Source: Selenomonadaceae bacterium (lineage in GTDB: Bacteria; Bacillota; Negativicutes; Selenomonadales; Selenomonadaceae). Taken from it: DNA of 41,970 bases. Below, one piece after another: positions 1-41,970 of this stretch. Within the stretch, counting starts at the first letter, position 1. Each line of letters opens with the position of its first letter. The DNA lies in NCBI GenBank assembly GCA_017635875.1, contig JAGBKP010000073.1, positions 1 to 41,970 on the forward strand, in the 5' to 3' direction. The translations under genes were made by a program, and so were the position numbers. The notes under the pieces are model-generated. The model saw nothing but the letters and a program-made list of their open reading frames with translations. It made no database searches and had not been told where the DNA came from.

Positions 1-1
1 A

Positions 2-1303
2 CGGGGGGGGGGGGTATACCAATATGATATTTATACGGAGAAAACAATTTTATCACCCGATAGCATAAATGTTGATGATTATATGTTTTGTTTGATAGGT
101 AGCGATACTTTTTCTAATGAAATTTATGATATTTGTCTTAATATGGGGTTTTCATCATACCAAATAATTCCGTCAGAGTTTTTAGAACAACAATTTTTTG
201 GAGTGAAACATATTATTTGCCAATATACTTTATTGAATAAGTGGAAAGAAGTTATTGAAAAGGATAAAAGGATTAGAGTTATAAAGAATTGGTATTTATG
301 CGATGATAAAACCGAATGTATAATCGAGTTCGTAAATTGCGTAGGCTTGGAAATTAAATTATCCTGTTGCAATACATATAATAAGAACGGGAAATTAAGC
401 ATTGATAATATTGTTAAGTCCAATGAGCCACATAAATGTATATGTGGTACGGATAGCGCGAAATGGATGATAGATAGCGACGATATGAATATATATAAAT
501 TGTCGTTGTCTAAACATTGGGGATATGTGCCTTGGGTTTCAGTTTGTTTTGAAGAGACAGACTGGTATAAAACTGTAAATGACAGTGTTTTAAAGAATAC
601 TTTTGTTCAAAATTTAAATTGGTCTACTAATTTTTATTATCACGATGAGGACTATTTGGCTTTATATGAAATGTATCTTGGAGGTTCCATACTTGATTTA
701 GGCGGTAATTACGGGCAGAGTATGTTTGCTTTCTATTATATGACTGATTGTAATATTTACTCGGTTGAAGCTTCGCCTAATCACGCAAATATACTGATAA
801 ATATGAAAAAATTGCTTTCTGATGAGGAGCGTATAAATGTGTTAAATGTAGGAATATCCAATGAAGAAGAAATTTTGAAGTGGTATCAACCTCAAGACGA
901 TAGATATAGCGGCAGTTTTTATAAAAAATTTATTGACGGCAGAAATTTAGAATGTCCTATTGATGTGCGCGATTTAAAATGCCAAAAAATTGATGATCTG
1001 TTTTTTGATTTAAACGATATATGGTTTATAAAAATGGATATCGAGGGATTTGAGGAGAAGGGAATTATGGGCGCAATGAAGTTAATAAGCAAGTGTAAAC
1101 CCGTGATATTGCTCGAAAATAACGCTCATAAAGACGCTATCATTTCCATTTTGAGCGATACATATGAAGTTAGATACTACGATTACAGAAAAAATTTTTT
1201 CTCTATGGATATGAGGAATGATTTTAACTTAAATTATTGGCTTATTCCTAAAAGAGAGTATTGGAATAATAGAGTTGAAAAATTTTTAGACGGTAGATTG
1301 TAG
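2..1303 (+). CDS. FkbM-family methyltransferase, 5' end cut by the window edge
   Basis: This is an S-adenosylmethionine-dependent methyltransferase of the FkbM family, probably O-methylating a glycan residue in the cytoplasm. A SAM-binding motif ILDLGGNYGQS lies about 200 residues after the ATG at 83. The later FIKMDIEGFEE is the hallmark FkbM motif. The reading frame is open to the left edge through the G12 tract (read as R-G-G-G-V-Y). The ATG at 83 has no ribosome binding site, and residues before it (TILSPDSINVDDY) look like the middle of a domain, so the true start lies outside the window. The visible N-terminus (DDYMFCLIGSDTFSNEIYDI) resembles the second half of the Rossmann-like module shared by the neighbours. 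Family assignment is firm; the methylated sugar is unknown. Confidence 0.8.
   Translation, partial: RGGGVYQYDIYTEKTILSPDSINVDDYMFCLIGSDTFSNEIYDICLNMGFSSYQIIPSEFLEQQFFGVKHIICQYTLLNKWKEVIEKDKRIRVIKNWYLCDDKTECIIEFVNCVGLEIKLSCCNTYNKNGKLSIDNIVKSNEPHKCICGTDSAKWMIDSDDMNIYKLSLSKHWGYVPWVSVCFEETDWYKTVNDSVLKNTFVQNLNWSTNFYYHDEDYLALYEMYLGGSILDLGGNYGQSMFAFYYMTDCNIYSVEASPNHANILINMKKLLSDEERINVLNVGISNEEEILKWYQPQDDRYSGSFYKKFIDGRNLECPIDVRDLKCQKIDDLFFDLNDIWFIKMDIEGFEEKGIMGAMKLISKCKPVILLENNAHKDAIISILSDTYEVRYYDYRKNFFSMDMRNDFNLNYWLIPKREYWNNRVEKFLDGRL
3..14 (+). repeat. G12 homopolymer tract in coding sequence
   Basis: Twelve consecutive G lie inside the open frame of the first gene. The length and the location in a surface-glycan methyltransferase match the contingency tracts known from Campylobacter glycan loci. 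The tract is currently in frame with the downstream methyltransferase domain. The upstream start codon is not visible, so ON/OFF cannot be fully judged. Confidence 0.7.
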
Positions 1304-1358
1304 AGAGGAATTTTTTTGCTTATTTGGCAAAATGTATTTGGGGAAATGGAGAGTATTT

Positions 1359-2711
1359 ATGGAATACATAATTTTCGGCGCGGGTGTGACGGGTAGGAGA
1401 GCGCTTTACTTTCTCGACTATTGGCGGGTTGCGTGTTTTGCCGCAAATAGCCCGTGTGAGCCAGTTGACAACAAAAATGTTGTTTCCTACGATACAATGC
1501 TCAAAATGGTGGCGGAGGGCGACTATATTATTGTCGTTGCGTCAGAAAAATTTTATGAAGAAATGGTCGCACAGCTGAAGGCTGACGATGTGGATAAATA
1601 TTTTGTATTTCATGAAACTGATACACATAAAATTTTGGAAATTTATCCCTCTTACAGTATGTACAAATATAGCATTTCTGTGCCATATGTCAGGGTACTT
1701 GCATTGCAAGGAATTTCAAAATATAAAAAAATCGCTATCTATGGTGACAATTACTTCCTTCCATACTTAATTGCAGAAATTGCATTCTAGAATGATTTTA
1801 AAAATATTGTCGGCGTGATTCCAACATCTAGTACAAACTATGTTCGTTCTGTGGGAATTCCGTGCGTAGCACTTGATGATGTTTTGGAAATTACAGACTG
1901 CATTATCGTTAATGAGCAGCGCTCGAATATCAAAGATTTAAAAAAACTTGAACGAGATACCCGCTCGTTTGAACTCATATACACTTATTATGTAGATCAA
2001 TATGTCGCGGAAATTTATCATCCGGAACTGGCGCGATTTAAAGATATTCACAAAGGGAAGCGTTGTTTCATTATCGGAAACGGTCCTAGTATGCGTATTG
2101 AGGACTTGAATACCTTGCGCGAGCATAATGAAATTTGCTTTGGGTTTAACAAAATTTATCGAATATTTAACCAAACAAAATGGCGTCCTAATTATTTTTG
2201 CATGACAGATTTGAGAGTGATGTTGGAGTCCCGTAACGAGCTTATAAAAAACGATTATGGAATAGACGCTGAAAATTGTTTTTGGATGGATGGATTGTAT
2301 GGTTTTTTACCATATGGAAATTACATCCATATGATTACAGAGCCGTTTGCTCCAAATTTGCCGCGACGATCTCCTGATATTACTAAAGGCGTTTATAATG
2401 GATGTACAGTAGTTTACGAGTTTGGAATAAATATTGCAATTTATATGGGGTTTACAGAGATTTATTTGGTTGGAGTCGATTGTTCGTGGACGGGAAAGTT
2501 AACCGATGAGTGTAATCATTTTATAAAAGATAATTTTTATGAAAGTGAGAAATCTAAATGGGAAGGGATTAATCCACCTACGACAGATGTGATGTTGGCT
2601 TACGAAGAAGCGGAAATGTATTCTCGTAAATCTGGTTTTCGTATATACAATGCTACTCGTGGCGGAAAGTTAGAGGTGTTTGAAAGAGTTAATTTTGACG
2701 AATTATTTTGA
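1359..2711 (+). pseudogene. DUF115 (Maf/MptE-like) protein interrupted by an in-frame TAG
   Basis: Two open stretches, 1359-1787 and 1791-2711, are in the same frame and separated only by one TAG at 1788-1790. The protein sequence runs smoothly across it (..YLIAEIAF * NDFKNIVGVIP..). The first part holds a Rossmann-like module (IIFGAGVTGRRA) and the beginning of a second (KIAIYGDNY), which continues after the stop. The C-terminal part from about 2055 is a DUF115 domain with RCFIIGNGPSM, GVYNGCTVV and IYLVGVDCSW. That family includes flagellin glycosylation factors and CstI-like and MptE-like proteins. The start at 1359 is chosen for the GGAG 8 bases upstream; an ATG at 1332 lacks one. A second product could start at GTG 1815, but no good ribosome site is seen. 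It may be a recent nonsense mutation, a suppressed codon or a sequencing error. Confidence 0.7.
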
Positions 2712-2732
2712 CGATGAAAAGAGGGAAGAAAG

Positions 2733-3971
2733 ATGCGTATTGTAGCTCTTACGATGATAGCCAATGAACAGGAAATTGTGGAATCCTTTTTGCGTTATAA
2801 CAGTAATTTTATAGATGAGTTTGTGTTTGTCAGTTCATGTTGCGTTGACAACACATTGATTATTTTGCGTCATTTGCTGCAAGAAGGATATAAATTACGG
2901 ATATATGAAGAGAAAGAAATAGATTTCAATCAAAAATATTTATCAAACAAATATTTAAAAACGATTGCAAAAGAAAATGATTCTGATTGGATTATTCCTT
3001 TGGATTGCGATGAATTTTTGACGGGTAATAAAAACCCTCGCGAAATTATCGAACGACTGTCTACTCAAAATATTTACGCAGTTAAATGGAAAAATTATGC
3101 CATGACTAAAAATGATGATCGCGAGGAACATTTTATTCCTAAACGATGTCAATATGCAAAAAAGAATTATGACGGCGATAATTTTACAAAAGTTATTGTA
3201 CCTACTAGAGCTGTATTGGATAAACAAATATTCATTTCGACAGGTTATCATGATGCGATGGGAAATGGAATAGACACTGTAAATTTAAACGAAGTGTGGC
3301 TTGCGCATTTTCCTACGGTAAGCCCAGAACAGTATTTATACAGACTATATGAACGCAGTATAAAAAGTATAATATGGCGTAATTATGGATTCAATGAAGG
3401 CACACATATTCGCCATCAAATTGCTCAATTAGAAGCTGGAGCAGATGTTTTTGATTTGGCCTATGGGTATGTAAATGAGTCAAAGAAATTTGATATGTAT
3501 TTAAAACCGCTTGATTTAAGTTATTGCGACAAGGAAACACTTAATATTAAATATGCGGCATTAACACATACTGATGTTATGCAAGGAATTATAAAAATCG
3601 GACAATTAATGGCAATCAAAGCATACATTGCAGATATTAAAACTGAGGAGAATCCGCAAAGAGACAATGTGTTGTTGTATGGTGTCGGCTATTGCGCCGA
3701 ACAAATATTAAACGGTTTGCCAAGCGACGCTATTAACATACGAGCTTATATAGACGGCGATGTTGAGAAACAGTTTCGAATGTATAACAGAAAATTGATA
3801 ATCCCACCAGATTATATTCGTTTTTTTCAATTTGACTACATTGTCATTACCAGTCAAAAGCATTTTTCCGCAATGAAGAAAACTCTTTTAGAACTTGGTG
3901 TGGATGCCCAAAAGATATGTACGCCTATGCGATTGATTAGGGTAATGGAGGAAATAAATAAAGATGAATAA
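2733..3971 (+). CDS. Family 2 glycosyltransferase with C-terminal Rossmann-like module
   Basis: A GT-A fold glycosyltransferase of the GT2 type without membrane segments, so cytosolic or peripheral. The N-terminus MRIVALTMIANEQEIVESFL is typical of the subgroup annotated as 'glycosyltransferase family 2, DUF4922-like/tetratricopeptide glycosyltransferases'. The metal-binding DxD is in WIIPLDCDEFL near residue 93. From about residue 308 a separate module begins (VLLYGVGYCAEQIL, later AYIDGD and YIVITSQ), the same one found on several neighbours. A good ribosome site (GAGGGAAG) precedes ATG 2733. The 3' end overlaps the next gene by 8 bases, suggesting translational coupling. Donor and acceptor are unknown. 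Confidence 0.8.
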   Translation: MRIVALTMIANEQEIVESFLRYNSNFIDEFVFVSSCCVDNTLIILRHLLQEGYKLRIYEEKEIDFNQKYLSNKYLKTIAKENDSDWIIPLDCDEFLTGNKNPREIIERLSTQNIYAVKWKNYAMTKNDDREEHFIPKRCQYAKKNYDGDNFTKVIVPTRAVLDKQIFISTGYHDAMGNGIDTVNLNEVWLAHFPTVSPEQYLYRLYERSIKSIIWRNYGFNEGTHIRHQIAQLEAGADVFDLAYGYVNESKKFDMYLKPLDLSYCDKETLNIKYAALTHTDVMQGIIKIGQLMAIKAYIADIKTEENPQRDNVLLYGVGYCAEQILNGLPSDAINIRAYIDGDVEKQFRMYNRKLIIPPDYIRFFQFDYIVITSQKHFSAMKKTLLELGVDAQKICTPMRLIRVMEEINKDE

Positions 3972-5058
3972 GGAAAGGATTTTTTTGTGGGGGACAGGTT
4001 CGATAGCTACCGATGTGATGGCATCATTCGGATCTTTTATAGACGAGATTTATGATGTTCTTGGATTTATTGATAGTGATCTAAAAAAACAAGGAAAAAT
4101 GTATTTTGGAAAGATTATTTTTCCGCCAACTGCGCTGATAACGCAAAAATATGACAAAATTATTGTTTTAACCGATTTCATAAACGAAATTAAGAAATTG
4201 GCGGTTGGCGCTTATTCTTGCGAAGAATCAAAACTGATGGACAGATTTTCTCTTTATCAACAGGTTTTAACGGCGAGATACAAAAATTCGACGGATACAG
4301 AAATTCAAAAAGTTCTAAACAATATAAATAGGCGTGGATTAAAAATTTTTAATTATGATTTTATCGACGAATATAAAGGGAAATATACGCAAGTATTAAA
4401 AGATGACAGTTGCGGACTGTTTTATGTTATGCATAAAGGTAAAAGGATGTATTTTAATCGTAATTTTACCAGTGAAAGCAGCGCGATGTCATATTATTTG
4501 GATTTGCTGTGCGAACAGGATTATCGTTCCCCTCATTGCTACACAACCGATGGTTTTAATGTAGAAGACGGCGATGTAGTTATTGATGCTGGGGCTGCCG
4601 AGGGAATTTTTGCTTTAGATCACATTGAAAAGATTTCTCGACTATATCTTGTTGAAACTGATAAAATGTGGATAGAAGCCTTAAAACATACGTTTGCTCC
4701 ATATCTTGACAAGACGATTTTTGTTGAAAAATATCTGTGCGATGCTGATTATGGACCGTACGCTTCACTTGATAATATTACAAGTGAGAAAGTAAATTTT
4801 ATTAAAATGGATATTGAAGGGAATGAATGGGATGCCCTAAAAGGCGCATATAATTTAATCAAAAATTCCTCAAGACTGCGATGCGCAATTTGCTGTTATC
4901 ATACAGATTATGATGAATATTTAATCTGTGATTTATTAAAAAAATACGGCCTTGAATTAACTTTGTCAGATGGTTATATGTGGTTTCCGTATAAAACGAA
5001 GAATCGTTTGATATCCGATCGATTGCATCGAGGTGTGGTGCGGGGAGAGAAGAAATAA
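3964..5058 (+). CDS. FkbM-family methyltransferase with N-terminal Rossmann-like module
   Basis: A second FkbM-type SAM methyltransferase. Residues 1-80 carry the shared module (IFLWGTGSIATDVM, LGFIDSD, KIIVLTDF). The catalytic domain follows a linker of about 100 residues, with VVIDAGAAEGIFA near residue 203 as SAM motif I and NFIKMDIEGNEWDAL near residue 280. It overlaps the preceding glycosyltransferase by 8 bases. It is not closely similar to the first FkbM gene outside these motifs. It probably methylates a hydroxyl of a repeat-unit sugar; the target is not predictable from sequence. Confidence 0.82.
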   Translation: MNKERIFLWGTGSIATDVMASFGSFIDEIYDVLGFIDSDLKKQGKMYFGKIIFPPTALITQKYDKIIVLTDFINEIKKLAVGAYSCEESKLMDRFSLYQQVLTARYKNSTDTEIQKVLNNINRRGLKIFNYDFIDEYKGKYTQVLKDDSCGLFYVMHKGKRMYFNRNFTSESSAMSYYLDLLCEQDYRSPHCYTTDGFNVEDGDVVIDAGAAEGIFALDHIEKISRLYLVETDKMWIEALKHTFAPYLDKTIFVEKYLCDADYGPYASLDNITSEKVNFIKMDIEGNEWDALKGAYNLIKNSSRLRCAICCYHTDYDEYLICDLLKKYGLELTLSDGYMWFPYKTKNRLISDRLHRGVVRGEKK

Positions 5059-5091
5059 TAGATTTTTGAATTTGTGGAGGCAAATTTGATT

Positions 5092-6255
5092 ATGAGAAAA
5101 CTTGCCATTTTTACCGCTGGTCGCGCGGGTCAAATTTTACAAAAAAAATATTCGCCGGAACAAGTGGAATGCTTTATTGACAATGACAATACAAAACAAG
5201 GAACATGTATTAACAATGCGCCTGTTATGAGTTTGGAGGATTTTTTGACATCGCGCTCGACAGCTCAAATCATTATTCCGTCTTGGGAGTATATACCGTC
5301 TGTAGCCGCGCAAATAGAAAACGCTGGAATTATGGATTGGGATTTCAAAAATGCCTTTTTTGATCCAAGCTATCCTTCGGATATGCTGGTAATTAACCCT
5401 TACAACGAAAAACACACCGGTCTACATTCAGAAATCGAGTTTAACGCAGACTTAATAAACAATAGACAATTACAGGAGGCTCAAATTATATACGCAAGAA
5501 TGCTTGCCAGAACAAAGCCTATATTTAATCATATTGAGATTGAAACATATAATCGTTGCAACGGTTCTTGCGATTTCTGCCCGGTCAGTAAATTGCGCGA
5601 TAAGCGTCCTGAAACATTTATGAGTCAAAAACTCTTTTACAACATTATCGATCAACTGCGCGATATGGATTATCGCGGAAGACTATCGCTTTTTTCTAAT
5701 AATGAGCCGTTTTTAGACGAACGAATAATAGATTTTCAGGCTTACGCAAGGAAGCGATTGCCCAATGCTTGTATGCAGCTGTTGACCAACGGCACATTGC
5801 TTTCTCTCGATAAATTTAAAAGTATTATCGATGATTTGGACTATCTAATCATTGATAATTATAACGATAGATTAGAATTAAATAAAACAAGCAAAATTAT
5901 CAAATCATATTGTGAAGAACATAAAGAATTAATAGAAAAAGTGACGATTGTAATTAGAAATCCAAGAGAAATTTTGACATCACGCGGTGGAGAAGCTCCG
6001 AATAGAAAAGATATGAAGTCGTATCCTAACGCCGCTTGTTGTCTTCCTTTTAGACAATTGATTATTAGACCGGATGGAAAGGTTTCGATGTGTTGCAACG
6101 ATCCATTGGGAAAAACCGCTATGGGCGATTTAACCAAAGTCTCCATTATGGACGTTTGGCAAAACGAGCAGTTCCAAACTATTAGAAATAGCTTGCTTGA
6201 TGGACGCAAGAATATTGAACATTGTAAATTCTGCGATACATTTTACTTTTTTTAG
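5092..6255 (+). CDS. Radical SAM/SPASM-domain protein with N-terminal Rossmann-like module
   Basis: A radical SAM enzyme. The cluster-binding CxxxCxxC is in YNRCNGSCDFCP at about residues 156-163. A C-terminal SPASM region has cysteines in AACCLPF, KVSMCCND and HCKFCDTFYFF, for auxiliary Fe-S clusters. The first 80 residues are the locus-specific module (LAIFTAGRAGQIL, CFIDNDNTKQG). The ATG at 5092 begins at the conserved module start; a GGAGG ends 11 bases before it, and TTG 5086 is an alternative. Within a polysaccharide cluster it could catalyse a radical sugar or lipid modification such as a dehydration, epimerisation or deoxygenation. No RiPP precursor peptide is visible nearby. Substrate unknown. 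Confidence 0.82.
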   Translation: MRKLAIFTAGRAGQILQKKYSPEQVECFIDNDNTKQGTCINNAPVMSLEDFLTSRSTAQIIIPSWEYIPSVAAQIENAGIMDWDFKNAFFDPSYPSDMLVINPYNEKHTGLHSEIEFNADLINNRQLQEAQIIYARMLARTKPIFNHIEIETYNRCNGSCDFCPVSKLRDKRPETFMSQKLFYNIIDQLRDMDYRGRLSLFSNNEPFLDERIIDFQAYARKRLPNACMQLLTNGTLLSLDKFKSIIDDLDYLIIDNYNDRLELNKTSKIIKSYCEEHKELIEKVTIVIRNPREILTSRGGEAPNRKDMKSYPNAACCLPFRQLIIRPDGKVSMCCNDPLGKTAMGDLTKVSIMDVWQNEQFQTIRNSLLDGRKNIEHCKFCDTFYFF

Positions 6256-6266
6256 GAGAATATTTA

Positions 6267-7661
6267 ATGTTAAATGTAGTTTTTTGGGGTACTGGACAAG
6301 ACAGCGACTATTATATGAAATATGTCCATTCTCTTCTTGCCGCTCATATCAAGATTACAGCTTTTGTGGACAGTAATGCCGATAAAAAATCCTTTTATGG
6401 ATATTCTGTATATTTACCAACAGAAGTATGTCGTTTGCATTTTGATAAACTCGTAATTATGACTCGTCTTTATCAGGAGGAAATTGCCGAGCAAATTGCA
6501 AGAGAAGGATTGGTAGATAAAGGGCAAGTGTTGTTGCATAAAAACTTTTATCGAGAAGTTGTTCGTATATTCTTAGAAAATAGGACTAATGTTTGCTTTT
6601 TAGGAGATAGAGGAACTTACAAACGGATGTTTTATCGAGCAAAAATATTATTCGAAGAACACGATTTTAAAGATGATGTAAGTAATCTTGATAATAGGTA
6701 TGACGCTTATTTCTTGTGCCCTCCTATGCTTGAAAAGCGTGAAGATGTTATTCGCGATTATGAACAAAACTTAATGAGCGAACTTTGCAACGTCGGCATC
6801 TCTAAAACTGATATTTTTTCATCGATATTGTGGCAAAGGTTTTTCTTTAGAGATATTGAAACCAGCTTTGGAGATGAAAATCAAAATAAGACGATTTATA
6901 TCGTTACAATCAATGCACATTATGCTGGATGGGGTATATTACTATGGAATGTGTTGGCATCTATAAAATATGCCGAAAAGCAGAACATGATACCCGTCGT
7001 AGATATGAAATATGTTCCAAATCTGTACATAGACGATGAAGATTTAGGTAAGTTTAACGCATGGGACAGATATTTTTGTCCTATTTCAAGTATTGATATT
7101 GAGACTGCTTATAAAAGCAAAAATGTAATCATCAGTAGCGGATCACCGCCATTTGAAGCAGAAGAATGCGATGGTTCGCAAATAATATTGAGAAATGAGA
7201 TACAAGAAGAAATTGAAAGTTTTGTACGAAGCAAATTTCCAAAAGAGAAAGTGCTCGGCGTAATATATCGAGGAACAGACTACAACAACAATGTGGTAGG
7301 ACATCCATTGCCTATTAAAATAGATGATTTCATTCAAATTGTTAAAGATAAATTGCAAGAAATCGGTTATCGGTATGTTTTTTTAGCTACGGAAGTATTC
7401 GAAGCGGTTGAAGCATTTCAAAGCGCGTTTGGGGATTATTTGATATATATGGAGCAGTTGCGCTTCCATGCAAACGAGACAAGATGGCTTGCAGACATTC
7501 ATTCTGCACGAGAGAACGATACATACTTGCGTGGAAAAGAATACTTAAAAGTACTCTATTTACTGGCTCAATGTGATTCTTTGCTGGGTCAACATAACGC
7601 TGCTTTCATAATTGCGCCGGTATTAAAGAATGGAAAGTATGAACACATTTTTAAACTTTAA
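6267..7661 (+). CDS. Putative fucosyltransferase-like (GT23/NodZ-type) transferase with N-terminal module
   Basis: Residues 1-75 are the shared module (VVFWGTGQDSDYYMKY, AFVDSNADKKSF, KLVIMTRL). A second, weaker copy may follow (NVCFLGDRGTYKRMF). The C-terminal half, from about residue 210, resembles the GT-B fucosyltransferases of the NodZ/FUT8 and protein-O-fucosyltransferase group. It has LGVIYRGTDYN in place of the HxRRxD loop, then GHPLPIKIDDF, YVFLATEV and a late SLLGQHNAAF. No membrane segment is seen. If correct, it transfers a deoxyhexose or related sugar from a GDP-sugar, which would fit GDP-heptose made by the genes downstream. That link is inference. Confidence 0.6.
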   Translation: MLNVVFWGTGQDSDYYMKYVHSLLAAHIKITAFVDSNADKKSFYGYSVYLPTEVCRLHFDKLVIMTRLYQEEIAEQIAREGLVDKGQVLLHKNFYREVVRIFLENRTNVCFLGDRGTYKRMFYRAKILFEEHDFKDDVSNLDNRYDAYFLCPPMLEKREDVIRDYEQNLMSELCNVGISKTDIFSSILWQRFFFRDIETSFGDENQNKTIYIVTINAHYAGWGILLWNVLASIKYAEKQNMIPVVDMKYVPNLYIDDEDLGKFNAWDRYFCPISSIDIETAYKSKNVIISSGSPPFEAEECDGSQIILRNEIQEEIESFVRSKFPKEKVLGVIYRGTDYNNNVVGHPLPIKIDDFIQIVKDKLQEIGYRYVFLATEVFEAVEAFQSAFGDYLIYMEQLRFHANETRWLADIHSARENDTYLRGKEYLKVLYLLAQCDSLLGQHNAAFIIAPVLKNGKYEHIFKL

Positions 7662-7684
7662 TTCGATTATAGGGAGTGTTTGTT

Positions 7685-8635
7685 GTGACATACTTAGTTA
7701 TAGGCGGAGCGGGATTTATAGGCAGTCACATTGCCAAACGGCTTATTGCCGAAGAGCTTGGTGCCGATGTTTATATTTACGATAATTTTTCTTCCGGCGA
7801 CAAAAAGCATTTGGGAGATGCGGTGAACAATACCCGCCTCCATATCGTTGAAGGTGAAATTAAAGACACGGATAAACTGGAAAAAACCATGCGCGGCGCG
7901 GATATAGTATATAGTTTCGCGTCAAATCCAGATATCGCCAAAGCAATGACTCAGCCTGATATTGATTTTTGGGAAGGAACATATCTTATCAACAACATAG
8001 TTGAGGCTATGAGAAAAACGGGAACAAAAAAGCTTTTGTATGCGTCGGGCAGCGGTGTTTACGGCGACGTTGGGGAAACCGTGACGGACGAGGATTTTTC
8101 GCCGATGTTGCCGTCTTCGACTTACGGCGCGAGTAAGCTTGCTTGCGAGGCGCTTATTTGCTCCTATTGCAAAATGTTTGATATGAATGCGGCGGCGTTC
8201 CGTTTTGCTAATGTGGTGGGCGATCATCAGACTCATGGCGTGGGTTATGATTTTGTAAGACGGTTGAAAGATAACCCTAAAGAGTTGCGAATACTTGGCG
8301 ACGGTACGCAGAGTAAGTCTTACATCCATGTGGAGGATATAGTAAACGCCTTGCGAACGGTGGAGAAAAAAGCATTGCAAGGTTACAATTATTACAATGT
8401 GGCGACGCTTGATCATATCACCGTAACGGAAATCGCCGATATTGCCGTCAAAATTATGGGTCTTAACAATGTTCGGTACAATTATACCGGCGGCGATCGC
8501 GGTTGGAAGGGGGATGTACCGATCGTGCGGCTTGATTCGCAGAAGATACGTCGACTCGGTTGGGCAAATAAATTTACGTCTTATGAAGCTATAGAGAAAT
8601 CGTTGATTGCAATGCGCGACGAATTGAAAGGATAA
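7685..8635 (+). CDS. NAD-dependent NDP-sugar epimerase/dehydratase (extended SDR)
   Basis: An extended short-chain dehydrogenase of the GalE/WcaG type acting on nucleotide sugars in the cytoplasm. The NAD-binding GGAGFIGS lies at residues 6-13. The catalytic pair is in STYGASK (YxxxK) with the upstream Ser/Thr region ASGSGVYG. The length of about 316 residues is usual for the family. GTG 7685 is chosen because AGGGAG lies 8 bases upstream and the protein then starts MTYLVIGGAGF. It is followed after 4 bases by a methyltransferase. It could epimerise or modify GDP-heptose or a UDP-sugar; the substrate cannot be assigned. Confidence 0.85.
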   Translation: MTYLVIGGAGFIGSHIAKRLIAEELGADVYIYDNFSSGDKKHLGDAVNNTRLHIVEGEIKDTDKLEKTMRGADIVYSFASNPDIAKAMTQPDIDFWEGTYLINNIVEAMRKTGTKKLLYASGSGVYGDVGETVTDEDFSPMLPSSTYGASKLACEALICSYCKMFDMNAAAFRFANVVGDHQTHGVGYDFVRRLKDNPKELRILGDGTQSKSYIHVEDIVNALRTVEKKALQGYNYYNVATLDHITVTEIADIAVKIMGLNNVRYNYTGGDRGWKGDVPIVRLDSQKIRRLGWANKFTSYEAIEKSLIAMRDELKG

Positions 8636-8639
8636 TTCT

Positions 8640-9494
8640 ATGAAAACTGCGGTAATATACGGGGCTACCACTACGGGAAGAAATGTTCGTAAATTATTCG
8701 AGGGGGGGGGGGTAACCAAATACAATATTTTATACTTTGTTGACGGAAATCCTCGACTTCATGGTCAAACAGTTGACGATTTGCTTGTGAAATCTCCCGA
8801 CGCTATTTTTGAAGATATGCCGGAAATCATCGTTATGGGTATCTTGACAGGGTATGAAGAAGCCAAAGACTACTTGGTAAAAAAAGGTTTTCCCGAAGAA
8901 CGAATCATAACTAGGTATGTTGATTTAGCCACTCGAGCGAGAAGACAATGTTTGGCCGATACGGCAAAAATACTTGCCGAGTATAAAGTTTTAGGCGCAG
9001 TAGCAGAGCTCGGCGTTTATAGAGGCGATTTTGCCAAAGAGATAAATCGCGTATTTCCCGATAGGACGCTATATCTTTTTGACACATTTGAAGGCTTTCC
9101 ATACGAGGATTTTGCGTATGACAGCGAAAGCGAACTTTTGACAAATTACGTAGGACGCTTTCAAGACACGTCGGTTGAGTTTGTACTTGGGCAAATGCCG
9201 CATCCGGGTAAATGCATCGTAAGAAAGGGCTATTTTCCGGAGACGGCGGAGGGATTAGAAAACGAAGAATTCGCTTTTGTCAGTATTGACGTTGATTTGT
9301 ACAAGCCTATATTGGACGGGTTGAATTATTTTTGGCCGCGATTAGTAAACGGCGGCGTTATATTTGTTCACGATTATTTTTCCGAATCATATTTTGGCGC
9401 AAAGAAAGCCATAGACGAATTTGCCGCGCAAAGAAATATTGCGTTTACGCCAATCGGCGATACGCTTAGCGTTATCTTTCGCAAGAGCGGCTGA
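8640..9494 (+). CDS. TylF/macrocin-like O-methyltransferase with module; contains G11 tract
   Basis: A class I SAM methyltransferase of the TylF/MycF type. After an N-terminal module of about 95 residues (TAVIYGATTTGRNV, FVDGNPRLHGQ) come VAELGVYRGDF as SAM motif I, YLFDTFEGFP, VSIDVDLYKP and FVHDYF with conserved acidic metal ligands. A run of 11 G about 20 codons after the start encodes a Gly-Gly-Gly loop absent from the tandem paralogue. The gene is in frame (ON) at this length; gain or loss of one G would truncate it. AAAGGA precedes the ATG. Together with the next gene it forms a tandem duplication. Confidence 0.85.
   Translation: MKTAVIYGATTTGRNVRKLFEGGGVTKYNILYFVDGNPRLHGQTVDDLLVKSPDAIFEDMPEIIVMGILTGYEEAKDYLVKKGFPEERIITRYVDLATRARRQCLADTAKILAEYKVLGAVAELGVYRGDFAKEINRVFPDRTLYLFDTFEGFPYEDFAYDSESELLTNYVGRFQDTSVEFVLGQMPHPGKCIVRKGYFPETAEGLENEEFAFVSIDVDLYKPILDGLNYFWPRLVNGGVIFVHDYFSESYFGAKKAIDEFAAQRNIAFTPIGDTLSVIFRKSG
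8702..8712 (+). repeat. G11 tract, probable phase-variation switch
   Basis: Eleven G about 60 bases after the ATG of a surface-glycan methyltransferase gene, within codons read as E-G-G-G-V. The neighbouring paralogue has no such run at the same place. At 11 G the gene is in frame. Confidence 0.75.
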
Positions 9495-9510
9495 TAAGAA
9501 AGGAATAAAT

Positions 9511-10362
9511 ATGAAAACTGCAGTAATATACGGCGCGTCCATGACAGGCAAGGATGTGTACCGACAAGTAAAGGATAAGTATGATATTTTGTTTTTTGTT
9601 GATCGTAATCCTGCGCTGGTGGGGGAGGAAATTGACGGATATCCGATAAAAGAAGAAAAGGCGGTACTTGACGCAAAACCCGATATTTTAATTATGGGGG
9701 TGCTTACGGGCTATGAAACGAGCGCAAAAAAATATGCTGAAAACGGTTTTCCCGCCGAAAGGATAATAACTTCATACGTTGACTTACCGCATCGAGCCAG
9801 AACAAAAGCGCTTGAAATGGCGGCAAGCATCATAAAGGAGAAAAATGTGCCTGGAGCCGTAGCGGAATTAGGAGTATATCGCGGCGATTTCTCGCGGGAG
9901 ATTAACCGAGTATTTTCGGATAAGACATTATATCTCTTTGATACATTTGAGGGATTTCCCGACGATGATTTGCAATTTGATGAGGAAAACGATCTGCTCT
10001 TGACAAAAGTTGGAAAACTTGACAATACGTCCGTTGAGATGGTGAGAAATAAATTGCCTCACCCAGAAAAAGCAAAATTCATCAAAGGCTACTTCCCGGC
10101 CAGCATAAATAGGGGGGGTATAGCAGACGACAGGTTTTCTTTTGTCAATATTGACGTGGATTTATATAAGCCTATATTGGCTGGATTGAATTGGTTTTGG
10201 CCGAGATTATCGCCATACGGCTATATATTTGTTCACGATTATTTTTCGTTGTCTTACGTCGGAGCGAAAAAAGCTATCGAAGAATTCGCCGAAGCGAATA
10301 AAGTGAACTTCAGCCCCATAGGCGACACACTTAGCGTTGCTTTTTGTAAGAATGGCAAATAA
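9511..10362 (+). CDS. TylF/macrocin-like O-methyltransferase, tandem paralogue
   Basis: A paralogue of the preceding gene along its whole length, with the same MKTAVIYGA start, VDRNPALVGEEI module, VAELGVYRGDF SAM motif, NIDVDLYKPILAGLN and FVHDYFSLSY. The start at 9511 follows AAAGGAA at a good distance; an in-frame extension back to 9421 would only overlap the upstream gene. It probably methylates a different position or sugar from its twin, perhaps on the heptose made downstream, by analogy with methylated heptoses of Campylobacter capsules. A G7 run at 10112-10118 is short and probably stable. Confidence 0.85.
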   Translation: MKTAVIYGASMTGKDVYRQVKDKYDILFFVDRNPALVGEEIDGYPIKEEKAVLDAKPDILIMGVLTGYETSAKKYAENGFPAERIITSYVDLPHRARTKALEMAASIIKEKNVPGAVAELGVYRGDFSREINRVFSDKTLYLFDTFEGFPDDDLQFDEENDLLLTKVGKLDNTSVEMVRNKLPHPEKAKFIKGYFPASINRGGIADDRFSFVNIDVDLYKPILAGLNWFWPRLSPYGYIFVHDYFSLSYVGAKKAIEEFAEANKVNFSPIGDTLSVAFCKNGK

Positions 10363-10388
10363 GGGTAAAACTAATTGGAGGCGGTAAG

Positions 10389-11363
10389 ATGATCATAGCC
10401 AGAAGCCCCTTGCGGATAACATTAGGCGGCGGTGGTACGGATTTGGCATCGTATTACGAAAAACGCGGCGGATTTTTGCTGTCGGCGGCTATAGACAAAT
10501 ATGTCTATATACTGTTAAACAAAACTTTCGACGGTTCGCTTTTGGCAAAATATTCCAAGATTGAACGGGCGCACAAAGCCGACGAGTTGCAACATCCCAT
10601 TATTCGCGAAGCGTTAAAAATGATGAATCTTGAAACAGTGCCGATTGAGATTTGTTCTATGGCGGATATACCCGCGGGCACGGGACTTGGTTCCTCAAGC
10701 ACATTTACCACCGCTCTTTTGACCGCTCTTCATTGCTATACGGGAAATCCCGTTCGTTCGCGGCGAATTGCCGAGGAGGCTTGCGAGATAGAAATAAATC
10801 GTCTGGGCGAGCCGATAGGGAAACAGGATCAGTATATATCTGCTTACGGCAGTATTATGGAGATGGAGTTTCAAAAGGACGGTTCGGTTGAAATAGAACC
10901 CGTGCATCTATCCGATGAGACTTTTTACAATCTTGAGGACGGTTTGTCATTGTTTTTTACCGGCTATTCCCGCTCGGCGAGTAATATTTTAAAGGAGCAG
11001 GATACAAAGTCAAAATCCTCCGATGAAGAGATGCTTAACAATCTCGACGATGTTAAGCGAATGGGTATTGAGAGCAAAAACGCTTTGGAGCGCGGCGACC
11101 TTGTAACCTTTGCAGAGATAATGAACGAGCATTGGGAGAAGAAGAAGAAACGTTCCGGCGGTATGAGTAATCCCAAGATTGACGAGTGGTACCAATTAGC
11201 TATGAAAAACGGCGCATTGGGCGGCAAGTTGATAGGAGCCGGCGGAGGCGGATTTTTGATGTTCTTTGCCAACGACAAGCCGAAACTTCGCCAAATAATG
11301 AAGAATGCCGGACTTGAGGAAGTGCGTTTTCGTTTTGAGATGGAAGGAGCGAAGATATTATAA
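10389..11363 (+). CDS. hddA: D-glycero-alpha-D-manno-heptose-7-phosphate kinase
   Basis: A GHMP-family sugar kinase matching HddA, which phosphorylates D-glycero-alpha-D-manno-heptose 7-phosphate at C1. It starts with RSPLRITLGGGGTDLASYY, the hallmark of heptose and fucose kinases. The ATP-binding loop is IPAGTGLGSSS near residues 98-108, and a late GGKLIGAGGGGFLMFF is the third GHMP motif. At 324 residues it has the usual length. It sits directly before the nucleotidyltransferase/phosphatase fusion and gmhA, making a complete GDP-heptose branch. AGGCGG precedes the ATG. Confidence 0.93.
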   Translation: MIIARSPLRITLGGGGTDLASYYEKRGGFLLSAAIDKYVYILLNKTFDGSLLAKYSKIERAHKADELQHPIIREALKMMNLETVPIEICSMADIPAGTGLGSSSTFTTALLTALHCYTGNPVRSRRIAEEACEIEINRLGEPIGKQDQYISAYGSIMEMEFQKDGSVEIEPVHLSDETFYNLEDGLSLFFTGYSRSASNILKEQDTKSKSSDEEMLNNLDDVKRMGIESKNALERGDLVTFAEIMNEHWEKKKKRSGGMSNPKIDEWYQLAMKNGALGGKLIGAGGGGFLMFFANDKPKLRQIMKNAGLEEVRFRFEMEGAKIL

Positions 11364-11377
11364 ATTTCAACGGCAGA

Positions 11378-12694
11378 TTGGAAGATACAGAAGTTATTGT
11401 CTTGATGGGCGGTTTGGGAACTAGGCTGGGACTTGCCGATCGACCAAAAGTTCTTGCCGATGTAAATGGAAGACCGTTCTTTGACTGGCAGTTAAAAATC
11501 TTAAAGCGTTGGGGTTTTCGCAAGTTCATTTTCCTCGTGGGTTATATGAGCGATGCCGTTAAAAAACATTACGGCAACGGAGAAAAATTTGGCGTAGAAA
11601 TAAAATATTCCGCAGACGGAGAAAAGCCCTTGGGCACCGGCGGCGCATTAAAAAAAGCCGACGCGCTTATTGACGGCGATTTTTTGCTAATGTATGGCGA
11701 TTCATTTATGGATATAGACTATCAAGAGATGGTTTATCATTATGCCGATATTAAAAACGACAACTTACTTGGGATGACAGCGATTCTGCACAATAAAAAT
11801 GCGCTCGACAGGAGTAATGTCGAATATAAGGACGATGGGCGAATTTTTTACGATAAGTTTAATCCCACGCCGAAGATGGAATATGTCGACTATGGCATTT
11901 CAATTATGGCAAAAGAAATCTTGCGCAATATTCCCGCCGATGTCTATTTCGATATTGCCGAACTTATGAATAGCGTTTCAAAGGAAGATAAATTGTTCGG
12001 TCATGTGGTGACGCGTCGATTTTATGAAATCGGTTCGCCTACGTCGTTGGACGAATTTCGCGCCTATGCGCGACAACGATTTTTGCAAAAAAGAAAAGCC
12101 GTATTCTTTGATCGCGACGGCGTTATCAACGAGATTATACTAAACGAAGAAACAGAGCAGCTTGACTCGCCTTTTGAAATCGTCGATTTTCACTATAAAG
12201 ACGGCGCTATCGACGCAATGCGAAAACTCCAAGACGCGGGCTATTTGTTGTTTGTTGTCACAAATCAACCTGCGGCGGCAAAGGGGAATACGACGCTAAA
12301 AAAATTGTACGCGCTCAATCGGTGGCTCGAAAAAGACTTGCAACAGCGCGGAGTAAAAATCGAATTTATAAATATGTGTCCGCATCATCCGTCTGGTACG
12401 GAGCGGAGCAAACAAAAATTTTTGCTCGGCGAATGCGACTGCCGCAAACCAAAATCCGGCTTAATCACCGATTTATTAAGTGTGTACGGGATAGATACGG
12501 AAAATTCCTTTATGGTCGGTGATTCTTATACCGACGTGTTAGCCGCAAAAGGGGCAAACATAAAATCAATTTTGCTCGGCGATTTGAAATGTGATGCTTG
12601 TAGTCGTTTGGCGGGAAACAAACCCGATTTTATAATCAACGATGTCACTGAGTTGCCGACTATTATACGAGGAGGAACCAATAATGCTGAATGA
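11378..12694 (+). CDS. hddC-gmhB: Fusion of GDP-heptose guanylyltransferase (HddC-like) and heptose-bisphosphate phosphatase (GmhB-like)
   Basis: Residues 1-225 form an NTP transferase domain (VIVLMGGLGTRLG, RPKVLADVNGRPF, KPLGTGGALKKA, LLMYGDSF), like HddC, which makes the GDP-heptose. From about residue 240 a HAD-IIIA phosphatase follows: AVFFDRDGVINE with the nucleophile Asp, FVVTNQPAAAKG, a Zn loop CPHHPSG...CDCRKPK, and MVGDSYTDVLAAK. This matches GmhB, which removes the C7 phosphate before guanylylation. The two consecutive steps are therefore on one polypeptide. The start is uncertain: TTG 11378 has no clear ribosome site, while GGAAGGAG lies too far upstream, nearer 11357. The 3' end overlaps gmhA by 11 bases. 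Confidence 0.9.
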   Translation: MEDTEVIVLMGGLGTRLGLADRPKVLADVNGRPFFDWQLKILKRWGFRKFIFLVGYMSDAVKKHYGNGEKFGVEIKYSADGEKPLGTGGALKKADALIDGDFLLMYGDSFMDIDYQEMVYHYADIKNDNLLGMTAILHNKNALDRSNVEYKDDGRIFYDKFNPTPKMEYVDYGISIMAKEILRNIPADVYFDIAELMNSVSKEDKLFGHVVTRRFYEIGSPTSLDEFRAYARQRFLQKRKAVFFDRDGVINEIILNEETEQLDSPFEIVDFHYKDGAIDAMRKLQDAGYLLFVVTNQPAAAKGNTTLKKLYALNRWLEKDLQQRGVKIEFINMCPHHPSGTERSKQKFLLGECDCRKPKSGLITDLLSVYGIDTENSFMVGDSYTDVLAAKGANIKSILLGDLKCDACSRLAGNKPDFIINDVTELPTIIRGGTNNAE

Positions 12695-13256
12695 CTACAT
12701 TGAAAATTATCTGCAGGAAACCAAACAAATAGCGGATACCGTGTCGAAAACCGAAATAGCTAATGCAGTAGATATTTTGGCAAAAACGAAAAAAGAGGGC
12801 GGTCGCCTGTTTATATTAGGCGTAGGCGGTAGCGCGGCAAACGCGTCCCATGCAGTCAATGATTTTAGAAAAATCGGCGGCATTGAAACCTATGCGCCGA
12901 CCGACAACGTATCGGAACTCACGGCGCGCACGAACGACGAGGGCTGGGAGACAACATTTGTCGAGTGGCTGAAAACGTCGCGCATCAATGCAAACGATGC
13001 TGTAATGGTGTTTTCCGTTGGCGGAGGTAGCGAAACGACCTCGCTCAACATCGTCAATGCACTGAAATTAGCGCGGGAGGTAAAAGCGAAAATTATATCA
13101 ATCGTATCAAGAAACGGCGGTTATGCAAAAGAGGTCTCTGACGCTTGTATGCTAATACCAGTAGTAGCAGACGAGCGTATAACGCCGCATGCCGAAGGAT
13201 GGCAGGGCGTTGTTTGGCATTTGCTGGTGAATGCTATGAAGAATAAAGACATATGA
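12684..13256 (+). CDS. gmhA: Sedoheptulose-7-phosphate isomerase
   Basis: A SIS-domain sugar-phosphate isomerase that converts sedoheptulose 7-phosphate to D-glycero-D-manno-heptose 7-phosphate, the first step of heptose synthesis. Typical motifs are LGVGGSAANASHAVNDFRK and the second phosphate-binding stretch FSVGGGSETTS. At about 190 residues the length is normal. The start ATG 12684 follows AGGAGG at 8 bases, inside the end of the upstream fusion gene. Its placement next to hddA and hddC-gmhB and just before a transaldolase supports the assignment. It differs in sequence style from GmhA of proteobacterial core LPS loci, as do Campylobacter capsule GmhA2 proteins. Confidence 0.92.
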   Translation: MLNDYIENYLQETKQIADTVSKTEIANAVDILAKTKKEGGRLFILGVGGSAANASHAVNDFRKIGGIETYAPTDNVSELTARTNDEGWETTFVEWLKTSRINANDAVMVFSVGGGSETTSLNIVNALKLAREVKAKIISIVSRNGGYAKEVSDACMLIPVVADERITPHAEGWQGVVWHLLVNAMKNKDI

Positions 13257-13274
13257 TAAGAGGAGTTTGAAAAA

Positions 13275-13991
13275 ATGAAGATTGAGGATTTAAAAGTTGA
13301 TATTTACGCCGACGGAGCGGATATTGACGGAATGCTTGAGATGAGCAATAAAAGCTATATAAAGGGTTTTACCACTAATCCGTCGCTGATGAAAAAAGCG
13401 GGCGTTAAAGACTATGCTAAATTTGCAAAAGAGGTAACAAGTCACATCACTGATTTGCCAATTTCATTTGAAGTGTTTGCCGATGATTTTCCTACGATGA
13501 AAAAGGAAGCGTTGATTTTGTCGAAGTTTGGCAAAAATGTATTTGTGAAAATTCCCGTTACCAATACTAAAGGCGAATCCTCTGCAAACTTAGTGAAGGA
13601 ATTGAGCGCAGAGGGTGTAAATCTGAATATAACGGCGATATTCACATTAGAGCAGACGGAAAAAATCGTGGACGCTTTGTCCGGCAACACGAAAAATATA
13701 ATATCCGTATTCGCGGGGAGAATCGCCGATACCGGCGTTGACCCGGAACCGCTTATGAAGAAGGCGGCGAAAATTTGTCACGAAAAACAGGGGACAAAAC
13801 TCTTATGGGCAAGCTGCCGCGAGGTATTCAACGTCGTACAGGCCGATCGTAGCGATACGGATATCATAACCGTCACAAATGATATTTTGGGCAAGTTGAA
13901 AATGTTTGAGAAGGATTTGACTGAATATTCCCTTGATACGGTAAAGCAGTTCTATGAAGACGGTAAAAGTTTAGGATTTCATATCGCGTAA
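13275..13991 (+). CDS. Transaldolase-family protein (short TalC/FSA type)
   Basis: A class I aldolase-fold protein of about 238 residues. The start IYADGADIDGM and GFTTNPSLMKKAG are family motifs, and the Schiff-base lysine lies in VFVKIPVT. In ISVFAGRI the aromatic residue is Phe, as in true transaldolases; fructose-6-phosphate aldolases typically have Tyr there. I therefore favour transaldolase, which makes or consumes sedoheptulose 7-phosphate, the substrate of GmhA. It is 18 bases after gmhA and clearly in the same transcription unit. A housekeeping-type role is possible, but the location argues for supply of heptose precursor. Confidence 0.82.
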   Translation: MKIEDLKVDIYADGADIDGMLEMSNKSYIKGFTTNPSLMKKAGVKDYAKFAKEVTSHITDLPISFEVFADDFPTMKKEALILSKFGKNVFVKIPVTNTKGESSANLVKELSAEGVNLNITAIFTLEQTEKIVDALSGNTKNIISVFAGRIADTGVDPEPLMKKAAKICHEKQGTKLLWASCREVFNVVQADRSDTDIITVTNDILGKLKMFEKDLTEYSLDTVKQFYEDGKSLGFHIA

Positions 13992-14013
13992 AGTTAGAAT
14001 CGGAGGATAAAAT

Positions 14014-15237
14014 TTGTCACCTGTTGTAATTGTCGTGCCAGTATATAAGAAAGAATTATCTGCTTCTGAAAAGATATCTCTCGATAGATTATATAAAACA
14101 TTGGGTAAATATCCCATTGTTTTCGTAGCCCCAGCAAAATTGAGTGATTATTTAAAGTGTAAAGGATATGTTGTGGAAAGTTTTCACGATGAATTTTTTA
14201 AAGATATTCTTTCTTATAGTAAAATGCTACTCACTCCTGATTTTTATAGAAGATTTTCTACATACGAATATATGTTGATTCATCAGTTGGACGCATTTGT
14301 ATTTTCAGATCAGCTTATAAAGTGGTGTGATAAAGGTTATGATTTTATTGGAGCACCTATGCCGCGTATATGGTGGCCAAATTTGACAAAACATCCATGG
14401 AACGGCGGGTTGTCTTTACGAAAAGTGTCAAGCTTTATTCAGGTGACAAAAATTCGAGAGGAAATTTTTTCTATATCTGGCAGAAAGTCTGAATTTGAGA
14501 GATATGAGGATGCGTTCTTTAGTTATTGTGGAGAGCACAAAAACATAGACTTTTCAGTCCCTACATTTAATGAGGGGAAACTTTTTTCACTTCAAGCCAA
14601 TATAGGACATTGTTATAGTAAATTGAAGATACAAAATTTACCATTTGCATGTCACGGATGGAACAAACCGCATTATTTCCCTTTTTGGCGAAAATATATT
14701 GAATACTTTTCAGGTCAATTGGATGCGGTGGAAGCAGAAGTTAATAATAGTCAGGGTTGGTCTTATGATGAGCAACGTAGAAAATTTATAGATTGTTATT
14801 ACTTGATGCCGCGAATTATGAGAAATAATCCATCAGAAGCATATGATGTGTTTGCTCGATTATACCAGATTGATGCTAAATATGTTTTGTGGGGCTATGG
14901 TTTTTGGGGTAGAGATGCTGTTGATTTTTTTCGCTACATTGGCGTAAAATTGAAAATAATATTTGATATTAAAGCTAATAATAATGATACAGTAGATGGA
15001 ATACCTAAGATGATACCCGATTTAAATTTGATAAAATCAAGCGGGTACAAAGTGATTATTGCTACAGATAAATACGAAAAGGAAATCGCTTCTCAACTCA
15101 TTGCTATTGGAATGAAAAAAGATATAGATTATTGTGATTTTATTACGCTAAAAAAGAATTTTATAAATGAATATTACAAAGGTATCTGCGGTAGGATGTT
15201 TTTATCAAAGAATGTAAATTGGGAGGATAATATATGA
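14014..15237 (+). CDS. DUF5672 glycosyltransferase with C-terminal Rossmann-like module
   Basis: The N-terminal 270 residues match the DUF5672 family of capsule and O-antigen proteins, thought to be glycosyltransferases. Markers are YMLIHQLDAFVFSD, GYDFIGAPMPRIWW, WNGGLSLRK and the late CHGWNK. From about residue 288 the shared module appears at the C-terminus (YVLWGYGFWGRDAVDFF, IIFDIKANNNDTVDG, KVIIATDKYEK). The start is TTG 14014 after GGAGG. Its stop overlaps the next start as ATGA. Base composition is visibly more AT-rich than the heptose genes just upstream, suggesting a different origin. Confidence 0.78.
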   Translation: MSPVVIVVPVYKKELSASEKISLDRLYKTLGKYPIVFVAPAKLSDYLKCKGYVVESFHDEFFKDILSYSKMLLTPDFYRRFSTYEYMLIHQLDAFVFSDQLIKWCDKGYDFIGAPMPRIWWPNLTKHPWNGGLSLRKVSSFIQVTKIREEIFSISGRKSEFERYEDAFFSYCGEHKNIDFSVPTFNEGKLFSLQANIGHCYSKLKIQNLPFACHGWNKPHYFPFWRKYIEYFSGQLDAVEAEVNNSQGWSYDEQRRKFIDCYYLMPRIMRNNPSEAYDVFARLYQIDAKYVLWGYGFWGRDAVDFFRYIGVKLKIIFDIKANNNDTVDGIPKMIPDLNLIKSSGYKVIIATDKYEKEIASQLIAIGMKKDIDYCDFITLKKNFINEYYKGICGRMFLSKNVNWEDNI

Positions 15238-16793
15238 AACTGTATCAGTTTGATATATTGATTTTTGAATCAATACAATGCAACGAAATTTACATTATCA
15301 ATTATTCAGAATATTATCTTTCAAAGCTATGCGATGCCTTTCCAGTTTTGGAATATATTGCTGGCGGCTGGGATGATGTTCCTTATCGGCAAGGCGTGCA
15401 TGAATTTCGGGGACATCGGATACGTATTACGAATTACGAAAATGTAGAGCGTGTTCCGCAATCAGCGATTCTTTTGATTATCGATCCATATCCGTACGCG
15501 CGTTTTAAATTGGTTTCCTCAAAACAAGAAATTTCTGAACGTTTTTCAAAAATATATTTTTTTGCAGATAAAGAGACAACTTATTATTTATCATACATTG
15601 AAAAATATAAAAATGATGCGCTTGAAAATATCATTGTTTTTCGCAGTGGTCCAGGAGCATCGCGAAATGTCCCTGGAATTGATTTTGGGGATAACGCTCG
15701 CGCGTTATTTGAATATATGCTTCGTGAGGGTTACGACAACGAATACACTCTTGTTTGGCTTGTACGCGATCCTGCGAAATATATCGAAAAATATGAAGGG
15801 AGAAATGTAAGATTTTTCCCATATACAGCATCTGAAACTGATAATGTGAGCATACGAGAAAAATATTATTATTATCTCTGCCATGCAAAATTTATTTTTT
15901 TTACTAATTCGGGAGTGTTTTCGTCACATGCGCGTGCTGATCAGGTGCGTGTTCAGCTTTGGCACGGCTGTGGGTTTAAGAATATACGAAGTGTACGTAT
16001 AGGACGCGATGAATATAAGTATGAGTATATGATTGTTACAAGCAAATTATATGCGAAGCTTCATGAACTAGATTTTGGACTTCGCTCTGATCAGCTTTTG
16101 GTCACAGGCTATCCGAAAGATGATCTCCTGTTTTATCCGATATCTGGGTGGCCACAGAAATTCAACATACATAAGGCAAAGAAATATATTTTTTGGTTGC
16201 CAACATGGAGAACAACTGCCCTTTCGGGAGAGTGGCAAGGGGAAATCGTAAACAAGGAAACAGGATTGCCTATTATAGATACGATGGGGAAACTTGAAGA
16301 AATTAATGAGTTTTTATGCGCAAAGGACATCGTTCTTGTTATTAAATTGCATCCTTGGCAAGAAACAACTGTGTTGCCGGAATTAAATTTGTCTAATGTC
16401 GTTGTTCTAAAGAATGAGTTGCTTGCAAAAGAAGATGTTCAAATAAATGAATTACTGGGACATGCAGATGCTCTTATAAGCGATTATTCCTCTGTAGCCG
16501 TCGACTATACATTGCTTGACCGCCCGATAGGTTTTACATTGGATGATATTGGTGTATATAAAGATCGTCGTGGTTTTCTTTGGGAAAACATTCATGATTG
16601 GTTGCCGGGAATGGAGATATTTTCTGTTCGGGATTTTATGGAATTTATATTCAGCGTATTTGATGGGACAGATCCTTTTCGAGAGAAACGCAGGCAACTT
16701 GATAAAATGTTTCATGATTTTTCAGATGCTAGGAGCTCCTCTAGAGTATTAGAAATGTTGGGAATAAAGCATGGAAATATTGAAGTTTTTTGA
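15234..16793 (+). CDS. CDP-glycerol/CDP-ribitol phosphotransferase family protein (TagF/TarL type)
   Basis: The C-terminal 370 residues match the GT-B-like CDP-glycerol:poly(glycerophosphate) glycerophosphotransferase family. Motifs are VQLWHGCGFKN, a TGYPKDD turn, LVIKLHPW and the conserved LISDYSSVAVDY. It likely adds polyol phosphate units at the inner membrane surface. Because TarI/TarJ-like genes for CDP-ribitol lie 1.7-3.5 kb downstream, ribitol phosphate is the more likely unit than glycerol phosphate. Residues 1-130 are atypical for the family and may be a diverged copy of the shared module. No membrane segment is obvious. The 3' end overlaps the next gene by 23 bases. Confidence 0.85.
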   Translation: MKLYQFDILIFESIQCNEIYIINYSEYYLSKLCDAFPVLEYIAGGWDDVPYRQGVHEFRGHRIRITNYENVERVPQSAILLIIDPYPYARFKLVSSKQEISERFSKIYFFADKETTYYLSYIEKYKNDALENIIVFRSGPGASRNVPGIDFGDNARALFEYMLREGYDNEYTLVWLVRDPAKYIEKYEGRNVRFFPYTASETDNVSIREKYYYYLCHAKFIFFTNSGVFSSHARADQVRVQLWHGCGFKNIRSVRIGRDEYKYEYMIVTSKLYAKLHELDFGLRSDQLLVTGYPKDDLLFYPISGWPQKFNIHKAKKYIFWLPTWRTTALSGEWQGEIVNKETGLPIIDTMGKLEEINEFLCAKDIVLVIKLHPWQETTVLPELNLSNVVVLKNELLAKEDVQINELLGHADALISDYSSVAVDYTLLDRPIGFTLDDIGVYKDRRGFLWENIHDWLPGMEIFSVRDFMEFIFSVFDGTDPFREKRRQLDKMFHDFSDARSSSRVLEMLGIKHGNIEVF

Positions 16794-17871
16794 GAGTTGT
16801 AAAGAAATTGTATTATATGGTCAAGCTGATTATGTTATGCGTATAAAGAGTTATTTTGGAGAAATTTATCCGAATATACATCTTATTTTTATGGAATTTC
16901 CACCCGAGTTTTATAGATTTGATACTATGGTGGAGAATTTAGACCACTATGATAGCGATCTAAAATCATTATCTTATAAAAGTTGTATTTTCGTGTTGTT
17001 TACTGAACAATATAATGCAATGGCAGAAGGTCATTTGAGAAAATTAGGTTTTAAGAATCTAATATTATATGGATCGTTTATCGATAATGAATTAAAGTCT
17101 ATTTTCTTTCCTAGATATTTCGCTAAAAGGAAGCTAAAATTTCAAATGCTTTCCGATATGAAAAGTATACGGGAGAACAGAAAAATCTGTATAACGATTT
17201 ATCAAGCGAAATGTCTCTCTGATAAAAAGATTTCAAAGGAGGTAGCACGAACACCATATATGATTCCCATACAAGTTGGCGCGTCAATGACTCATGAAAA
17301 AATTGCGGACTTGACAGACGATACTGGAGACAACATATCATATCGCAATTTGAGATATTCGGAAATGACGGCATTTTATTGGATGTGGAAAAATGACATT
17401 ACATCGGATTATCTTGGCATTTGCCACTATAGGCGACTTTGGGCAGATTTAGACGGCATTATCAACAAATTGCAAACTGTGGATATTGATGCAGTTTTAC
17501 CTTTACCTACCCTTTGCGAACATTCTGTCTATGAGGACTATATGCTTAAATATATACCTACTGCTTGGCAACCGATGATGGAAGTTTTAAAACGACTCTC
17601 GCCCGAATATTATGAAGCATCAAAGAAGATTTTTGATGACAGAATATTTTACGCAAGCAATATGTGCATATTAAAAAGAAATGTTTTGAACGATTTATGT
17701 AATTGGATGTTTCCCATAGTGGCGGAAGTGGAAGAAATTGTAGGAGATATTGACGACTCATACTACAACAGATACGCAGGTTTTTGTACGGAACGATTGA
17801 TTACACTCTATTTTTTATATAATAAAAACAACTGGAAAATCGCGCATGCAGAAAAGGTTTTTATTGGATAG
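16771..17871 (+). CDS. DUF4422 capsular polysaccharide glycosyltransferase
   Basis: The C-terminal 240 residues belong to DUF4422, found in capsule and O-antigen glycosyltransferases. The domain opens with ICITIYQAKCLSDKK and has IPIQVGASM, then YRNLRYSEMTAFYWMWKN and LGICHYRRLW. The first 110 residues (EIVLYGQADYVMRI, CIFVLFTEQYN, LILYGSFID) look like another diverged copy of the shared N-terminal module. It starts inside the end of the preceding gene (23-base overlap) and ends 8 bases before the epimerase gene, so it is in the same operon. Confidence 0.8.
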   Translation: MEILKFFESCKEIVLYGQADYVMRIKSYFGEIYPNIHLIFMEFPPEFYRFDTMVENLDHYDSDLKSLSYKSCIFVLFTEQYNAMAEGHLRKLGFKNLILYGSFIDNELKSIFFPRYFAKRKLKFQMLSDMKSIRENRKICITIYQAKCLSDKKISKEVARTPYMIPIQVGASMTHEKIADLTDDTGDNISYRNLRYSEMTAFYWMWKNDITSDYLGICHYRRLWADLDGIINKLQTVDIDAVLPLPTLCEHSVYEDYMLKYIPTAWQPMMEVLKRLSPEYYEASKKIFDDRIFYASNMCILKRNVLNDLCNWMFPIVAEVEEIVGDIDDSYYNRYAGFCTERLITLYFLYNKNNWKIAHAEKVFIG

Positions 17872-17879
17872 GTGGGAAA

Positions 17880-18545
17880 ATGTACTTTCAACTTATGGCG
17901 TCAATGATGTGCGCCGATTACGGGAATTTGAAAAGAGAGGTGGAGTCTCTCGACAAAGGAGGCATCGACTCTTTTCATATAGACATAATGGACGGACGGT
18001 ATGTGCCAAATTACGCTATGTCGCTTAACGATATGCGTTATATCCGCTCCGCCACGTCAAAGCCTCTGGACGTGCATCTTATGGTGGAACACCCTAACAA
18101 TACCATTGAAATTTTTATAAACAATCTCAAAAAGGGCGATACTATCTATATACACCCCGAGGCGGAGTATCACCCTTCGACAACATTGCAAAAAATCATT
18201 AACGCGGGGCTTATTCCAGGCATAGCAATAAACCCGGGTACCAGCGTGGAAACTATCTACGAGATGCTTCGCATTGTGAAATCTGTTCTTGTAATGGCGG
18301 TAAATCCCGGCAACGCGGGGCAGATGTTTTTGCCTTATGTCGGAAGAAAATTGAAACATCTTTTGGAGATGCGCAAGGAAATGAAATTCGATGTATATTG
18401 GGACGGGGCTTGCAGCGCGGAAAAGATAAGAGATTATGCTCCGTTGGGAGTAAGAGGTTTTGTACTCGGCACTACCTTGCTTTTCGGGAAAGCAAGACCC
18501 TACGGCGATACATTGCAAGCGATACGGGAGATGAGATTCGATTGA
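17880..18545 (+). CDS. rpe: Ribulose-phosphate 3-epimerase family protein
   Basis: A TIM-barrel pentose-phosphate epimerase interconverting D-xylulose-5-P and D-ribulose-5-P. Conserved motifs are FHIDIMDGRYVPNY, LDVHLMVEHP and MAVNPGNAGQMF. The usual VDGGI near the C-terminus is here YWDGACS, keeping the acidic residue but diverged around it. It directly precedes the TarI-like gene (4-base TTGA overlap), so I infer that it supplies ribulose-5-P for CDP-ribitol. Its divergence suggests a cluster-dedicated paralogue rather than the housekeeping enzyme, or a related sugar-phosphate epimerase. Confidence 0.82.
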   Translation: MYFQLMASMMCADYGNLKREVESLDKGGIDSFHIDIMDGRYVPNYAMSLNDMRYIRSATSKPLDVHLMVEHPNNTIEIFINNLKKGDTIYIHPEAEYHPSTTLQKIINAGLIPGIAINPGTSVETIYEMLRIVKSVLVMAVNPGNAGQMFLPYVGRKLKHLLEMRKEMKFDVYWDGACSAEKIRDYAPLGVRGFVLGTTLLFGKARPYGDTLQAIREMRFD

Positions 18546-19246
18546 ACATAGCGCTCATTTTGGCAGGCGGCGCGGGGAGCCGTATGGGAGAAGATATTCC
18601 CAAACAGTTTATTGAAGTCGATGATCGTCCCGTGATTGTATATACGCTTTTAGCTATGCAAAATCATCTTGAAATTGATAAAATTCAAATTGTTTGCATT
18701 AAGGGTTGGGAAGAACAATTAAGAGAATACGCAAATAAATTTGATATAACCAAATTGAACAATATAGTAACAGGTGGAAAGACAAGGTTTGAGTCAACAA
18801 AAATCGGTATGGAGTCTTTAGGAAATGTTGCGGACGAAGACGTTATTATAGTTCACGATGCGGCGCGTCCTTTGGTGACGGTTGAGTCTTTGTCAGATAC
18901 GATAGCTGTATGCAAAAGATACGGCAACTCAATGACGGTTTTGGATTGCGTTGATACTATGTATGATAGGACAACCAATGAGTATACAAACAAAGAAGTA
19001 GCAAGGGGAAATTTGGCAAGAGGTCAAACGCCCGAAGCAGTTACTGGCAAGCGTATGAGAGAAATGTACAAAGCGGCGGAGGAAAAAAATATTAAATTAG
19101 ATTCGATTTCCGCGCTTCAAATAGCGTTGGGTTGGAGAGTGTACTTTGCAAAAGGTTCGGAGAGAAACATTAAGCTGACAAGGAAAGAGGATATTGAACT
19201 TTTTAAGGCGCTTTTGATAATGGAGAAGGATGAGTGGCTGAAATGA
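18542..19246 (+). CDS. tarI: Ribitol-5-phosphate cytidylyltransferase (IspD/TarI family)
   Basis: A CTP-dependent nucleotidyltransferase of 234 residues with the family start IALILAGGAGSRMGEDIPKQ, the motif VTGGKTRFES, IVHDAARPLV and ARGQTPEA. IspD and TarI share these motifs. Adjacency to a TarJ-like dehydrogenase, with ATGA overlap, and to a CDP-polyol transferase favours TarI, which makes CDP-ribitol. Initiation is at TTG 18542, overlapping the epimerase stop as TTGA; a longer frame back to 18398 would lie wholly inside rpe and is rejected. An IspD role in isoprenoid synthesis is the main alternative. Confidence 0.85.
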   Translation: MNIALILAGGAGSRMGEDIPKQFIEVDDRPVIVYTLLAMQNHLEIDKIQIVCIKGWEEQLREYANKFDITKLNNIVTGGKTRFESTKIGMESLGNVADEDVIIVHDAARPLVTVESLSDTIAVCKRYGNSMTVLDCVDTMYDRTTNEYTNKEVARGNLARGQTPEAVTGKRMREMYKAAEEKNIKLDSISALQIALGWRVYFAKGSERNIKLTRKEDIELFKALLIMEKDEWLK

Positions 19247-20271
19247 AGGCGTTGAATCTGCACGGAGTAGGAGATTTGCGCTATGAGGATGTGCCTATGC
19301 CCAAGCGGAGCAAAGACGAAGTTTTGATGAAAATCCGTGCGGTTGGTATCTGCGGTAGCGATATTCCACGCGTTTTTGAGAAGGGTACATATCATTTTCC
19401 GACGATTATTGGACATGAATTTGCCGGGGAAATTGTTGAGGCAGAGGATAAAACTCTCATTGGACGAGGAGCATCTGTGTTTCCGTTATTGCCGTGCGGC
19501 AAATGCGAAGCCTGTAGGACGGAGCATTACGCTCAATGCGTCGATTATGATTATTACGGCTCTCGGCGAGATGGAGCTATGGCGGAGTATTTGGCGGTGA
19601 AACGAGAAAATCTCTGCCTTATGCCGGAAGGAGTAAGTTACGAGGAAGCCGCTATGTGCGAGCCGACGGCGGTGGCTCTTCACGCTTTTCAAAAATGCGG
19701 CGATACGTTGCTTATCTACGGAATAGGAGCAATAGGCCTAATTTTGGCGCAATGGGCGAGAGCCGCAGAGGTGAAAAACATTATTTTGGCGGCACGCACC
19801 GATGACAAGGTGGAGTTTGCAAAAAAATTAGGTTTTCAGCTGGTTGTTAATGCGCAAAAAGATAGCATAGAAAAATTTGTGGCAGATTTGACGAATGGAC
19901 AAGGAGCGGATGCCTGCATTGAAGGAACGGGGAAATCTGACCCGTTGGAGGCGTGTATTTGTTGCGCGAAGAATTTCGGTACTGTGGTAAGTATGGGAAA
20001 TCCTGTAGGAGAGATGCGTCTTTCCCGTGACGGTTATTGGAAAATTTTGCGTAAGGAGTTACGCATTGCGGGCACATGGAACAGTAGTTTTGGGGAGCGT
20101 CACAACGATTGGAAAGAAGCTCTACGTGGAATGCGCGAAAAAAAGCTTGATCTCCTGCCGCTTATTACGCATCGTTTTTCTTTGGAAGAGTATCAGGAGG
20201 CATTTCGGCTTATGCGGGAGCGAAATGAAATGTACTGCAAGGTAATGTTTGTCAACGAAAATATACGTTAG
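19243..20271 (+). CDS. tarJ: Zinc-dependent ribulose-5-phosphate reductase (TarJ-like MDR)
   Basis: A medium-chain zinc dehydrogenase. CGSDIPRVF gives the first catalytic zinc ligand, IGHEFAGEIV the second, and the structural-zinc cysteines lie in CGKCEACRTEHYAQC. The NAD(P)-binding turn is LLIYGIGAIGLI. In this context it should reduce D-ribulose-5-P to D-ribitol-5-P, the substrate of the upstream cytidylyltransferase. The start is ATG 19243, overlapping the previous stop as ATGA. This is the last clear gene of the polysaccharide operon. An unspecified polyol dehydrogenase is possible, but the rpe-tarI-tarJ order is persuasive. Confidence 0.85.
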   Translation: MKALNLHGVGDLRYEDVPMPKRSKDEVLMKIRAVGICGSDIPRVFEKGTYHFPTIIGHEFAGEIVEAEDKTLIGRGASVFPLLPCGKCEACRTEHYAQCVDYDYYGSRRDGAMAEYLAVKRENLCLMPEGVSYEEAAMCEPTAVALHAFQKCGDTLLIYGIGAIGLILAQWARAAEVKNIILAARTDDKVEFAKKLGFQLVVNAQKDSIEKFVADLTNGQGADACIEGTGKSDPLEACICCAKNFGTVVSMGNPVGEMRLSRDGYWKILRKELRIAGTWNSSFGERHNDWKEALRGMREKKLDLLPLITHRFSLEEYQEAFRLMRERNEMYCKVMFVNENIR

Positions 20272-20412
20272 CGAAGCACTTATGTTCGTAACCCTCTGGA
20301 CAGCGTTTTATGGTACGCCCTAGAGCATAAGATGAGCGTGGTTGACACGAATATTATGCTTGAACAAATGTCGGAACTTTCGCTTATAGGTAAAGAAGAA
20401 AAATCTTCATAA
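20272..20412 (+). other. Short open stretch of unknown origin after tarJ, possible gene remnant
   Basis: Immediately after the tarJ stop, in the same frame, 46 codons remain open to a TAA at 20410-20412. The peptide (including NPLDSVLWYALEHKMSVVD and IMLEQMSELSLI) has protein-like composition, but I do not recognise it. No ribosome site or convincing start is seen. It could be the 3' end of a lost gene. Confidence 0.25.
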
Positions 20413-20435
20413 AAAGCGTTCGATTTTCAAAAAAC

Positions 20436-20464
20436 TTGTTTTTTACTTTAAATACTGTTAAAAT
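20436..20464 (+). promoter_or_regulatory. Candidate sigma-A promoter for valS-folC
   Basis: TTGTTT at 20436-20441, 17 bases, then TAAAAT at 20459-20464, with AT-rich surroundings. It would give a leader of about 155 bases before valS. Confidence 0.5.
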
Positions 20465-20473
20465 ACACAGGCG

Positions 20474-20573
20474 GCAAGGTTTTTCTTTTTCTCGCTGAAA
20501 TTATAAAGCGTTTTAAAATTTGGTAAAATCGCTTACCGACTTTTCAAAAGAAAGCGGGCAAAGAAAAAACTTT
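20474..20573 (+). promoter_or_regulatory. Structured valS leader with nested stems
   Basis: An outer imperfect stem pairs about 20474-20496 with 20553-20573. An inner stem pairs AAGCGTTTTA (20506-20515) with TAAAATCGCTT (20524-20534). No T-box consensus TGGnACCGCG is present, so this is not a recognisable T-box. The remainder of the gap up to the valS ribosome site (GGGAGG near 20615) holds nothing else that I can see. Confidence 0.3.
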
Positions 20574-20627
20574 ACCGGGATTAAACTATAAATTTAAACA
20601 TTACATCGATAATATGGGAGGATAAAT

Positions 20628-23270
20628 ATGAGCGAAGAAACGATGGGGAAGGTTTACGATCCGAAAACTTTTGAAAAAAAATGGTACGAATATTGGGAGA
20701 GCAACAATTTTTTTCACGCGGACGAAAACGGCGAAGGCGACGCGTACAGCATAGTTATACCGCCGCCGAACGTGACGGGGCAGCTCCACATGGGTCACGC
20801 TCTCGACAACACTTTGCAGGATATTTTGATTCGCTTTAGAAGAATGCAGGGATATAATACCCTTTGGATGCCGGGTTGCGACCATGCGGGAATAGCTACG
20901 CAAGCAAAAGTGGAAGAGTCGCTCCGTAAAGAGGGAACAAACCGCTACGAACTCGGACGCGAAAAATTCTTGGAGCGCGTGTGGAAGTGGAAAGAGGAAT
21001 ACGGAAACCGCATTATGTTCCAGCTTCGAACGCTTGGCTCTTCCTGCGACTGGGCAAGAGAACGCTTCACTATGGACGAAGGTTGTTCAAAGGCTGTGCG
21101 GGAAGTTTTCGCGACGCTCTACGAAGAAGGGCTTATCTATCAGGGCAGGCGCATAACGAATTGGTGTCCGAATTGTAATACGGCAATTTCTGATATAGAA
21201 GTGGAGCATAAAACGGAAAAGGGTCATCTATGGCATCTTCGCTATAAGGTGGACGGCGAGGATAGATATGTTGAAATAGCAACGACGCGACCGGAAACGA
21301 TGTTCGGCGATACGGGCGTCGCGGTACACCCCGACGACGCGCGATATAAGGATTTAGTCGGAAAAACTTTGATACTTCCGATTGTGGAGAGAAAAATTCC
21401 GCTCTTTGCGGACGAATACGTAGACCCCGCTTTCGGTACGGGCGCGGTAAAGGTTACGCCCGCCCACGACCCCAACGACTTTGAAATGGGACTTCGCCAT
21501 AATCTCGAAGAAGTCGTGGTTATCGAAAACGACGGCAAAATGGGCGAAGGCGCGGGAAAATACGCAGGGCTTGACCGTTACGAGTGCCGCAAAAAACTGG
21601 TGAAAGAGCTTGAAGAAATCGGCGTACTCGTAAGCACGGAAGAACACGAACACGCGGTCGGTCACTGCTCGCGTTGCAATACCACAATAGAGCCGCTTGT
21701 GTCCAAACAGTGGTTCGTAAATATGGAATCTTTAGCAAAACCCGCTATGGAGGCGGTGAAGGACGGCAGAATTAAATTTGTGCCGGATAGATTTACTAAA
21801 ATTTATTTGAATTGGCTTGAAAACATTCGCGATTGGTGCATTTCGCGTCAGCTTTGGTGGGGTCACAGAATCCCCGCTTGGTACTGCGCGGACTGCGGCG
21901 AAACTTCCGTTTCGAGGGTGGATATAGACAAATGCCCAAAATGCGGAAGCAAAAACATTACGCAGGACGAGGACGTGCTTGACACTTGGTTCAGCTCCGG
22001 GCTTTGGCCGTTTTCCACTATGGGCTGGCCAAACGAAACGAAAGAGCTTGAAAAATTTTATCCCACCAGCGTGCTTGTCACGGGCTACGATATTATTTTC
22101 TTCTGGGTTGCGCGAATGGTGATGATGGGGTTAAAATTCGGAAAAGACGTTCCCTTCCGTCACGTCTTTATTCACGGCTTGGTGCGGGATGCGGAAGGCA
22201 GAAAGATGAGCAAGTCGCTCGGAAACGGCATAGACCCCGTTGAAGTCGTGGACAAATACGGCGCAGACACTTTGCGCTTTATGCTTATTACGGGCAACAC
22301 TCCCGGAAACGATATGCGTTTCTATTGGGAAAGGGTGGAGTCCGCGAGAAACTTTGCCAATAAGATATGGAACGCGTCACGCTATCTTTTGATGAATTTA
22401 GCGGAAAAGGAAAGCGATTTTAAACCCGAAGAAAGCGATTATACACTTGCGGATAGGTGGATACTCTCCCGCTTTAGCGTCGTGACGAAAGAAGTTACCG
22501 AAAATCTTGAAAAGTTTGAACTTGGCGAGGCGGCGCGGCAGATTTACGAATTTTTGTGGAGCGAATTTTGCGATTGGTACATTGAGCTTACAAAGGCGAG
22601 ATTATACGACAAAGAGCATAACCGCCCGCGTCAAACCGCGCTCTATGTGTTGGGATATGTTTTGGAAGGCACTTTAAGACTACTTCACCCTTTTATGCCG
22701 TTTATTACCGAAGAAATATGGCAGAAATTACCTCACGAAGGAAATACCATTATGCTTTCACCGTGGCCAAAGAAGGGCGAAGTCGATGAAACGGCGATAG
22801 AAGAAATGTCCGTCATTATGGACGCGATTAAGACCGTCAGAAATTTAAGAGCCGAAGTAGGCGCGACGCCCGGCAAAAAGAGCGAGGTTATACTTTCTTT
22901 CAGCGACGAAAAATTAAAAAATCTTTTCAGCGCGCACAAGGATTATTTGACGCAATTAGCTTCGGCTGAACCCGTAACGTTTGCGGAAAACGCGCCTGAA
23001 AACGCGCTCACCGCGGCTCTTGCGGGCGTTACCGTCTATTTGCCGCTTTCGGGGCTTATCGACATTGAAAAGGAAAAGGCTCGTCTGTCGAAGGAACTTG
23101 ACGGCATAAAATCCGATATTAAACGCGCAGAGGGCAAGTTAAACAATAAAAACTTCACCGAAAAAGCTCCCGCGAGCGTGGTTGAAAACGAAAGAACTAA
23201 ACTTGCCGAATTAAAGGAAAAGGAAACGGCGACGGCAGAACGGCTTGCGGCGTTGGAGAAGATGAAATGA
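20628..23270 (+). CDS. valS: Valyl-tRNA synthetase
   Basis: A class I aminoacyl-tRNA synthetase of 880 residues that charges tRNA-Val in the cytoplasm. [15 protein letters not shown] holds the HIGH-type motif near residue 50, and [11 protein letters not shown] the KMSKS loop near residue 525. Zinc-type cysteine pairs occur in WCPNCNT/CSRCNT and CADCGE/CPKCGS. The editing domain lies between, with [11 protein letters not shown]. The last 70 residues are a charged coiled coil ([19 protein letters not shown]), typical of ValS. The ATG follows GGGAGG. The last four bases overlap folC (ATGA), so the pair is co-transcribed. Confidence 0.97.
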
Positions 23271-24535
23271 ACTACGACGAAGCGTTAAAATATCTTCAAA
23301 GTCTTGAAGTTTTCGGCGTGCGTTTGGGGCTTCAAAGAATTGAGGAACTTTTAAGGCGGCTTGATAATCCCGAAAAAAAATATAAAACAATTCACATCAC
23401 GGGCACAAACGGCAAAGGCTCCGCGGCGCATTTTGTCGCAAACGCCCTTACCGCTTGCGGAATAAAGACCGCGCTCTATACTTCGCCGCATCTTTCCCGT
23501 TACGAAGAACGCATAACCATAGACGGCAAACTCATTTCAAAGGAAGAATTTGCGGAAACTATCTCAAAAGTAAAATCCGTTATTGAAGAAATGCTAAAGA
23601 GTGGGACTGAATGTCCCACTCAATTTGAAGTTTTGACGGCGGTCGCGTTTTTGTATTTCGCGGAGCAAAAGGTTGAATACGCCGTTATAGAAGTGGGGCT
23701 TGGCGGTCTGCTTGATTCAACGAATGTGATAATCCCCGAGATTTCCGTCATAACGAACGTAACTTTAGAACACGCGGATAAATGCGGCGGCACGCTGCAA
23801 GGAGTCGCGGAGCATAAGGCGGGGATTATCAAGGAAAATATCCCCGTCGTAACGGGGGCAAAAGGCGAGCCGCTTAACATCATAAAAAGAGTCGCGAAGG
23901 AAAAAAATTCGGATATTTTCGTTTTGGACGAGGATTTTTTCGTAAAAAGAAAGGGCGAAAGTCTGAACTTTAAAAACGCGGACGAAGAAATAGATTATAC
24001 CCTCGCGATGAAAGCGTTGTATCAAGCGGAAAACAGCGCGGTGGCTTGGGAGGCTCTTTTTGTTTTGGCGAAGAAAGATTATCGCATCAAAAAAGATGTT
24101 GCGGTAAAAGCCATAGAAAATACAGTACACGCGGGAAGATTTGAGCAAATAGGAAATATAATCCTAGACGGAGCGCATAATCCCGCGGGAATAGCGGCGT
24201 TACGTGAAACTTTGGACGCTTTATATAGCGCAGAAAAGAGAATATTTTTGCTCGGTATGCTGAAGGATAAAGCGGTAGAAGAAATGCTCTCTATTCTTAT
24301 AAGAGAAGACGATGAAGTTATAGTGACAAAGCCAGTTTCCAATCGCGCTATGAGTGAAGACGAATTATTCGCCCTTGCGAAAAAGTATACGGATAACGTC
24401 GTTATAGCAAAAAGTATTGAGGACGGTATAAATATTTTGCGTAAAAGCGACGGAATAAGGATTATAGCAGGCTCGCTCTATTTAATAGGCGCGGCGCGGG
24501 AAAGACTGATTGATAACGAAAATATGAAAAGATAA
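23267..24535 (+). CDS. folC: Bifunctional folylpolyglutamate/dihydrofolate synthase
   Basis: An ATP-dependent Mur-ligase-like enzyme adding glutamate to folates, 422 residues. [15 protein letters not shown] is the P-loop near residue 42; [26 protein letters not shown] and [11 protein letters not shown] are further FolC motifs. It overlaps valS by four bases, an arrangement common in Bacillota. It ends 13 bases before a strong bidirectional hairpin terminator. Confidence 0.95.
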
Positions 24536-24548
24536 ATAAGCAATAAAA

Positions 24549-24592
24549 AAGGATTATGAAAACCAAAATCAGTTTTCATAATCCTTATTTTT
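24549..24592. terminator. Bidirectional intrinsic terminator between folC and the convergent ILEI gene
   Basis: A perfect 15-bp stem (24549-24563 with 24572-24586) has an 8-base loop and is followed by a T-rich tail on the + strand and T-rich sequence on the minus strand. It separates two convergent genes. Confidence 0.9.
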
Positions 24593-26586
24593 TTATTTGG
24601 GAAATTTTCTTCTCAAATATTGCAAAGTTTGCGGAGGAACAAGTTTCTTTAGTTTTTCAAACTCTTTCGCCTTCGCAAGTCGGCGAACTTCCGACGCGCT
24701 TACCGGCTCTCCTTTAAACTTCATTCTTGGGATTTCAAAAAATTTAATGCCGTACTGCGGCAAGAGCCGCGCCATACTTTCGTTATATTGCCGCGTCACG
24801 TTGTCAAAGGGTTCTTCTCCCGCAAAGCGCATACTTATGCCAAGACATGGCGCGATTTCCTTTGCAAACATTGTGACGTCAAGCGAAGTGTCGATTTTTC
24901 GCTCCTGCAGGCTTTCTTTATTGAAATATTCCTCAAAAGTGCGAGCGGAGATGATAAATTCGCCGCTTGGAATAACGGTGACGCGCTTTAGGTCGGCAAG
25001 ATTTTTTCTGACGAGTTCTATTCGGTCTGCAAAAGGGAATACGGATTTATCTTCCTCCACAACAAAGACGATAAGACGCTCGCAGTATTTTAACGCCTGC
25101 TCCACAAGATAACGGTGCCCGTTCGTGAAGGGGTTGCAATTCATCACAATGGAGCCGATTTTAGGGCGAAGGGTTTGATTATAGAAGGTTTGTAATTTTC
25201 CCTTGTATTCGCGAAGCTCTTCGTCCTCATCTTCGTTTTGGCTTTGGTTTATATGAATTGGAACGCCAACATCTGTGGGCAAATCTTTTTCAAAGAAATC
25301 GTTATTTTTGAGAAATTCAAAGATACCGTCGGCTATCATTCGGTTGCCGCTTTGGGTGAAATGACCATCGGTAAAGATTTCACCATAATTATGCGGACGG
25401 ACAGACATCAACGATAGATTGCAATGAGGGATACCCCAAACTGTCCCACTATAAAAAAATACAACATCTCCTTTTTTTAGGGGAAGATTACGAAGGGTAG
25501 ATAGGTCGCGGCTTAAATCATCTCCAGTAAAAGAGTAATTGTAAATAATGATACCTTTCTTTTTTTCTCGTTCGTTTAATTTTTGTTGCAATAAAGATTC
25601 AAAGGTATTGGAATCTGTTGCGCCCCATCCGTAAAAATACGACGGGCCGATAAAGAAAAAAGTGCGTTTGCTATTTTTGGGTTGATTAGTCGTGACTCTT
25701 ATTCCTTCTCTCGTGTTTACTGCATTGTTGGAATAATCCACATAATGATGTGTTCCGTCTATATCAACGTAGGAAGGCGGTATATCAAAAGCATCATAGA
25801 AGTCTTGAAAGGAAGGATAATCTTTGCAAAAAGGAAAAATTTTTGATTCATAGACTGTTTTCATATAAAACATATCGGTATGTTTAGGATTAAATGTTTT
25901 AATGGATTCCTCTCCTATAGCTACATTGTGTTCGTGCTCTGTAACATCAAGATTATACTTTGGCGGTTTTCTCGGCACACTCAATGTGCATAATTGAACG
26001 TCGGGCATCTTTTTTACAAATGTAAGCAATGCTTTTTCCGCAGGATTATTTCTATGAGCACTTTTCCCCATATCATAGGTATCATAAGAGAAGGCGTCTA
26101 CAACTCTATCCTCTTTTTTATCAAACACAAAGAAATTAAATCCTCTGCCGCCTGTGCCATAATTTGCTCCGTCAATTAAGACCATAGCGCCGCAGCCAAT
26201 GCCGTGTTGGTAATTGAATCCCGCGCTATAGATGGTAAGGTCGTGCGTATTTAATTTTCCGTTGATAACCAAAGGCTTTTCCAAATCTTCGGAAACTTTC
26301 TCCGCAGCTATTTTTCCGCAGTCAATGACGGCTATATAAGGCTGGCGATATCTATGGAGCATATTTACTTTGAGCCCCAAGTCCATCATAGCTTCTGCGC
26401 ACTCCAGAGTAAAATATTCGGCGGCTCCCGTATCTGCAACCGTAATGATGACAACGTATTTTGGGAGAACTTTCTTTAAAAGACGAAGATAATTTAAAAG
26501 ATCTCGCTCGCTTTTTAATGCTTTTTCAAGCGTGTCGCCCGTAGAGGGGCTCTCTTCTCTGGGGGGGGGGTAATGGTTTCTTTCAT
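24593..26586 (-). pseudogene. ILEI-domain / SGNH-like / cytidylyltransferase-like fusion, phase-OFF by C10 tract
   Basis: The minus-strand start ATG at 26586, after AAGGA, leads into C10 (26570-26561). At 10 C the frame ends at TAA 26517-26515 after 23 codons. At 8 or 11 C it joins the 598-codon frame that is open from the tract to 24593, giving about 664 residues. Numbered from the internal ATG at 26389, residues 51-130 resemble the ILEI (FAM3-like) domain (IYSAGFNYQHG, MVLIDGANYG, RGFNFFVFD, SYDTYD). Residues 241-360 look SGNH-like (FFIGPSYFYGWG, TDGHFTQSGN). Residues 411-598 resemble the citrate lyase ligase nucleotidyltransferase (IVMNCNPFTNGHRYL, SASEVRRLA). It is not a true CitC, since no citrate lyase genes are near. 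In the OFF state a product could start only at 26389. It probably modifies a surface polymer. Confidence 0.8.
26561..26570 (-). repeat. C10/G10 homopolymer, phase-variation switch
   Basis: Ten G on the + strand (C on the coding strand), 16 bases after the predicted start codon. The downstream frame is offset from the ATG by one base at this length and would be restored at 8 or 11. No alternative in-frame start exists upstream of the tract, because an in-frame TAA lies just before the ATG. Confidence 0.85.
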
Positions 26587-26633
26587 AATTTTATTCCTTT
26601 CAAGAATGAATTTTTGCCACCTGCAGTTGATTT

Positions 26634-26663
26634 ATTATAGTTTATTGTTTGCGACTTTGTCAA
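26634..26663 (-). promoter_or_regulatory. Consensus sigma-A promoter of the phase-variable ILEI gene
   Basis: On the minus strand, TTGACA (26663-26658), an 18-base spacer, then TATAAT (26639-26634). Both hexamers match the consensus exactly. It lies about 48 bases upstream of ATG 26586, so transcription should be strong whatever the tract length. Confidence 0.85.
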
Positions 26664-26679
26664 ATTTTCCGCTATACAA

Positions 26680-26775
26680 GAAAGTAAAAAAAGGGGCTGT
26701 GAAAAAACTTCTTTCTCTTTCTTTTCTCTTTTCTTGAAAGAAAAAGAGAAAGAAAAGAGAAAAAGAACTTTAATA
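26680..26775. repeat. Purine/pyrimidine hairpin repeat, copy 1 (inverted orientation)
   Basis: About 26708-26770 is an imperfect inverted repeat of a C/T-only arm and an A/G-only arm around TTGA. On the minus strand it begins TATTAAAGTT and runs into TTTTTCTCTTTTC, like the two copies at 35.96 and 37.64 kb. It lies between the ILEI gene promoter and the terminator of the redox operon. No gene is seen in 26587-26886. Confidence 0.7.
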
Positions 26776-26812
26776 TGTGTTCGCTTATAAAAATAAAGTT
26801 TTACGCTAAATA

Positions 26813-26846
26813 ATAAAACGCCGGCAAAATCTCGCCGGCGTTTTAT
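26813..26846. terminator. Intrinsic terminator of the redox operon
   Basis: A perfect 13-bp stem, ATAAAACGCCGGC with GCCGGCGTTTTAT, around an 8-base loop (26826-26833), with T-rich flanks on both strands. It is 40 bases beyond the stop of the minus-strand DUF4405 gene. Confidence 0.85.
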
Positions 26847-26886
26847 CTTGTTCTGTAACTTTTTAGTTTTTTCGCAGCCCCCTTTT

Positions 26887-27552
26887 TTACGCTTTATGTT
26901 TTGTAAAAACTCTGTCAATGCCATATCCAACAACAACGTATAATCCAAATATCCCGAGTAAAATCGACAGAAACGCCGCAAAGGGAAGATTTGTAGCCTG
27001 CGTTGCGAAAATATGTTTCATAAGCAAGCGGTCGCCTACGCGGTCTAAAAACGAGCCGTATATTCCCAAAATAACAAGCGTTATTGAAAACGCGTAAGCC
27101 GCTACGCGCGCTTTCGCCGAATTTTTGTCTATCGTGAGAAAGTTTAAGAGCCTCAGCCATAAGCCTTTTATATGCAGCCCCAAGTGAACGCCCATAAGAA
27201 TTATTATTAAATACGGCAGAGATACGTGAAGCTGATGCGCTGTTATGTTTCGCGCCAACTCTATACCTACCAAGCCTTTGAAGATATAATTGGATATGAA
27301 AACGCCCGTAATCATAACCGCAACTATTGAAATTACAAGCATAAAATTTATGAATACGGAAATACTGCGGTTTATCGTCCATTTGCCGCCGTTCAGCGAG
27401 AAAATCCACTTGCGATTTAGATACAAATGGCAAAAAACCGCGACAAACCACAATATTCCCAAAACTTCGTGAAGAATTTTAGGCAGGAAATGAAAACTCA
27501 CAGTGAGAATGAACAGGAGAAGCATCGTAATATTTAAAAAATTGCGTCTCAT
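26887..27552 (-). CDS. DUF4405 membrane protein, cytochrome b-like
   Basis: A 221-residue protein with about six hydrophobic segments. Histidines lie within or next to the helices (HFLPKILHE, VFCHLYLNR, NITAHQLHV, MGVHLGLHIKG), a pattern of DUF4405 and cytochrome b561-like proteins that bind heme and pass electrons across the membrane. The start overlaps the upstream flavodoxin lipoprotein gene by four bases, so the two are probably translated together. I infer that it delivers electrons from the membrane quinone pool to the exported flavoproteins encoded upstream; heme binding itself is not proven by sequence. Confidence 0.75.
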   Translation of the reverse strand: MRRNFLNITMLLLFILTVSFHFLPKILHEVLGILWFVAVFCHLYLNRKWIFSLNGGKWTINRSISVFINFMLVISIVAVMITGVFISNYIFKGLVGIELARNITAHQLHVSLPYLIIILMGVHLGLHIKGLWLRLLNFLTIDKNSAKARVAAYAFSITLVILGIYGSFLDRVGDRLLMKHIFATQATNLPFAAFLSILLGIFGLYVVVGYGIDRVFTKHKA

Positions 27553-28175
27553 TTGTCAAGTCCCAAACTTTTCCACCAAGATTTGATCTCATCGGCAGAC
27601 GCGCTAGGGCTGAAGAGTTTGCCCCCTTTCCAATCCGCCGAACCCTTGGAGAGGGATTTTAAATAGTCCGCGCTGGAGCCTATGTCGCTGCCGCCGGACG
27701 TGCAAATGGCGACTATGGTTTTTCCCGAAAAGTCGTAGCTTTCAACAAATGTTTCGAGAATACGCGGAGCTTTACCCCACCAAATAGGATACGCTAGCAC
27801 GATTTTGTCGTAAGAGGCGATATTTGCGTTTTTATCCTTCAATGCGGGGCGAGCCTTTGTATCTCTGTTTTCTTTAGATGAACGGGAATTATCGTCGTTA
27901 TAATTTAAATCTTCTTTGGTATAGGGTTTTTCGGGGGCGATTTCGTAAATATCCGCGCCAATGGCTTTAGCGGCAGTTTCCGCCAATGTTTTGGTATTGC
28001 CCGTGCAGGAAAAATAGGCGACCAAAGTTTTGCTGTTCGTCTGCGTTTTATTATCTTTTACCGCAGATTTCTCACTGCCGGATTTAGGCGCGGTGTTTCC
28101 CGCCTCCGTTCCTCCGCAGGCGGCAAAGGTCAAAGTCATAAGTACGGACATAAAAAGTATGCCAAGTTTACGCAT
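27549..28175 (-). CDS. Exported flavodoxin-domain lipoprotein
   Basis: A signal peptide with lipobox (MRKLGILFMSVLMTLTFAAC) means that the mature protein starts at a lipidated cysteine. A Ser/Lys/Asn-rich linker follows, then a flavodoxin-like domain with LVAYFSCTGNTKTLAET as FMN phosphate loop, IVLAYPIWWGKAPR, and ICTSGGSDIG. The start at 28175 is chosen for its GGAG and the intact signal peptide; a longer frame to 28295 would spoil both. It is the fourth gene of a minus-strand operon. Flavodoxins are normally cytosolic, so an outward-facing redox role is implied. Confidence 0.88.
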   Translation of the reverse strand: MRKLGILFMSVLMTLTFAACGGTEAGNTAPKSGSEKSAVKDNKTQTNSKTLVAYFSCTGNTKTLAETAAKAIGADIYEIAPEKPYTKEDLNYNDDNSRSSKENRDTKARPALKDKNANIASYDKIVLAYPIWWGKAPRILETFVESYDFSGKTIVAICTSGGSDIGSSADYLKSLSKGSADWKGGKLFSPSASADEIKSWWKSLGLDK

Positions 28176-28189
28176 TAAAAACATCTCCT

Positions 28190-28873
28190 TTACAAATTCG
28201 CGCCGATTTTTTGCGCCATATCTCCAAATTCCGAACGCTCCACCAATGAACGAGAGCCGCAGCCTATGCCCCAAACTTGACCTGCGTCTTGCCATTCCAT
28301 ATAGCGAACAAGCGTGTTGTAGTGCGCGGATAATGCTTCCATTGTCCAGTCCGCGCTGTTGTACGCGGTCGCTATTATTATGGACTTCTTGTTGTGCAGT
28401 TTCCCCGTGCGGGAATAAAATCTGTCAACAATGGTTTTAAGTTGCGCCGACATACCGTAATAATAGAGCGGCGTTACGAGTACGAGCAAATCTGCCTCAA
28501 GCATTTTCGGCATTAACTTTTGCTCAATAGCGTCGTTCCATACGCAAGGACCGTCCATACCGCATTTGTCGCAACCGCTGCAGGGATGCGTTTCCTCTTT
28601 TGCCGCGTCAAAGACGAACACATCGTGCCCTGCGCTCTTTGCCCCTTCGGTAAAGCGGCTTGATAAATATTTAGAGGTGGACTCGCTGTCTGAATGCGGA
28701 CTGCTGTTTATCACTACGATTTTCATATTTTTGCCTCCTGATACGCTTCCTTTTTCGGGCGCTGCGGACGCCGCGTTTTTCTTATCGCCCCCGATAGCCG
28801 CAAGACCGCAGCCGGAGAGGAAAAGAGTAAACGCGCCCATACCGCTGATTTTCAAAAACTCTCGTCTGTTCAT
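28190..28873 (-). CDS. Exported NADPH-dependent FMN reductase-like flavoprotein
   Basis: The N-terminus MNRREFLKISG is a Tat-type signal (RR-F-L-K) followed by a lipobox FLSGC. After a linker the flavodoxin-fold domain starts at residue 50 (MKIVVINSSPHSDSES). Cysteines CSGCDKCGMDGPC resemble iron-sulfur flavoproteins and the MdaB/IsfB-type reductases, and LVTPLYYYGMSAQLK is the FMN loop. An AGGAGG sits just before the codon for Met50 (28726), so a cytosolic short form is possible. It is four bases downstream of the TetR gene and is followed by the flavodoxin gene. Confidence 0.85.
   Translation of the reverse strand: MNRREFLKISGMGAFTLFLSGCGLAAIGGDKKNAASAAPEKGSVSGGKNMKIVVINSSPHSDSESTSKYLSSRFTEGAKSAGHDVFVFDAAKEETHPCSGCDKCGMDGPCVWNDAIEQKLMPKMLEADLLVLVTPLYYYGMSAQLKTIVDRFYSRTGKLHNKKSIIIATAYNSADWTMEALSAHYNTLVRYMEWQDAGQVWGIGCGSRSLVERSEFGDMAQKIGANL
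28724..28739 (-). promoter_or_regulatory. Internal Shine-Dalgarno and ATG within the flavoprotein gene
   Basis: On the minus strand AGGAGG (28739-28734) lies 7 bases before ATG 28726-28724, codon 50 of the flavoprotein. Translation from here would yield the flavin domain without signal peptide or lipobox. Confidence 0.5.
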
Positions 28874-28877
28874 TTTT

Positions 28878-29507
28878 TTATTCCTTAACTCCCAAAATCC
28901 TTTTTAAAAAACTAAAACCAATCTCATATACGGAATGATAGACAAAATCGACTCCCGCCTCATCCATAGCCTTTTTTTGTTTATCGCTGACAATAGCGTA
29001 GGGATAAATCCCGTATATAAACGGAAAATAAGCGTATAAAAATTCTTGCTTATCCTTTTCGCTCATATCGGGGCAAAATTTATCAAGGCAATTTTTTACC
29101 GCTTTTATAGAACTGCCGTAAGCCTTTTTAAATTCCACAAGATTTTCGTGACGGCTGTTTTCCTCCATATCGAAATGGTTCATAGACAGGAGTTTTAAAA
29201 GCCGCCCCCTGTTTTCAAGCGAACGAGCCAAAGCGTCTGCAAGTTCTTCTCTTGAGAGACTCGCTTTACTCTTTTGAATCTCGTTAAGCTCTTTCACCCA
29301 AAGTTCGTATTCTCTTTGCATCAACGCGAGAAATATTTCTTCTTTGGTATCAAAATAGTTGTAAATAGAGGTACGGTTAAAAGAGGTGACTTTCCCGATT
29401 TCTTTAAGCGTAATCTCCTTAAAACTCATAGTTTCGTAAAGTTTGGCGCAAGCGTCTATAATTTCTTCCCGTCTTGCCAGCAAAAATTCTTCCGTAACTT
29501 TTGGCAT
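28878..29507 (-). CDS. TetR-family transcriptional regulator
   Basis: A 209-residue regulator with an N-terminal helix-turn-helix (FKEITLKEIGKVTSFNRTSIYNYFDTKEEIF, here given only as the motif pair ITLKEIGK and TSIYNYF). The C-terminal part is the variable ligand domain. AAAGGAGG precedes the ATG. It lies between the CMD-like gene and the flavoprotein genes in the same direction, so it probably autoregulates this operon in response to an electrophile, quinone or oxidant. The ligand is unknown. Confidence 0.88.
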   Translation of the reverse strand: MPKVTEEFLLARREEIIDACAKLYETMSFKEITLKEIGKVTSFNRTSIYNYFDTKEEIFLALMQREYELWVKELNEIQKSKASLSREELADALARSLENRGRLLKLLSMNHFDMEENSRHENLVEFKKAYGSSIKAVKNCLDKFCPDMSEKDKQEFLYAYFPFIYGIYPYAIVSDKQKKAMDEAGVDFVYHSVYEIGFSFLKRILGVKE

Positions 29508-29519
29508 ACAGTCCTCCTT

Positions 29520-29957
29520 TTATTTTTCCGCATAAACTTCTTTAGCCATACGGAAAGCCGCCCACGCTTTGGGCCATCCGGCGTAAAAACCGAGTTGAGT
29601 GATAGCCTCCGCCATTTCTTCTTTAGTCACGCCGTTTGTTTTGGCGGTCTCTATATGGTATTTTAAGGAACTGTCGATAATACCGCTTGCAACTAACGCG
29701 GAGATCGTAATAAGGCTTCTGTCGTGAAGCGAAAGTATATCGTTTCTCGACCAAACCTCGCCGAATAAAATATCGTCGTTATAGCGCGCAAAATCAGGAG
29801 CAAAATCCCCCAACGCGTCTCTTCCCGCAGTTTGAACAATCTTTTTTGCCACTTTCTTTTCTCCTCCTTGACTTTCAGCCATTACAGGCGTTATGCCCGA
29901 TACCAAAATCGCCGCGCCGCATAACGCCGCGATTATTTTCTTTCCGAACAGTTTCAC
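29520..29957 (-). CDS. Exported carboxymuconolactone decarboxylase-family protein
   Basis: A 145-residue protein with a signal peptide ending near VMAES. The mature part is a CMD/AhpD-like helical domain (FGEVWSRNDILSLHDRSLI, TNGVTKEEMAEAITQLGFY, GWPKAWAAF). It lacks the CxxC pair of AhpD, so it is more like the decarboxylase-type members, often of uncertain function. The start is GTG 29957 after AAGGGGG. As the first gene behind a near-consensus promoter, it heads the operon CMD-tetR-two flavoproteins-DUF4405. Confidence 0.85.
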   Translation of the reverse strand: MKLFGKKIIAALCGAAILVSGITPVMAESQGGEKKVAKKIVQTAGRDALGDFAPDFARYNDDILFGEVWSRNDILSLHDRSLITISALVASGIIDSSLKYHIETAKTNGVTKEEMAEAITQLGFYAGWPKAWAAFRMAKEVYAEK

Positions 29958-30003
29958 AATATGTCCCCCTTCTTATTTTTTAATAACTAACTTCGTGTCA
30001 TTT

Positions 30004-30032
30004 ATAATACAAGAAAAACGACAGGTTGTCAA
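30004..30032 (-). promoter_or_regulatory. Near-consensus promoter of the redox operon
   Basis: On the minus strand TTGACA (30032-30027), 17 bases, TATTAT (30009-30004). It lies 46 bases upstream of GTG 29957 and after the end of the LysR gene. Confidence 0.85.
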
Positions 30033-30079
30033 TATATTTTTTTTGAATTGTCAAAAATAAGAGAGAGTAATATTGTTCG

Positions 30080-30952
30080 CTATAAACTCAACAGTCTTTC
30101 TTTCAACAACGCCGCCGCTTTTGAAAATATTTGTCCTTGTTTCCATACAAAATAAATGCGACATACGCAGGGCGGGGAGAGAGGTTTAAAAACCAAGTTG
30201 CTTTTTTCAGAAATATTTAAAATCCCTTCAAGACTTAAAAGATAGCCTACGCCCGCTTCCGCCATAAGCGATGCGTTGTATATAAGCGTATATGTGGCGA
30301 CAATATTCAGTTCGTCTTCTTTTTTGCCGAACCAACCCTTAAGTTCTTTGTTTGACAGAGCTTGTTGCGATACTATAAGAGGCAGCTCGTACAGGTCTTC
30401 GGCGCGTATATTTTCGCGCGAAGCAAGCGGACTGTCTTTTTTCATAAATACTCCCCAAATATCTTTATGTTTGATTTCTATATACGGATAATGTTGCGGC
30501 GGCTCCGGCTGCACCAATACTCCAAAATCAAGCGTACCTTTTTCAAGCCCCTCTTTTACTCCGCTGTCGTTCATACTGTATAAATTCGCGCAAATTTTGG
30601 GATATTCTTGCATTAGTTCGTGCAGCGCGTTTGCAACAATACGCATACCCGCCGTTTCGCCGCAACCTATACGAATGTTGCCTCCAACGTTGTTTTTGCT
30701 GCTCGATATTTCCTCGACTGTTTTTTCCATAAGCTCGCATATTTCTTCGGCGCGTTTTTTCAAAAGATAGCCTTCTTCTGTCAGCGTTGTGTTTCGTTTG
30801 CTTCGCTTTAAAAGTTTTACGCCCAATTCGTCCTCCAAATCCATTATTTGGCGAGAAAGAGCCGGCTGAGATATATTCGCTTCTTCTGCGGCGCGGGTTA
30901 TATTTCCCGTTTTCGCCACCGCCAAAAAATATTTTAAAACGCGAAATTCCAT
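30080..30952 (-). CDS. LysR-family transcriptional regulator
   Basis: A 290-residue LTTR. The start MEFRVLKYFLAVAKTGNITR leads into the winged helix (AAEEANISQPALSRQIMDLE, LGVKLLKRS). The remainder is a periplasmic-binding-like effector domain with IRIGCGETAGMRI. ATG 30952 follows AAGGAAG; the longer frame to 31003 lacks one. It is divergent from the MFS transporter gene, the classic arrangement for an LTTR controlling its neighbour, and it may also act on the redox operon behind it. Confidence 0.92.
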   Translation of the reverse strand: MEFRVLKYFLAVAKTGNITRAAEEANISQPALSRQIMDLEDELGVKLLKRSKRNTTLTEEGYLLKKRAEEICELMEKTVEEISSSKNNVGGNIRIGCGETAGMRIVANALHELMQEYPKICANLYSMNDSGVKEGLEKGTLDFGVLVQPEPPQHYPYIEIKHKDIWGVFMKKDSPLASRENIRAEDLYELPLIVSQQALSNKELKGWFGKKEDELNIVATYTLIYNASLMAEAGVGYLLSLEGILNISEKSNLVFKPLSPPCVCRIYFVWKQGQIFSKAAALLKERLLSL

Positions 30953-31030
30953 AATAGTCACTTCCTTTTTTTGCATTTTAACAGTTTTTATTATGCAATT
31001 CAATTATGATTATCCATAAAATATATGTAT

Positions 31031-31059
31031 TTGTAATTTTAAAGATTTTTTTATACAAT
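31031..31059 (+). promoter_or_regulatory. Promoter of the MFS/hydrolase unit in the LysR divergent region
   Basis: TTGTAA at 31031-31036, 17 bases, TACAAT at 31054-31059, then AAAGGA before ATG 31087. The AT-rich stretch from 30960 to 31030 probably contains the LysR operator, but I cannot pin it down. Confidence 0.6.
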
Positions 31060-31086
31060 AAACCAAAAGGAAAGGACGGACGGCGT

Positions 31087-32256
31087 ATGAAGGTCAGCAA
31101 AACTCTTTTGACGTATATTTTGGCGGTCGGGGTGTTTGGAATACTTAATACGGAAATGGGATTTATCGGGATATTGCCGTATATCGCTGAAAAATATGAC
31201 GTAACTATCGTTCGCGCGGGGCTTTTAATAAGTTTATTCGCGCTTGGCGTGGCGTTTGCGGGGCCTACTATGCCGCTGTTTTGCTCAAAATTCAATCGCA
31301 AATATGTTATGCTCTTCGTGCTTGGGCTTTTTACCGTGTGCAATTTAATTTCCGTATTCGCCGAAAACTTCAACGTGCTATTGGCGGCTCGCGTACTTCC
31401 CGCGCTGTTTCATCCCGTATATTGTTCTATGGCGTTTACCGTCGCCACAATGCTAGAAGCGCCGGGACAAGCCGCGAAAGGCGCGGCAAAAATCAACGTG
31501 GGCGTTTCGGCGGGTATGGTGGCCGGCGTCCCGATCAGCAATTTTTTGGCGGAACAAATTTCTCTTTCGGCTTCGATGTGGTTTTTTGCGGCGGCGACTG
31601 CGGCGATGTTTGTGGCGACTCTGTTCGTCGTTCCCTCTATGCCAGTGAAAGAAAAAATCACTTACGGAAGTCAGCTTGCCGTTTTAAAAAAGCCTGCGCT
31701 TTGGCTTTCTATTATCGCCGTGATATTCTTGAACGGCTCAATCTTTGGCGTATTCAACTACGCGGCGGACTATCTTGCGAGCGTTTCCGGATTTGCGCCC
31801 GCGCTCGTCAGCGTTATGCTGTTTATATACGGTATGTGCAATATTTTTGGCAGTATGCTTGCGGGTAATTTATTGACTTCGCGTCCGCTCTCAACAATAA
31901 AAATTTTCCCCTTTGCCGTCGCTCTCGTTTATTTGTCGCTCTTTTCTGGAGGCAACGCGCAGGTTTTTATCGCCGTCTTGATTATAGTATGGGGAATTTT
32001 AGGCGGCATAAACGCCAATATAAATCAATTTTGGATTTCGCGTTCCGCGCTCGAAGCTCCCGATTTTGCCAACGGCTTATTTTTGACGGCGGCAAATTTA
32101 GGCTGCGTTTTGGGTACTTTGATAGGCGGCGTGTTTATCGACAATTTCGGTATGGCGCAAGTGGTTTTTAGCGGTCTGTTGTTTAGTATTGTCGCGGCGG
32201 TCGTATTTTTTATACAGTGCCGCCGCCCTTCGACTAATCCTATAGGAAATTTATAA
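31087..32256 (+). CDS. MFS transporter (DHA1/AraJ-like efflux family)
   Basis: A membrane transporter of 389 residues with about twelve hydrophobic helices. It starts KTLLTYILAVGVFGILNTEM, has GPTMPLFCSKFNRKYVMLF as the loop 2-3 region, and AGMVAGVPISNFLAEQ resembling the antiporter motif C region of AraJ/YdhP-type exporters. The start 31087 is chosen from the membrane-helix onset. It is divergent from LysR and 18 bases upstream of an exported hydrolase. Probably a drug or metabolite exporter; substrate unknown. Confidence 0.88.
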   Translation: MKVSKTLLTYILAVGVFGILNTEMGFIGILPYIAEKYDVTIVRAGLLISLFALGVAFAGPTMPLFCSKFNRKYVMLFVLGLFTVCNLISVFAENFNVLLAARVLPALFHPVYCSMAFTVATMLEAPGQAAKGAAKINVGVSAGMVAGVPISNFLAEQISLSASMWFFAAATAAMFVATLFVVPSMPVKEKITYGSQLAVLKKPALWLSIIAVIFLNGSIFGVFNYAADYLASVSGFAPALVSVMLFIYGMCNIFGSMLAGNLLTSRPLSTIKIFPFAVALVYLSLFSGGNAQVFIAVLIIVWGILGGINANINQFWISRSALEAPDFANGLFLTAANLGCVLGTLIGGVFIDNFGMAQVVFSGLLFSIVAAVVFFIQCRRPSTNPIGNL

Positions 32257-32274
32257 AAAGGTAGGTTTTGAATT

Positions 32275-33420
32275 ATGAAATTGGGAAAGAAAACAGCGTT
32301 TGTTTTGGCGGCTATGTTGACGGGCAGCGTGATGATTGGAGGGGTGCAATCCGCAAGCGCGGCATCGGCTCGGTCATTGGTTTCTTATATGAAAAATTCT
32401 TCCATAAACGAACTCAATAACGATACCCGCGTATTTCGCATAGATAAGAGCATTGAGGTAAAAAACGCGCGTTTTAAAAATCGTTACGGATTTGAGGTCG
32501 CCGCGCATTTATATTTGCCTAAAAATTTTAACGCGGATAAAAAATATAAGGCGGTTGTGATAACGGGGCCTTTTGGCGCGGTAAAAGAACAAGCGTCCGG
32601 ATTGTACGCGCAGGAGATGGCGAAAATGGGATTTGTCGCCGTTGCTTTTGATCCGTCTATGACCGGCGAATCCGGCGGCGAGCGCAGAAATATGGGGTCG
32701 CCTGAAATTTTTACGGAGGATTATCACGCCGCGGTTGATTTTGTGACAAATCTCAAATTCGTTAATCCAAAACAAATCGGAGCTATAGGTATATGCGGCT
32801 TATCCGGCATGGCGATTACGGCGGCGGCAAGCGACAGCCGCATAAAAGCCGTTGCTACTTCGGCTATGTACGATATGAGCGAAAGCATAAGCGACCATTA
32901 CGACGGCGCGTATTATACTCCCGAACAGAGGAAAATTGTTTTGAAGCATCTGGCAAAAATGCGCGACGAAGAAGCCAAAACGGGAAAATCAATAAGAGGA
33001 GCGCACGAACTTGGAGTTTCTGCAAACGGCGGCGTGGAAACTTTCGACAAAATGTTCCCCGACAATTTGCCTGCGGACGCTAACCCCGTGATAAAAGATT
33101 TTTACAATTATTACGTAAAACGCGCTTATCACCCGCGAGCAATCAATTCCAATACCTCGGCGTGGGATTCTACAACGCCTTACGGATTTTTTGATTTCAA
33201 ATTGATGGATAATATAGACGAACTTTACGATACGCCCGTCCTTCTTATTACCGGTACGGCGGCTCATTCCAAATATTTTTCCGACAATGTATACGCAAAA
33301 ATAAAGGGACAAAAAGAAGAAATTGCGGTACCTAATGCGACGCACGTAGATCTTTACGATCAAAAGGATAAAATTCCGTTTGACAGACTCGCAAAGTTTT
33401 TTGATGAAAATTTAAAATAA
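32275..33420 (+). CDS. Exported alpha/beta hydrolase (dienelactone hydrolase-like)
   Basis: A 381-residue protein with a signal peptide (ending near SASAAS). The alpha/beta hydrolase core has HLYLPKNF, VVITGPFGAVKEQ as oxyanion region, VAFDPSMTGESGG, the nucleophile elbow GAIGICGLSGMAI, VLLITGTAAHS and a late NATHVDLYD with the probable catalytic His. The elbow departs from GxSxG: both a Cys (GIC) and a Ser (LSG) are candidates for the nucleophile. It shares a transcription unit with the MFS gene. Similar exported hydrolases often sit with flavodoxin and LysR genes in anaerobes; the substrate is unknown. Confidence 0.85.
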   Translation: MKLGKKTAFVLAAMLTGSVMIGGVQSASAASARSLVSYMKNSSINELNNDTRVFRIDKSIEVKNARFKNRYGFEVAAHLYLPKNFNADKKYKAVVITGPFGAVKEQASGLYAQEMAKMGFVAVAFDPSMTGESGGERRNMGSPEIFTEDYHAAVDFVTNLKFVNPKQIGAIGICGLSGMAITAAASDSRIKAVATSAMYDMSESISDHYDGAYYTPEQRKIVLKHLAKMRDEEAKTGKSIRGAHELGVSANGGVETFDKMFPDNLPADANPVIKDFYNYYVKRAYHPRAINSNTSAWDSTTPYGFFDFKLMDNIDELYDTPVLLITGTAAHSKYFSDNVYAKIKGQKEEIAVPNATHVDLYDQKDKIPFDRLAKFFDENLK

Positions 33421-33429
33421 TACGGCAGA

Positions 33430-33473
33430 AACGCCGCAAAAGCAGAAAATGTTTTTGCGGCGTTGTTTTATTT
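33430..33473 (+). terminator. Intrinsic terminator after the hydrolase gene
   Basis: AACGCCGCAAAA (33430-33441) pairs perfectly with TTTTGCGGCGTT (33453-33464), followed by GTTTTATTT. Confidence 0.9.
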
Positions 33474-33579
33474 AAAAGGTTGCGGATTTTAAATAAAACA
33501 ACAAAAATTGCAGGAATATTAAAATAAAAGTCGAAGTAAAAAAATCGTAAGGAAATATCGCAGAAAAGGGGGCGACGCT

Positions 33580-34665
33580 ATGAAATTTTCCGATTTTGAT
33601 TTTGATAAATATTTTGATTTTGATAAATTTAAAAGAAATGATTTCAATTTTGACAATTTTGATTTTAAATTAAATTTAAAATACGTAGCCGCCACCCTTG
33701 GAGTTTTTTTTATAATTTTAGGCTCTGCGGGATTTTATGTTTTTCGCGAAGGAAATATAATTGAAAGAAGCGACGTTTTTATAAAGGTAGAAGTCGCGTC
33801 GGGTATGAGGGCAAAAGACATAGGCGCGCTTTTGGAGGAAAAAGGCGTTATAGGAAACAGCAATCGTTTTTGGATTATGGCTAAACTTCGCGGCGACGAA
33901 AAACGGTTTATGGCGGGAAAATACAATTTCCACGCCGGTATGAAAACAGAGGCGGTTTTGAATAAACTGCTCGTGGGCGAGGTGTCGGAGAAAAAATTTG
34001 TCATTCCCGAAGGTTTTACGGTGAAAGATATTGCCAAACGGTTGAATGAAGAAGGAATCGCAAGCGAAGAAGTTTTTTTGGAAAAAGCGAAGTATTTCAG
34101 ACCCTTTGATTATATCGAAAAGAATGACGAAGCGTATTTTACGGCAGAAGGATTCCTTTTCCCCGATACTTACAATATAAGCGCGGAAGCGACGGAAGAA
34201 GATATTCTGTCTTTAATGGCGAATACCTTTGACAAAAAACTCACGGAAGAAATGAGAGAACGCGCAAAAAATACGCATCTTTCGATTTACGAACTCGTAA
34301 CGCTTGCGTCCTTGGTGGAAAAAGAGGCGCGGTTTAAGGAAGACCAGCCCATTATAGCGCAGGTTTTCTTTAAACGCCTTAAAATAGGTATGCCCCTGCA
34401 ATCGGACGCAACCCTTCAATATTTGATGGACGCGCCGAAAGAAGACGTCGCCATAAGCGACACAAAAATCGATTCGCCGTACAACACGTATCAATATATG
34501 GGACTTCCTCCGGGACCCGTGGCTAACCCGGGAATTGACGCGATAAACGCAGTGCTTTATCCCGCCGATACGGATTATCTTTATTTTGTGGCGGATAGGG
34601 ACGGACACAATCATTATACGTATTCCTATTCTTCGCATTTAGACAAGGTTAGCGAGGTGCGTTGA
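33580..34665 (+). CDS. mltG: Endolytic murein transglycosylase MltG
   Basis: An inner-membrane enzyme that cleaves nascent glycan strands and sets their length. A cytoplasmic N-terminus of about 32 residues is followed by one membrane helix (YVAATLGVFFIILGSAGFY). Then come a LysM-like region and the YceG catalytic domain with LASLVEKEARFKED (catalytic Glu), PLQSDATLQY, PYNTYQYMGLPPGPVANPG and HYTYSYSSHLDKV. The N-terminal tail is unusual, built of FDFDKY/FDFDKF repeats encoded by a 17-base direct repeat. The stop overlaps the U32 gene as TGATG, matching the mltG-U32 linkage known in Bacillus (yrrL-yrrN/O). Confidence 0.93.
   Translation: MKFSDFDFDKYFDFDKFKRNDFNFDNFDFKLNLKYVAATLGVFFIILGSAGFYVFREGNIIERSDVFIKVEVASGMRAKDIGALLEEKGVIGNSNRFWIMAKLRGDEKRFMAGKYNFHAGMKTEAVLNKLLVGEVSEKKFVIPEGFTVKDIAKRLNEEGIASEEVFLEKAKYFRPFDYIEKNDEAYFTAEGFLFPDTYNISAEATEEDILSLMANTFDKKLTEEMRERAKNTHLSIYELVTLASLVEKEARFKEDQPIIAQVFFKRLKIGMPLQSDATLQYLMDAPKEDVAISDTKIDSPYNTYQYMGLPPGPVANPGIDAINAVLYPADTDYLYFVADRDGHNHYTYSYSSHLDKVSEVR
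33594..33628 (+). repeat. Tandem 18-base period repeat in the mltG 5' end
   Basis: A 17-base sequence TTTTGATTTTGATAAAT occurs at 33594-33610 and 33612-33628, encoding repeated F-D-F-D-K units, with looser FNFDNFDF copies after it. Confidence 0.8.
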
Positions 34666-35882
34666 TGAAAAAAGTCGAACTCCTTTCGCCCGCGGGAAGT
34701 TTGGAGAAGTTAAAGACGGCGATTATTTACGGCGCGGATGCTGTGTATATGGGCGGGAACGCGTTTTCGCTTCGCGCCCTCGGAAAAAATTTTACCGCAG
34801 ACGAAATGAAAGAGGGCGTCGCGTTTGCCCACAGTCGAGGGAAAAAAGCGTATGTTACCGTAAATATCTACCCTCATAACGAAGATTTAAACGGTTTAGC
34901 GGATTATTTGAAGTTTTTGGAAGAAATAAAAGCGGACGCGATTTTGGTTTCCGATTTGGGTATATTTTATGAGGCGAAAAAAATTGCGCCGAAACTTCCC
35001 GTTCATATAAGCACGCAAGCAAATATTACAAATTACGCGGCGGCAAACGCTTGGGGCGATATGGGCGCAGAGCGAGTTGTATTGGCGCGCGAACTTTCGC
35101 TTAACGAGATAAAAGAAATTCGCGAAAAAACGAATATTGCGCTTGAAATCTTCGTGCATGGCGCGATGTGCGTTTCTATGTCGGGGCGTTGCCTTATCAG
35201 CAGTTACTTAACGGGGCGGGATTCCAACCGCGGAAATTGCGCCCAACCATGCAGGTGGAATTACGAGCTTGTTGAAAAAAACTCTTCCTGCGAAAGTTTC
35301 CCAGTAACGGAGGACGAAAGGGGAACTTATTTTTTCAACTCAAAGGATTTATGTTTGCTTCCATACATAAAGGAAGTAATCGAAAGCGGCGCGGCAAGCC
35401 TTAAAATCGAAGGGCGAATGAAGAGCGCAAACTATGTAGCGACCGTTACACGCGCGTACAGAAAAGCTATAGACGCGTATTATGAAAACCCCGAAAATTT
35501 TACCGTCAAAGACGAGTGGCTGAAAGAAGTTGAAAAAGTTTCTCATCGCCCGTATTGGAGCGGATTTTTTAAGGGCGACGGAAAAACGGGCGGAGAGATT
35601 TATACGACGTCTTCATACGAGCAAAGCGCGGAGTTTTTAGGGGTTGCGCTCTCGTACGACACAGAAACCAAAAGAGCGACGATAGAGCAACGCGGGCGGC
35701 TTCTTGAGGGTGAAACGGTAGAGATTATGCAGCCAAAGGGAGAAATTTTTTCCTGCGCGGCGAAGGATTTACGAAACGCAGACGGCGAACAGATAGAAAA
35801 TACGCCGCATCCGAAGGAGATTTTTTCGTTTTACTCGGAAAGAGAGATTGAGGAGTATTCGATAATAAGAAGATTAAAATAA
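34665..35882 (+). CDS. Peptidase U32 family protein, probable tRNA hydroxylation enzyme (TrhP-like)
   Basis: A U32-family protein of about 405 residues. LLSPAGSLEKLKTAIIYGAD opens the TIM-barrel-like domain. The signature HGAMCVSMSGRCLISSYL and the following GNCAQPCRW supply cysteines thought to bind an Fe-S cluster. Members linked to mltG (YrrN/YrrO, TrhP1/2) are needed for 5-hydroxyuridine formation at tRNA position 34, so that role is more likely than proteolysis. A TTG at 34662 is an alternative start, but ATG 34665 after GAGGTG fits better. The gene is translationally coupled to mltG. Confidence 0.88.
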   Translation: MKKVELLSPAGSLEKLKTAIIYGADAVYMGGNAFSLRALGKNFTADEMKEGVAFAHSRGKKAYVTVNIYPHNEDLNGLADYLKFLEEIKADAILVSDLGIFYEAKKIAPKLPVHISTQANITNYAAANAWGDMGAERVVLARELSLNEIKEIREKTNIALEIFVHGAMCVSMSGRCLISSYLTGRDSNRGNCAQPCRWNYELVEKNSSCESFPVTEDERGTYFFNSKDLCLLPYIKEVIESGAASLKIEGRMKSANYVATVTRAYRKAIDAYYENPENFTVKDEWLKEVEKVSHRPYWSGFFKGDGKTGGEIYTTSSYEQSAEFLGVALSYDTETKRATIEQRGRLLEGETVEIMQPKGEIFSCAAKDLRNADGEQIENTPHPKEIFSFYSEREIEEYSIIRRLK

Positions 35883-35961
35883 AATATGGAGAAAGGGCGA
35901 TTTCCATGTGTTAGAGCCATTTTTAAAATTATTGTCACATATCCATATTATTATTTTTTAT

Positions 35962-36092
35962 TAAAGTTTTCTTTCTCTCTTTTCTTCTTTGTTACTTTTT
36001 AGAATTTATTATCGGTTTACCGATTAGAAATTCTTATGCTCTTGAGTGCTTCTTTTCTCTCTTTCTTTTATAAAAGAAAGAGAGAAAAGAAG
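35962..36092. repeat. Purine/pyrimidine hairpin repeat, copy 2
   Basis: 35962-35998 is a pyrimidine-rich stretch starting TAAAGTTTTC. 36049-36092 is a perfect 44-base palindrome (22 bp per arm) of C/T then A/G with TATA at the centre. The unit resembles the copy at 37.64 kb. 35883-35961 holds no gene. The palindrome lies 33 bases before the aroQ start and could fold in the mRNA leader. Confidence 0.8.
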
Positions 36093-36125
36093 AAAGTAAA
36101 GACAATAAAAAACAGAGGTGGAAAA

Positions 36126-36569
36126 TTGAAAAAAATATTGGTAGTAAACGGGCCTAATCTGAATTTATTGGGAAAGCGCGAGCCTGAGATTTATGGGGCG
36201 ACGACTTTAGACGATATTGAAGCGCGAATGAGAAAGAGATGCGAAAAAGCGTCGGTTGAAATGGATTTTTTCCAATCAAATCACGAAGGGGCGATAGTGG
36301 ATAAAATTCAAGAGGCGGACGGCAAATATAATTTTATTATAATAAACGCGGCGGCGTACACTCATACAAGCGTCGCCATAAGGGACGCGCTTTCAGCTAT
36401 CAGCGTTCCCGCTATAGAAATTCATTTATCGAACGTTTATAAACGTGAAAGTTTTCGTCATAAATCTATGCTTACCCCTGTTGTGATGGGCGAAGTGTTG
36501 GGACTTGGCGTTGAAAGTTATATGGCGGCATTAGAGGGCGCGCTTTTAAAAATGGGGGTAGAGTATTGA
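36126..36569 (+). CDS. aroQ: Type II 3-dehydroquinate dehydratase
   Basis: Shikimate-pathway enzyme of 147 residues. [20 protein letters not shown] includes the catalytic Tyr. [26 protein letters not shown] and [17 protein letters not shown] (with catalytic His region) complete the active site. The start is TTG 36126 after AGAGGTGG; an in-frame extension to 36036 would read through the hairpin repeat and is rejected. Its stop overlaps the next start (TTGA). Confidence 0.95.
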
Positions 36570-37627
36570 CAAAAACAAGAATTTCGGCTTTAATGTCGCT
36601 TGTTAATGAAAATAAACTCTCCGCTATGCTTGTGTCTAAAGAAGAAAACGTAAGATATTTAAGCGGATTTTCGGGAGACAGCGCGACTCTTATAATTACG
36701 CCCGAAAAAAAAATTCTCGTGACGGACGGAAGATATACGGAGCAAGCGGGAGCAGAGGCGAAGGATTTTGAGATAATAGAGCAGACGGAAGGCTTATGGC
36801 GAAAGACTGCCGAAACGATTTTATCCCTTAAAATAAAAAAAATCGGCTTTGAGGGCAAGCATTTAACTTACGCGGTGCACGCGGCGTTAAAAAAACTTTT
36901 GCCGAAAGTCGAACTCGTCCATATTTCCCTTGAAAATTTTCGGGAAGTAAAAGACGAAGAAGAAATTTCGCTTATACAAAAGGCGTGCGATATAGCGGAT
37001 TTTGCTTTTGAGGAAGTATTGAAATTCATAAGACCCGGGTTAAAAGAATTTGAGGTCGCGGCGTTTTTGGAAAACGCTATGCGAAACAAGGGCTCGGAAA
37101 AAGCCGCGTTTGATACGATAGTGGCGTCCGGAGTGAGGGGAAGTTTGCCTCACGGAATTTCAACCGAAAAGTTGATTATTTCGGGAGAATTTGTTACAAT
37201 GGATTTCGGCGCGACTTATAAAGGTTACGCGTCCGATATAACAAGAACGGTGGCGGTAGGCAAGGCGACGGAAGAAATGCGAAACGTATACGGCGCAGTT
37301 TTAAAGGCGCAGGAAAGCGTTTTGCCAAAAATAAAAACGGGCGTGTCCGGGGTGGAATTAGACGCGTTCGCAAGAAAAGTTTTGGGCGAGTACGAAAAAT
37401 ATTTTGCCCATAGCCTAGGTCACGGCGTAGGTCTTGAAATTCACGAAGAACCGCGCCTGTCTAAAAAAAGCAAATGCTTGAGCCTAAAGAAAAATATGAT
37501 AGTGACCGACGAGCCGGGAGTGTATATAGAAGGCAAATTCGGCGTAAGAATAGAGGACACCGTGCTCGTAACGGATAATGGCGGCGTAAGACTTACGAAG
37601 TCCGATAAGAAGTTAGTCGAATTGTAA
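36566..37627 (+). CDS. Xaa-Pro aminopeptidase (M24 family)
   Basis: A 353-residue metallopeptidase of the creatinase/aminopeptidase P type, cytosolic. The N-terminal domain ends near residue 120. The catalytic pita-bread domain has the dinuclear metal ligands in [18 protein letters not shown] (two Asp), [17 protein letters not shown] (His), [11 protein letters not shown] (Glu) and VRIEDTV (Glu). The start is TTG 36566 within the aroQ stop. The order aroQ-pepP-efp is widely conserved in Bacillota. Confidence 0.94.
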
Positions 37628-37640
37628 AAAATTTTTATAA

Positions 37641-37722
37641 TAAAGTTTTTTCTCTCTCTTTTTCTTTGCTACTTTCTTTTTCTCTCTCTTTTTTACAAAA
37701 AAGAGAGAGAAAAAGAAAGTAG
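37641..37722. repeat. Purine/pyrimidine hairpin repeat, copy 3
   Basis: 37641-37675 repeats the start seen at 35962 (TAAAGTTTTT..., TTTGCTACTTT). 37669-37694 and 37697-37722 are perfect 26-base complements separated by two bases, entirely C/T-rich then A/G-rich. It lies between the M24 peptidase and efp, 19 bases before the efp ribosome site. Confidence 0.85.
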
Positions 37723-37751
37723 ATAAAAACAAAAATTTTGGAGGTAACAAT

Positions 37752-38309
37752 ATGATATCGAGTACAGATTTTAGGACGGGGCTAACTATCGAGATAGACG
37801 GCAACGCTTGGCAGATAGTGGACTTTCAGCACGTAAAACCGGGGAAAGGCGCGGCTTTTGTCAGAACGAAGATAAAGAATGTGGAGACAGGTGCTGTTGT
37901 TGAAAGAACGTTTAACCCGAACGAAAAAATGCCCGCGGCGCATCTTGACACGAGAACTATGCAGTATCTTTACGAATCCGACGGGGCGTATACCTTTATG
38001 GATTCCGAAAGTTATGAGCAGACGGAACTTACCAAAGACCAACTTGGCGACGCGCTAAATTATTTAATGGAGAACATGGAAGTAAATATTCAATCCTTTA
38101 AGGGACGCATTATCGGAATATCGCTTCCGAATTCTGTGAATTTAAAAGTAACCGAATGCGAGCCGAGCGTAAAGGGAAATACGGCGACGGGCGCGACAAA
38201 GATGGCGACGCTGGAGACCGGCTACGAAGTAAGAGTGCCGCTCTTTATAAACGAGGGCGACGTATTAAGAATTGATACTCGCACGGGAAATTATATCGAA
38301 CGCGCGTAA
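37752..38309 (+). CDS. efp: Elongation factor P
   Basis: A 185-residue translation factor that relieves ribosome stalling at polyproline. The KOW-like domain I carries the tip loop HVKPGKGAAFVRTK, where the Lys after PG is the usual modification site. OB domains II and III follow, ending LRIDTRTGNYIERA, a standard EF-P ending. GGAGG precedes the ATG. No modification enzyme (YmfI or EpmABC type) is present in the window. The proline-tract substrate in this window would be the C10-encoded Pro run of the ILEI gene. Confidence 0.97.
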   Translation: MISSTDFRTGLTIEIDGNAWQIVDFQHVKPGKGAAFVRTKIKNVETGAVVERTFNPNEKMPAAHLDTRTMQYLYESDGAYTFMDSESYEQTELTKDQLGDALNYLMENMEVNIQSFKGRIIGISLPNSVNLKVTECEPSVKGNTATGATKMATLETGYEVRVPLFINEGDVLRIDTRTGNYIERA

Positions 38310-38312
38310 GAG

Positions 38313-38352
38313 AAAATGCTGCGGAAAAGTTTGTTTTTCCGCAGCATTTTTA
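38313..38352. terminator. Bidirectional intrinsic terminator after efp
   Basis: AAAATGCTGCGGAAAA (38313-38328) pairs perfectly over 16 bp with 38335-38350, with a T run on + and the complementary run on minus. It separates efp from the convergent membrane-protein gene. Confidence 0.9.
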
Positions 38353-38360
38353 TAATTCGC

Positions 38361-40220
38361 TTATTTGAAATGTTCCGCTTTATATTTTTCAAAAACATCT
38401 TTAAAGAGCTTGTTATTATTGGGATAAGAATCGACAAAACGCTTTTCTAAAAAATCAATATCGGATTTTTCAATCGGAGATATTTTTTCAAAAACTCTAA
38501 ACGTTACTTGCGTATCTTTATACGGGGAGAGTTTGTAATTCTTGATTTCTTTGAAATGTCTTGAGATTTTGTTATCTCCTGTCATTGTTTCGTAGAGATA
38601 AACTATGTCGCGCTGATATTCCGGGAGAAGGTGAATTTGCACAGGATCTACGAGAGCGATAATATCCGCGTCGAAAAAGTCCGCCGAAAATCCGTCGCGA
38701 AGATCTATATCGGGAGTCCAAAGCAAATTCGGCATAGCGTTAAATTGTTCCGGCATATTTATTTTTTGAAGTGTGCCGCTGTTATAGGGACCACTGCTTG
38801 ATATAAAGTAAATTTTACCGTTTTTTTCTTTTGATAGATTGTTTAAATCGGCAACTATATCTTTTAAATCGTCAATATCGCCTCTGATATCGATTGTATT
38901 TACCGGACCAAAACATTTTGGTAAAAATCCCCATTGAGCGTTGAAAAAATTTATCGTCAATAAAATTATTATCGCTATGCCTATTTTTGGTCGGGTTTTT
39001 AAAATATAAGCGACGAAAAGAGCGATAGCAAGTATAATCGGAAGCAGCGCTATGTATTGATGTTGTTGCCCCATAACCTGTATACGACAGAAGGCAAATA
39101 CCGAGACTGCAATCCATATTGCGGAAAAGGCGGCAAATTTTCCGTATGATTTATTTTTTAAGGCGAAAATAATGGAAATTATATAAATTCCGTAAGGGAG
39201 GATTCCGATGAATACAATATGGCTAAAAATTCGTTCAAAATAATCTTGCCCTAAAGTATACGCGACGTAAGCGGTTTTTAAATCGAAAAACAGGGCGTGC
39301 TGCAAAAAGTGGTTGAAGAAAAAATAAAGAATTGCAAAACAAACGACGAACATATAGAGATATTTTTTTACAAGCGTTGCAAATTTTTCTTTGAAGCGCC
39401 CTTTTGTAACGGAGGAATATATTATATACGCAGCGTATCCCGCAAAACAACCGAGTACCATATAGGCCGCCGTTCTTGTTTGAATAACAGAGATGTCCGC
39501 TAAAAGCGCCGCCGGCGTAATTTTTTGAAGGTCGATTTTTTCCGTTGACGAAGATAGCAGCAAAAGGCTTATAAGCGCGCCGGAAAGCAACATAGGAGCG
39601 TGATCGTAACCATTGATGAAAGGAAATTCAAAAGACGGGATAAGGAGCATAATAAAAAGAATTGTAGCGGCGGAAAGATCGACATTAAATTGTTTCAAAA
39701 TTTTTTTTGCGCCGCAAGAAGTTATTAAAACCGCGGGGAGAGCGAAAAAAAACCAAACGCTTAAAGCGTATGCGGCGTAACTTTTACCGAAAACAAGCAT
39801 AGGAAAAACAAGGAGAGTGGGCGTGAATTTGTTGTAATCGTCATAATCTATCGAACGCAAAAGCTCTTTTAAACCGTCCGAGGGGCTGTTTAAAAATAAC
39901 TCGCGCGAATAAAGCGAAGCTTCCCAATATGTGACAGAATCCCAAACCCTGACGGTTTCTGCCGAAAACACTTCAAAAGCCGTAAACAAGGTAAAAATCA
40001 AAACTATAAGAAAAATCTCTTTTTTTTCGTTGCAAATTATTTCAAATATGTTTAATTTACAGATTTTTAAAACATATAGAGCAATCGCGTAATATGTTGT
40101 TAATAAAAAAAGACAGAAAAAACCGCCGGAAATTTCAGGCGAGAAAAATTCAAAAATAATTGAGAGGACAAGTAATGTCGATACGGTTATAAGTGCATAT
40201 TTTCCGGATATTTTATCCAA
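38361..40220 (-). CDS. Polytopic glycosyltransferase-like membrane protein (GT39/GT83-like architecture)
   Basis: About 619 residues with about eleven hydrophobic helices followed by a 160-residue soluble C-terminal domain. The first outer loop has VRVWDSVTYWEASLYSREL, reminiscent of the acidic loop motif of dolichol/undecaprenyl-sugar dependent GT-C enzymes. The soluble tail (KIYFISSSGPYNSGTL, IIALVDPVQIHLLPE) resembles the periplasmic part of such enzymes. Start TTG 40220 after GGAG is preferred; ATG 40292 and GTG 40229 are alternatives. It may add a sugar to a lipid-linked or surface glycan on the outer face of the inner membrane. Family is inferred from architecture only. Confidence 0.6.
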   Translation of the reverse strand: MDKISGKYALITVSTLLVLSIIFEFFSPEISGGFFCLFLLTTYYAIALYVLKICKLNIFEIICNEKKEIFLIVLIFTLFTAFEVFSAETVRVWDSVTYWEASLYSRELFLNSPSDGLKELLRSIDYDDYNKFTPTLLVFPMLVFGKSYAAYALSVWFFFALPAVLITSCGAKKILKQFNVDLSAATILFIMLLIPSFEFPFINGYDHAPMLLSGALISLLLLSSSTEKIDLQKITPAALLADISVIQTRTAAYMVLGCFAGYAAYIIYSSVTKGRFKEKFATLVKKYLYMFVVCFAILYFFFNHFLQHALFFDLKTAYVAYTLGQDYFERIFSHIVFIGILPYGIYIISIIFALKNKSYGKFAAFSAIWIAVSVFAFCRIQVMGQQHQYIALLPIILAIALFVAYILKTRPKIGIAIIILLTINFFNAQWGFLPKCFGPVNTIDIRGDIDDLKDIVADLNNLSKEKNGKIYFISSSGPYNSGTLQKINMPEQFNAMPNLLWTPDIDLRDGFSADFFDADIIALVDPVQIHLLPEYQRDIVYLYETMTGDNKISRHFKEIKNYKLSPYKDTQVTFRVFEKISPIEKSDIDFLEKRFVDSYPNNNKLFKDVFEKYKAEHFK

Positions 40221-40280
40221 ACAAATCACTCCACATACGAGAGAAGACTGATGAAAAGAAAAATTCGATTTCAATATTGA

Positions 40281-40412
40281 AATTATACCCAAAAGAAATT
40301 ATTGTTGTCAAGGAAATTGAAACAGTTAAATAAACTTTCAGAACTGGAAATTGAAAATTTTGGAAAACAAAAAGAGCTTAACTCTTTAAAAGAGCAGGTA
40401 TTTTTCAATTGA
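40281..40412 (+). other. Possible coiled-coil gene fragment
   Basis: An open stretch of 43 codons ending at TGA 40410-40412, coding for a charged Leu/Lys/Glu-rich peptide (KLKQLNKLSELEIENFGKQK). It has no start or ribosome site. It could be the 3' end of a decayed gene, for example of a restriction-modification subunit, given the methyltransferase remnant 190 bases on. Nothing else is recognisable in 40413-40530. Confidence 0.2.
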
Positions 40413-40533
40413 AAAGTTTTGGACAAATTCCGGCGCAGGATATGTTTGCACTAGGCATTCTCTCCCTTCTGTTTAATATGATTTTGATTACTTTCCATTC
40501 TACATATTACTCTAATTTCCCTTTAAATCTTCA

Positions 40534-40562
40534 TTTATTTTTTTATATGCGCGTGTTATAAT
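40534..40562 (+). promoter_or_regulatory. Extended -10 promoter upstream of the methyltransferase remnant
   Basis: TGT-TATAAT with TATAAT at 40557-40562, and a weak TTTATT at 40534-40539, 17 bases upstream. It precedes the GGAG and ATG at 40602. Confidence 0.55.
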
Positions 40563-40601
40563 AATTGAAAACCATCACAAAGCAAAGGAGCGTGACGCAA
40601 A

Positions 40602-40829
40602 ATGCCGACCCTCACTTGGGCGGGCAAGGACGAGGCTCTAAATGTGGCAAAGTCCGTTTCGTATCGCCTTTTAGAGCAAGATTCTTCTCTTTCATACGGC
40701 GATTTTAACGCGGGAAATATGATTATTCAAGGGGATAATTTAGCGGCTCTAAAGTCTCTCCTTCCATATTATCGCGGTATGGTGCGCTGCATATATAGAT
40801 ATATTCACGCAGCAAATGATAAAATTTAA
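40602..40829 (+). pseudogene. N-terminal remnant of a site-specific DNA methyltransferase (type III Mod-like)
   Basis: The 75 codons resemble the start of Mod-type adenine methyltransferases: MPTLTWAGKDEALN, GNMIIQGDNLAALKSL and YYRGMVRCIY. Intact enzymes continue with the catalytic IDPPYNT motif; here the sequence switches to RYIHAANDKI and stops. The protein is therefore cut just before DPPY and cannot be active. The promoter and ribosome site are still intact. The 85 bases to the next gene hold nothing recognised. Confidence 0.75.
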
Positions 40830-40914
40830 TTTTTCACATCGATTTGCATAAAAAAGGCTCGGTTTTTGTCAAAGCGGGCTCATCACTTGATATTATTGGT
40901 TTGGAGAAAACATC

Positions 40915-41256
40915 GTGGAATTTAAAGAATTAAAATTTGAGATTTTCATTCCCGAATCACATTTATCGGATTTGCGGGCGGCTCTTCAATCCGTCAACGC
41001 GGGACGCATTGGAAATTACGACTCTTGTTTAGCGTATAGTAAAGTAACAGGTTCGTTTCGCCCTCTAAAAGGCAGTCAGCCGTACAAGGGAAAAGCAGAA
41101 GAAGTAAGCGAAGCAGAAGAAATTAAGGTTGAGGTCAATATTCTTGCAGAAAATTTATATAAAACATTGAATAAAATATATGAGATACACCCATACGAAG
41201 AACCTATTGTAAATGTAATTCCAATTCTAAACAGAAAGAAGGAGCAAAATGAGTGA
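40915..41256 (+). CDS. Small NIF3/CutA-like domain protein
   Basis: A 113-residue protein corresponding to the PII/CutA-like inserted domain of NIF3 (YqfO) proteins. It has KFEIFIPESHLSDLRAAL at the start and the hallmark IHPYEEPIVNVIP near the end. It lacks the flanking metal-binding halves of full NIF3. Function is unknown; such stand-alone domains are regular trimer-forming proteins. The start at 40915 has GGAG upstream. It overlaps the next gene by 8 bases. Confidence 0.75.
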   Translation: MEFKELKFEIFIPESHLSDLRAALQSVNAGRIGNYDSCLAYSKVTGSFRPLKGSQPYKGKAEEVSEAEEIKVEVNILAENLYKTLNKIYEIHPYEEPIVNVIPILNRKKEQNE

Positions 41257-41620
41257 GAAACTTTTCGTATGCTATCCCCGCTGCACGACTTGTAAAAAAG
41301 CAGAAAAATGGTTAAATGAACGTGGTATAGTCGTAACAATGCGAGATATAAAAGAAAATAATCCTACGGAGCAAGAATTACGCTCTTGGTGCGAAAAGAG
41401 CGGGTTGCCGCTTAAAAGATTTTTTAATACCAGCGGTCAGAAGTACAGAGAACTTGGACTCAAAGATAAATTGCCCGCAATGAGCGAAGATGAACAGTAT
41501 GCGCTTCTCGCTACAGACGGTATGCTCGTTAAGCGTCCGCTCTTTGTTGATGGTGATTTTGTATTGGTAGGTTTTAAAGAACAAGAATGGTATGATAAAT
41601 TTATGTGTTCGGAGGTATAA
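41249..41620 (+). CDS. ArsC/Spx-family thioredoxin-fold protein
   Basis: A 123-residue ArsC-like protein with CYPRCTTCKKAEKWL giving a CxxC near residue 12, then RDIKENNPTEQEL, FFNTSGQKYRELGLKDKL and LVKRPLFVDGDFVLVGF. This form matches the YffB/Spx-like 'arsenate reductase family' members more than true arsenate reductases, and no ars genes are near. It is probably a redox regulator or reductase. It begins inside the previous gene and ends two bases before the next start. Confidence 0.87.
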   Translation: MSEKLFVCYPRCTTCKKAEKWLNERGIVVTMRDIKENNPTEQELRSWCEKSGLPLKRFFNTSGQKYRELGLKDKLPAMSEDEQYALLATDGMLVKRPLFVDGDFVLVGFKEQEWYDKFMCSEV

Positions 41621-41622
41621 CA

Positions 41623-41970
41623 ATGGCTCTATCCTTAAGAGATGTATATTTACTTGATTTGTTTACGGGACGAACAGGAGATTATACGATATGGGAAAGT
41701 CACTATGATATATATGGTACCGATTACAAAGAGCGTGTTCAATGGTTATTGAATAACGGTTATTTTACCTTTGAAAACGATATGGAATCTCTAATGCGTC
41801 TAACAAATAAAGAGTTACAGGACATTTTAAGAGCAAATTTTAAAAAAGTGTCTGGTATAAAAAAAGATTTGGTTCAACGAATTATAGACAATATACCCAA
41901 AGATAGTTATGCCTCTAACCTTGTATACCGCTATAAGCCTACTGATAAAGGTGAAGGTGAAATAACAGAT
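41623..41970 (+). CDS. SAP-domain protein, 3' end cut by the window edge
   Basis: ATG 41623 follows GGAGG (41611-41615), and 116 codons are open to the window end. Residues about 60-95 (LTNKELQDILRANF, VSGIKKDLVQRIIDNI) match the SAP fold, a two-helix putative nucleic-acid-binding motif. The first 50 residues (MALSLRDVYLLDLF) are not recognised. The function cannot be given from the visible part. It is probably co-transcribed with the two genes before it. Confidence 0.7.
   Translation, partial: MALSLRDVYLLDLFTGRTGDYTIWESHYDIYGTDYKERVQWLLNNGYFTFENDMESLMRLTNKELQDILRANFKKVSGIKKDLVQRIIDNIPKDSYASNLVYRYKPTDKGEGEITD

Follow-up and report, generated by a model that had tools for sequence, protein, structure and literature searches.

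At the locus studied here, a start codon on the minus strand leads into ten consecutive C residues, and the gene as assembled ends shortly afterwards, although a long open frame continues beyond the tract; the question is why such a gene is present in this form. The preliminary description presented it as a large surface-polymer enzyme gene in the OFF state of a phase-variable switch operated by slipped-strand mispairing. We examined the locus within the window (the whole stretch of 41,970 nucleotides that was analysed) and in the context of the 2.39 Mb genome, which is assembled in 222 contigs, using pattern counts and 30 sequence stretches for the genome-wide statistics. From these sequences, we consider it highly probable that the focal locus is a translational phase-variation (contingency) locus that operates by slipped-strand mispairing.

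On the minus strand, the sequence at the tract reads ATGAAAGAAACCATTA-C10-AGAGAAG, with the ATG at 26586-26584 and the homopolymer, which is a G10 on the plus strand, at 26561-26570 (Table 1). The consensus promoter and the ribosome-binding site noted earlier were found again, with a 12 of 12 promoter match and the sequence AAAGGA, and the ATG at 26586 is the sole ATG, GTG or TTG codon in all three stop-free frames that enter the tract, so that the claim that no other in-frame start exists upstream holds. When the tract was rewritten in silico to 7-13 C, a long product was obtained only at 8 C (663 amino acids) and 11 C (664 amino acids), and lengths of 7, 9, 10, 12 and 13 C gave peptides of 19-24 amino acids. 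The C10 form yields 23 amino acids followed by the stop codon at 26517-26515, in agreement with the early stop and the two restoring lengths proposed previously. Stepwise changes in tract length thus decide whether translation stops early or runs through the whole frame; the assembled consensus is one insertion or two deletions away from the ON state. The open reading frame was originally given as 598 codons because the first usable start past the tract, the ATG at 26389, lies 57 codons into the open frame; the frame that reaches the tract has 655 codons. What the preliminary description observed in the sequence is confirmed throughout.

Table 1. Coordinates of the features at the focal locus and of the promoter-spacer tracts elsewhere in the genome.
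Feature	Position	Strand	Basis or remark
-35 box TTGACA	26658..26663	-	with -10 box, 12/12 match
-10 box TATAAT	26634..26639	-	12/12 promoter match, 18-nt spacer to -35 box
Ribosome-binding site AAAGGA	26595..26600	-	8 nt before ATG
Start codon ATG	26584..26586	-	sole start leading into C10 tract
C10 tract, after codon 5	26561..26570	-	ON at 8 or 11 C; OFF in assembled sequence
OFF-state product, 23 codons and stop	26515..26586	-	frame arithmetic
Intact 655-codon enzyme frame beyond tract	24593..26560	-	open frame and protein-level selection pattern against 67%-identical homologue
ILEI-like stretch	25958..26146	-	PF15711, E 0.002 (weak, below Pfam cut-off)
SGNH-fold domain, G-P-S and D-G-H motifs	25292..25666	-	conserved residues and predicted fold
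Citrate-lyase-ligase C-terminal domain, PPAT-like adenylyltransferase fold, NPFTxGHR motif	24614..25159	-	PF08218 and fold
Terminator-like hairpin	24549..24586	-	common to focal gene and convergent folC
Promoter poly-G runs	L021:2626-2633, L024:1746-1754, L036:5025-5033, L037:1309-1318, L013:2052-2061		8-10 G, spacers 18-20 nt

The homopolymer, which lies in the 5' coding region, is longer than expected by chance. The window, which has a GC content of 40%, contains 102 G/C runs of 4 bases, 14 of 5 bases, none of 6 and a single one of 7; this G7 is the only run of 6-9 bases, and the three longest runs measure 10, 11 and 12 bases. Since three runs of at least 10 were observed, as compared to 0.008 (Markov order 1) or 0.005 (order 3) expected, a chance origin of the C10 run was rejected. 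The frame downstream of the tract has been maintained by selection: the 655 codons are intact, the family-invariant residues are present, and the differences between the focal gene and a 67%-identical homologue amount to 0.27, 0.18 and 0.61 at codon positions 1, 2 and 3, respectively. Codon-position differences were used in place of dN/dS, which was unusable since synonymous sites were saturated, and they show protein-level selection on the frame as measured over a long branch.

The encoded protein consists of three parts, an ILEI-like part, an SGNH-fold part and an adenylyltransferase of the citrate-lyase-ligase type with a PPAT fold. The match of the C-terminal domain to PF08218 is strong (E 7.7e-63, 211.9 bits as compared to a cut-off of 20.9), and a phosphopantetheine adenylyltransferase (PPAT) was the sole match in a sequence search of the PDB. 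AlphaFold2 models were obtained with a pLDDT of 81 for the whole protein and 88 for an N-terminal construct of 415 residues, and structure comparison of the modelled C-terminal domain likewise identified the PPAT fold (Z 19). A true citrate lyase ligase, CitC, was rejected, as the full-length score against TIGR00124 was 204.4 bits, below the equivalog cut-off of 262.1; no citrate lyase genes were found among the window ORFs scanned. Residues ~299-423 are predicted to adopt an SGNH fold, with CgnD matched at Z 10.8 over 168 residues at 3.2 A (AlphaFold2 and VIA-align) and carbohydrate esterases, TesA and PatB at Z 5-8, and the sequence of this part scores below the cut-off of Pfam PF13472. Position 307 is Ser or Cys in 10 of the 10 aligned family members, and Asp398, His400 and the NPFTxGHR motif are invariant in all 10, the focal protein included; the predicted fold together with the block I Ser and the block V Asp/His places this part in the SGNH superfamily. 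For the ILEI-like part, no solved structure ranked above the SGNH matches, from which novelty does not follow. When 299 genomes of the phylum were searched with the N-terminal half, the hits beyond the family were all weak and partial, and the architecture therefore looks largely confined to Selenomonadaceae in this sample. The domains suggest an ATP-using, probably cytosolic enzyme that activates and transfers acyl groups (or removes them).

The designation as a surface-polymer enzyme could not be established from the genomic surroundings. The focal gene is convergent with valS-folC and has DUF4405, flavodoxin and TetR genes on its upstream side, which rules out membership of a glycan operon. 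Positions 83-18545, beyond valS-folC, hold a surface-glycan cluster that includes heptose-type genes as well as genes for FkbM and TylF methyltransferases and for a CDP-glycerol transferase. In this cluster, a TylF-type methyltransferase gene (8640-9494) carries a G11 at 8702-8712, at codon 21, and is in frame (ON), and a second ORF of this type (9421-10362) contains a G7 at 10112-10118. The homologues in L022, L030, L039 and L041 are also located outside glycan or capsule operons, next to GGDEF/VanW/hemB, cysK, trkH, or GH1 and aspartokinase genes, and one homologue in the genus g13 adjoins coaD. Since the neighbours are varied housekeeping or other genes, the focal gene behaves as a solo gene. 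Its product is probably cytosolic and would activate an acyl or similar group, or transfer it, for attachment to a glycoconjugate or a glycan precursor, and a glycan-acylating role is a reasonable proposal in view of the domains and of the other genes that carry tracts.

Such tracts recur throughout the genome: 34 G/C runs reach 8 bases or more, 17 of them 10 or more, and lengths of 9-10 are the most frequent. For runs of 9 bases or more, the counts are 25, 22 and 25 for the three genomes that represent the genus and mostly 0-8 for the other genera of the family; the family maximum, 88, was observed in a 2.4 Mb genome of the genus g13 (G040). Matches to Pfam and NCBIfam identify the tract-bearing genes as two flagellins, FkbM and TylF methyltransferases, GT9, GT92, GT11, a hexapeptide transferase, HsdS and a filamentous haemagglutinin, and many of them would by this assignment belong to the classical contingency classes. 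Roughly 7 of the 21 readable coding tracts are in frame (ON) and 14 are OFF with intact frames, most of which are 200-950 codons long; one-third ON is the expectation for a three-state frame clock if tract length wanders freely. Two of the genes (L011 and L029) have the same design as the focal gene, with the tract four codons past the ATG. Runs of 8 G/C break an HsdS specificity gene (L020:5008-5015) and a gene for a filamentous-haemagglutinin-type adhesin (L015:2283-2290), both with long open frames on either side.

The runs in the flagellin genes, a G10 at L017:4861-4870 (contig C95) and a G14 at L034:4995-5008 (C175), are situated in the conserved N-terminal helix at codon ~42-46. At these lengths neither gene is in frame; past the tract, 715 and 953 codons remain intact, and the two flagellins are likely to be phase-variable. 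No tracts were found in the other flagellin loci examined in the genus. Contigs C24 and C124 start within G/C tracts of 10 or more bases (window 3-14 and L023:1-10, respectively), as if the assembly graph had split there. Two such contig starts were observed as compared to 0.05 expected (P ~0.001), a hint of mixed tract lengths in the sample that poly-G sequencing artefacts could also produce.

Poly-G runs were also identified in promoters, where they separate the -35 box from the -10 box. Four of these are near-copies of the sequence TTGACA-AAGCTTC-G(8,9,9,10)-TGA-TATACT, with spacers of 18, 19, 19 and 20 nt, and precede genes for related MN(L/I)xFDLQL proteins that have no Pfam match; a fifth spacer-tract promoter, in L013, carries a G10. 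These tracts likely represent transcriptional phase variation of a family of surface or secreted proteins, and the promoter-tract family is absent from the two congeners.

The ILEI-SGNH-adenylyltransferase family itself has several tract-bearing members. This genome has four copies, and three of them contain a run of 9 or more bases, which lies at codon 6 in the focal gene but near residue 187 in the other two: the copy on C120 has a G11 and is OFF, the copy on C150 has a G9 and is ON, and the fourth copy has a G7. Random scatter would give three tract-bearing copies out of four with P ~3e-6, presuming ~22 tract genes over an assumed ~2,300 genes. Among relatives, the hot spot at residue 187 holds a G10 (L042, ON), a G8 (L044, ON) and a G7 (L043), and L046 has a G10 at residue ~106 (ON). 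In the genus g13, the run lies in the linker that precedes the ligase domain, with lengths of 7-14; it is in frame in L053, L056, L060, L086 and one copy in L072, and out of frame in L061, L062, L066, L073, L081 and another copy in L072. The hot-spot and linker runs of the relatives consist of 7, 8, 9, 10, 11 or 14 bases in a mixture of frame states. In L072 (G139, C35), an SGNH-ligase tandem array has a C10 at 5162-5171 that breaks the gene and a C14 at 7094-7107, at the equivalent place, that leaves it intact; the upstream flanks of these two paralogues are 83-90% identical over 60-100 bp. A C24 that is far longer than the other runs lies just past the end of an SGNH-ligase homologue in G141 (L055:2753-2776).

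Tracts have arisen at no fewer than four positions in the family. Equivalent copies differ in length at the hot spots of the family (7-11 and 7-14), as do the four near-copy promoters; tracts therefore lengthen or shorten without loss of the sequence and frame around them. This does not extend to the focal site, where the closest full-length homologue, in L041, has no tract; the switch is therefore not conserved at the focal position.

Because tracts recur across both the genome and the enzyme family, slipped-strand phase variation is the best explanation for the focal locus. Mispairing during replication would add or remove C residues in the tract five codons past the start; cells with 8, 11 or 14 C would produce the enzyme of ~663 amino acids, cells with other lengths would produce a peptide of ~19-24 residues, and the assembled C10 consensus would represent an OFF cell. 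The OFF state and the slipped-strand mechanism put forward earlier are thus well supported genome-wide and family-wide; the reversible switching in the population at the focal site is what we infer from the anatomy of the locus, the non-random tract, the intact frame, the recurrence in family and genome and the length differences at equivalent sites, all of which were observed.

The alternative that survives best, itself improbable, is that C10 is a consensus or assembly error and that the gene is intact, with 8 or 11 C, and does not switch. The focal consensus comes from a metagenome assembly of 222 contigs, and homopolymers are the commonest site of indel errors, so that a miscount is possible; however, a one-base miscount leaves the genome-wide tracts, the nature of the target genes and the gain of tracts in paralogues and relatives unexplained, and tracts of 8-11 are hypermutable in other bacteria at any exact consensus, as for G8 and G11 in C. 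jejuni (PMC4965091). Slightly less credible is a fixed pseudogene, in which a single mutation of the tract has shut the gene off for good. The OFF consensus and the lack of a tract in the nearest homologue agree with this, and a very recent loss would be compatible with a selection signal measured over a long branch, but the intact 655-codon frame with all family-invariant residues led us to reject a simple pseudogene, and the 14 genes that are likewise OFF with intact frames beside 7 that are ON, as well as the ON state of other tract-bearing family members, argue against it. Programmed slippage of the ribosome or RNA polymerase on a fixed C10, giving a low and constant amount of full-length enzyme and thus tuning in place of switching, is very improbable, since lengths vary among equivalent sites and promoter-spacer tracts cannot work via ribosomal slippage, even though ACC-CCC-CCC is slippery, a -1 step would restore the frame and homopolymeric tracts have been proposed as a regulatory device of general use (PMC2831843). 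Slippage could nevertheless add leakiness alongside the slipped-strand switching that we favour.

The wider set of flagellins, promoter-spacer family and tract-gaining enzyme family is more interesting than the focal gene. On balance, we favour the broader reading that this Selenomonadaceae rumen bacterium has a Campylobacter-style phasome, with dozens of translational and promoter-spacer poly-G/C switches that include flagellin structural genes, and that the undescribed ILEI-SGNH-adenylyltransferase family gained tracts repeatedly and independently at different positions, so that its switching would be under selection. If this is true, the poly-G/C repertoire extends through uncultured rumen Selenomonadaceae to diderm Bacillota and gut commensals, many "broken" genes in rumen Selenomonadaceae assemblies are switches, and surface and flagellar diversity there arises randomly, as a plausible defence against phages, protozoa or host antibodies. 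That one enzyme family has gained tracts repeatedly and independently points to a modification that is worth characterising. A literature search yielded no relevant account of phase variation for Selenomonas, Negativicutes or rumen MAGs, which is no proof of novelty; the mechanism is classical, the host is an unexpected one, and the host lineage and the enzyme family appear to be unreported in the literature searched.

The bacteria best known for poly-G/C phase variation are host-adapted pathogens and mucosal species, such as those of Campylobacter, Helicobacter and Neisseria. With regard to the enzyme, the focal protein shares the PF08218 domain and the NPFTxGHR and SASxVR motifs with CitC (TIGR00124/PF08218), from which it differs in its ILEI-like and SGNH-fold N-terminal part. 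The predicted fold of residues ~299-423 resembles that of SGNH/GDSL hydrolases and transferases (CgnD, TesA, carbohydrate esterases, PatB), but the GDS block reads G-P-S, with Cys in several homologues, and the domain is fused to an adenylyltransferase. With regard to the tracts, coding (translational) and promoter (transcriptional) tracts occur together in the focal genome as they do in the genome of Helicobacter canadensis, for which length variability was obtained from read data and not, as here, from assembled sequences (PMC2823697). Campylobacter jejuni NCTC11168 has 29 G/C loci of at least 7, with switching frequencies of 0.004 for G8 and 0.02 for G11 (PMC4965091), and its contingency loci, such as Cj1295, are enriched in flagellar and glycan modification genes (PMC4965091; PMC3068675). 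The focal locus resembles these in its long coding G/C run and in an ON/OFF state set by the frame, but the host belongs to another phylum (Selenomonadaceae, Bacillota), the enzyme is a different one and switching is here predicted from the sequence. Unlike in C. jejuni, the flagellin structural genes themselves carry tracts.
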